In this document: piece after piece, positions 1 to 46,005 of the stretch
Layout: each line of letters opens with the position of its first letter
Position numbering within the stretch: position 1 is the stretch's first letter
DNA from: Candidatus Krumholzibacteriia bacterium
Lineage (GTDB): Bacteria; Krumholzibacteriota; Krumholzibacteriia; LZORAL124-64-63
Assembly (NCBI GenBank): GCA_024762975.1
Contig: JANTGJ010000011.1
Span: 1 to 46,005, forward strand
Length of the DNA: 46,005 bases
Direction: 5' to 3'
Program-made: the position numbers and the translations under genes
The notes under the pieces: model-generated
Told to the model about the DNA's origin: nothing
What the model saw: the letters and a program-made list of their open reading frames with translations, nothing else
Databases searched by the model: none

Positions 1-95
1 GGATCATCCGCACCCGCAAACGGATCAGCGGCATGGACCCGGACTGCGGCCCCGGCAAGAATCAGGACCGTCCGAACCAGGTTGCGGACGCTCAT
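1..95 (-). CDS. Exported protein, N-terminal fragment (cut by window edge)
   Basis: Only the first 31 codons are present; the gene runs off the left edge. The ATG at 95-93 overlaps the stop of the upstream gene in an ATGA, so the two are very likely translationally coupled. The visible residues begin MSVRNLVRTVLILAGAA, a basic start followed by a hydrophobic stretch and then VHAADPF, which reads as a Sec signal peptide with cleavage after HA. The product is therefore probably exported. Nothing in the short mature part identifies a family. It is the last visible member of the run formed by the lamin-tail protein and the predicted barrel. Confidence 0.6.
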   Translation of the reverse strand, partial: MSVRNLVRTVLILAGAAVRVHAADPFAGADD

Positions 96-931
96 GGCGC
101 CTCCATCCCCGGGTTCCCGAACACGATCCGGAAACGGTGGGTGATCCCCAGCTCGGGATGCGTCACGTGACTGGTGAGCACCATCAGATGCCCGAGGCTC
201 CAGGCCGTAACCGGCCCCATCGAGCCGGTCAAGCTTTCGTAGCGCAAACCGATCGCCAGGTGGGAATTCAGTGCCAGCGTGGTCTCATTCGCCAGTCCCA
301 GCTCCTGGTCCGTTCTTTGCTCGACGCGAAACGCCGCCGCCAATCCCACCCGGGGCAGCAGCGTACTGAGACTCAGCAAAGAGCGCGGTCGTGGACGGGT
401 CTCGAGCACCGGTTCCAACCAACAGCGCATACGGACCCGCACTGCCTCCAACCACCAGCCGGTCCGCAGCACCCATCTCCAACTGTGGCGGTGATCCGCT
501 CGCTCGCCGGCGATGACGAGATCCTCTTCGCACCATTCCACACCGAAGCCGGTTTCCTCTCCGAAGTGGAGCCCGATTCCGCTCTGGCTCTCGCGGACCA
601 GCTCGGTGCCCAAAGTCTCCCGACTGGCACCGACCTGCACAGCGGTTCCCGCACGCCGGACACGAAATCCCACGGCGATCCGATCGGCCGGGAGTTCCGG
701 CATGCCGTACAGGCGCATCACCGCCGCCGACGCCCACACTCCGCTGCTTTCCGCCGGCTGTACGCTCTCGATCCCGCAACCGAGGACCTCCCGGATCTCC
801 CGCGGAGCCAGCAACCAGCCATCGCCCACGCCGTGCAATCCGGTAGCCTGCACACCGGATGCCTCCAGGAGCAACCAGACCATGCCAACGAGTTCGACGA
901 TCCGGGGAGCCGGTGCGCTCCGGCGTATCAT
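92..931 (-). CDS. Predicted outer-membrane beta-barrel-like protein, function unknown
   Basis: 279 residues when started at the ATG at 931-929, which overlaps the stop of the lamin-tail gene in an ATGA. A longer reading frame exists upstream but would run through the neighbour, so it is rejected. Residues 1-30 form a signal peptide (MIRRSAPAPRIVELVGMVWLLLEASGVQA). The rest shows alternating short amphipathic strands, for example GLHFGEETGFGVEW, HLAIGLRYESLTG and THRFRIVFGNPG, and tryptophan-rich segments typical of barrel girdles. I do not recognise a named family. It sits between a secreted lamin-tail protein and another exported protein, overlapping both by 4 bases, which suggests the three act together at the cell surface. 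The barrel assignment rests on strand pattern only. Confidence 0.6.
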   Translation of the reverse strand: MIRRSAPAPRIVELVGMVWLLLEASGVQATGLHGVGDGWLLAPREIREVLGCGIESVQPAESSGVWASAAVMRLYGMPELPADRIAVGFRVRRAGTAVQVGASRETLGTELVRESQSGIGLHFGEETGFGVEWCEEDLVIAGERADHRHSWRWVLRTGWWLEAVRVRMRCWLEPVLETRPRPRSLLSLSTLLPRVGLAAAFRVEQRTDQELGLANETTLALNSHLAIGLRYESLTGSMGPVTAWSLGHLMVLTSHVTHPELGITHRFRIVFGNPGMEAP

Positions 932-2679
932 CGCTGTCCCGGCGTCTGCACCGCGCCCAGCGCGCGCTGTTTCTCGAGAACCCGCCCATCGCTCCCGGTG
1001 AGAGTCAGATGGAAGATGTATCCGCCCGGCGGTACGGCCTGTGAGGAGTCGTCCCGGCCATCCCAGGTCCAGTGCCGGGGTCCGCCGCCCAGATCGTCGC
1101 TGGCCAGATCGCGCACCCGATTCCCCCACAGATCGAAAATTCGCAAACGCACCGCCGCGTCATCCGGTACCCGGTCGTACAACACATGAATGGCAGGCGC
1201 TCCTCGTCCGGGATCCAGTACGCGCGGCTCGAGTCGCAGCCCACCCGCGCTGCCGGGCGGCCGACTGCGACTGTTCTGGCAGCCGGGAGTAGCGCCGGAT
1301 TGCGCTGTGCTCGGGGCCCAATTCGCGATTCGAGCTGATGCGGCCTGGATCGAGACTCGTTCCAGGCTGGTACCCGCCTCGGGGACCGGCAGGGCGCTCG
1401 CCGAATCGCCTCCCCACTGGACGTGATCGAGCACTTCGCCGGAGGGCCCACCGAGGTAGACCCGGTCCGCGAATTCCCGGTTGGAAGCCGACTCGTTGTT
1501 CAATGAGGGCCACGACCCGGGAAGCGAGCGCAGCAGGATCGCCCCGGGGTGCCCGCACCACGCGTCCACGCCGGCAGCGATCCGGTTCTCCATCATCCAC
1601 TGCACCAGTGCTGTCGAGTCCTGGGCAACGACCAGGAGCTGTCCGGCATCCAGGGTCATCTGCGGCAGCGAACGCCAGGGCCCGTCCTCGTCCCGGATCG
1701 CGTACTGCCCCAGGGGAACCCCTTCACCGACAGCCTCGAGCTCGATCCACTCCTGCTGTCCATCGGTGGGTGCGGCAAGGACCTCGCTCAGGACCAAGTC
1801 GCCGGCTCCCACCTGCAATCGTCCCCAGTGCAGTTGCAAATCCCCGGGCACCGTGGGTGCCGGAACCCTCAGTTCCACCGGGAGGGACCCACTTTCGGCA
1901 ACGATCAGATCCCAGAAGATCTCGCGCTCCGTACCCGGCTCGCACCGGTCCAGGCGACCCGGGAACCACGCCACCCCCACTCGCAACTGGATCTCGGTCG
2001 GTGGAATTTCGAAGAGTCCGTCGTTGAGCAGCCGGGTTACGATCCGGACCGATCCGCCCGCCGCCGGCAAAGAGGGCGGATCCGCCGACCAGGAAACGGC
2101 AGCGATGGACCAGTCCTGAAAATTGGCAGCCCCCGGAGTGGGCTCGGCGGACACGAAGTCGGCGGAGTTGTCACCCGTGTCCACTCCATCCGGCCGCCTG
2201 GCCAACGATCGACCCGTCGTCAGCGCGACGGGCGCGGTCTCGAACCGGGATGGATCCGTCAAGGACCCGTAGCCCAGCAGATCGACCACGGCACCGTTTC
2301 GCACCAGGCGCACCGAGTCGGGCCCATTTTGCAGCGCCAGCGTCACCTCGGCGTCCGGTGAGTCGCCTGCCTGCCAATTGCGATCCACGATGAGGTAGCG
2401 GGCACCGGGGGCCAACTGCTCACTCTCGGCCCCTTCCCAGCGCAGTCGCCAATCGAGTTCCTCGGCGCCATTGGCAAACTCGAACCGCAATCGAGCTAGG
2501 GAAACGGGTGTATCTCCCGGATTCAGCAACTCGACGAATTCGCGGCCGGCATCGCTACCGTCCGGATCGATCAGGATCTCATTGATCACGATGTCCGCCT
2601 CAGCCGGCGGGGCCATCAGGCAGAACACGACCCAGACGCCGGCGGCCAGCAGCCACTCCACACTCGGATTTCGAAACAT
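928..2679 (-). CDS. Secreted lamin-tail-domain protein with C-terminal FlgD-like sorting domain
   Basis: 583 residues with a signal peptide (about 1-28, cleavage near PPAEA). A lamin-tail domain follows at about 29-170, marked by DIVINEILIDPDGSDAGREF and the ELLNPGD turn. A second, weaker lamin-tail unit lies at about 290-420 (LVLSEVLAAPTDGQQEWIEL). Between them is a stretch resembling a CARDB-type adhesion domain (about 190-285). The C-terminal 90 residues (VRLRIFDLWGNRVRDL, WTWDGRDD, PPGGYIFHLTL) form a FlgD-like immunoglobulin fold of the kind used as a sorting signal for type-IX-like secretion in FCB bacteria. The stop overlaps the next gene by 4 bases. Its likely role is surface display or adhesion; no enzymatic motif is seen. 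Confidence 0.75.
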   Translation of the reverse strand: MFRNPSVEWLLAAGVWVVFCLMAPPAEADIVINEILIDPDGSDAGREFVELLNPGDTPVSLARLRFEFANGAEELDWRLRWEGAESEQLAPGARYLIVDRNWQAGDSPDAEVTLALQNGPDSVRLVRNGAVVDLLGYGSLTDPSRFETAPVALTTGRSLARRPDGVDTGDNSADFVSAEPTPGAANFQDWSIAAVSWSADPPSLPAAGGSVRIVTRLLNDGLFEIPPTEIQLRVGVAWFPGRLDRCEPGTEREIFWDLIVAESGSLPVELRVPAPTVPGDLQLHWGRLQVGAGDLVLSEVLAAPTDGQQEWIELEAVGEGVPLGQYAIRDEDGPWRSLPQMTLDAGQLLVVAQDSTALVQWMMENRIAAGVDAWCGHPGAILLRSLPGSWPSLNNESASNREFADRVYLGGPSGEVLDHVQWGGDSASALPVPEAGTSLERVSIQAASARIANWAPSTAQSGATPGCQNSRSRPPGSAGGLRLEPRVLDPGRGAPAIHVLYDRVPDDAAVRLRIFDLWGNRVRDLASDDLGGGPRHWTWDGRDDSSQAVPPGGYIFHLTLTGSDGRVLEKQRALGAVQTPGQR

Positions 2680-2735
2680 GGGAAAGAATCCGTTTCCGGG
2701 AGGCGGAAACTGTCAATCGAATCGATCAAAACCAG

Positions 2736-5060
2736 TTACAAGAGTCCGTTTCGCCGTCGCAGGAACCACTCTACCCCCAGCAACAGACAGGCCACCAGCA
2801 GCAGGGGCCAGCCGGCCAAGGGATCGAACCGGGACCGCCGCTCCTGCGAACCCTGATCCCAGTCCAACGCCCTGAGGTGCTCCATGACCCGTTCCAGGAC
2901 ACGGTCCGCATTTCCGTCGACATACCGATCCTGGGAACCGGACGCCAGGCTCCGCAATCGCCGTTGGTCCTGCCGTACCTGGGTCGCCTCGATGGAGTTG
3001 CGGGTGACGACCAGACTTTCGCGTTGGCTGACCACCGGGGGCTGCCCTTCGCCGTTCAATTGCACCGAATAGGCCCCGGGAGGCAATGCCGGCAAGACCA
3101 CTTCCGCTTCGCCCGGACGGCCCTCGATCTCCTCCAAGTCGAAAGTTCGCACTTCGGCCTCGCCGGACTCCTCCGGATCGGAAGTGGACCTCAGCAGCAG
3201 CTCCAGCCGCCGCCCGGTCACCGGCTGTCCGCGCAGATCGCGCCAGTTCGAGGAGATCCGGATCGTTTCCCCCTCCTGATAGGCCAAGCGGCGCCCGGCA
3301 AAGGACAGCTCCTTCTCCGTGGAACCTTCGGCGGTCCAGATCAACAGGTTGCGTACCAACTGCCGCGCAATCTGGGGCTCGGTTCCGGAACGGCCCGCCA
3401 CCTCCGCCGGATTCCAGAATGCCTGTTCCCACAGATTCCGACCGCCATACCAACCGACCCGCCCTTGACCCCGTCCCGTTACCGCGAGCAAGGGATCGAT
3501 CCGCACCGGTTGCCCCGGGAGAGAACGTCCCCGGACCTCGATCAGGCTGCGACCGTCAGCAACCAGTACCGCCGGCACCAGAGCGCGCAGTGGCGGCAAT
3601 TCAGCCCAACTCCGGACCGGAAGGCCCTCGGCCGGGTTGGCCAGACCCGCCAGGATCAAATGGGACCGGCCCGACGGCGTCACGATGATCGCCCACGGCT
3701 CGGCAGCCGCTACCAGCCATCGAGTCTCCGGTATCCGAACCGGCAGCAGATCGGCCAGCCCTGCGGGCGGTGGGGCCAACGGCTGCGACGGCAGCGTAGA
3801 TCCATCACCTGGAATCACCAGCAGCCCCAGCCCCGCAGCAACGGCATCGCCCAGGAGTTTCCAATCCAGCGCCGCCACCGGCCCGCCCCAGCCGGACAGG
3901 ATCAACCCGTCCCAGCGCAACCATTCCTCGACGCTCGCAGGCGGTGACCACTGTACCAGACTGTCTGCAAAAACGGGGCCCTCAGGACCGGAAAACACCC
4001 GCGTCAAATCCAGACGAGGTTCGCGGGCAGCCCCCTGCGCCAGGAAACGAACATCCCAACCCGGTCGATCCGTCAGCAGGACCACCTCGGCACGTTCCGG
4101 GCGCACGTCTACCGCCAGCAACGCCTCGTTGTTCTCCAGGAAACGCTCGTTGTCCAGAGGCGAGACTTCGACACGATACACTTGCGGCCCGCTGGAATCC
4201 GGCCGGAAGACCAATTCGACAGGTACGGTTGCCGCGTCGGCTGGAACCGTTTGGCGGGCCACCACGCCCTCGGGTCCGAACAAACGAACCTCGATCGGCG
4301 GGCGGGTGCCGCGTTCGACAAAACGGTCATCGACGGTCAACTCGACCAACATATCAGCCCCCCGGTACACGGTACCCGGGTAGCGCAGATCCTTGATGAT
4401 CCGGTCGGCCGGTCCGCGGGGATCGCCCAAGCCCACGGCGACCAGTGGAGTCGCCGCCGGCGCCCCCAGGCCGCCCGTTCGGGATGACCGGGCGCTCGAA
4501 CTTTCGGTCTCCTGTCCATCGCTCAACAGGAGAATTCCGCGCACGGAACGATCCACGGCCGCCTCGAACGACTGCCGCAGGAATGACCGCAGATCCGTAC
4601 CATATCCGTCGGGAGCCGCACCCATCGCCTGGTCGGCTGCCACCTCCTGCAACGGGCCAAGCCCATTGCCGCGAAACATCAGAGCGCGGGAGTGGGGAAA
4701 TTCAGCGGTCAGGGCGGAATCGACTCGGGCAGCCAGCGTCCAGGCCTGGTGCCAACGCGAGACGGTGCTGTCATCGACCGCCGCTGCCGCCGGCAATTCC
4801 ATGCTGCCGGAATCCTCAACCAGGATGAGCAGATCCGCCGGTTTCCGGTCCTGCGCCAACCGGGTCAGCACCGGACCGGCGATGGCCAGGACCAACAGCG
4901 CCAGCACCGCCGACCGCAGTCCGATCAGCCAGCGCTTCAGCCCGGGACGCGGTTGCGGCCAGGTCTGTCGATAGAATCGCACCGACAAAGAGACGGCCCC
5001 CACCGCCAAAGCCAGCAGTAGGGGCCAGGTCCACGCCGGAGCTGTCCAGAAGATGGACAC
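2736..5060 (-). CDS. Membrane-anchored VWA-domain protein (BatA-like)
   Basis: 774 residues, starting with GTG at 5060-5058, six bases after the ppdK stop. Two membrane helices open the protein (about 10-28 and 45-66), as in BatA-type proteins, and another closes it (about 748-768, WPLLLVACLLLGVEWFLRRR). A von Willebrand A domain follows the second helix: ILVEDSGSM at 79-87 is the MIDAS loop and GILLLSDGQE is a later VWA strand. The first MIDAS position, normally Asp (DxSxS), is Glu here. The long middle part contains a segment resembling the glutamine-amidotransferase-like fold found in large VWA membrane proteins, and several Ig-like beta stretches. Its role is unknown, perhaps a surface sensor or complex-assembly factor. 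The start codon is uncertain because the Shine-Dalgarno is weak. Confidence 0.7.
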   Translation of the reverse strand: MSIFWTAPAWTWPLLLALAVGAVSLSVRFYRQTWPQPRPGLKRWLIGLRSAVLALLVLAIAGPVLTRLAQDRKPADLLILVEDSGSMELPAAAAVDDSTVSRWHQAWTLAARVDSALTAEFPHSRALMFRGNGLGPLQEVAADQAMGAAPDGYGTDLRSFLRQSFEAAVDRSVRGILLLSDGQETESSSARSSRTGGLGAPAATPLVAVGLGDPRGPADRIIKDLRYPGTVYRGADMLVELTVDDRFVERGTRPPIEVRLFGPEGVVARQTVPADAATVPVELVFRPDSSGPQVYRVEVSPLDNERFLENNEALLAVDVRPERAEVVLLTDRPGWDVRFLAQGAAREPRLDLTRVFSGPEGPVFADSLVQWSPPASVEEWLRWDGLILSGWGGPVAALDWKLLGDAVAAGLGLLVIPGDGSTLPSQPLAPPPAGLADLLPVRIPETRWLVAAAEPWAIIVTPSGRSHLILAGLANPAEGLPVRSWAELPPLRALVPAVLVADGRSLIEVRGRSLPGQPVRIDPLLAVTGRGQGRVGWYGGRNLWEQAFWNPAEVAGRSGTEPQIARQLVRNLLIWTAEGSTEKELSFAGRRLAYQEGETIRISSNWRDLRGQPVTGRRLELLLRSTSDPEESGEAEVRTFDLEEIEGRPGEAEVVLPALPPGAYSVQLNGEGQPPVVSQRESLVVTRNSIEATQVRQDQRRLRSLASGSQDRYVDGNADRVLERVMEHLRALDWDQGSQERRSRFDPLAGWPLLLVACLLLGVEWFLRRRNGLL

Positions 5061-5066
5061 CCGGTA

Positions 5067-7760
5067 TTACTTTCCGCCCTCGAGCTTCTCGCGCACGACC
5101 ACCTGGGCCGCAGCCAGACGCGCAATCGGCACCCGGTAGGGAGAGCAGCTGACGTAGTCCAGTCCCACCTTGTGGCAGAACGCGACCGAGCTGGGATCGC
5201 CCCCGTGCTCGCCGCAAATCCCCAGGTGGATGTCCGGGTTCGTCTCGCGCCCCTTCTTGCAGGCCATTTCGACCAGCTGGCCGACGCCACTTTGATCCAG
5301 CTGCTGGAACGGATCGGCCGGCAGGATGCCCCGACGTACGTAATCGGGCAGGAACACACCCGCGTCGTCGCGGCTGTATCCGAAGGTCATCTGCGTCAGA
5401 TCGTTGGTTCCGAAGCTGAAGAAGTCGGCGACCTCGGCCATCTGGTCCGCGAGCAGGGCCGCGCGCGGAATTTCGATCATGGTTCCCACCAGATAGTCGA
5501 CATCAACGCCCGTCTCGGCGATGACCTTCGTGGCCACCTCGATGGTCAGTTCCCGCAGATCGGCCAACTCACGCTGGGTACCGGTCAACGGAATCATGAT
5601 CTCCGGACGTACGTCCACGCCGCCCTTCTTGCAGGCACAAGCCGCACCGATGATCGCCGAGACCTGCATCTCGCAGATCTCCGGATAGGTCAGGCTGAGT
5701 CGGCAGCCCCGATGACCGAGCATCGGATTTTCCTCGTGCAGCGATTCGATCTTCTGCTCGAGCCGTTCCACCGCGACCCCCATGTCACCGGCGAGCGTCT
5801 TGATATCGCCCTCCGTGGTCGGCAGGAACTCGTGCAGCGGCGGATCCAACAGGCGGATCGTCACGGGCAGACTTTCCATCGCGCGGAAGATCCCGTCGAA
5901 GTCCTCCTGCTGCATCGGCTGCAACTTGGTCAGGGCCTCACGACGAGCCTCGACACTGTCGGCCAGGATCATCTCACGCATGCGCATGATGCGCTCTTCG
6001 CCGAAGAACATATGCTCGGTACGGCACAGGCCGATGCCCTGGGCACCGAACTCGCGCGCCTGCTGCGCATCGTGAGGACTGTCCGCATTCGTACGGACCC
6101 TCAGGCGACGCGTCTGATCGGCCCAGCCCATGACCTTGACCAGGTTGGGATCGTCCATGTGCGGGGGAACCAGGCCCGGCAGGCCCTCGATGACAGCCCC
6201 CGTCGTGCCGTTGATCGTGATCGCATCACCGCGAGCAAAAGACTTGTCGCCGATCTCAATCCGGCCGTTTTCGTTGTCCACAATCAATTCGCCACAGCCG
6301 GCGACACAGGGCTTGCCCATGCCCCGGGCCACGACGGCGGCGTGGCTGGTCATACCGCCGCGACTGGTCAGGATGCCCTGCGCGACATTCATACCGGCGA
6401 TGTCCTCGGGGCTGGTCTCACGGCGCACCAGGACCACCTTCGTCCCGTCACCGGCCACTTCGACGGCTTCCTCGGCGCTGAAGACGATCGTCCCCTGGGC
6501 CGCGCCCGGCGAGGCAGGCAGGCCCGTGGTCAGTACCTTCAGTTCCGCCGACGGGTCGATCTGGTCGTGCAGCATCTGATCCAGGTGATCGGGCTCGACC
6601 AGCAGCAGTGCTTTCTCGGTCGAGACGATGCCTTCGGCCTCCATCTCGGCGGCAACGCGAATGGCCGCGACTCCCGTCCGTTTGCCGTTGCGCGTCTGCA
6701 GCATCCACAGACGGCCATCCTCGATGGTGAACTCGATGTCCTGCATATCACAGTAGTGCTTTTCCAACTGCGTGCGGATTGCGCAGAGTTCGCTGTAGGA
6801 TTCGGGCATGACATCCTCGAGCGTGGGCAAATCCTTGGCCTTGTTTCCGGCCGGTAGCATCTCGCGGCCGTGCTGATTCAACTGCTGCGGCGTACGGATA
6901 CCTGCCACGACGTCCTCGCCCTGGGCGTTGACCAGGAACTCGCCGTAGAATTCGTTCTCTCCCGTCGACGGATTGCGCGTAAAAGCGACACCCGTTGCGG
7001 AGGAGTCCCCCATATTGCCGAAGACCATGGCCTGCACATTCACGGCAGTTCCCCAGTCACCGGGGATGTGGTGGATACGACGGTACTCGATCGCGCGCGG
7101 GACGTTCCAGCTCTTGAACACGGCGGCTACGCCCCCCCACAGCTGCTCGTAGGGATCGGAAGGGAATCCGGCACCGGTTTCATCGAGGATGATCGCCTTG
7201 AAATTCGCGATCAATTCCTTGAGATGATCCGGGGTCAGTTCGTTATCCAGGCTGACACCGGTCTTTTCCTTGATCGCGTCGATCGCGTGTTCGAATTTTT
7301 CGCCCTCGACGCCCATCACCACATCACCGTACATCTGCACCAAACGGCGGTAGCTGTCGTAGGCAAAACGCTCGTTACCACTCTTGGCTGCCAGCCCGAG
7401 CACGGTATCGTCATTCAACCCCAGGTTCAACACGGTGTCCATCATGCCCGGCATCGAGACCCGGGCACCGGAACGAACTGAGAAGAGCAGCGGATCGGCT
7501 GGATCGGCAAACGTCTTTCCGATCACCTTTTCGACCTGCAGCAGGGCTTCCTTCGCCTCGTTCTTCAGCGCATCAGTCAGCTCCTGTGTCGACTGGTACT
7601 CGATACATGCCTCGGTGCTGATCGTAAATCCCGGGGGCACGGGAATACCCAAGTTCACCATTTCAGCCAGGTTGGCGCCCTTGCCGCCCAGGAGGTTCCG
7701 CATCGATCCATTGCCGGCAGCGTGTCCGTCGCCGAAAAAGTAAACCTGCTTGCCGCTCAT
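5067..7760 (-). CDS. ppdK: Pyruvate, phosphate dikinase
   Basis: 897 residues. It interconverts pyruvate, ATP and phosphate with PEP, AMP and pyrophosphate, in the cytoplasm. The N-terminal ATP-grasp domain starts VYFFGDG and GGKGANLAEM. The swivelling phosphohistidine domain carries SRGGMTSHAAVVARG, with catalytic His473 and the usual regulatory Thr471. The C-terminal PEP/pyruvate barrel shows GLCRTEHMF, SFGTNDLTQMTFGYSRDD and GICGEHGGDP with the conserved Cys. Length fits the family (about 870-900). The ATG at 7760-7758 was chosen because MSGKQVYFFGDG matches the family start and GGAG lies 6 bases upstream; an in-frame extension of 57 codons is leader sequence. It probably has its own promoter in 7761-7902, just after the terminator of the gene upstream. 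It may serve gluconeogenic or pyrophosphate-linked glycolytic flux. Confidence 0.97.
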   Translation of the reverse strand: MSGKQVYFFGDGHAAGNGSMRNLLGGKGANLAEMVNLGIPVPPGFTISTEACIEYQSTQELTDALKNEAKEALLQVEKVIGKTFADPADPLLFSVRSGARVSMPGMMDTVLNLGLNDDTVLGLAAKSGNERFAYDSYRRLVQMYGDVVMGVEGEKFEHAIDAIKEKTGVSLDNELTPDHLKELIANFKAIILDETGAGFPSDPYEQLWGGVAAVFKSWNVPRAIEYRRIHHIPGDWGTAVNVQAMVFGNMGDSSATGVAFTRNPSTGENEFYGEFLVNAQGEDVVAGIRTPQQLNQHGREMLPAGNKAKDLPTLEDVMPESYSELCAIRTQLEKHYCDMQDIEFTIEDGRLWMLQTRNGKRTGVAAIRVAAEMEAEGIVSTEKALLLVEPDHLDQMLHDQIDPSAELKVLTTGLPASPGAAQGTIVFSAEEAVEVAGDGTKVVLVRRETSPEDIAGMNVAQGILTSRGGMTSHAAVVARGMGKPCVAGCGELIVDNENGRIEIGDKSFARGDAITINGTTGAVIEGLPGLVPPHMDDPNLVKVMGWADQTRRLRVRTNADSPHDAQQAREFGAQGIGLCRTEHMFFGEERIMRMREMILADSVEARREALTKLQPMQQEDFDGIFRAMESLPVTIRLLDPPLHEFLPTTEGDIKTLAGDMGVAVERLEQKIESLHEENPMLGHRGCRLSLTYPEICEMQVSAIIGAACACKKGGVDVRPEIMIPLTGTQRELADLRELTIEVATKVIAETGVDVDYLVGTMIEIPRAALLADQMAEVADFFSFGTNDLTQMTFGYSRDDAGVFLPDYVRRGILPADPFQQLDQSGVGQLVEMACKKGRETNPDIHLGICGEHGGDPSSVAFCHKVGLDYVSCSPYRVPIARLAAAQVVVREKLEGGK

Positions 7761-7902
7761 GATTACTCCAGATGGGAATGAGGTGGATAGAAAACCGGTC
7801 TGCGCGCGAAAGACCGCAAACGGACCGTTGCGCGACCCGGATCCCCGGTTTTCCTGAATCTTGCTCGTGGGAAAGAATAGTATCTCTTCAGGTCCGAGGC
7901 TA

Positions 7903-7934
7903 TAAAAAAGGGGTGAAAAACGTGTTTTCACCCC
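7903..7934 (-). terminator. Intrinsic terminator of the lipoprotein/BNR operon
   Basis: A perfect 10-bp stem, ggggtgaaaa (7910-7919) with ttttcacccc (7925-7934), has a 5-base loop. On the minus strand it is followed at once by CTTTTTTATA. It lies 25 bases after the stop of the BNR-repeat gene and separates that transcript from ppdK. Confidence 0.9.
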
Positions 7935-7958
7935 CCATATGATCGGTCCTGCGGGAAG

Positions 7959-10919
7959 CTAGCGGATGATCACCAGCTTGCCCCAGAAGTCGTCCCGCTG
8001 CGGCATCAGCACCTTGTAGAGGAATACTCCGCCCGTCAGCTCCTTGCCCTTTTCATTGTGGCAATCCCAGTGGATATTGCCTTCGACCTGTAGCTCACTG
8101 CCCAGCTCGATGACCTTGTCCCCGGCAGCGGTGAAGATCTGGATCGTCGATTCCGGCGGCAGGTTGGTAAAGACCACCTTCTGCCCCTCGAAATCGCGGA
8201 AACCCTCCCCCGGACGCAACGGGTTGGGATAAACATAGATTTCCTCATCGGCACCCGTCGCCGGAGCCGCCAACAGGTTTACCTGATAGGATCGGGTATT
8301 GCCTCCGCCCGGGAATGGTGAGGCCGTATCTCCCTCCCAACGAGGGGAAAAGACCATCGCCTGCGAATTGTTCTGCGGAGTCGTCAGCGCGGTCGACCCA
8401 TAGTCGAAGCTCGTCACGCCATAGTAGTACTCGAAGCCGTTGTAGATCTCGTCGTCGAAAAAGCGCACCGTATCGGGAGTCGAAAAATCGAAGCAGGCCG
8501 ATCGCTTCGAAATAAAGCACTGCGGCGTCACATCGTAGGATTCATCACCGCAGAATCCCTCGATACAGGACTCGGGGTTGACGCGATCGTACAGGCCAAG
8601 CAGCGTCAGACCCTCGCGGTCCACGCCGGTCGCCCGCCAAACCGCCCACCCCTGAAACGTCTGGCATTTCAGGTACAGCGAATCCGCAGGCGTGGCCGCG
8701 CCCGCAGTGAACGCAATCGAAAGACCCAGGTCCAGCACATCTCTGAGGCCCACATCCGTGGAGGAATTGTAGGTCTGTGTCAGATCCAGCGGTGTGCCCG
8801 GCACATAGATGCCTCCACCCCAGGTGCCGACCAGCAGATCGCCCGAACCGTCGGCAGCCATACGGCCCACCAGGGCCCGGTCCATGACCGGTTGGGAGGC
8901 GAAATGATCCCAGTTTACTCCGTTGTCCGTCGATGCCAGCAGGGACCATTTGTCTTCGACCGCATAGAACGTGCCGGGATTATCATCGTCGGAGATCAGC
9001 TGAATCGAGACCAACGATCCCAGGTTGGACGGCTGAACGGTGCCGGCCACATTCTCCCCCGCGACTTCGGCCCAGGTCTCGCCGCCGTCGCCGGTGCGAT
9101 AGATTCCCTCCTGCTGGAGCGCCAGAAGAATCACCTGGGGGTCCAGCGGATCCACGGCAACGGACAAGCCGTTGTGCACCCAGGCTCCATCGATCTCGTC
9201 GGAAGCCTGAATCAAATCGCCCCGGACCGGATGCCAGGTGTAGCCCCCGTCATCGCTCTCGATCAGGCCATGAAAGTTCACGGCGGCCAGCAGATGGTCC
9301 GGGTTGGACGGGTTCTCAACAATCTGGTTGACCAGTGGCAACTGTTTGAACTCGAGATAGTTGTAGATACGCGAATGGACATCGAACGAAACTCCCGCCG
9401 GGAATCCGGCGGTGAGTGTGAACGAACCAACGTAGCCGGCATCACACTGAGGAGGCATCTCGACGGTTCCGAAACCATTGTCGGCCAGATCGCAGAGTTC
9501 GCTCAGCGCTTCATCTCCCAGAGTGAAGCGGGTCGTGCCCGTCGAATTGCTGTGAATGCCCTGGAAGGGGCCCCGGAGAGCACCGTCGATCTCGACCCGG
9601 TAATTCACATCGAAGTAACCTTCCGCGCGGAATTTTCCGTCCGGCTGCCGGGTCAATGTGATTTGGCCGGGACTGGCCAGACCGAGGCTGTCGCCGGCGG
9701 TAATCCGGAACAGCTCGAAGTCGGAATCACCGACCAGCTGGCTGTCCAGCATCATCAACTGTGCAGCGAAAGTCTGCACGTCGTCGCCCGCGGTCCGGGC
9801 GGCGGTATGGAACTCCCACAGTACGTCCATCGAGAGCGTTCGTTCGTAGCCGTCCAGTTCGCCCGCCGCGGTGTCACTGCCGGACAGCTGCACATCGACC
9901 GTCCCGCGCATCCGGACCATCTCGTCCCCCAACACTCCGCCCGGGGTGATCCGGGCGCGCGGCGCGTCCAAATCCCGGACGACTTCGATATCCTGCCGGC
10001 TAAAGGTCGCGCCGGAATCCTCCGAGACGAACAGCCCGTAGTAGGGAACGAAGATCAACATCCGCGTCGGCGTCCAGATCAGACTATTGACCGGATAAAT
10101 GGTCGGCATCTGTTCCAGATCCTGCGGCAGACGGTTGAGCAGGCTGACAAACGTGGCGCCGCCATCGGTCGTCAGGAACGGGCCGTCCCTTTCCGTACCG
10201 ACGACGAAGCTGCTGGCCGATGCCGGCGAGAAGGCGACGGCGCTTACGGCCGTATTGTCGTCGAAGATCTCCGGCGCCAATTGCGACCACGAGCCCTCAC
10301 GGAAAATCCACAGTCCCGCCGGAGAAGTCGAGGTGGTCGGGCCCGTCGAAAAACCAGCCACCATCGTGCCGTCGTCGGCCTCATCCAGGGCCAGAATATT
10401 CGTCTGTGGCCAGGTCATCGGCAGGCCCACATTCAACTGGCCCCACGAACCAGCCATCTGGTCGAAGCGCCACAAGCCGCCGTTGTTGGCCAGATTCAGG
10501 GTGCCTCCCAGGCTGCCATAGTACGACGGTCCGTCACTGCGCCAACTGTAGACCAACGGATCCGGCTGCGCAGCTCCGATCGTACCGGCGGCACCGGATG
10601 TCGTGAAAAGGAAGGAACGATCCACGAGACCACCGTAACCACCCGTAACCGTCGCCTCGAATTCGGCACTATCGGTCGCCGTCAACGCAAAGCACGTCGA
10701 TTCCGCCAGATCCAGATCCGGCCAGCTGATGACCATCCCCTGCCGGCCCGAGCTCTGCAGCGACAGGTTGATCAGGTCGGGGGAAACCAGGTACAGGGAA
10801 TCGGCGAGGCACGCGGCATCTGGCGTAATTGCGCCCGCTCCGAACGCCGAAGCGAGAATCACGAGCCCCAGTGCCACTGCAATGACCGTCCGAACGGCCG
10901 ATACGCTCCCAGCCTTCAT
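7959..10919 (-). CDS. Large secreted BNR/Asp-box repeat protein with C-terminal sorting domain
   Basis: 986 residues with a signal peptide (about 1-30, cleavage near FGAGA). At least five Asp-box-like motifs are visible: LTTDGGATF, VSEDSGATF, ESDDGGYTW, RTGDGGETW and ASTDNGVNW. These predict a beta-propeller of the sialidase/BNR or Ycf48-like fold. Sialidase active-site residues were not found, so a non-enzymatic propeller is more likely. The last 90 residues hold YPNPLRPGEG, a strand-rich Ig-like segment (IQIFTAAGDKVIEL), HWDCHNEKGKEL and GGVFLYKVL, a FlgD-like type-IX-style sorting domain. The ATG at 10919 has AGGAG 4 bases upstream. It is the last gene of the transcript that starts with two paralogous lipoproteins, and a terminator follows. 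Probable role: a surface-exposed partner of those lipoproteins. Confidence 0.8.
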   Translation of the reverse strand: MKAGSVSAVRTVIAVALGLVILASAFGAGAITPDAACLADSLYLVSPDLINLSLQSSGRQGMVISWPDLDLAESTCFALTATDSAEFEATVTGGYGGLVDRSFLFTTSGAAGTIGAAQPDPLVYSWRSDGPSYYGSLGGTLNLANNGGLWRFDQMAGSWGQLNVGLPMTWPQTNILALDEADDGTMVAGFSTGPTTSTSPAGLWIFREGSWSQLAPEIFDDNTAVSAVAFSPASASSFVVGTERDGPFLTTDGGATFVSLLNRLPQDLEQMPTIYPVNSLIWTPTRMLIFVPYYGLFVSEDSGATFSRQDIEVVRDLDAPRARITPGGVLGDEMVRMRGTVDVQLSGSDTAAGELDGYERTLSMDVLWEFHTAARTAGDDVQTFAAQLMMLDSQLVGDSDFELFRITAGDSLGLASPGQITLTRQPDGKFRAEGYFDVNYRVEIDGALRGPFQGIHSNSTGTTRFTLGDEALSELCDLADNGFGTVEMPPQCDAGYVGSFTLTAGFPAGVSFDVHSRIYNYLEFKQLPLVNQIVENPSNPDHLLAAVNFHGLIESDDGGYTWHPVRGDLIQASDEIDGAWVHNGLSVAVDPLDPQVILLALQQEGIYRTGDGGETWAEVAGENVAGTVQPSNLGSLVSIQLISDDDNPGTFYAVEDKWSLLASTDNGVNWDHFASQPVMDRALVGRMAADGSGDLLVGTWGGGIYVPGTPLDLTQTYNSSTDVGLRDVLDLGLSIAFTAGAATPADSLYLKCQTFQGWAVWRATGVDREGLTLLGLYDRVNPESCIEGFCGDESYDVTPQCFISKRSACFDFSTPDTVRFFDDEIYNGFEYYYGVTSFDYGSTALTTPQNNSQAMVFSPRWEGDTASPFPGGGNTRSYQVNLLAAPATGADEEIYVYPNPLRPGEGFRDFEGQKVVFTNLPPESTIQIFTAAGDKVIELGSELQVEGNIHWDCHNEKGKELTGGVFLYKVLMPQRDDFWGKLVIIR

Positions 10920-11028
10920 TCACTCCTGCCTTTCCTGACATTCGATCCCCGGCGGTTCATCGGACCGGGGTTGGTTCGTATCCGATACGGGAAGTTCGCG
11001 CCCCGGACCGAGCCGGGGTTCGATCCGC

Positions 11029-13476
11029 CTATTCCATTTCCAATCCGAAATATTCGAGTACCCACAGAATGGCCTTCTGGCTGTCCTGCTCATCGAATCG
11101 ATAGGGATCGAAACCCCAGTAGACATCCGGTTTTCCGCTGACCTTGTCGGCTACCATCTTGTACGATGCCCAGCCAAAGGTCTGCCCATTGGTCTTCGCA
11201 GTGGCCAGATCCAGGTCACCCAAAGAGGCCAGTGCGAACGGGCCACAGATATCGTCCCGCAGGTCGACATCGGTGTAGCGGCTGAACGGCCAACTGGTTT
11301 CTCCCTCGGACCAGCGAATCTCCCGCAACCAGTCGTAGCGAGAGATACCTCGGTACATCGGCTCGACGCACTTGCCCCCCGGACCCAGTTCGCAATCCTG
11401 GGGTAACACCTGGGACAGCCGGGTACCACTGATGTTCGCGTCGACAAATTCGTCGTTCTGGAACGGGAACTGACTCGATTGCAAGGCCAGCGCACCGGAC
11501 TGACGGTCCCTCACATCATGCCAATCGATGATCGGATTGGTCGAGATCGTATCGGCCAGCACCCCGGGTCCGATCAGATGCTGCGCCTTGAAAGCCGGGT
11601 CCAGGTAGATCGACTTCAGGCCTGCGCATTCCGCCGCGCGGTCGGCCTCCATCTTGCGGGTTCGCCCATAAATGGTCTTCCGCCCGGTGGCAGTCCAATC
11701 CAGCGCCGCGATCCCGGCCGTAGTGTAGTGGTACATCAACGGACCGCGCGGCACACTCGTTCCGTCCGGCAACTCCTTGTTCGAGAAACTGGCCTCATAT
11801 CCGTTCAGATTCGGCTCCCGGGTATCGAACACGGTCGGGACATAGTAGTTGTCCTTGTCCTCGATGAACGAATCCAGACTCGAGGCGCCGACCAGGAAGA
11901 GGTTGCCTCCCTGGCGCTGGTACGGGGTCAGGTAGACGAATCGATCCACGTTGCCCATCGCCCGGAAGTCGCCCAGGAAGTACTGCTCGGTATGGAAGCG
12001 GGCAAAAACAAGCAAGGCCTTGTAGTGCACGATATCCTCATAGTCGAGGAACTGCGCGTCCACATGGTCGACGAAATTATTGGCCCAGGTAAAGTCGGCA
12101 ACCTCGCCTTCCAGGAAATCCCAGTAATCGTTGCGATAGACCTCGCTGTCCCGCGCATTCCCCAGTTCGTCCTGCCAACGGCCCGTATTGTCGTCGACGA
12201 CCTGATCGATCAACAGCAGAGGCGCCTGGTCGTCGTAGGGAACGAACGGAATCACATCGAGCGTCCACTTGTAGATCACTTCGGTGCCGGAATCATCGAC
12301 CACTTTCAGATAGAAGTAGTTCAGACCACCGGCAGCGAAGGAGCGTTCTTCCGCGAAAGTGTTCTGTTCCGACAAACCGGGACCGATGGCCCATCCCGGA
12401 TCGGTGATCACGTCCACGGAGCCGACATTCCAGCCGTGCTGGTACGATACGATCGAACCATTGTAGCTGTCCGCCTTGGCAGTCCACCTGAAGTTCAGCG
12501 GCTGGCCCGCAGCAATCTGATTCGCGGGGTACTGATTCGGCGCCTCATCCAGGAATTCCTCGGTCAGTGTAATTTCGGGCGAATAGGCCACGGACGAGAC
12601 TTTCAGGTTCGCGACTTCACGTTGGTAGTCCTTGCCGATACTGACCGCGCCGGCCGTGTCCTGTACCTGGACCGCGAAGAGCCATATGGACTGGTCTTCC
12701 AGGTTCTTGAACGTTGCGCGACGCTCCACCTCGAGATCCTTGTACTCGATCCACTCCGACCAGCGGGGATCATAGAAATCGATCAACTCGTCCCGATATT
12801 GGTTATACACGCTTCGAACCTGGATCGGAGCTCCACTCGGCGTTTCCGCCACGACCCGCAGAAAACGGGCGCGTACCGGAATATTCAATTCGAAATCCGG
12901 ATCCGTTCCTTCCCAGCCGATATTCAGCGTGGTGGGAACCGTTTTCGCCGAGGTGCCGCCCAGGTTCGGGAAGGTCGCGTTGCACTCGGGCAACAGGGTG
13001 GTCGAAGTGAAGCTCAGATGCGCCGGAGTTGGGTCGACCGAGCCCTTGTCGTCGACCGCGCGCACGAAAATCGTGTGTGTTCGGAAACTGCGCGGGTCGC
13101 CTGCCGGGTCACCCGGGAAGCCGGCCTGATCAGCCAGCACATAGAAGATCGAATCGTTCGCCGTCGTATAGCGCCAGGGATTGACCACCGCACCGGAAAT
13201 CGGATCGATCGTCATCGTATCGCGCGGACTGATACCGTCTGTGCCATTGTTGCTGATCTTCCACTGGAAGCCGGCGATACGTCCGTCGACATCGGAGCCG
13301 GTCCAGTTGAATTGGCAAACGAACCCCGCCTCGAGCAACGAGGGCGGCTGTCCCGTAATCCGGGTCTCCGGCCGACTATTGGGCACACGCACGCCGCCCA
13401 GATCGCTCTCGGTCGAACAACCCGCAGCCACGGCCAACAGGGCGGCCAGGGAAAGTACGGTGAAACGCCTGATCAT
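11029..13476 (-). CDS. Large lipoprotein, paralogue of the upstream gene
   Basis: 815 residues from the ATG at 13476, which has GAGGAG about 8 bases upstream; a longer frame without a ribosome site is rejected. The start is a lipoprotein signal peptide (MIRRFTVLSLAALLAVAAGC, Cys20 as lipid anchor). Residues from about 33 on (RPETRITGQPP, FNWTGSDVDGRIAGFQW, AVDDKGSVDPTPAHLSF) match the same region of the 800-residue lipoprotein just upstream, so the two are diverged tandem duplicates. Around residues 430-560 (APLLLIDQVVDD, DYEDIVHYKALLVFARF, GGNLFLVGASS) the protein resembles the glutamine-amidotransferase-like fold, a feature the sequence does not prove. No catalytic motif was recognised. Probable role: an outer-membrane-attached surface protein. 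Confidence 0.75.
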   Translation of the reverse strand: MIRRFTVLSLAALLAVAAGCSTESDLGGVRVPNSRPETRITGQPPSLLEAGFVCQFNWTGSDVDGRIAGFQWKISNNGTDGISPRDTMTIDPISGAVVNPWRYTTANDSIFYVLADQAGFPGDPAGDPRSFRTHTIFVRAVDDKGSVDPTPAHLSFTSTTLLPECNATFPNLGGTSAKTVPTTLNIGWEGTDPDFELNIPVRARFLRVVAETPSGAPIQVRSVYNQYRDELIDFYDPRWSEWIEYKDLEVERRATFKNLEDQSIWLFAVQVQDTAGAVSIGKDYQREVANLKVSSVAYSPEITLTEEFLDEAPNQYPANQIAAGQPLNFRWTAKADSYNGSIVSYQHGWNVGSVDVITDPGWAIGPGLSEQNTFAEERSFAAGGLNYFYLKVVDDSGTEVIYKWTLDVIPFVPYDDQAPLLLIDQVVDDNTGRWQDELGNARDSEVYRNDYWDFLEGEVADFTWANNFVDHVDAQFLDYEDIVHYKALLVFARFHTEQYFLGDFRAMGNVDRFVYLTPYQRQGGNLFLVGASSLDSFIEDKDNYYVPTVFDTREPNLNGYEASFSNKELPDGTSVPRGPLMYHYTTAGIAALDWTATGRKTIYGRTRKMEADRAAECAGLKSIYLDPAFKAQHLIGPGVLADTISTNPIIDWHDVRDRQSGALALQSSQFPFQNDEFVDANISGTRLSQVLPQDCELGPGGKCVEPMYRGISRYDWLREIRWSEGETSWPFSRYTDVDLRDDICGPFALASLGDLDLATAKTNGQTFGWASYKMVADKVSGKPDVYWGFDPYRFDEQDSQKAILWVLEYFGLEME

Positions 13477-13504
13477 CGACTCACTCCTCGAAGCTTTTGG
13501 TCGC

Positions 13505-15907
13505 CTAAAATCCATCACCAATGCACTCGACATCTTCGCCGGCCCCGGATCCTGCCTGGACGACGATCTTGAAGTACTGCATCACCGGCTCATTGTTATT
13601 GCTGGCCATTGCCATCTGCGGCAAGGGAATCGAACCATCGACCACGATGCCGGGCCCACTCATGGTACAGGCACGCCAGGTACTGCCTCCCGGCGGGGTC
13701 GCGGCCGGCGGACGCATGCCCTGGAACGTATGGTAGAATCCGGGCCGAAGCGGGGTAGTCAAGCACTGGGTCTGGTCCAGGGCCACGCCCTGGATCCGGC
13801 CCTCGCCGAATTGACGCGTGGTCAGCGCGAAGAGCTCATCCACTCGCGGATCATCCGGATTGTACGGACTGATGAAATCCCAGACGTGGTTCAGATAGAG
13901 TCGCTGCCGGTAGGTCGCGACACCGGAATTGACCAGGTCCTCCGGGACATACACCCGGACCAGCTTTTTCCACAGGCCTGTCGTCGTGATCTTCAGGCCA
14001 TCGCCGTCGGACTCACCCCAGTTCTCGACATCGATATTGTCCGAACCGCCACCGTCCTGGATGACGTTATCCGGGTCGCAGTCGTAGTCGATCTGCGTCT
14101 TCCAGGCCATCGTCCGCCACCGGGACTGGCCCGCCTCGGTATATCGCTCATCCACGTGATCCTGTCCATGAAAGAGCACGTCCATGCCAAATACCGCACA
14201 CTTGACCAGGTGCTTGGAGACCCCCAGTCCTGCCGTATCGACCTCGAAGCTCACAAAGTCGGTGACCTTGTCGATGGCCATGAAAGCGGCCTCCGGCAAC
14301 TGCGTCAGGTAATGACGACCGGCCAGCGAGTCACCCGTTGTCCTGACGAACATTTCCGCAGGCGCACCGAAGCACGGGTGCGACGCGCCGGCGCTCGGAT
14401 CATAGCAGGCCAGGGAAGCATCGAAGGCTGAAGTGCCGCCCTTCGGCAGAACCTCGATGCACTGCACGCAGGGCGGGTTGCCGACTTCGAAGGAAATCGA
14501 GGCCGGCGAGCCATCCCGGCGTCCGAATTCGTCGACCGCCTGCAGACTGACCGTCATCTCCGAACGGGGGGCCACCAGTACGCCCAAGGTGTCGGCGTAC
14601 CATCCGTCCAACCCCTCGCCCCATTCCGGCTCGGTGTCCAGATCGCTGGCGGAAGTCCGGAAGCTGTAGCGCCCCCCGGTATAGTTCTCGATTTCACCCT
14701 CGGCAAAACCCGTGAACCCCATTCCGAAGCTGGAATCCAAGGGAACGTCGAGGCGGTTGTCCCTCCCCAGAGCCTTGAACACCACGTAGGATCGATCAGG
14801 TACCCGATCGCCCGATCCGAACGCATGCGGAATTCGCAATGGATCGTTCAGCAGCACGTAATACGGATAGGTCTGGCTATCCTCCGGGTGCGCGAAATCC
14901 AACTCGTTGTCCAGGATGTAGGTGTCCGGATCGTAGTTTACCACGAACGTGAATTCGCGCAAATAATCCGCAACTTCGACACCGGCAACATCGATCGAGT
15001 TGACCTGCAGGTTGACCGTGCCGGGATCCAGCAGTCGGCGGAATGGCGAGGTGCCACTGCCGTCATTGTTGAAAACCAGGCGTGTAAAATCCCCAAAATA
15101 AGAGAAGGAGTCTGCGGACGCCTCATCGAACAGGCGGGGACTCCAGCAGTCATCGAGCGTCGGTTGGCAGTCCCCACCGAGCTCGCCCCCGAGTCGCCAT
15201 TTGTAACCGAAGAGGCCGTCATCGTACGGATAAACGGTATCGATCTTGGCCAGCGCGGTCAGATCGTAGCCACGGATATTCGGCGTCGAGCCTTTCCAGA
15301 AGACCTCGTACCGTTTATTGAAGCCCACCGTATCCACATACCCGAGAGCAACCTGGGCGGTATCCACGCGCACAGAGCCCCCGTCCAACACTTCTTTGAT
15401 TCGGAAGAACTGGATCTGGGGATTGCCCAGGGTGTTGCTGAAGAAGTGCAAGCGGGCCGGTGTACGGTCGAAATCGCCGAAGTCATCCTGAGCCACCATA
15501 TGCAGCGTCATATCGTAGGACGTGCCAACTCCCTGATTGATCGTGAAATCGAAAATCGAATCGGTCTTCGTGGTCCAGTGTCCGATCTCGAGCTGGCTGG
15601 CATCGAGGGCCGGGTTGAAATTCTCGTCCTCTTCATCCTCGACCGTATCCTCATCCTGCAACGTGGTATCGGTCAGCGCCCAGACGAAGCGCTCCACCGT
15701 TCCATCACGATCCGATCCGTACCAGAAAACATGGAAGTGATAGTAACCGCCTCCATGCTCCATGGGAGAACCGATGATATAGGTCTCGGGCATTTGATTG
15801 ACGACGACGGCCTCCGGTTCGAAGGCACGGCATCCGCCAAGAGCCAACAGGGTCAGGAGGATCGCCAAGACGAAGAACCCCGCACGGGGGGAAAGCCTGG
15901 TTTTCAT
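13505..15907 (-). CDS. Large lipoprotein, first gene of the lipoprotein/BNR operon
   Basis: 800 residues with a lipoprotein signal (AILLTLLALGGC, Cys26 lipidated). Residues 38-150 (NQMPETYIIGSP, FWYGSDRDGTVERFVWAL, AQDDFGDFDRTPARLHF) are clearly related to the next gene, with matching order and spacing of conserved W, GSD, DG and TPA positions. An acidic insert (QDEDTVEDEEDEN, about 84-96) could bind divalent cations. The remaining Ig-like, strand-rich sequence has no recognised enzymatic signature, and the C-terminal third differs from that of the paralogue. The stop is 28 bases before the next start. A well-placed sigma70-type promoter lies about 160 bases upstream. No family name can be given. 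Confidence 0.75.
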   Translation of the reverse strand: MKTRLSPRAGFFVLAILLTLLALGGCRAFEPEAVVVNQMPETYIIGSPMEHGGGYYHFHVFWYGSDRDGTVERFVWALTDTTLQDEDTVEDEEDENFNPALDASQLEIGHWTTKTDSIFDFTINQGVGTSYDMTLHMVAQDDFGDFDRTPARLHFFSNTLGNPQIQFFRIKEVLDGGSVRVDTAQVALGYVDTVGFNKRYEVFWKGSTPNIRGYDLTALAKIDTVYPYDDGLFGYKWRLGGELGGDCQPTLDDCWSPRLFDEASADSFSYFGDFTRLVFNNDGSGTSPFRRLLDPGTVNLQVNSIDVAGVEVADYLREFTFVVNYDPDTYILDNELDFAHPEDSQTYPYYVLLNDPLRIPHAFGSGDRVPDRSYVVFKALGRDNRLDVPLDSSFGMGFTGFAEGEIENYTGGRYSFRTSASDLDTEPEWGEGLDGWYADTLGVLVAPRSEMTVSLQAVDEFGRRDGSPASISFEVGNPPCVQCIEVLPKGGTSAFDASLACYDPSAGASHPCFGAPAEMFVRTTGDSLAGRHYLTQLPEAAFMAIDKVTDFVSFEVDTAGLGVSKHLVKCAVFGMDVLFHGQDHVDERYTEAGQSRWRTMAWKTQIDYDCDPDNVIQDGGGSDNIDVENWGESDGDGLKITTTGLWKKLVRVYVPEDLVNSGVATYRQRLYLNHVWDFISPYNPDDPRVDELFALTTRQFGEGRIQGVALDQTQCLTTPLRPGFYHTFQGMRPPAATPPGGSTWRACTMSGPGIVVDGSIPLPQMAMASNNNEPVMQYFKIVVQAGSGAGEDVECIGDGF

Positions 15908-16065
15908 GCTCGTACGTGCTCCCTCGGAAGCTGGTCGCGACTACTGGACTAGGCATCGTCGAGGTGGGACCGACGATGATCGACCGTGCGGAATCCGCGC
16001 AATCCCCGCCTAGGTAAAAAACGGGTGGGGATTCCTCGCGGAAAAACTCGGATTTCTTGTTTTGA
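15908..16065 (-). other. Structured 5-prime leader of the lipoprotein/BNR operon
   Basis: No gene is seen in this stretch. With the promoter at 16066-16095 the transcript would start near 16059 and carry a leader of about 150 bases. It contains an inverted repeat, aatcccc (16001-16007) with ggggatt (16027-16033), and a smaller palindrome gcggaatccgc near 15987-15999. Their role is unknown; they could stabilise the messenger or be regulatory. The remainder of the intergenic space (16096-16199) shows nothing else. Confidence 0.45.
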
Positions 16066-16095
16066 AATATAGGGATTCGCCTTGCACGGTGTCAA
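16066..16095 (-). promoter_or_regulatory. Sigma70-type promoter of the lipoprotein/BNR operon
   Basis: Read on the minus strand: TTGACA (16095-16090), an 18-base spacer, then TATATT (16071-16066). The -35 is perfect and the -10 matches at five of six positions. It lies in the only gap before the first lipoprotein gene, beyond the terminator of the gene upstream. Confidence 0.75.
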
Positions 16096-16199
16096 CCTCA
16101 AGCTTCGGCGATTTTCCCGGTGGAAAGCGGTTTTCGGCGGTTTGGGCCATGGCTCGCGTTGGGGGCGGACAGGAATTCCGCGCGACGGTTCCAATGGTG

Positions 16200-16232
16200 C
16201 AAAAAGGGCCCCGGACTGTCGTCCGGGGCCCT
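16200..16232 (-). terminator. Intrinsic terminator of the 1048-residue secreted-protein gene
   Basis: A perfect 12-bp stem, agggccccggac (16205-16216) with gtccggggccct (16221-16232), has a TGTC/GACA tetraloop. On the minus strand it is followed by TTTTT. It lies 30 bases after the stop codon, so the gene is transcribed alone. Confidence 0.92.
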
Positions 16233-16262
16233 CTGTCAGATGACCTGACTAGCTGATGAGAA

Positions 16263-19200
16263 TTACTTCACCAGAGCCATCTTGTTGACAACAACACTGT
16301 CATCGGTGCGTGCTTCGTAGAAGTACACGCCGGAGGAGACAGCCTTGCCCTGCTCGTTGGTTCCGTCCCACATGATGTGGCCAGACTCGGTCCGGACCTC
16401 ATCGATCAGGGTCTTCACCAACTCGCCGCGCACGTTGTAGACCTTCAGGCTCAGGTGCCCAGCCTTGGGCATCGTGAACTCGATCTTCGTGCTCGGGTTG
16501 AAGGGGTTCGGGTAGTTGCTGGCCGCGAACTTCGCGCCCGGCAGACCCGCCGGCGTAGCCTGGAAGTCCTGCGAAGGGACACCGAAGCTAAGCAGGACTT
16601 CGCGCAACACTTCCGCACGGGCCGGCAGAGCGGCAGGCTGATTCACCTTGGCGCCACTGTTAGCAGTGCGGATATAGCGGAAGTCGTACGGCATGGTGAT
16701 GACCTGGGAAGTGTTCACGGCCACGAACTTCGTAGCGGCAGACAGACCCGAGGCGCCATCGTTGAATTCGGCCAGCATTTCGCCACCGGCAGCGGTCACG
16801 GCGTCGAAAGTGTTGATGCCACGGCAACCGCCGTAAGCGATCCAGCTACCGGTGGTATTGAACACCGAGTTGCCGGCAACCGAGTAGACCATCGGAGCGG
16901 TGTCGCCACCCAGCAGCGGGCGAGCGTCGTTGCTCTGGAAAGTCAGACCCATCCAGGCGTTGACGAACGCCTGCGTCGTGGTGCCACCGTTGACCCACAT
17001 ATCGCTGACGAGATCATCACCGGTCGCGAACATCTTCTTGCCACCCTGGCTCAACCAGTCACTCACAACGCCAACATCGTCACCGGCGTCGTTCTCGTAG
17101 TCCAGGTTCGAGATCGTGTTCACGCTCAGGTCTCCAGCCGTGTAGATCATGGTGTCATAACCATACAGCTGACCCAACGCGGCGCGGCCACCGAGGCCAT
17201 TACTGACACCGGAGGACGGAGCATTGGTGTAGTAGATGTCATAGTCGGCACCCGGGAAGAATCCCAGGTTGGCGAAGGCGCCATGCCACTCGTCCTGGCC
17301 GCCACGGTTGGCGAAATCGTTCCAGAACAGCATGGCCGGCTGCGCGCCGGTGTCGTCGGTCAGGGTCGGCAGAGCGCGGACCGTCATACCACTGGCATAG
17401 GCCAGCGGACCACTGAAGTCACCGTAACCGGTGATATCAGCAGGCATGGTCGCGTTCTGATAGTCGCCGGCAACATCGTCCCAGGCCTCGACGTACCAGT
17501 GCAGGACGTCACCCGGGTACAGGAAGTCGGCGTCCGGCAGATCGAACTGCCAGCGATCCGGGCTCTCGATGCCGTTGCCACGGGCCTTGGCACCCTGGAC
17601 GTAACCGGTCATCAGACCACCGGCGGACGTCAGGATCTCACCATTCAGCACGGACAGAGGATCATCGGAATCGGTCGTGAACGCACCAACGGGCAGACGC
17701 ATAGCGGCGGTGAACGCCGGGTTCATCTGAACCGTGAAGTACATCCGCGGAGCGGTCACGGTCGCGTCCACGTCGGTCTCGACCAGCGCAGCGCCGGTAC
17801 GAACAGCGACGATATCGAACACAACCGAGTCACCGGGATCGTTGCGCAGATCGGTGGCCAGAGCAATGTTGTTGGCCATGTCGAAACGCACGTCGTTCTG
17901 ATCCATTTCGACACCCACGTGGATCTGACCGTCAGCCGGGAAGGCATCCTGGGCCAGGTCCAGCTCACGGGCGCTCATGCCCGGGCCGAAGTAGTCGTAG
18001 CAGATCAGGCTGACATTGTCGAAGTACGGAGCAGGATAGCCGTCATCGCCGGCCCAGCCCCAGATGTACCCCAACTCGTAGACGGCCATCTGGACCTGAA
18101 CTTGTGCACGATCAGCAACAACCAGGTCAGTGGCGTCGGCTTCGCCGGCGCGGATATAATCCGGGCCGCCGTAGTACACGAAGTTACGATCCTGGTAGCC
18201 GGCTTCCGTGATGTCGTCGCCGGTAATCGCCGAGCGGATACCCCAGGTATAGAAGATACCCGGTGCGTTCGAGGACAGATCCTCGTGACGATAGGCGTCA
18301 AACAGGAAGCGCACGCCGAGATAGTCACCGGCCGGCCAATCGATCACAGGGGACTCGATGGCGTTGTGCAGGTGAGATTCGGGGCCGGCGAATCCACCCT
18401 GAGTGGTCACAATGTAACCACCGGGGCCGTAGCACCAGTCCTGGCAGAAAGCAACCGGGTTGCCATTCACAGCCATGATGTCATCAGCGATGAAGCAGGC
18501 CTGCGGGCTGTAGTTGCTGTTACAGGGATCTTCGTCACCCAGCTGGCTGCGGATGTGAGCATAGTCACCAACGCCGACCGGGAATTCCACGACCCACTCA
18601 CCGTAGCCCGACAGGGCCAGGGGCAGACCGTCTTCGAAGTCATCGCTGAACGTCTGAACGACACCATCATTGGTGACGGTCACGGTGACGTCATCGACCT
18701 GCGTCGCGCCGTCGCCATAGTACGAGCAATCGCTGTCATCCCAGCCACCATCGGAGGTGCTGTGCCAGACAACAGCAATCTCGTTACCCAGGTCACCGAC
18801 GTACTCGCCAGCGTTGTAGGTCACGGAACCGGTTACGGGGACGAGCTCGCCCTCGCCGTCAGCGGTCCACAGGTAGGCGATCGACTGATCAGCCTTGTAA
18901 TAACCCAGGTTCGAGAAGTCATAACCGGGCTCGGTGTTGTGATTCACCGTGGCGGTAACGTCAACCGTCGTGCTGGCAGCGGTATTTCCAACAGCCGCAC
19001 GCAGAACCATGAGCTCGTTGTAGCTGGAGCCATAGCCACCCACGGCGTCCAACTCAGTACAAGCATCATAGGTGATCGAGCCACACCAGGCAGCATAGGT
19101 GCCGCTGGGGACGTTGTAAGTATCAACGTGCCAGAGAGCGTCGACTTTCTGAGTCAGATCAACGCTGGTCCAGCCATTCCAGTTCGGGGCGCCGGAGGCA

Positions 19201-19409
19201 TCCTCGAACTCACCATTCTCAACAGCACCCGAGCCCCAGGGGCCGATCAGGTACACGGTATCACGGGAAGCAGCCTTGGACATCTCCAGATTGCCACCAT
19301 GAATGACGCTATTGTGCCCATCAACGTACTTCGGCATCTCGCCGGCAGTAGCGCCGAAAGCGAACACGAACGCCACCAACAAACAAGCGAACGTAGTGAA
19401 TCTCTTCAT
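16263..19409 (-). CDS. Abundant-type secreted surface protein with canonical type-IX-like sorting domain
   Basis: 1048 residues. The signal peptide (MKRFTTFACLLVAFVFAFGATAG) is followed by long beta-rich sequence with many Asp and Tyr. A region at about 705-830 (MLFWNDFANRGG, YGYDTMIYTAGDLS, WLSQGGKKMFATGDD) resembles the glutamine-amidotransferase-like fold without a catalytic Cys. The C-terminal 85 residues are a textbook sorting domain: YPNPFNPSTKIEF, LKVYNVRGELVKTL, MWDGTNEQGKAVSSGVYFY and the final MALVK. The gene stands alone between a strong promoter with a long leader and a strong terminator. It contains no TTA, CTA or TCA codons over nearly its whole length, and its 5-prime part has more NNT codons (GCT, GGT, GTT) than its neighbours, hinting at high expression. 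No enzyme motif was found; the role may be structural or adhesive. Confidence 0.8.
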   Translation of the reverse strand: MKRFTTFACLLVAFVFAFGATAGEMPKYVDGHNSVIHGGNLEMSKAASRDTVYLIGPWGSGAVENGEFEDASGAPNWNGWTSVDLTQKVDALWHVDTYNVPSGTYAAWCGSITYDACTELDAVGGYGSSYNELMVLRAAVGNTAASTTVDVTATVNHNTEPGYDFSNLGYYKADQSIAYLWTADGEGELVPVTGSVTYNAGEYVGDLGNEIAVVWHSTSDGGWDDSDCSYYGDGATQVDDVTVTVTNDGVVQTFSDDFEDGLPLALSGYGEWVVEFPVGVGDYAHIRSQLGDEDPCNSNYSPQACFIADDIMAVNGNPVAFCQDWCYGPGGYIVTTQGGFAGPESHLHNAIESPVIDWPAGDYLGVRFLFDAYRHEDLSSNAPGIFYTWGIRSAITGDDITEAGYQDRNFVYYGGPDYIRAGEADATDLVVADRAQVQVQMAVYELGYIWGWAGDDGYPAPYFDNVSLICYDYFGPGMSARELDLAQDAFPADGQIHVGVEMDQNDVRFDMANNIALATDLRNDPGDSVVFDIVAVRTGAALVETDVDATVTAPRMYFTVQMNPAFTAAMRLPVGAFTTDSDDPLSVLNGEILTSAGGLMTGYVQGAKARGNGIESPDRWQFDLPDADFLYPGDVLHWYVEAWDDVAGDYQNATMPADITGYGDFSGPLAYASGMTVRALPTLTDDTGAQPAMLFWNDFANRGGQDEWHGAFANLGFFPGADYDIYYTNAPSSGVSNGLGGRAALGQLYGYDTMIYTAGDLSVNTISNLDYENDAGDDVGVVSDWLSQGGKKMFATGDDLVSDMWVNGGTTTQAFVNAWMGLTFQSNDARPLLGGDTAPMVYSVAGNSVFNTTGSWIAYGGCRGINTFDAVTAAGGEMLAEFNDGASGLSAATKFVAVNTSQVITMPYDFRYIRTANSGAKVNQPAALPARAEVLREVLLSFGVPSQDFQATPAGLPGAKFAASNYPNPFNPSTKIEFTMPKAGHLSLKVYNVRGELVKTLIDEVRTESGHIMWDGTNEQGKAVSSGVYFYEARTDDSVVVNKMALVK

Positions 19410-19693
19410 GCTTTTCCCCCCATCGTTGACATGGTCAACACATGGTCAGGCGAACGATTGCTGAGCGCTAGGCAGGATTCAATTGCCAGCAACTCAGATC
19501 AGGAAAGCGACAAGTAGTTCCCAGGTACTGTCTTTTGGACAGAGCGAACTGTCCGTGAGCGAGAGACCTCCTTCAAAAGATGCAGACCTGTGGATGACGA
19601 GCGAACAAGGTGTCAAGTGAACGAACGTGTTTTTTGAGTGGAATCAAAAGTGACAGCGCACCTCAGGGATGGGAACTCTTTGTCAGTGAGTCG
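19410..19693 (-). promoter_or_regulatory. Long structured 5-prime leader of the 1048-residue gene
   Basis: No gene is seen here. From the predicted start site near 19694 the transcript has about 285 untranslated bases. At 19528-19554 (minus strand) the order GGACAG-TTCGCT-CTGTCC-AAAA-GACAG lets the central CTGTCC pair with either neighbour, so two hairpins exclude one another. At 19425-19439, just before the GGGGGG ribosome site, is a perfect palindrome GTTGAC-CAT-GTCAAC; part of it (catggtca) recurs 11 bases away at 19441. These could form a translational or protein-binding switch. Confidence 0.45.
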
Positions 19694-19700
19694 CACAATT

Positions 19701-19729
19701 ACTGTACCCCACCGGGTAGGTACCGTCAA
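19701..19729 (-). promoter_or_regulatory. Sigma70-type promoter of the 1048-residue gene
   Basis: On the minus strand: TTGACG (19729-19724), a 17-base spacer, then TACAGT (19706-19701). It is placed between the glyS terminator and the gene's leader. Matches to consensus are five of six and four of six. Confidence 0.7.
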
Positions 19730-19756
19730 TAGTATTTCTGAAAAAAATACATGGCG

Positions 19757-19795
19757 ACAAAAAAGAAGCCTCCCCTCAAAAAAGGGGAAACTTCT
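19757..19795 (-). terminator. Intrinsic terminator of the 14-gene operon (after glyS)
   Basis: A 12-bp stem, agaagcctcccc (19764-19775) with ggggaaacttct (19784-19795), is complete when the two G-U pairs are allowed. On the minus strand it is followed by TTTTTTG. It lies 36 bases after the glyS stop. Confidence 0.9.
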
Positions 19796-19830
19796 TTTCA
19801 GAATAGTATGTTGCGTGAAATCGGCGGGGG

Positions 19831-22017
19831 TCAATCCAGGGGGGCAACCTCCGCGAAATCAGCGTATCTCACAAAAACTCCATGAATTTCACGTAAGAAT
19901 CCGTGCCGGAGACGCTTCAATTTTTCGTCCTCCACGTTGACCCGGACCGTCTCGAAAAAGGCATCGATCGTCGGACCGAGGGCCGAGAGCAGGGCGAACA
20001 CGCGGTCGTAGTCCCCGGTCAGTTCGGCCTCCTTCAAGTCCACCGCCGAGGTTGCCACTGCCTCGGCGAGCTGCCGCTCGGCCGCTTCGGGCAGCGCCGT
20101 AAACGCATCGTTATCCGGTGTCGAACCGCCGCCGATCCACCGTTCCAGACACCGATCCAGCCCCTCGACCGGCAAAACCTGCCCTTCGAGAATATTGCGG
20201 CATCGCTTGAATCCGGTGGCCAGCATCTGGAAATCATCCCGTTCGCGATAGGTCTCCAGGGCACGGACCCAGGCCAGGGCGTCTACCGGTCGGCGCCACC
20301 GCACCGGCAAAACGGCCCGCCCGACCCGCGGATCGGTGCCCAGCTGATCGGTAAAAAACCCACTGACGCGCGTCAGCACGAATTCCCTCAACCCCTCCAG
20401 AACCTCTGTCCGATCCTTTTCCGGAGCCAAAGGCGATACGCCGTCCAGAGCACGGTCCAGGGCCGCTTCCAGGTCCAGATCCGATTCCAGATCGAGAAGA
20501 ATCCGCAAAACCGCCAGAACATGTCGGCGCAGCGCGTACGGATCTTTCGCACCGGTCGGCACGAATCCCGCCAGCCAGCAGCCGGCCACGGTATCGAGCC
20601 GCTCGGCCACCGATAGCGTCGAGCTGACCCGATCGCCGGGAAGTTCGCCCTGGGCACCGCGCGGCAACAGATAACGTTCCATGGCCCGGCAGACGGTATC
20701 CGGCTCTCCGGCCAGCGCCGCGTAGCGCGCACCGATCAAGCCTTCCAGCTTCGTGAATTCCTTGCCGTCCTTGATCATCTCGCTGACCAGATCGCTCTTG
20801 CAGATCCGGGCCGCCCGCGCCAGATCAGCCGGAACTTCTTCCGCGTCGCCCAGGCCCGAGCCCCACAGCCAGGGAACGAGCTTCTCCAGTCGTTCGACCT
20901 TGTCCAAAATCGTACCGAATCCTTCGATCCAGGTTACGGCGTCCAACAGGTCGGTGCGCTCGTCCGGCGTCTTTTTCTGGTCGAATTCCCAGTAGAACAG
21001 CGCGTCAGCCAATCGGGCGTGCAACACGCGCTCATTGCCGGCAACCACCTTTTCCAGGTGCTCGGAGCCCCCGTCGCGAACGGCCACGAAACAGGATTCC
21101 AGGCCACCACCGTCCCCCCGCTCGACCACGAAATACCGCTGATGCACCTTCAGAGCCGCGGCGATCACCTCCGGTGGCAATACCTGATAGGCATCGTCGA
21201 AGGACCCCAGGAAGGGCGTCGGGTGCTCGCACAGGAAGATCACCTCCGTCAGCAACTCCTCGTCGGCAAGCAACCGGGCGCCGGTGCCGCGTCCCTTCAG
21301 CAGCGAATCGAATCCCTGTTCGATCATTTCACGTCGCCGGGCCGGATCGGCCACGACCCCGGCCTCGGCCATGACACGATCGTAATCCTGGGGTTGCGCG
21401 ATCGAATACTCGCGATCCTGAACCAGGGTCCGGTGTCCCCGGGTGATCCGGCCTGCCTTCAGGTCACCCACCTGCACAGGCACGACGTCCGACCCCAGCA
21501 GGGCCACGAGCCATTGCAGCGGACGCGGGTATTCCAGATCGCTCTCGCCCCAGCGCATCACCTTGCGGAAGGGAATGGAAAGGATCAGTCCCGGCAGGGC
21601 TTCGGCGAGGATTTCACCCGTCGGTCGGCCTGGCTCGACTTTTTTCGCGACCAGAAATTCTCCCTTGGGGCCTTCCTGGCGGCCACAATCGTCCAGGGAA
21701 AGACCCACCTTGCGGGCAAACCCTGCCGCTGCGGGCGTCGGATTGCCGTCCGCGTCGAAGGCAACCGATACCGGCGGCCCCTTGATTTCCAGTCGGCGAT
21801 CCGCCTGGCGCAGATCCAGATCGTCCACGCGCAACGTCAGCCGTCGCGGAGTGGCCACGACATTCATCGCCTCCCAGGCCAGATGATGGTCCTGCAACAA
21901 CCGGGCAGCCCGGTCCTGCAATTCCTGCATGGCCGTGGGAATGAACCGGGCGGGAATCTCTTCGCTGCCGATTTCCAGCAGGAAGGAGGTCTTGTTCTGG
22001 TCCTGGGCCTGGCTCAT
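19831..22017 (-). CDS. glyS: Glycyl-tRNA synthetase, beta subunit
   Basis: 728 residues. It forms the alpha2-beta2 glycyl-tRNA synthetase with GlyQ; the beta chain binds the tRNA and helps the alpha chain charge it. The family start [14 protein letters not shown] is clear, the central HD-like region follows, and the C-terminal anticodon-binding (DALR-like) region ends the protein. The ATG at 22017-22015 overlaps the glyQ stop in an ATGA; an upstream in-frame extension lies inside glyQ and is rejected. Length is near the usual 690-720. It is the last gene of the long operon, directly before a terminator. Confidence 0.97.
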
Positions 22018-22895
22018 TCTGCGCTCTTCTCCTTCAACAGGGGATATCCCATTTCCTCGCGGCTGGCGACATAGGCCTGGGCCGCTCGGCGGGCCAGATT
22101 GCGGACCCGCGCGATGTAGCCGGTTCGTTCGGTCACCGAGATGGCGCCGCGAGCCTCCAGCAGATTGAACAGGTGGCTGCACTTGATGACGGAATCGTAC
22201 CCGGGATAGACCAGGCCCCGATCCAGCAGGTCTTCGGCCTCGGCCTCTCTCTCGTCGAAATGTCGCCGATAGAGGTCCACATCCGCAATTTCGAAGTTGA
22301 AGGCGGAATACTCCCGTTCGTACTGGCCGTTGACCTCACCCCAGGTCAAACCGCCCCCCCAGACCAGGTCCTTCACATGGTCACAGCTTTGCAAGAACAT
22401 GCACAGGCGCAGCAGCCCGTAGGTCAGTTCGACCGCAACGGGTTTGCAGCGCACCCCTCCGACCTGCTGGAAGTAGGTAAACTGCGAGACTTCCATCCCA
22501 TCCAGCCACACCTCCCAGCCCAGACCGGCGGCGCCCAGGGTCGGCGATTCCCAATCGTCCTCGACAAAACGGATGTCATGTTCCGCGGGTTCGATGCCCA
22601 GAGCGCGCAACGAATCGAGATACAGTTCCTGACTATTGGCCGGGTTCGGCTTGAGAACCACCTGGTATTGCAGGAATTGCTGGACCCGATTCGGGTTCTC
22701 CAGATACCGGCCATCCTTCGGACGGCGGCTGGGTTCGACATAGGCGACACGCCAGGGCTCGGGCCCGAGCGCGCGCAGGAACGTATTGGGATTGAAGGTC
22801 CCCGCCCCCACTTCACTGTTGTATGGCTGGACGATCACGCAATCGTGGTTGCTCCAGAACTGCTGAAGCCGGGCGATCATCTGCTGGTATTCCAT
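22014..22895 (-). CDS. glyQ: Glycyl-tRNA synthetase, alpha subunit
   Basis: 293 residues, the usual size. This is the catalytic class II chain of the heterotetrameric enzyme. Diagnostic segments are [38 protein letters not shown] (motif 2 region), [20 protein letters not shown] and FTYFQQVGG. The ATG at 22895-22893 ([14 protein letters not shown]) matches the family start and follows the recO stop by five bases. The split alpha/beta form differs from the single-chain alpha2 type found in many Bacteroidota. Confidence 0.98.
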
Positions 22896-22900
22896 GGTCC

Positions 22901-23707
22901 CTACGAATCCTTTCCAGCGCGAAGCAATTCCAAGGCAGCGGGCAAGCGATAGCCCGGCATATGATATCCAAGAAAGCGGTGCAGGTGAGCACCCAATTGC
23001 CGCCGCAGTGCGCGGCTCAACGGTTCGCCCCGGCCGGAACCGAAACCATCGGTCGCCAACTCCCGCAATGCGTCCAAGGCCCCGGCGCCCAACGGATAGA
23101 CGCCGCTGATCTCGCCGTGAGCATTGCAACGGGAACAGATCAGCCCGCCATCGGCCGGGCTGAACCAGGTCACCGCATCGGTTGCCGGAAAATCACCGCA
23201 GGCGACACAGGTCCCGATCTCGGGCGAGATGCCATGCCGCAAGAGCAAGGCCCATTCGAACGCGAAAAAAAGGCGGGCAGGATCCCCGCAGGCCTCGGAG
23301 GATAACACCCGCAGGAATTCCTCGCAAATCGCAAAGACCGCAACGGCCGTTCCGTCTCCATCGGCTTCGAACGCAGGACGACAACGATCAGCCAACTCCA
23401 GCGCCGCCAGCAGGAAAGCGGTGGCTTCCAGCGACGGCGAGGCGGCCAGGCTGTCGACAGTCACCGTCCCCGAGCGCAGGTACTGCAGATCCCGCTCCGG
23501 ATCCCAACTGAACTCGACATTCACCAGGCGCCCGGGCTCGACCAGGGGCCGCAACTGAGAACGCGGACCGCGTGCGCCCTTGGCCATCACCCGCACGTAG
23601 CCGTGCTCGCTCGTCAGCAACGACGCGATCACGCTCGTCTCCCCGGTAGGCCAAACGCGCAGCACCCAGGCTTCGGACGAGGTCGTTGGCTTGGAGAAAA
23701 GACTCAC
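22901..23707 (-). CDS. recO: DNA repair protein RecO
   Basis: 268 residues. With RecR it loads RecA onto single-stranded DNA coated by SSB, in the RecF pathway. The N-terminal OB-fold ([20 protein letters not shown]) is followed by a helical part and a Zn-finger with Cys167, Cys170, Cys191 and Cys194 (CVACGD, CSRC). Translation begins at a GTG (23707-23705) that overlaps the mgtE stop in a GTGA. The start is supported by this overlap and by the position of the OB-fold. Confidence 0.92.
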
Positions 23708-25155
23708 GGCGCCGGGTGACCGAGACTCAGCAGTACCGTCGCGATACCGAGATAGATCAACATGCTGGCCACATCGTTGGCCGTGGTGATGAACGGCCCG
23801 GTCGCGACGGCAGGATCGACCCCCATCCGGTGCAGCAGCATCGGGATGCCGGAACCGACCACGGCGGCGAAGATCACCACCAACATCATTGCCAGTGCCA
23901 GGACCAGCGCCAGGGCCAGATCGGTTTCCAGGACAAAGGAGATGGTGAAGATGCCCGCCGCGATCACCAGCCCGGTCAGGATCGCCGTACCGAATTCCCG
24001 CAACAGATGACGCCCCAGGCGATAGAAATCCACTTCCCCGGTAGCCAGACCGCGGACCACGACCGACGAGGTCTGGATGCCGACATTGCCGGCCATGGCC
24101 ATGATCATCGGAATGTAGAACGCCAGCGCCAGCTTCGCCTGCAAGCTGTGTTCGAAGTGCCCCATGACCATCACGGCGCCCAGCTGTCCGGCCAGGGCCC
24201 CCAGCAGCCAGGGTAAACGCGAGCGAGCCACCCGAAAGGCCGACTGTTCCCCGAATTCCGCCACCGACACGCCGGCCAGGCGCGAGATATCCTCGGTAGC
24301 CTCTTCCTCCATGACGTCCAGAACGTCATCGGCGGTAATCCGGCCCACCAACCTCATCTGGTGGTCCACGACCGGAACGCTGATCAGATCGTGCGTACGG
24401 AAAAAGGAAGCGACCTCTTCCTGGTCCAGATCCACCTCGACGTACAGGGAATCTCCGTCCATGACCTCGATTGCGGGAGTCTCCGGATGGGCGATCAACA
24501 GCTTGAACAGGGGAATCGAGCCGACCAGGCGCTGTCGGTTGTCGACGACATAGACTTCGTGGGTTTCTTCGAGATCGTCTTCTTCGAGGGAGCGCAGCAG
24601 GGCGACCGCCTTGCCGCAGGTATCGGTCTCGAGGCAAGTCGTATACTCCTTGCCCATCAGCCCACCGGCGGACTCGGGCGAGTGGCGGAGCAACTCGGCG
24701 ACCTCGCCGCGTTCCTCTTCTTCCATCGCCGCAAGGATCTCCTCGGCCTGCTCCGGATCCATATCACCGATTACATCGGTCGCCTCATCCGAAGGCATTT
24801 CCTCGATGATGTCGGCGATTTCCTCGTTGTCCAACAACTCGAACAACGTACTGAGGGATCGGTTGTCGATCTCGCTGAGGACTTCGGCCAGCGGATCGGG
24901 CGGTAACAGGCCCAGGATGCGCGTCGTGTCCGCCACGCTCAGCGGGCGCAGGATCTCGGACAAATCACCCGGCGACAGATCCAGCGCCAGATCGCGCACA
25001 GCCTCGTCCGCACCGGCCTCCAGCAACTCCTCGAAGCGGAGCTGCAGCGCGTGCCGTTCCTCCTCCAGATTGGACGGATCCAGCACCCGCTCATCGCCGC
25101 GCTCGAGCGGATCGGGAGCTCCGGGATTCGCAGGAGTCGAATTCGACTCGGTCAT
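23704..25155 (-). CDS. mgtE: Magnesium transporter MgtE
   Basis: 483 residues. It is an inner-membrane Mg2+ channel gated by cytosolic Mg2+. The N-terminal acidic helical domain (about 30-150, IADIIEEMPSDEATDVIGDM) precedes two CBS domains (about 155-280; EVYVVDNRQRLVGSI, VPVVDHQMRLVGRIT). Five membrane helices follow at about 315-480, with the conserved PMIMAMAGNVGIQTSSVVVRG pore region, GVDPAVATGPFITTANDV and a hydrophobic end. The ATG overlaps the DUF502 stop in an ATGA. A CNNM/CorC protein lies two genes upstream in the same operon, so two Mg2+-linked families are transcribed together. Confidence 0.96.
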   Translation of the reverse strand: MTESNSTPANPGAPDPLERGDERVLDPSNLEEERHALQLRFEELLEAGADEAVRDLALDLSPGDLSEILRPLSVADTTRILGLLPPDPLAEVLSEIDNRSLSTLFELLDNEEIADIIEEMPSDEATDVIGDMDPEQAEEILAAMEEEERGEVAELLRHSPESAGGLMGKEYTTCLETDTCGKAVALLRSLEEDDLEETHEVYVVDNRQRLVGSIPLFKLLIAHPETPAIEVMDGDSLYVEVDLDQEEVASFFRTHDLISVPVVDHQMRLVGRITADDVLDVMEEEATEDISRLAGVSVAEFGEQSAFRVARSRLPWLLGALAGQLGAVMVMGHFEHSLQAKLALAFYIPMIMAMAGNVGIQTSSVVVRGLATGEVDFYRLGRHLLREFGTAILTGLVIAAGIFTISFVLETDLALALVLALAMMLVVIFAAVVGSGIPMLLHRMGVDPAVATGPFITTANDVASMLIYLGIATVLLSLGHPAP

Positions 25156-25820
25156 GCCTGTGTCTCCTTTCCTGCATCCGATTTCGGTGTCCCGGGCAGG
25201 AAGTGGCCCGACTCCAGTGCGATCTGTCGGGCCTGGTCCGGTGTCATGATCGACCCGCCCGACACGATCAGCTTGATGGCGTCCTCGACGGGAATCGACA
25301 ATTCGGTCAAATGCGCCTGCGGGATCAACAGCATGAAGCCCGAGGTCGGATTCGGCGTCGTGGGCAAAAAGACGGCCACCTGGTCATCGTCCGCGGAATC
25401 CCGCGTCACGAAACCCATGGCGTACATTCCCGCCCGCGGGTATTCGAATACCACGACTTTCCGGAACGCGGTGCGCCGGTCCTGCAGAAATACGGCGGCT
25501 ATCTGTTTGGACGCCGAAAACACGCTCTTGACGACCGGGATCCGCTCGATAAAACGTTCCACCAGCCGAAAAAAAGCCATCCCGATCAGGTTGCGCGTGA
25601 ACATGCCGACCAGGGAAATGAGCAGAAACAGTACGATCAGGCCGACCAGTACCAGATAGTACTCGGGATAGTTCTCGGCCAGGTAGGGAACCCGACGGAT
25701 CCACGGCCCGACCGTGGCGCTGATCAACCCGTAGAATTTCCACAGGATCCAGGCGGTGATCGCCAGCGGCGTGATGGCCAACAAGCCGGTCAGGAAATGC
25801 TTCCTCCAGAATGCGATCAT
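25152..25820 (-). CDS. DUF502-family membrane protein
   Basis: 222 residues from the ATG at 25820-25818; the in-frame extension upstream lies in the CNNM gene and is rejected. Two membrane helices are visible (about 7-28, FLTGLLAITPLAITAWILW, and about 53-76). A conserved soluble part follows with IPVVKSVFSASKQIAAVF, VVVFEYPRAGMYAMGFVT and VFLPTTPNPTSGFMLLI. These are hallmarks of the DUF502 family, whose biochemical function is not established. It lies between CNNM/CorC and MgtE, with a 7-base gap to one and a 4-base overlap with the other. An envelope or ion-homeostasis role is an inference from context. Confidence 0.9.
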   Translation of the reverse strand: MIAFWRKHFLTGLLAITPLAITAWILWKFYGLISATVGPWIRRVPYLAENYPEYYLVLVGLIVLFLLISLVGMFTRNLIGMAFFRLVERFIERIPVVKSVFSASKQIAAVFLQDRRTAFRKVVVFEYPRAGMYAMGFVTRDSADDDQVAVFLPTTPNPTSGFMLLIPQAHLTELSIPVEDAIKLIVSGGSIMTPDQARQIALESGHFLPGTPKSDAGKETQA

Positions 25821-25827
25821 TGCGGCC

Positions 25828-27153
25828 CTACTCCCGATCCGGCCGGGGGTAGCCCGGCAGGTCCTTCGTCGCCACCAACAGCACCCGCAGCAGGCGCTGG
25901 TCCTCGACATCCTCGACCGTGATCGTGAAATCCGCCACGGAGACCTGGTCGCCCCGTTCGGGCACCTTGCCGGCCGCTTCGTAGATCAACCCACCCAGGG
26001 TCTCGCTGGTCTCCCAGCCCTCGACCCGGGTCAGGTCGTCACCGACCATCTCCTGCAGATCCTCCAGATCGATTTTCGGATCCAGACGCACCGAGCGCTC
26101 ATCCACCCATTCGACCAGTTCCTCCTCTTCGTCGAACTCGTCCTCGATCTCACCGACGATTTCCTCGATCACGTCCTCCAGGGTGACCAGGCCCGCCGTG
26201 CCGCCATACTCATCGATGACCACCGCCATGTGGATCCGCTGCTGCCGGAACTCGTCCATCACCTCGTCGATTTTCTTGCTTTCGGGAATGAAGTAGGCGG
26301 GCCTGACCAGATCGGCCAGCTTGCGGTCACCGCCGGTGAAGCTTTCCTCGTCGACCAGCTTTAAGAGATCCTTCGAGTAGAGGATACCGATCACCTTGTC
26401 CGCATTGCCGCGAAAGACCGGTACGCGCGAGTGCCCACTGTCGATCACGGCCTGCACCATCTCGCTGACCTTCGCATCTCCGTCGAGGGTGACCATGTCG
26501 ATGCGGGGAATCATGATCTCGCGTACCGCAGTGTCGTGGAAGTTGAAGATACTCTGGATCATCTCCCGCTCGTCTTCGTCCAGGACGACGTTTTCACCTT
26601 CCTCGTTGATCAGACTGCGAATTTCTCCGGTCGAGAGATGCGTCTGCACATCGGTGGTCCAGAGCGTGTCATCCAGCCGGTCCATCACGGCGATCAGCAG
26701 CAGGGCCAACGGACGCAATACCACGGTCAGCGGGAAGAAGGTCGTTCCGACGACCTGCAGGTACGGCAGGGCCGCTCCGGCAGCCAGCATCTTGAAAACG
26801 AGCCCGCCGAGTGTCCAGGCCAGCAGCGCCGACACACCGAAAAGCAGGTAGTAGTAGAAATCCAGGGCACCGGGCCACGAATTGGCCAGCCACAACCCCC
26901 AGGCCGCACTGCCCAGCATGGTCAACAGCAGATGCAGGGTGCTGACGGTAACCTGGTAGCGGCGCTCTTCATCCAACACCCTGCGTACCACGGGGCCGAC
27001 CTTGTCGCGCTCCAGCAGTCCATTGCGATACAGCCCCGTAATCCGGTAATGCGCGGTCATCAAACCGCTCATCAACAGCGCACCGAGCCAGGCGGCAACG
27101 GCCAAGCCGACCGTTCCCTGCAACTGCCCGGGATTTCCCAGTGAGAAATCCAA
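25828..27153 (-). CDS. CNNM/CorC-type membrane protein with CBS pair
   Basis: 441 residues. The N-terminal CNNM (DUF21) membrane domain covers about 10-165 with three to four helices. A CBS pair follows at about 195-320 (VREIMIPRIDMVTLD, HSRVPVFRGNADKVIGILY, HMAVVIDEYGGTAGLVTLEDVIEEIVGEIEDE), then the CorC/HlyC domain to the end. The family moves or regulates Mg2+ (and Co2+) efflux and is often called hemolysin C, though hemolytic activity is not implied. The start codon is TTG at 27153-27151 with GGGAG about 8 bases upstream; there is no in-frame ATG nearby. The ybeY, then CNNM order is a widely conserved pairing. Confidence 0.92.
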   Translation of the reverse strand: MDFSLGNPGQLQGTVGLAVAAWLGALLMSGLMTAHYRITGLYRNGLLERDKVGPVVRRVLDEERRYQVTVSTLHLLLTMLGSAAWGLWLANSWPGALDFYYYLLFGVSALLAWTLGGLVFKMLAAGAALPYLQVVGTTFFPLTVVLRPLALLLIAVMDRLDDTLWTTDVQTHLSTGEIRSLINEEGENVVLDEDEREMIQSIFNFHDTAVREIMIPRIDMVTLDGDAKVSEMVQAVIDSGHSRVPVFRGNADKVIGILYSKDLLKLVDEESFTGGDRKLADLVRPAYFIPESKKIDEVMDEFRQQRIHMAVVIDEYGGTAGLVTLEDVIEEIVGEIEDEFDEEEELVEWVDERSVRLDPKIDLEDLQEMVGDDLTRVEGWETSETLGGLIYEAAGKVPERGDQVSVADFTITVEDVEDQRLLRVLLVATKDLPGYPRPDRE

Positions 27154-27204
27154 ACGCGCTCTCCCTTCAACAGCCGCAGACCGCGGCCGAACTCGTACCG
27201 ATTT

Positions 27205-27729
27205 CTATTTCCCAGCCAGAGGATGCGGCACGCCTGCCGCCTCCAGCAATCGAGTCTCGACCGCTCGCATCCGAGCGCCCTGTTGCGCCTCCTCGTGATC
27301 CCACCCCAGCAGATGCAAACAGCCGTGGACAACCAGCAGCGGCAATTCGTGCTCGATCGGCCAGCCGCGTTCCCGGCACCTGCGGGTCACGAAATCCGGT
27401 GCCAACAGGATCTCGCCGATCGAGTCACCTGTGGTCTCGAACGGATCGAGCCACAGGTCCTGCGCCGCACCGGAACGACCCTGCGCCAGCGCGGGATCCC
27501 CCTGGCCGATCTCGAGCAGATACGAAAACGAGAGCACATCCGTTACCGCAGCCTTGCCGCGATACGCCTCGTTCAAGCGGGCCATCGCATCGTCATCGAC
27601 CAGCACGAGATCGGCTCGCCAATCCGGGTGGCCCAGTTCCTTCACCAGCTCGTTCCACCGCCGGGCATCACGAAACGGATCTTCGAGCCGTGACGCACCT
27701 GCAAAACGGTCGACCAGATTCAACCTCAC
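27205..27729 (-). CDS. ybeY: Endoribonuclease YbeY (rRNA maturation)
   Basis: 174 residues. It is a single-strand endoribonuclease acting in 16S rRNA 3-prime processing and ribosome quality control. The zinc site HGCLHLLGWDHE gives His135, His139 and His145, all present. The AVTDVLSFSY segment is also typical. The GTG start overlaps the stop of the 7TM-HD gene in a GTGA. It sits in the conserved phoH, 7TM-HD, ybeY, CNNM order seen in many phyla. Confidence 0.95.
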   Translation of the reverse strand: MRLNLVDRFAGASRLEDPFRDARRWNELVKELGHPDWRADLVLVDDDAMARLNEAYRGKAAVTDVLSFSYLLEIGQGDPALAQGRSGAAQDLWLDPFETTGDSIGEILLAPDFVTRRCRERGWPIEHELPLLVVHGCLHLLGWDHEEAQQGARMRAVETRLLEAAGVPHPLAGK

Positions 27730-30011
27730 GATGCCCCCTTGCGTTCACCACGACGTTCGGGCACGCGATCGCGGTCCGGATCCTTCTGTCCCGGGTAGAC
27801 GATCCTCGCATGGTGAATTCCCGTCAATAGCGGAATGAATGCCTCGCGCGTACGGGCCAGATCACTCAGGGTCAATCCCGACTCGTCCAGCTGTCCACTC
27901 AGCATGCGTTTGTCGATCACCTGCTTGGTGATTTCCCGAATGCGGCTGGGCGTCGGCTTGGACAAAGAGCGCGTGGCAGCCTCGACGGCATCGGCCAGCA
28001 TCAACAGCGCCGTTTCCCGCGTCTGCGGCTTGGGTCCGGGGTAGCGAAAGTCATCGACCTTGACGGTTTCGTTTCCCTCACTCTCCAGAGCCTTGTGATA
28101 GAAATACTCCATGACCATCGTGCCGTGATGTTCGGGGATGAAATCCAGGACCGCCTTCGGCAGACGCCAGCGCCGCCCCAATTCCAGCCCCTCCTTGACG
28201 TGTGCGGCAATGACCAGCGAGCTCATGCTGGGACTCAGTTCGTCGTGCTTGTTCAGATCCGGGCGCTGGTTCTCGACGTAGTACTCCGGCTTCTGCATCT
28301 TGCCGATATCATGGAACAGCGCACCGACCCTCGTCAGCAGGGCATTGACATCGATCGCCCGCGCGGCATGCTCGGCCAACTGGCCCACGACCTGGCTGTG
28401 GTGATACGTTCCCTGGGCCTCGAGCGCCATGCGTTGCAGCAGGGGGTGGTTCAGATCGGAAAGTTCGAGCAGCGTCAGATCCGAGCACACACCGACCAGC
28501 GGTTCGACCACCGGTAGCAGGAACAATCCGATCGCCACCAGCAGAACCGAAGCGAAGGCGGCAACCAGATAGTGGGCACCGCCGGGACCGGAATCATTCG
28601 CGACTCCCGGCGCCAGCAGGTAGGTCAGAACCACGGAAAGAAAGGTCAGCAACAGGATCGTGCGGTAGAACTGGCCGCGTTTCTGTACACGTCGAACAGA
28701 GAGCACGGTGACGTTTCCGAGCACGAACCAGGTAAATACCGACCCGGCATCCACGTCGGGAAGAATCGCCAGAAGCGCCATCGCAAGCAGGGTCAGCGTG
28801 TACCCGACCTTGTCCTTGTACAGCACCGTCGCCAGCAACGACAGCAGGACGATCGGCACGGCCAGCGATCCCAGCCCGGGTTGATGCAAGGCAAAGGACG
28901 AGCCCACCAGGAACACCATCAGGATTACCGAAACAGCCACCAGAAACCGCACGCTCTGCAACTGGACCCGGTAGTGCATCAGCGCCATCCAGGCGAACAG
29001 GCCCAGCGACAGGGCCACCAGCAGGATGCGCACCAGAAGCCGGGACAAATGACCCGGCCCGTCCTTGCCCCCGCCGCGTTCGCGAATCAGCGACTCCAGA
29101 TGGGACAGAACGAGAGCCTGCTCTTCGGTAACCCGCACTCCCTGGTCGACGATCCGCTCCCCCTTGCTGAACTCGCGCTCCGTGGGTACGGCCTGGCGAA
29201 CGACATCCTGCCTCTGCTGGGTCTCCTTCAGGAGATAGACCAGATTCGGATCGATGTAGTGCTTCATCATGGAAGCGGCACCGACGGCGTCCACCGGATC
29301 GAGACCGGCCTGCCGCAGTTCCTGGGTCAGCCGCCCCTCGATACTGGCCTGGGCAACGATGCGACCGACGCTGCGCAGACTGTCCCCCTGATCGGTGCGG
29401 ATCAGCACCTGTTGGTACTGACCGGCGGGCAACATGTCGGCCACGCCGGATTTCAGAACGTTGCGCCACGCAACCGTCATGCGGCGAACCAGCGAATCCG
29501 GTTCGGAAGATTGCAACAGGCGCCGCAGATCCACCGTCGCCGTATTCGGAAACTGCAGACGCAAGTACTCGACCCGTTCCTCGTCCGAAGCGAACGGGTC
29601 AGCCAGTTGGTGCTCCAGGGCCTCCAGCCACAGGCGCATGCGGGTATCGCGCGAACGTCCGGCTACCCCGTCGAGGCTGCGCAGGACCGGGGGTTCAACG
29701 AGCACGGCCTCGATCTGGCGCATCTGGATGTCCTGTTCCAGAAGCGGAGCCTGGAAGGTGAACGGCGCGCGGATCTCCTGGGTGGCAATCTGTCCCACGA
29801 GCGGAAAATCGGAATCGACACGAGGGACCGGCGGAAAGAGGAACAGGTGCAGGATCACGATCGCCACCGACAACCCGACGGCCCAGTAGCGGGCATTGCC
29901 GAGCGGGATCGGATCGGGCGCCACGCTACTCTTGGCGACACCGCGACCGGCACGCCCTTCGCGACTTCCGGCGTCGCGCGTCAGCAGGTCTCGCAATCGC
30001 AACCGCCACAT
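27726..30011 (-). CDS. 7TM-HD phosphodiesterase (PgpH/YqfF-like)
   Basis: 761 residues. The protein has an N-terminal helix (about 45-62), a large extracytoplasmic 7TMR-HDED domain (about 65-320), seven membrane helices (about 330-510) and a cytosolic HD hydrolase domain (about 540-720). HD-domain metal ligands are present: YHHSQVVGQLAEHAARA, ALFHDIGKMQKPEYY, and HVKEGLELGRRWRLPKAVLDFIPEHHG. In Firmicutes this family degrades cyclic di-AMP; that activity here is inferred. Two in-frame ATGs are available (30020 and 30011). The second was chosen because AAGGAGG is 9 bases upstream of it and overlaps the first. The stop is shared with the ybeY start. Confidence 0.9.
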   Translation of the reverse strand: MWRLRLRDLLTRDAGSREGRAGRGVAKSSVAPDPIPLGNARYWAVGLSVAIVILHLFLFPPVPRVDSDFPLVGQIATQEIRAPFTFQAPLLEQDIQMRQIEAVLVEPPVLRSLDGVAGRSRDTRMRLWLEALEHQLADPFASDEERVEYLRLQFPNTATVDLRRLLQSSEPDSLVRRMTVAWRNVLKSGVADMLPAGQYQQVLIRTDQGDSLRSVGRIVAQASIEGRLTQELRQAGLDPVDAVGAASMMKHYIDPNLVYLLKETQQRQDVVRQAVPTEREFSKGERIVDQGVRVTEEQALVLSHLESLIRERGGGKDGPGHLSRLLVRILLVALSLGLFAWMALMHYRVQLQSVRFLVAVSVILMVFLVGSSFALHQPGLGSLAVPIVLLSLLATVLYKDKVGYTLTLLAMALLAILPDVDAGSVFTWFVLGNVTVLSVRRVQKRGQFYRTILLLTFLSVVLTYLLAPGVANDSGPGGAHYLVAAFASVLLVAIGLFLLPVVEPLVGVCSDLTLLELSDLNHPLLQRMALEAQGTYHHSQVVGQLAEHAARAIDVNALLTRVGALFHDIGKMQKPEYYVENQRPDLNKHDELSPSMSSLVIAAHVKEGLELGRRWRLPKAVLDFIPEHHGTMVMEYFYHKALESEGNETVKVDDFRYPGPKPQTRETALLMLADAVEAATRSLSKPTPSRIREITKQVIDKRMLSGQLDESGLTLSDLARTREAFIPLLTGIHHARIVYPGQKDPDRDRVPERRGERKGAS

Positions 30012-30056
30012 GGCTCGCATCCTCCTTGACCCCGGACCGGGCCGGTATGGGCTCCG

Positions 30057-31064
30057 CTACGCTTCTTCTCGTCCGTCCGTGACACCTGCCGAATCGAAGG
30101 CTTCGATAATTCGCCGGACCAGCGGATGCCTGACGATATCGCGACCGTCCAGATCGACGAAACGCACACCGTCCGTATCGCCCAGGATCTCGCGTACATG
30201 CACCAGCCCCGAGCGGTTTCCGACCTCCAGATCGATCTGGGTCACATCACCGGTAATCACCGCCTTGGACTGGAACCCCAACCGGGTCAGAAACATTTTC
30301 ATCTGCCCCACGGTCGTGTTCTGGGCCTCGTCCAGGATCACGAAGGCATTGTTCAGCGTGCGGCCGCGCATATACCCCAGCGGTGAGGCTTCGATGACGC
30401 CACTGCCCAACAACCGCGAAATCCTGCTCGCCCCGACGATGTCGGACAAGGAGTCGAAAAGCGGCCGCATATACGGATGGATCTTCTCTTGCATATCGCC
30501 CGGCAAAAACCCCAGCTGCTCACCGGCTTCCACCGCGGGCCGCACCAGGACGATCCGATCGACCAACTGCCGGTTCAGGTAGTCCATCGCCATCACGACC
30601 GCCAAAAACGTCTTGCCGGTTCCGGCGGGCCCGATGGCGAAGACCACATCATGGTCGCGCACCGCGGAGACGAATCGCTGCTGCCCTCCGGTCTTGGCCC
30701 GAACCGCTTTGCGTGTCCCGCCGGCAAACAGCAGCGGCTCGCCGTCGTCTGCGGGCAGTTCTTCGCCACCATTGCCGCTGCGTCGATCCCAAAGGTAACT
30801 GATCGCCACCGGATCGATCGTTTGCCCTCGCCGCAACCGGTCGACCAGATCGCAGGCAACCGCCTCCATCGTCTCGACTTCCTGCAATTCCCCCTCGATC
30901 ACCATGCGATGGCCACGTACGACGATCGTGCCCTCGATTTTCTCCTCGAGCAGGCGCAGGTTGGCGTCACGCACCCCCAACAGGTCCAGCGAATCGATCC
31001 CCTCGAGATCCACCGACCGTTTCACTCGCCCCTGGCGTCGATTGCCGGCAATTCGCCCGCTCAT
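30057..31064 (-). CDS. ybeZ: PhoH-family ATPase (YbeZ)
   Basis: 335 residues. It is a P-loop ATPase of the PhoH family, linked to RNA metabolism and to YbeY in ribosome maturation. Walker A is GPAGTGKT (145-152) and Walker B is FVILDEAQN (241-249). [14 protein letters not shown] and [17 protein letters not shown] are family blocks. The N-terminal 90 residues contain a KH-like segment. The ATG overlaps the aspS stop in an ATGA, and the stop lies 45 bases before the 7TM-HD start. Cold- or phosphate-stress regulation is known in other bacteria but no such site is visible here. Confidence 0.96.
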
Positions 31065-32848
31065 TCGATCCCCTTCTCCTGCGGCGACTCGGCTTGCGGC
31101 ACGATGCCGAGGTGGAGCTCCTCGAGTTGCGCTTCACTGATCTTCCCCGGACTGCCGTCCAGTGGCGAAGCCGCCAACGTCGTCTTCGGAAAAGCGATCA
31201 CCTCTCGCAACGACGGGCTTCCGGTCAGCAGCATGACGATCCTGTCCAGACCCAGCGCAATACCGCCGTGGGGCGGGGCTCCATAGCCCAGGGCATCGAG
31301 AAAGAAGCCGAACTTCGGCAGATACTCGTCGGGGTCCATGCCGACGATCCTGAATACGCGCTCCTGCAATTCACGTTGATGGATCCGGATGCTGCCCGAA
31401 CCCAGTTCGACACCGTTGCAGACCAGGTCGTACAACTGGGCACGCCCCTGGCCGGGATCCTCTTCCAGACCGTCGATATCTTCGGGACGCGGCTGCGTGA
31501 ACATATGATGGCACGCGGCCCATCCCGAGCCCGTCTTCTCGAAGAGTGGGAAATTCCGGACCCAGGCCAAGGCCCAGGTTCCTTCCGGAATCCAATCGGC
31601 CCGGGCAGCCATCTCCAGGCGGACGGCACCCAGCGCCTCGACCGCCATCGCCCGCGCGCCGGCCACGAAGACGACCAGATCGCCGTCCTTGGCGCCGGTT
31701 TGCTCCAGGAGTCCGGCCTGGAATTCATCCGACAGGAACTTGGCGATGCCGGTTTCCAGCTTGCCGCCGGCCACCTTGGCCCGAGCCAGCCCGAAGGCGC
31801 CCTTTTTCTTCGCAATCTCCTCCAGCTCATCGACCTGCTTGCGACTCCACTCGGCCAGGGCTTCGCCGACCAGGCAGCGAATGGTCCCTCCCTCGGCGAG
31901 CGCCTTCTCGAACACACCGAAGCCGCACCCCGCCGCCAGGGCGTCCACATCGTGAATCGGGCAGCCGAAGCGCAGATCGGGTTTGTCCGAGCCGTACAGG
32001 TTCATCGCCTCGTCGTACGAAATCCGCGGGAACGGAGTGGGCAGGTCGATCCCGGCTCCCTCGGCGAATATCCGCGTCACCATTTCCTCGACCGTCTGGT
32101 AGATCTCGTTCTCGGTGACGAAGCTCATTTCCAGATCAATCTGCGTGTGCTCCGGCTGGCGGTCGCTGCGCAGATCCTCGTCGCGCAGGCAGCGTGCCAG
32201 CTGGAAGTAGCGGTCCACGCCACTGGCCATCAGGATCTGCTTGTACAACTGGGGCGACTGCGGCAGGGCGTAGAACTGGCCATGATGGATCCGGCTGGGA
32301 ACGACGTAGTCGCGCGCACCCTCGGGCGTGGTCTTGATCAGCAGAGGCGTCTCCACCTCCAGAAAATCCTGACTCGAGAGATAGTTGCGCGCAGCCATCG
32401 AGGCCCGATGCCGAACCTGGAGATTGTTGGCCATAACGGGATGCCGCAGGTGGATGTAGCGGTGCTTCAGGCGCAGCTCCTCGCTCGCATCCTCGGCCGC
32501 ATCGACCTGGAAAGGCAGCGGCTGACAGCTGTTGAGAATCTCAATCTGCCGCGCGACCACTTCGATGGCTCCCGTGGCCATCTCCGGATTGACCATGTCG
32601 TCGGGTCGACGACGGACGGTACCGACAACGCCCAGCACCGACTCCAGCTTGAACTGCTTGCTCAGTTCCAGCGGCTGGCCGTCCTCGCAGACGACCTGCA
32701 CCAATCCGTATCGATCGCGCAGACCGACGAAGAGTACTCCACCCAGATCCCGGATGCGGGCGGCCCAACCGGCCAACCGGACCTCCTGGCCCACCAGGCT
32801 CTCGGTCACATTGCCACAGCGGTGAGTGCGATAGGTCTCATGGTTCAT
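31061..32848 (-). CDS. aspS: Aspartyl-tRNA synthetase (bacterial type)
   Basis: 595 residues. A class II enzyme that charges tRNA-Asp. The N-terminal OB-fold ([22 protein letters not shown]) binds the anticodon. The catalytic domain shows motif 2 ([24 protein letters not shown]) and motif 3 ([15 protein letters not shown]). The bacterial GAD insertion (about 290-420) is present, fixing the bacterial rather than archaeal type. The ATG at 32848-32846 is preferred, with AGAGG about 10 bases upstream. A TTG at 32869 overlapping the hisS stop (TTGA) is an alternative start that would add seven residues. Whether it also charges tRNA-Asn cannot be told from sequence. Confidence 0.97.
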
Positions 32849-32865
32849 CGTTTTCAACCTCTTCT

Positions 32866-34146
32866 TCAATCGTCAAGGTCCAGGGCTTCGCGGACCGAGG
32901 AAAGCAGATCGCCACACGCGACACTCACCTGTTCCCCGTCCTCCAGGTTCTTCAATTGCAGGATCCCCTGCTCGACTTCTTCTTCGCCGACAATCAACAT
33001 CAGCCTCGCCCGGCGCAGGTTCGCCGACTTGGCCTGGGCTTTCAACGATCGCCCGCTGGTGTCGACCTCGACACGGCAGAATCCACGCAACAGATCCGCT
33101 TCGACCAGCCCGTACCGCTCGGCCTCCGAGCCCCGGCAGGCCACGTAGACATCGACCTGCGTCTGTCGCGAGCGTTGTGGATCAAGAACCTCGTCGTTCA
33201 GGTGCAACAGGGTACGCTCGATACCGATCGAAAAACCCACCGCCGGCGTGGCGGGCCCGCCACACTGTTCGATCAGGTGGTCGTATCTTCCGCCGCCGGC
33301 CAGGCTACTGGTCTTGCGACCGGCCGTGGCCTTGATCTCGAACGTGGTGCGGCTGTAATAGTCCAGGCCCCGGACCAACGCCGGATCCTCCTGATGCGGT
33401 ACATCCAGATCCGACAGGGTCCCGCGCAACTGCTGGTAGTGCTCGCGGCAGGATTCGCACAGGACCGAGGTAATGGGCTTGAATCCCGCCAGCAATTCCT
33501 GCACACCCTCATCCTTGCTGTCGAAAAGGCGGAGCGGGTTGATATCCAGACGTCCCTGCATCGACTCGGGAATCCGGTCCAGATTTTCCTTGAGAAAGAC
33601 GGTCAAGTCGGAGACATAAGCCGGCCTGCAGCTGGGACATCCGATACTATTGACATGCACCGTCAAGCCGGTGGCATCGACCGCTTCGAACAACGCCATC
33701 GCCGTCTGGATGACCTCCGCGTCCAGCACGGCGCTGGGAGATCCGATGGCTTCGACGCCCAGCTGGTGAAACTGGCGATAACGCCCCGCCTGCGGACGAT
33801 CGTGCCGGAACATCGGACCGTTGTAGTAAAATTTCACCGTCCCGGGCTGCCGCGTCAGACCGTTCTCCAGGTAGGCGCGAACGACCGAAGCGGTCATCTC
33901 CGGTCGCAGGGTCAGGCTGTCGCCCCCCTTGCTCTCGAAGGTGTACATCTCCTTGTCGACGATATCGGTACCTTCACCGACCGAACGATGAAACAGCGCC
34001 GTCGGCTCGATGATCGGCGTCCGAATTTCCCCGTACCCGTAACGGGCCAGGGTTTCGCGCCAACGTTCCTCACACCAGTGCCAGCGCTCCATCTCCTCGA
34101 GCAGGATGTCGCGCGTGCCCTTCATGCGGCGGTACTTGATGTTCAT
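32866..34146 (-). CDS. hisS: Histidyl-tRNA synthetase
   Basis: 426 residues, the usual size. A class II enzyme charging tRNA-His. The start [14 protein letters not shown] matches the family, motif 2 region is [30 protein letters not shown], and the histidine-specific [12 protein letters not shown] and [10 protein letters not shown] blocks are intact. Motif 3 is [12 protein letters not shown], and an anticodon-binding domain covers the last 90 residues. The ATG at 34146 ([11 protein letters not shown]) was chosen over an upstream in-frame start that would have an improbable leader. It lies 51 bases after the stop of the PhnD-like gene. Confidence 0.97.
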
Positions 34147-34197
34147 GTCGCCCTTTCCAGCCGAAATCCAAGGTATGCAAACCGCCGACAATATGGA

Positions 34198-35196
34198 TCA
34201 TTGCCCCGCCGGAGGCCAGTTCGCCGGAAAACCTGAACGCACCATGTCCAGATCCGGCTCGACGAGGAGATTGAAGCCCGAAAGGTGGACGCGACGCAGG
34301 CCGCGCTCGAGGGCCGCGGCAGCAGGTCCGGATTCGGCATCCGTACGACCCAGACGGGTCAGCGCGCCGCCCACTTCAAGCAGCTTTTGCGCCGGTACCT
34401 CGCGCGAAGCGAAAAGCACCAGATCGGGCACCGGCACGGTCAGGATCTCCATCCCCCAGGAAGCCGGTTCCAATAATTTCTCAGCGAAGAATCGCTCGGC
34501 GTCCCACTGACGCACCACAGCGTAATCAAAGGATCCGAGGCGCAGTGCATGAAGCGCCACGGAATGATCGTAGGGATCCGGACCGCTCGCACAATCGACC
34601 GGCAGGGCCGCCCGAGCCCCCCCCGTGCGCAGAATCCCGGTGGCGCACAGAGAGAGAGAATCCCCGAAAATTGTGCGGCGGGGGGCACTCTGCCAGGGCC
34701 GGTCCAGAAATCCCGCCGATTGCCGATAGACCAGGACACAGCGGGGCCGCAGGTTCCGCGGGGCCGTACGACGGCCGGCAACCAGCGGCACAAACCGTTC
34801 GTCATCCAGCGCGATTCCGAGTCCGTCCGGACAAACCGCGAAATCCACGCCACCAGCAACCCGCGCCCGGAATTGCTCCACCGTACCGACCCGTTCGAAT
34901 CGAAAAGTCTTCCCTGTCGATTCGCCAAGGAATTCTGCCAACGGTTCGTACAACTCGAGATCTCGCCCACTACCGGCAGGGTCGAAGACGAGGCAGACAC
35001 CATGAAAGGCGTTGTCTCCGCCACCGGGCCAAATCAAAGCCCCCAGGGCCAGCACCAGAACGGCGCCGGCTGCAAAGAGAGAGATACGACTCCCCGCCCG
35101 CAGAAAGGGCGGACCGGAGCCCGCGTCCGCAGCGGCCTCGGCACCGGCGGTACCGGCTTCCGTCTCGTCATCCGTCGGTCGTTCGGATTCAGTCAA
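34198..35196 (-). CDS. Membrane-anchored PhnD-like periplasmic binding protein
   Basis: 332 residues. An acidic cytosolic N-terminus (about 1-35) precedes one membrane helix (about 37-56, ISLFAAGAVLVLALGALIW). The rest has the pattern of PhnD/type 2 periplasmic binding proteins: VCLVFDPAGSGRDLELYEPLAEFLGEST, then FDYAVVRQWDAERFF. No ABC permease or ATPase is adjacent, so transport is not supported. Use as a ligand-sensing partner is possible. The start is TTG at 35196-35194, which overlaps the YbbR-protein stop by 8 bases and has GAGG 6 bases upstream; no ATG is available nearby. The assignment to the PhnD fold rests on overall pattern and is moderate. Confidence 0.6.
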   Translation of the reverse strand: MTESERPTDDETEAGTAGAEAAADAGSGPPFLRAGSRISLFAAGAVLVLALGALIWPGGGDNAFHGVCLVFDPAGSGRDLELYEPLAEFLGESTGKTFRFERVGTVEQFRARVAGGVDFAVCPDGLGIALDDERFVPLVAGRRTAPRNLRPRCVLVYRQSAGFLDRPWQSAPRRTIFGDSLSLCATGILRTGGARAALPVDCASGPDPYDHSVALHALRLGSFDYAVVRQWDAERFFAEKLLEPASWGMEILTVPVPDLVLFASREVPAQKLLEVGGALTRLGRTDAESGPAAAALERGLRRVHLSGFNLLVEPDLDMVRSGFPANWPPAGQ

Positions 35197-36163
35197 CGAT
35201 CGCCTCGCTTTCGTCGGAACCGTTCGGACTGACCTGGGGGGCGTCCGAATCGACGACGGGCGGATTGCCCACGATGACCTGGAAGACGGGAGGGTCCAGT
35301 CGCGTCCAGGTCAACCAGGAGGGGTGATCGACCTGCCCCGGCAGATCGTAGACGCCTTCGGGCCGATCTCCGACCGGGACCGTAACCGAGAATCTCGACC
35401 CGGTCAGGGCGCGCACCGAGTCGGCGACACCACGGACCATCACGTCCGCGACGGGAGGCGATACCCCGACCTGGGGCAGCCCCGCATCGACCAGCGGGAT
35501 CACCGGAATATTGGCCAGCGTGCGATCCTCCAGCTTCCCCAGGGCCACCCGCGCGCGGGTTTCCCCGAACTGCAGTTTCAAATCGTGATGAGGCGAAACC
35601 AGTGGCACGGCGAAATCGCCCTCCAACGGAAGATCGGCCAAGGCGATCGGCTCGGTCCGCACCGTCGTATGATCCGGAAAGAAACGGGCAGCCCCCGAGA
35701 CCAGGACCGAATCCGGTGTCACTCGCAACGGTTCGACGAAGGCGACATCCGACGGTAGCACCCCTTCGGTCACCACCTCCACCGGAACCAGGCGGGTCAG
35801 CAGGGTATCGACATGCAAGCGCACGCGGCCATTGATATCGATCACGGTTTGATCGGTATAGACATCGGACTTGGTCAACTCGTAGGAATAGGCGGGGCCA
35901 GCCCCTCGACCCGCCAAATTTAGACGAACCTCACCGACAAAATTCTGAAAGGTGTCGTGGGACAGAAACGTCAGCTTGCTGGCTCGCAACGTCACGTCCA
36001 CCTGGTCCGGCAAGACACTGCCATCGAGAGTCAACCCCTCGGACAGGCCAATCACCCGCAGGGGCAAGGCAGTATTCCGTTCGACGACCGAGGTGGCCGC
36101 CACTTGCACCCAGATTACGATCGACACCACAAGACAACTGATTTTCAGTCCGAGTCGGTTCAT
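35189..36163 (-). CDS. YbbR-like-domain membrane protein (CdaR-type)
   Basis: 324 residues from the ATG at 36163-36161, which overlaps the amidase stop in an ATGA. One N-terminal helix (LGLKISCLVVSIVIWVQVA, about 5-23) anchors a chain of YbbR-like repeats outside the cytoplasm, with LPLRVIGLSEGLTL, VDVTLRASK and VTPDSVLVSGA as repeat landmarks. In Firmicutes the YbbR-type protein CdaR binds and tunes the diadenylate cyclase CdaA. No cyclase is next to it here. Position between a wall amidase and the PhnD-like protein suggests an envelope role. Confidence 0.85.
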   Translation of the reverse strand: MNRLGLKISCLVVSIVIWVQVAATSVVERNTALPLRVIGLSEGLTLDGSVLPDQVDVTLRASKLTFLSHDTFQNFVGEVRLNLAGRGAGPAYSYELTKSDVYTDQTVIDINGRVRLHVDTLLTRLVPVEVVTEGVLPSDVAFVEPLRVTPDSVLVSGAARFFPDHTTVRTEPIALADLPLEGDFAVPLVSPHHDLKLQFGETRARVALGKLEDRTLANIPVIPLVDAGLPQVGVSPPVADVMVRGVADSVRALTGSRFSVTVPVGDRPEGVYDLPGQVDHPSWLTWTRLDPPVFQVIVGNPPVVDSDAPQVSPNGSDESEAIVD

Positions 36164-37527
36164 GGAGTTCGGTAGACCTCCGGCAATTTCAACGTCTGAC
36201 CGATCATGATCGCCTGGGTACGCAGGTTGTTGCGCTCGGCGATCTCCGAGACCGTCGTTCCATTGCTGCGGGCCAGTTTCCACAAACTATCGCCACGCGC
36301 CACGCGATATTTTCGCGTCCAGCGATCCCCCGGCCGAACGCCCAGCGACGCCAGGGCAGCCTCGTCGCGACGCCATTTTGCGACTCCCTGCACCAGATTC
36401 GAGGCCATTCGCCGTCTCCATGCCGCATCCCGGATCAGCGCAAGATCGTCCCGGTTTGTCAGGTAACCGATCTCCACCAATGCCGAGGGCATGGCCAGCG
36501 AACGCAATACCTGGAACCGGGCCTGTTTCACCGTACGACAACCGATCAGTCCGCTGCTGCGGGTCGTGCCCAGGAGATCCTCGGCCAGACGACCGGATTC
36601 ATGCAGCACCTGGCTCATTCGCAGGTCCATCAAGGTATTCATCACCAGGTCCGAATGACCCTTCTGTGGATCCAGGCCCACCAGGTCGGCCGCGTTTTCC
36701 TGGTCAGCCAACTCGCGCGCCTCCCGGTCGGTGGCTCCCTGCAGGGACAGGAAATAGACCTCCATCCCCGAGACCGATGCTTTACGGTGAGTGTTGCAGT
36801 GGATCGAAAGAAACAGGTCGCCCTCCTTCTCCCGGGCGATCTCGACCCTTCGCGCCAGACTCGGATAGTAGTCCGTTTCCCGAGTCAACACGGCACGATA
36901 CCCCGGCAGTTGATTGAAGAGCCGGGCCATTTCGCGCGCAATTTCGAAAACGATCGTCTTCTCCTGCGTCCCCTTGCCGATCGCCCCGGGGTCGATGCCG
37001 CCATGCCCCGGATCGATAATGACCGTGAAGGGCCGGCGCTCCGGAGCGGACCGGCGCGTTGGTTCCGGTCCCCGGGCGGCTGCGACCACCGCATCGCGGG
37101 GAAAAACATCCACAACGATGCGATCGGGACGCCCATCGGCCGCCGGGAGGGAAAAGCTCTTCAGCCGCGCTCGCTTCGCCAGATCCAGAACGACCTGGGC
37201 TCGGCGTTGCCCGCTGTTGCGCCGAATCCCGCGCACCAGATCTCCGTCCACGGAGATCGCTCCCTGATCGCGGAATCGGGCCCGGCGCACATTGATCGCC
37301 ACACGTTCCGGATTACGCACCTCGCGCACTTCGAACGATGCCGGTGCACTCAGGTCCAGCACGATTCGCGTATGGTCCGGTCCGATGAAATACCGGATGC
37401 CCCGGATCTCAGGGACGGGGGCCGCACGGACCGTCGCGGCCAGAGCCAGCAGGATCAAAAAAACCGAAGAGGCGCCAGCGACAGTTCGCAGGGCTCTCCG
37501 GTCGAATCGCAATGACGATCCAGGCAT
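36160..37527 (-). CDS. N-acetylmuramoyl-L-alanine amidase with AMIN and LysM domains
   Basis: 455 residues. It cleaves the bond between MurNAc and the stem peptide in the periplasm. A signal peptide (about 1-35, ILLALAATVRA) leads to an AMIN domain (about 40-145) for envelope targeting. The Amidase_3 zinc domain follows at about 167-370, with ligands His175 (DPGHGG), Glu189 and His243 (SIHCNTH) and catalytic Glu352 (SALVEIGYLTN). A C-terminal LysM (about 407-452, YRVARGDSLWKLAR) binds glycan. The ATG at 37527 has GGAG 8 bases upstream and fits the signal peptide. It is the first gene of the long operon. It belongs to the AmiC/AmiB type; the exact name is not certain. Confidence 0.93.
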   Translation of the reverse strand: MPGSSLRFDRRALRTVAGASSVFLILLALAATVRAAPVPEIRGIRYFIGPDHTRIVLDLSAPASFEVREVRNPERVAINVRRARFRDQGAISVDGDLVRGIRRNSGQRRAQVVLDLAKRARLKSFSLPAADGRPDRIVVDVFPRDAVVAAARGPEPTRRSAPERRPFTVIIDPGHGGIDPGAIGKGTQEKTIVFEIAREMARLFNQLPGYRAVLTRETDYYPSLARRVEIAREKEGDLFLSIHCNTHRKASVSGMEVYFLSLQGATDREARELADQENAADLVGLDPQKGHSDLVMNTLMDLRMSQVLHESGRLAEDLLGTTRSSGLIGCRTVKQARFQVLRSLAMPSALVEIGYLTNRDDLALIRDAAWRRRMASNLVQGVAKWRRDEAALASLGVRPGDRWTRKYRVARGDSLWKLARSNGTTVSEIAERNNLRTQAIMIGQTLKLPEVYRTP

Positions 37528-37637
37528 TCCGTACGCTCCTTCGCGCCACCCGGGACCTGCACCACATCGGACGGGTCCCGCGGGCAGGTCCACGGCCACC
37601 GACTCCATTCGACAGCCAAACACACCCTACCGGGTTC

Positions 37638-37666
37638 AAACTACCACACACCCGGGCGATTGCCAA
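37638..37666 (-). promoter_or_regulatory. Probable promoter of the 14-gene operon
   Basis: On the minus strand: TTGGCA (37666-37661), a 17-base spacer, then TAGTTT (37643-37638). It is about 110 bases before the amidase start in the gap after the M23 gene. The -35 matches at five of six positions but the -10 is weak, so confidence is limited. Confidence 0.45.
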
Positions 37667-37724
37667 CAGGTCTTGTGTGCCGTGAAGGGGAAAAACCGGG
37701 AGGAATGGATGGTTTCCGAGGCGA

Positions 37725-38669
37725 TCAGTCGCGAGCCGCGAACGCATCCAGGATGTAGGGCAACGGGTTGACCGAGCGACCACCGATGCGGACCTCATAG
37801 TGCAGATGCGAAGCCGTCGACCGGCCGGTGTTTCCCGACAACGCTATGACCTCGCCGCGCCTCACATGCTGCCCCTTTTTGACCCGGGCCTGACTCAGGT
37901 GGGCATAGACAGTCATCACTCCGTCGCCGTGGTCGATCTTGACCACATTGCCCAGCCCGCGTTGTTTCTCGACCCGGAATACCACGCCATCACCCGTCAC
38001 GCGAACCGGGGTTCCGGTGGGAACCGAGAAATCGAGCCCGCGGTGGAATCTCTGCTGCTGCGTAAACGGGTCTTCGCGCAAGCCGAAGCGGGAACTGACC
38101 CAGCCGGTATCGACGGGGCGGATCGTCGGTACCTTTCGCCGGACGGCTTCCCGAACGGACAGCGTATCGAGCATCGCCTGATAACCACGTCGCTGGATCT
38201 TCGCCTGGCGAACCATATGTTGCAGATCCTGCTCCAATTCATGGAAACCACCGGAGCCGTCCAATACACGGTCCAACGACGGGATCTCAGGGTCGAGTTT
38301 CAGCGTCCCGCCACGCCCACCGATACCGGCCGCAAACGTTTCCGGGTCGGCTACGGGGAGATTTACGGTACCGGCCACCAGCTGCTGCAGTGCGTAAACA
38401 TGATCGATCTCGCCGCGCAGCGCCCCCATGCCCGATTCGAGCGTTGCGATCTGATCCGCCATCGCCCGATTTTCACGCTGAAGGTGCGAGCCCCCGGGCA
38501 ACCAGCCGTTGCCGGTCCGCACACTGACTGCGTACAGGGCCGTACACAGCGTCAGTGCACCCAGGATGCCCACACAACTGGCAACCACCCAACGCGGAAT
38601 GCGAAACTGTCGCGAAGCCCCGTGGTCTTCGGGCATATAGAGGAATGTGTAGGATTTCTTCAGTTTCAT
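37725..38669 (-). CDS. Membrane-anchored M23 (LytM) peptidase
   Basis: 314 residues from the ATG at 38669. A short cytosolic part precedes a helix (about 27-49, VVASCVGILGALTLCTALYAV). A coiled coil follows (about 60-100), then a LytM domain at about 200-310. The zinc ligands His209 and Asp213 (HRGLD), His257 (AHLS) and the HLH at 288-290 (SHLHYE) are all present, so it should be an active endopeptidase cutting peptide cross-links. The layout matches MepM-like enzymes of Gram-negative bacteria. Its own promoter lies about 100 bases upstream and the wall amidase follows about 200 bases downstream. Confidence 0.92.
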   Translation of the reverse strand: MKLKKSYTFLYMPEDHGASRQFRIPRWVVASCVGILGALTLCTALYAVSVRTGNGWLPGGSHLQRENRAMADQIATLESGMGALRGEIDHVYALQQLVAGTVNLPVADPETFAAGIGGRGGTLKLDPEIPSLDRVLDGSGGFHELEQDLQHMVRQAKIQRRGYQAMLDTLSVREAVRRKVPTIRPVDTGWVSSRFGLREDPFTQQQRFHRGLDFSVPTGTPVRVTGDGVVFRVEKQRGLGNVVKIDHGDGVMTVYAHLSQARVKKGQHVRRGEVIALSGNTGRSTASHLHYEVRIGGRSVNPLPYILDAFAARD

Positions 38670-38751
38670 CGCCCTGCGAACGTTCCAGAGGATTCGGCAA
38701 GAGCCGATCGGACCGGAATCGGGGCCCATTGCCCGATTCCGGAATCCACGC

Positions 38752-38779
38752 AATATATCCCAGGCTCCGGGGATGTCAA
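38752..38779 (-). promoter_or_regulatory. Sigma70-type promoter of the M23 peptidase gene
   Basis: On the minus strand: TTGACA (38779-38774), a 16-base spacer, then TATATT (38757-38752). Both hexamers are near perfect. It is 83 bases before the M23 start, in the gap after the sigma-factor gene. Confidence 0.75.
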
Positions 38780-38927
38780 TACGCAAGGCGTCATCGACGA
38801 AACCGGAACTCCGGATGCGTCACAGGAGAGCAAATACCGGGCCATGGATGCCCAGGCCCGCTGGCAGGAGCCACCAACGGCCGCGCGGACCCGCTCCTGG
38901 GCCGATACCGCGCGCAACCGTTCTCTG

Positions 38928-39782
38928 CTAGTAGTAGTCGTACAGCAACGCCTGCCCCTTGGAGCTGCGCAGTTTCGTTAGTGCTTTCTCCTTGATCTGG
39001 CGGATCCGCTCCCGCGTCAACGACATGCGCTGGCCGATCACTTGCAGGGTCTGCGCCTCTTCGAAGCTGAGGCCAAAATACTGGACAATGACCTGAGCTT
39101 CGCGCTCGGTGAGCACGCTCAGACACTTGCGCACGTCCTCGTTCAGGCCCCGCTGCAACACTCGAAGGTCAGGGGATTCCTGCCGAGTGTCCTCCAGGAC
39201 CTCGGACAAGGGCCGCTCCTGATCGCTCGCACCGGAGTCCTCCAGACCCAACTCGGTCCGATCCGAACGGATTGCGTGAACGACATCGGCCACATCCAGA
39301 TCCAACCGCTCGGCAATCTGTCCGGGCGTCGGATTCGGATTTCCCTCGTTCTGCAGAATCCCCCGGGTACGGCTGATCTTGATCAGCAGTGCGGTCTGAT
39401 TCTGGGGCAGGCGAATCGTGCGCGACTTGTCCAGCAGCGCCTGCATGATCGACTGCCGAATCCACCAGACCGCATACGAGATGAACCGGAATCCCCGCTT
39501 CTCGTCGAAACGGTGAGCAGCCTTCAACAGGCCGAGGTTTCCCTCGTTGATCAGGTCGGACAGCAACAGTCCCTGATTGATGTACCGCTTGGCCACCGAG
39601 ACCACGAAGCGCAGATTTGCCCGCACCAGGATCTTCAGCGCCTCGTCGTCTCCCTCGCGGATACGACACGCCAATTCCACTTCCTCTTCCCGAGTCAGCA
39701 GATCATAGCGATTGATGTCGCGGAAGTAGACCTCGAGGCCCTTCTCGTGCATCGCCGGAAGAAAATTCTTTTTGCCAGCCAC
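38928..39782 (-). CDS. Sigma-70-family factor, short primary type (RpoD/SigA-like)
   Basis: 284 residues. Region 1.2 (LEVYFRDINRYDLLTREEEVELA), region 2 (RANLRFVVSVAKRYINQGL, LINEGNLGLLKAAHRFDEKRG, FISYAVWWIRQSIMQAL), region 3 and region 4 (LTEREAQVIVQYFGLSFEEA, LTRERIRQIKEKAL) are all present. Region 1.1 is absent. The size and layout resemble the primary sigma of Bacteroidota (about 287 residues). The chosen start is GTG at 39782-39780 because AAGGAGG lies 6 bases upstream; a GTG 11 codons earlier has no such site. It follows htrA after 121 bases of hairpin-rich sequence. It may be the main housekeeping sigma, though an RpoS-like role cannot be excluded. Confidence 0.92.
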   Translation of the reverse strand: MAGKKNFLPAMHEKGLEVYFRDINRYDLLTREEEVELACRIREGDDEALKILVRANLRFVVSVAKRYINQGLLLSDLINEGNLGLLKAAHRFDEKRGFRFISYAVWWIRQSIMQALLDKSRTIRLPQNQTALLIKISRTRGILQNEGNPNPTPGQIAERLDLDVADVVHAIRSDRTELGLEDSGASDQERPLSEVLEDTRQESPDLRVLQRGLNEDVRKCLSVLTEREAQVIVQYFGLSFEEAQTLQVIGQRMSLTRERIRQIKEKALTKLRSSKGQALLYDYY

Positions 39783-39810
39783 AGGATTCCTCCTTGGCAG
39801 CGTGGGGGTT

Positions 39811-39894
39811 GACACTCCGTTGGGGGAGTGTCTGCCCGGCTTTCCGGGCGCCCGGACCTCTCCGGGATTCGCGTCCCCTCTCCCTCGAGAGAGG
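39811..39894 (-). repeat. Four consecutive small hairpins before the sigma gene
   Basis: Between htrA and the sigma gene lie four perfect inverted repeats in a row: gacactcc/ggagtgtc (39811-39832), gcccgg/ccgggc (39834-39849), cccgga/tccggg (39851-39866) and cctctc/gagagg (39877-39894). Loops are 4 to 6 bases. None has a T-run on the minus strand, so none is a plain intrinsic terminator. They may modulate read-through or translation of the sigma gene. Confidence 0.55.
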
Positions 39895-39903
39895 AATATG
39901 CCC

Positions 39904-41424
39904 TCAGTTCTCCACCCCGGCGGTCCGAGGACGGATGCGGACGTAATTCTCCATGCCGGAGGTCCTGACCAAGACCGTCAGGTCCCGGCGTACGCTCGCG
40001 AACAGGTTGCGAGCCTCGTTCCAGTCGGCCATGCCTGTCAGCTGACGACCTTCGATGGACACGATTACGTCCCCGGGACGGATACCGGCTTCCGCTCCCG
40101 GCTGGTCTTCATCTACACCCACGACCAACACGCCGGTGGTTGCCGACACGCCGATCGCTTCCTTCAACTTCGTCACACGTGGATCGATACCGTCCAGCGC
40201 GGCGACCTCGATTCCCAACCAGTGGTCGGCGGTGGGCGCCGCATCACTGTCCGGGCTTTCGTTCCATTCGGTCGGCGTCAACGCAACCTCGCTGCGCCGT
40301 CCCTCGCGAACGAACTCGACATCGATCGCCGCACCCGGTTCGGCCGCCGCGATCGCAAACTGCAGTTGCCGGCGCGAGCTCACCGGCTTGCCACCGAATC
40401 CGATGACGATGTCCCCGGGCCGCAGATCGGCCTGGGCCGCGGGCGCTCCCGGCACCACGGCCAGGATCCGCGCCCCCTTTTCCGGCTCACCCGGAATTTC
40501 CTCTCCGACAATCTGCACGACATCTTCGGTGCGGATCCCCAGATAGCCCCGGATGACTCGGCCATTCTCGCGCAACTGCGCGTAGATCTGCCGAACCAGA
40601 TTGCTCGGCACGGCGAAGCCGATGCCTTGCCCCTTCTCACTGATCGCCGTATTGACGCCGATGACCCGACCGTGCCGATCGACCAGGGGGCCACCGCTGT
40701 TGCCGTGGTTGATCGAGGCGTCGGTCTGGATGAAATCCTGGTAGCGCGGCGTCATCTTTCCAATGACCAGATCGCCGCGGCCCTTGGCGCTGACCACACC
40801 CACAGTTAAGGAACTTTCCAAATTTCCGAAAGGGTTGCCCACGGCAATGGCCCACTGGCCCACCTGAACCGCATCGGAATCCGCGAATTCCAGCGGTGTC
40901 AGCGAACGTCCCCCCGGATCGATCTGCAGAAGGGCCAGATCGGTATTGGGATCGGCGCCGACCAGTTCCGCCCGGTACTCGCGTTGTTCCCCACTGAAAC
41001 GGACGAAGATCTCATCTGCAGCCATGATCACGTGGTGATTGGTCAGGACGTCGCCGCTGTCCGAGGCCACGAAACCGGACCCGGTCGGCGAGATCTCGAA
41101 CTTGCCGCCCTTGCCCGCCTGGTCCGGGAAGAACTGCCGATACATCTCCTGCAACGGACTCATCCCGATCCCCGCGTCACTCATCATTCGCACAACCCGA
41201 ATATTGACAACGGATGGACGCACGGTCCGCCCGACCTCCACGAAGGGTGATGCGGCGGGCTCCTCGGCGTTTGCTGGAATCCCCATCGCAACCAGCAGTG
41301 CCAGCGTCAACCAGCCGACCCACAACAGAACAGGGGCGCACGGCGCAACACCGGCTTGACTCCCTGGAGTCGAGCGGGTCTTGCGTATGCGCCCCATGGG
41401 CGTTCTGTCATCGTACAGCTTCAC
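39904..41424 (-). CDS. HtrA/DegP-type periplasmic serine protease
   Basis: 506 residues. An N-terminal hydrophobic segment (about 31-52, ending IPANA) exports the protein. The trypsin-like domain carries the full triad His131 (TNHHV), Asp162 (TDLALL) and Ser243 (GNSGGP). Two PDZ domains follow (about 275-370, with RGYLGI and LRPGDIVIGF, and about 395-490, with IRPGDVIVSIEG). It removes misfolded envelope proteins. The GTG at 41424 has GGTGAG 5 bases upstream; the ATG at 41397 is an alternative start. Signal peptide length favours neither strongly. Lying before the sigma gene, it may be part of an envelope-stress unit. Confidence 0.94.
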   Translation of the reverse strand: MKLYDDRTPMGRIRKTRSTPGSQAGVAPCAPVLLWVGWLTLALLVAMGIPANAEEPAASPFVEVGRTVRPSVVNIRVVRMMSDAGIGMSPLQEMYRQFFPDQAGKGGKFEISPTGSGFVASDSGDVLTNHHVIMAADEIFVRFSGEQREYRAELVGADPNTDLALLQIDPGGRSLTPLEFADSDAVQVGQWAIAVGNPFGNLESSLTVGVVSAKGRGDLVIGKMTPRYQDFIQTDASINHGNSGGPLVDRHGRVIGVNTAISEKGQGIGFAVPSNLVRQIYAQLRENGRVIRGYLGIRTEDVVQIVGEEIPGEPEKGARILAVVPGAPAAQADLRPGDIVIGFGGKPVSSRRQLQFAIAAAEPGAAIDVEFVREGRRSEVALTPTEWNESPDSDAAPTADHWLGIEVAALDGIDPRVTKLKEAIGVSATTGVLVVGVDEDQPGAEAGIRPGDVIVSIEGRQLTGMADWNEARNLFASVRRDLTVLVRTSGMENYVRIRPRTAGVEN

Positions 41425-41519
41425 TTGGTCTCACCGTCCGTTGGGGAGGTCGGTGAAGGAGTGAGCCGCCCCCGGATCCTCGTTGGGGAAGAACCCAGGA
41501 TTTACAGGAATCCGAAACC

Positions 41520-41548
41520 AGCGTATCCGAATTCCAAGATGGTGTCAA
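41520..41548 (-). promoter_or_regulatory. Probable promoter of the htrA-sigma pair
   Basis: On the minus strand: TTGACA (41548-41543), a 17-base spacer, then TACGCT (41525-41520). The -35 is perfect but the -10 matches at only three of six positions. It lies about 100 bases before htrA, just after the coiled-coil gene. Confidence 0.45.
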
Positions 41549-41570
41549 TCACGAAGTTGTCACCGGAACG

Positions 41571-42068
41571 TCATGATTCTTCCCGGGGAAGATCCTCTGC
41601 GGCGGCTTCGATTTCGACCGGTTCGACCAGGATGGCCGATTCGTCCGACCCCGCATCCAGCACCGGATCGGTCAGCACCGTGGCCGCCGGGGCTGCATCG
41701 GTGGTCGCGGCAGTCGGCCCTTCCTCTTCCGGACCCGCCGCTTCCGCCTCGGCCGCACGGGCCGCCCGCTCGGCAAAATCCCGTTTGATCTCCGAAATCT
41801 CCTCGTCCTTGGTCCGCAATTCGTCCTCCAGCGCCCCAATCCGCTCGACCAGCTCCCTTGCGACAGGATCGGAAAGCAAATCTTCCCGCTCCTCCTTCAT
41901 GCCGGTGTAGACGAAATTACCGAGTTCACCGAATTGGCGCTCGATCTCGCGGCTGATGCCGAATTTGTCGTATTTGCGCGAGGTGATCTTGAGGACCTCA
42001 GTCGATTTATCCGAGGTCGTCGAGTACAACTCGGCCAGATTCTTTTTTACGTCATTCCAAAGCGACAT
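41571..42068 (-). CDS. Small acidic coiled-coil protein, function unknown
   Basis: 165 residues from the ATG at 42068, with AGGAGG 5 bases upstream. There is no signal peptide. The N-terminal half (WNDVKKNLAELYSTTSDKS, KYDKFGISREIERQFGELG) and a coiled coil at about 75-110 (LVERIGALEDELRTKDEEI) are followed by a low-complexity, Ala/Glu/Thr-rich acidic tail. I do not recognise a named family. The pattern of a short amphipathic start followed by a REIERQFGELG-type helix occurs in small bacterial proteins of unknown role. It is divergent from lpxH and upstream of htrA. Confidence 0.75.
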   Translation of the reverse strand: MSLWNDVKKNLAELYSTTSDKSTEVLKITSRKYDKFGISREIERQFGELGNFVYTGMKEEREDLLSDPVARELVERIGALEDELRTKDEEISEIKRDFAERAARAAEAEAAGPEEEGPTAATTDAAPAATVLTDPVLDAGSDESAILVEPVEIEAAAEDLPREES

Positions 42069-42141
42069 CTCATCCTCCTGCACCCGGCCTGTGCCGGGAT
42101 TTCCTGTTGCCAGTCCGAGCTTTGTCCCTCACACTATCCGC

Positions 42142-42906
42142 ATGTCCGCACCGAAGCAACCCACGGCGTTGTTCATCGCCGATTCGCATTTCCACCTGAA
42201 CCCGTCGGCCGGAGAGCAGCAACGCCTCGAGTCGTTCCTGCGCTTGCTGGAAGAGGCCCACGGCGTGGATCACCTGTTCCTGCTCGGCGACATCTTCGAT
42301 TTCTGGTTCGACTACCCACATTTCCGGCTCAAGGGCTACGAGAGCCTGCTGCAGGGCCTGGACCGAATCCGTGCGGCCGGTGTGCAGCTCCATTTTGTCG
42401 GCGGAAACCATGACATCTGGGCGGCCGACTACTTCCACGAACGCTACGGATGCGAAGTGTCTCCCATCGACCAGGTGATTCCCCTGGGCGACCTGCGCAT
42501 CCGCCTGACCCATGGCGATGGGCTGCTGGGCCACGACTGGGCCTACAACACCTTCCGCGATATCGTACGCACGCGCGCCGGAATAGTTCTGGCCAAGTCT
42601 CTTCACCCCGAGGTCCTCTTTGCCATCAGCACCTGGCTGAGCGGCAAAAGCCGCGGCGCCACCCGCGAGGAAGCTTCGCAAATCGAAGAAAAAGCCGCCG
42701 CCTGGCTGCAAAGCCAGTCCGGCGGCGAGACAGGAAACCCCTGGGACCTGATGGTGATCGGACATGTCCACCACGGTTTCGACCTGCAACACGGCACCCG
42801 CCGGATGGTGGCCCTGGCCGGTTGGCTCGACCCACTGGGCTTCGGAATGCTCCGCGAGGGAGAGTTTCGCCTCTGCCGCTATCCCGAAGACTCCCCGGCG
42901 CGCTGA
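42142..42906 (+). CDS. lpxH: LpxH-type UDP-2,3-diacylglucosamine diphosphatase
   Basis: 254 residues, the only plus-strand gene. It hydrolyses UDP-2,3-diacylglucosamine to lipid X in lipid A synthesis, on the inner face of the membrane. The calcineurin-like metal ligands are complete: Asp14 and His16 (ADSHFH), Asp50 (GDIFDFWFDY), Asn89-His90-Asp91 (GGNHD), His124 (THGD), His208 and His210 (GHVHHG). An in-frame extension upstream is rejected since it overlaps the divergent gene and lacks a metal motif. No Shine-Dalgarno is visible at the ATG. It ends 7 bases from the convergent barrel gene. The gene implies a lipid-A-bearing outer membrane. LpxH is preferred over a general metallophosphatase on the FDFW segment. 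Confidence 0.88.
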   Translation: MSAPKQPTALFIADSHFHLNPSAGEQQRLESFLRLLEEAHGVDHLFLLGDIFDFWFDYPHFRLKGYESLLQGLDRIRAAGVQLHFVGGNHDIWAADYFHERYGCEVSPIDQVIPLGDLRIRLTHGDGLLGHDWAYNTFRDIVRTRAGIVLAKSLHPEVLFAISTWLSGKSRGATREEASQIEEKAAAWLQSQSGGETGNPWDLMVIGHVHHGFDLQHGTRRMVALAGWLDPLGFGMLREGEFRLCRYPEDSPAR

Positions 42907-42913
42907 ATTCAGA

Positions 42914-43855
42914 CTACCAGACCAGATTCATCGCAAATTTGTGGCCCTGATCAAAACCGTCGATCGTCATGTCCTGGTACGCGTAGTCGAGAGTCGCACC
43001 CTCCCACATCTGGATACCGAACCCCGCGGTCAAGCCGTACAGGTCGTAATTGATCTTCGATCCCAAACGCAGCGCGATCACGGGAAGCAAGCGGTACTCC
43101 ACACCCAGGTGAGCCTTCGCATTGGTATCCTCCGGGAGAAAGAGATCTCCCGCAATCGTCAACTTGTCCTGCAGCGGTCCCCGGTCCGGAATATACGCGG
43201 CTCCGAATTTCCAGGCCGTCGGCAGGTCGAACGGATCGTTGTACAAATTCATCTGACCACCGACATTGGTCCACGACCCGGCGAACCGCAGCCCGGGAAT
43301 GAGAGCCTCATGGGCAATGAATAGATCCGCCGCCAGCCCCGTATCGGAATAGATGTCGATCCGCTCGTAGATCATCTTCGCATTGACACCCAAGGCGAAA
43401 CGTTCACCCAGCGGATGAGCATAGGAAAGCCCGAAAGCCACATCGTAGGGTTTGAAAGTTCCCTCATAGGCACCCACGGGAATTCCGCTCGTACGCAGAA
43501 TTTCATCCGAATAGAATCCCATGAACATCACACCGATCACGCCATCACCCACCCGGTGCGCCAGGGCCGCGGCTTCCTGGTTGAAGAGCCCCAGGTAGCG
43601 GTGGTGCTGCAATACGAGGGTCGTTTCGAAGTCCTCGAATACATTGTTCGCAGGATTCCAGAAGACGGCCGAGGCGCCGCTGCTCGTGGCCACCGCCGCG
43701 TCCCCCATTCCGGTCTCTCGCGCGCCAATACCCATCCGCAGGGACAGAACCCCGGCCTCGCCCGGATTGCCCGCCTGTGCCACTCCGGCTGTCACGGCAA
43801 GAACTGCGGCCACGACGAGGAGCCAGTGGCTGTTTTTTCGGATCATGCGCACCAT
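42914..43855 (-). CDS. PorV/PorQ-family outer-membrane protein
   Basis: 313 residues. The signal peptide (about 1-28, cleavage near AQA) precedes a FadL-like barrel. The family signature RMGIGARETGMGDAAVA (about 40-56) and AVFWNPAN is present, followed by strands such as LGVNAKMIYERID, AHLGVEYRLLPVIALRLG and the terminal FAMNLVW, which fits barrel insertion. PorV and PorQ are the outer-membrane partners of the type IX secretion system that receive cargo with C-terminal sorting domains. Here it is directly downstream (51 bases) of an M6 protease carrying such a domain, supporting a cargo-handling role. A second ATG at 43846 is possible. Confidence 0.9.
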   Translation of the reverse strand: MVRMIRKNSHWLLVVAAVLAVTAGVAQAGNPGEAGVLSLRMGIGARETGMGDAAVATSSGASAVFWNPANNVFEDFETTLVLQHHRYLGLFNQEAAALAHRVGDGVIGVMFMGFYSDEILRTSGIPVGAYEGTFKPYDVAFGLSYAHPLGERFALGVNAKMIYERIDIYSDTGLAADLFIAHEALIPGLRFAGSWTNVGGQMNLYNDPFDLPTAWKFGAAYIPDRGPLQDKLTIAGDLFLPEDTNAKAHLGVEYRLLPVIALRLGSKINYDLYGLTAGFGIQMWEGATLDYAYQDMTIDGFDQGHKFAMNLVW

Positions 43856-43906
43856 GGAATCCCTTTCCGTTCTTATCAGCGGTTTCGCCCACGCCGGGCG
43901 CCCCGA

Positions 43907-46005
43907 TCAATGTACGATAGCGAACTGCAGCACGCTCGACTCCGTGCCGCCATCCTGCATCAAGACTTCCAGTCGCGAGAGATAGACACCCGTCACAGCA
44001 CCGTCAACCGGCACTTCGATCGTGAAAGGGTCCGGCGCCGAAACCGAGACCCATTCCGTCCGGGTCACCTCTTCGCCCTCCAGATTGTATACGAATGCAC
44101 GAACCTGTCCCGGGCTGCGCAGGCTACCGCGCACATGCAGCGGGCCGGTCAGCAACGGGCTCGGATAGCATTCGTGGCTGCCTTCGACCAGGCCGTTGCC
44201 GGCAACGACGAACGGAGGCGCTGCGAAGGACTCGAGATCATAGTTGCCATTGCGCCATGGCGAGCCGCCCCACATCGGCCAAAGGGGCTCGGATCCCGCC
44301 ACATCTTTCCACAGGTAGATCGACGAGACGTCCACGCCATCCAGGGAATCGGCAGATTCGTCCCAGCCTGAAATCCGGGAAAACGTGCCGATGGCCACGA
44401 GGTCGCCCGGTCCCTGCTCTCCGATCGGTCCCACCGCCGGTGTCGCTGCCGCTCGGGCGGGCCCGGCCAGCGGCCAGTAGGGCGCCGGCTCCCCTTGGGT
44501 TCCCGTTGCGAAAATACGACCATCACGAACCGTGAACAAGTACTGCCACAGCGGCAGATCGGCATCCGGCAGGCGTACGACGAGCGGGCAGGCAGCGGTC
44601 GAGTCGGCTGCAACCTGAGTCGGCCCCGTGACCCTTCGCGGCCAGCCATCGTTCCAATGGCCATAGTGCCCGGCGCGGCCGATCCGGCCATCGCCCACGA
44701 AAGCCTGTCCCGGTGACAAGGGCGTCCGGGGCACCAGTTCCTCCCGCCAGGAATAGCGCGCGGGAGGACCCGACAGGTCGTCTTCGAATACCAACGTCTC
44801 GGTTTGACCATCGAGTCCAACCACATGTACTGCCAGTTGCCCATTCTGCAAGGGCGTTACCGATACCGGGAACGGACCGGGCTCGATCCCCAGATCATAA
44901 GTCATTTTTCCCGGGTCTTCCGGGATACCGATCGTAAGACGCAGCACGTTCAAGGTCGATCGGTCCGCCAAGGTATCGCGGAATGCAAACAGCATCCGGC
45001 CCCGCAGGAAGATTGGAGGCGCTGTCACCACCCCCCGCCCCAGCGGGTAACTCTGGACCTGCGCCGCGTCCGGACCACCAAAAAATCGAATCGTACTCTC
45101 GTCGCCCTCCCGGGTCACCACGCAGGCGTCCACAGCCTCGGTCGGACAATAGTCACTTTCGCGGTCCGCCGGAACCAACACCGGCGGCAATTCGCAGCGT
45201 CCCAGATCTTTGTAAAAACCGAAAGCTCCCGCTTCGACGTCCCGAATCGGATCGCCATCGGCTTCGAACGCAAAAAGCGCATCGGGCGAGGTCAGGATGA
45301 TTTCGGGCGAGCCGTCGCCATCCAGATCGCCCACGGCGGGCGGTAGATTCCAGTGCACGGCCTCGCCATGGCGCATACCCGTCGCGATCGGCGAGATCCG
45401 CAGCGGATCGCCATCCTGGTCCGGCACCTCGTTCAGGTCCGCGCCAAGTACGAAGACCTCACCCGTGCGGGCAGCAACCACGATCTCGCCGGGTCCGCCC
45501 TCATCACAGCCGGTACTGGTGCCGGTGGCGTCCAGGTCCACGACCAACAGATGCGAGCCACGCAAATCCACTCCCGGTTCAAAGTCGCGGCGCATGGCCA
45601 GTTGGGGTCGCGAATCCAGGGCACTCTCGTGCGAGAGGGTAAAGGCGAGGGAGTCGGCGTACTGGATCGCAGGCATGGGCACGATCACCCCGGGACCGCA
45701 ATAGACATAGACCGTGTCGGGCGTATATCTCTGGAATACCTCGGAAAATTCCGTAAATGCGATGCCGGTGCGCTGCCCCGTCGCCGTCTCGGTGGAAGGG
45801 TACGTGGCCGGTCCGAATTGGTCGCCGCCCTCGCCCCGGAAAGAATCGTTATCGCTTCCCAGCCAGTAGGCTGTCGGCTCGGCCGAATCCAGATCCTGGA
45901 TTCCGTCGGCCTCCTCCAGGTCAACCGACTTGTGGGAGGAATCCCCGTTGAAGAGATTCGTCGGTGCATCGAAAACATCACGGATACGGCCCTCATCGAT
46001 GTGCC
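43907..46005 (-). CDS. M6-family metalloprotease, C-terminal part (cut by window edge)
   Basis: The frame stays open from the stop at 43907 to the right edge, about 698 residues. A GTG at 45688 is internal and not the true start. The residues at the edge read HIDEGRIRDVFD, then NLFNGDSSHKSVDLEEADGI and YWLGSDNDSFRG, which match the end of the M6 (immune-inhibitor-A-like) catalytic domain. The HExxH zinc motif would lie outside the window. Further on is an FG-GAP-like unit (AVGDLDGDGSPEIIL) and a beta-rich region. The last 85 residues (CYPSPLLTGPLHVRG, VRAFVYNLEGEEVTRTEW, VTGVYLSRLEVL) form a FlgD-like sorting domain. It is a secreted protease, probably exported by a type-IX-like route. Confidence 0.85.
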   Translation of the reverse strand, partial: HIDEGRIRDVFDAPTNLFNGDSSHKSVDLEEADGIQDLDSAEPTAYWLGSDNDSFRGEGGDQFGPATYPSTETATGQRTGIAFTEFSEVFQRYTPDTVYVYCGPGVIVPMPAIQYADSLAFTLSHESALDSRPQLAMRRDFEPGVDLRGSHLLVVDLDATGTSTGCDEGGPGEIVVAARTGEVFVLGADLNEVPDQDGDPLRISPIATGMRHGEAVHWNLPPAVGDLDGDGSPEIILTSPDALFAFEADGDPIRDVEAGAFGFYKDLGRCELPPVLVPADRESDYCPTEAVDACVVTREGDESTIRFFGGPDAAQVQSYPLGRGVVTAPPIFLRGRMLFAFRDTLADRSTLNVLRLTIGIPEDPGKMTYDLGIEPGPFPVSVTPLQNGQLAVHVVGLDGQTETLVFEDDLSGPPARYSWREELVPRTPLSPGQAFVGDGRIGRAGHYGHWNDGWPRRVTGPTQVAADSTAACPLVVRLPDADLPLWQYLFTVRDGRIFATGTQGEPAPYWPLAGPARAAATPAVGPIGEQGPGDLVAIGTFSRISGWDESADSLDGVDVSSIYLWKDVAGSEPLWPMWGGSPWRNGNYDLESFAAPPFVVAGNGLVEGSHECYPSPLLTGPLHVRGSLRSPGQVRAFVYNLEGEEVTRTEWVSVSAPDPFTIEVPVDGAVTGVYLSRLEVLMQDGGTESSVLQFAIVH

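Follow-up and report, generated by a model that had tools for sequence, protein, structure and literature searches.

A conserved operon encoding two undescribed families of predicted lipoproteins and a protein with a T9SS-like tail in the class Krumholzibacteriia

The window, by which we mean the whole 46,005-nucleotide stretch of DNA analysed here, is contig C11, from a genome 3.8 Mb in size. Read along the minus strand, glyQ, glyS and gene D are followed by a promoter, genes A, B and C, a terminator, ppdK and then two further genes. The features are:

19831–23129, minus strand: glyS and glyQ (glycyl-tRNA synthetase), the conserved boundary upstream
16263–19409, minus strand: gene D, a 1048-aa secreted protein with a T9SS type A sorting tail; conserved neighbour and member of a multi-copy family
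16066–16095, minus strand: promoter, with −35 TTGACA (16095–16090), an 18-nt spacer ending in AATCCC and −10 TATATT (16071–16066)
15954–15978, minus strand: candidate leader hairpin with CCCACC in its loop, about 60 nt 5′ of the A start codon
13505–15907, minus strand: gene A, an 800-aa predicted lipoprotein (lipobox LGGC, Cys26)
11029–13533, minus strand: gene B, a predicted lipoprotein (lipobox AAGC, Cys39 numbered from 13533)
7959–10919, minus strand: gene C, with a signal peptide, N-terminal beta domain, BNR/Asp-box propeller, FN3-like domain and T9SS-type C-terminal domain
9342–9941, minus strand: insert in the C propeller, a domain of about 200 residues
7908–7936, minus strand: intrinsic terminator, 3′ of C
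5067–7760, minus strand: ppdK (pyruvate phosphate dikinase), the conserved boundary downstream

As originally predicted, three genes, all on the minus strand, lie between promoter and terminator. The description of this operon as self-contained does not hold, since it left out D, the conserved T9SS-tail protein just upstream. Two genes beyond ppdK are also conserved. The one at 2736–5060 is without family matches; by eye its product resembles a membrane protein and seems to carry a VWA-type motif. The other, at 928–2679, encodes Lamin Tail Domains together with a FlgD_ig-type tail.

The promoter, A, B, C and the terminator form a conserved unit across the class Krumholzibacteriia. In a named genome collection, in which relatives of B are mostly labelled Candidatus Krumholzibacteriota or Krumholzibacteriia, the three genes follow one another directly, in the same order and on a single strand, in 28 of 47 loci (families f1 and f5); seven of the other 19 are orthologous and broken only by contig ends, and 12 hold paralogues or a partial protein. 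These relatives were recovered by a scan with the family alignment, a single-protein scan of the contigs having given none. The trio is also present, at 22–33% identity, in all nine fetched loci of families f2, f3, f4, f6 and f7 that have an A match. Its position is between glyQ-glyS-D and ppdK. The conservation as a trio that the original prediction had named as support is thus found in 28 f1/f5 loci and in nine more from five families.

Across 58 related genomes, B has a match in 56 and A in 54. One genome of the same genus (G001) has no match to either; because an orthologous ppdK match is absent from it too, the loss of a contig from the assembly would be the simpler explanation. Another genome (G047, family f6) has no recognisable A, despite several B-like genes and a C; in it, a run of four B-like genes and a C-like gene (L060:5151-16540) is located away from ppdK. 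Single and unlinked homologues, which had been named in advance as evidence against the proposed complex, do occur as paralogues (lone B at L055, L057, L095, L110 and L112; a lone extra A at L136), but the orthologous trio is never separated in any f1/f5 locus having enough contig.

The promoter deserves its original description as near-perfect. TTGACA-N18-TATATT at 16095–16066 matches the consensus at 11 of 12 positions, is the top site in the 15.5 kb scanned and, as an exact motif, has a single copy in the 3.8-Mb genome, the one before A. Identical hexamers with the same 18-nt spacing are found upstream of A in all 31 f1/f5 loci that hold the region, the window included; the three f1/f5 loci without a match had just 0–2 nt of upstream sequence. 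Across the 31 loci all 12 hexamer positions are invariant and an ATCCC just before the −10 element is nearly fixed, while conservation is about 46–50% in the flanks and over most of the spacer. The promoters of f2, f3, f4, f6 and f7 fit TTGAC[AT]-17/18-TAT[AC]TT, that is, they show small changes at most. No such fixed site was seen upstream of D, ppdK and the other genes compared. The exact motif being present only once in the genome, and the D and ppdK upstream regions lacking a fixed motif, we rejected the idea that this is simply the genome's ordinary consensus.

Relatives' genomes carry the exact motif up to three times each. Ten non-A copies, part of those listed in relatives, were inspected (f1 genomes; L151–L160), and all are just 5′ of a tRNA gene, tRNA-Thr as read from the anticodon. 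Most show more tRNAs, and a tuf (EF-Tu) reading frame is visible behind three of the ten. The motif can be read as a strong housekeeping promoter. Such an unusually constrained promoter hints at abundance of the products and offers an experimental handle.

The other end of the operon was also correctly identified: a 12-pair stem at 7908–7936 precedes a T-rich stretch and folds better than shuffles (z = −3.4), and 17 of 28 relatives have a terminator-like hairpin in the gap between C and ppdK. Within the leader, CCCACC lies about 60 nt before A in 21 loci, in 18 of them in the loop of a 6–9-pair stem. In an alignment of 17 sequences, 84.9% of the cells of this stem pair, five of its seven pairs show double-sided changes, and all slid controls pair less than the true register. 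The relatedness of the loci and the way sequences were chosen may account for some of the covariation, and we therefore hold the hairpin with its invariant CCCACC loop to be a good candidate rather than a proven element. A known RNA family was rejected for want of an Rfam match, and a widespread element was rejected because the next matches in the genome are weak (E 0.1). The leader, a candidate for a small regulatory RNA hairpin, could serve as a further experimental handle.

A and B are two undescribed protein families; in the window, neither has a match in Pfam or NCBIfam. Both have the signal of an outer-membrane lipoprotein, a signal peptide with a conserved lipobox Cys: Cys26 is invariant in 31 A proteins and, among 40 B proteins, 90% or more have Cys39, with a stricter lipobox pattern found in 21 of the 31 A rows and 28 of the 40 B rows. 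A and B are predicted to reside in the outer membrane, exposed at the surface. Met20 of B (position 13476) is invariant and is probably the true start, which would make the annotation 19 codons too long; the overlap of the A and B genes is accordingly a likely annotation artefact. The two had been taken for diverged tandem copies. This is correct for the N-terminal module, where BLAST aligns about 170 residues at 30% identity and profile comparison about 200 residues at 99% probability; neither method finds anything beyond, and full-length tandem duplication was rejected. What A and B have in common is just the lipobox and an N-terminal Ig-like module of about 200 residues. In fair AlphaFold models (pLDDT 81 for A and 85 for B), A is predicted to continue with further beta-sandwich domains, and B to consist of an Ig/FN3-like array with an alpha/beta C-terminal region. 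Foldseek searches with both models returned fold-level resemblance to Ig/FN3 arrays and nothing more. Some relatives of B match PKD domains weakly.

The host genome has a second cluster with D2, B2, a small tail-only protein (approximately a signal peptide plus sorting domain) and A2 in a row (L033:8384-14547). B2 and A2 are without the shared N-terminal module and without a lipobox. The same arrangement is found in G026, and in G021 the two are on separate contigs. Since both cores recur together in this second cluster, it supports the view that the A and B cores are functionally paired. A sorting-tail protein that by eye is C25 (gingipain-type) peptidase-like is encoded at L033:348-2804.

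C of families f1 and f5 combines an N-terminal beta domain with BNR-type propeller blades, and an FN3-like domain with a T9SS-type tail. In f2, f3, f4, f6 and f7 it is about 425–590 residues long and retains the N-terminal, FN3-like and tail parts only, the propeller part not being alignable. Because C of these five families is without that part, the propeller was gained or lost while the operon persisted, and it is not a conserved or defining part of C, contrary to the original prediction. The window C does have the predicted secreted propeller and a signal-peptide-like N terminus; its sorting domain fits less well, scoring below both generic sorting-tail models (TIGR04183 and PF18962), and TIGR04183 is matched, weakly, by seven of 19 C proteins. 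The window propeller itself contains the insert of about 200 residues, absent in 18 aligned relatives and 38–40% identical to a repeat that G001 and G016 carry in secreted tail proteins. In the tail proteins at L133:1460-3676 and L134:2476-4080, this unnamed domain of about 190–200 aa is present in two or three tandem copies. The nested domain insertions picture a surface protein that gains parts while its operon stays fixed.

By profile, C propellers match BNR/xyloglucanase-type families. Two identities for C were considered and rejected. The PorZ model is matched by every one of the 19 C proteins, at 9.5e-16 in the best case, and the C profile matches solved PorZ (5m11) at 8e-12. PorZ membership requires a full-length T9SS_PorZ match of more than 260 bits, a cut-off reached by no protein in 12 genomes; the match of the window C is confined to the tail (8.8e-10, 37.6 bits), and many unrelated tail proteins score like C on this model. 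Identity with an F510_1955/BNR glycosyl hydrolase fails on score, 61.6 bits against a curated cut-off of 175.

D is conserved beside the trio, and its sorting tail exceeds the cut-offs of TIGR04183 (26.6 bits versus 23) and PF18962 (27.1 versus 27). The D family is a multi-copy one of large T9SS-tail proteins, with eight matches in G001 at 59–67% over at least 580 residues. The SprA/Sov translocon model TIGR04189 is matched above its curated cut-off in 12 of 12 genomes tested, the host included, and in none of 14 controls. By the criterion of an SprA-like translocon homologue, the lineage can be predicted to possess a type IX system, and these are genomes outside Bacteroidota. A literature search with partial coverage returned no paper linking Krumholzibacteri- with type IX secretion.

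Codon bias is weak overall. D has the most ribosomal-protein-like codon usage among the genes compared, A and C are near the 91st percentile and B is at the 60th. The support for high expression is thus strong for D, weak for A and C and absent for B, and codon usage, being weak and mixed, was rejected as proof that the operon is highly expressed.

The reading we favour, at roughly even chances, is that lipoproteins A and B form a constitutive assembly at the cell surface together with T9SS-exported C, and that the genes make up a class-wide core operon of Krumholzibacteriia. The basis is the gene set and its order, the promoter, terminator and leader hairpin, the lipobox and T9SS-type tail signals, and the SprA-like protein; high expression, a location in the outer membrane and the contact of A/B with C are what we infer. 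The strong housekeeping-type promoter would transcribe A-B-C; A and B would be lipid-anchored in the outer membrane, each as a chain of Ig/FN3-like domains; the C-terminal domain of C would direct its export by the type IX system; and A and/or B would hold C at the surface, forming a lipid-anchored scaffold. The neighbour D, presumably abundant, may join this assembly. Counting against it are the lone A and B paralogues, the G047 genome without A, the mixed codon usage and the window C scoring below the sorting-tail models. A bolder version is tentative and unlikely: that this is a main, constitutively abundant surface structure of Krumholzibacteriota, made of the two undescribed lipoprotein families and T9SS partners, driven by a fixed promoter with hexamers of the tRNA-tuf type, with the CCCACC leader loop read by an RNA or protein after initiation. 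On the favoured reading, an uncultured and poorly known phylum would have a core operon for its surface, in which two of the protein families are undescribed.

The same genes could also encode three independent surface proteins, merely co-expressed, whose order reflects a stable glyQS-to-ppdK neighbourhood. The flanking housekeeping genes are indeed equally order-conserved, and both A and B have paralogues that stand alone and unlinked; however, the shared promoter and terminator are conserved while the flanks diverge, and the A and B cores are paired again in the second cluster. We consider this explanation unlikely. A shade less probable, in our judgement, is an accessory T9SS module, proposed by analogy with the Bacteroidota attachment complex of PorZ and its partners. 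C would then stay on the surface with an uncleaved tail and process or anchor other T9SS cargo, for instance D; A and B would be its lipoprotein partners. The matches of all 19 C proteins to the PorZ model (that of the window C through its C-terminal domain) and of the C profile to 5m11 speak for such a module, as do the near-universal operon set beside multi-copy D-type cargo and the fact that PorZ likewise joins propellers with a retained tail (PMC5121618). The failure of any protein in 12 genomes to reach the PorZ cut-off, the similar scores of many unrelated tail proteins, the BNR/xyloglucanase type of the propellers and their absence from C in five families speak against it.

Least probable among these alternatives is a glycan-binding or -degrading surface complex, in which A and B would tether the propeller, an enzyme or lectin related to xyloglucanases and BNR hydrolases. 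Oligoxyloglucan hydrolases are matched by the C profile at 1.7e-23 and the F510_1955 glycosyl hydrolase model is matched as well, but the hydrolase model is far below its cut-off and the match covers the repeat blades only. Moreover, the propeller has been dispensable over the history of the family, and adjoining recognised carbohydrate-uptake genes are absent.

The proposed surface assembly can be set beside several known systems. With PorZ (NF052228, PDB 5m11), the T9SS surface component of Porphyromonas gingivalis, C has in common the combination of propeller and T9SS-type C-terminal domain, with an alignable tail; it differs in that the match is mostly to the tail and far below the cut-off, the blades are BNR-type, and C of five families is without a propeller. 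The blades match by profile those of the BNR/Asp-box propellers of xyloglucanases (1sqj, 2ebs), Sortilin/Vps10 and Ycf48, whereas the window C is below all family cut-offs and has extra N-terminal, FN3-like and tail domains. As for T9SS type A cargo (TIGR04183/PF18962), D passes TIGR04183, an SprA-family protein is present and the C tail is a related beta domain, but one of a divergent PNPxR...IIR form that in the window misses TIGR04183. Finally, although the window A and B are without Pfam or NCBIfam matches and the similarity is at fold level only, their models are like the tandem FN3/Ig arrays of PKD/Ig-like and FN3 surface proteins, and some B proteins match PKD weakly.
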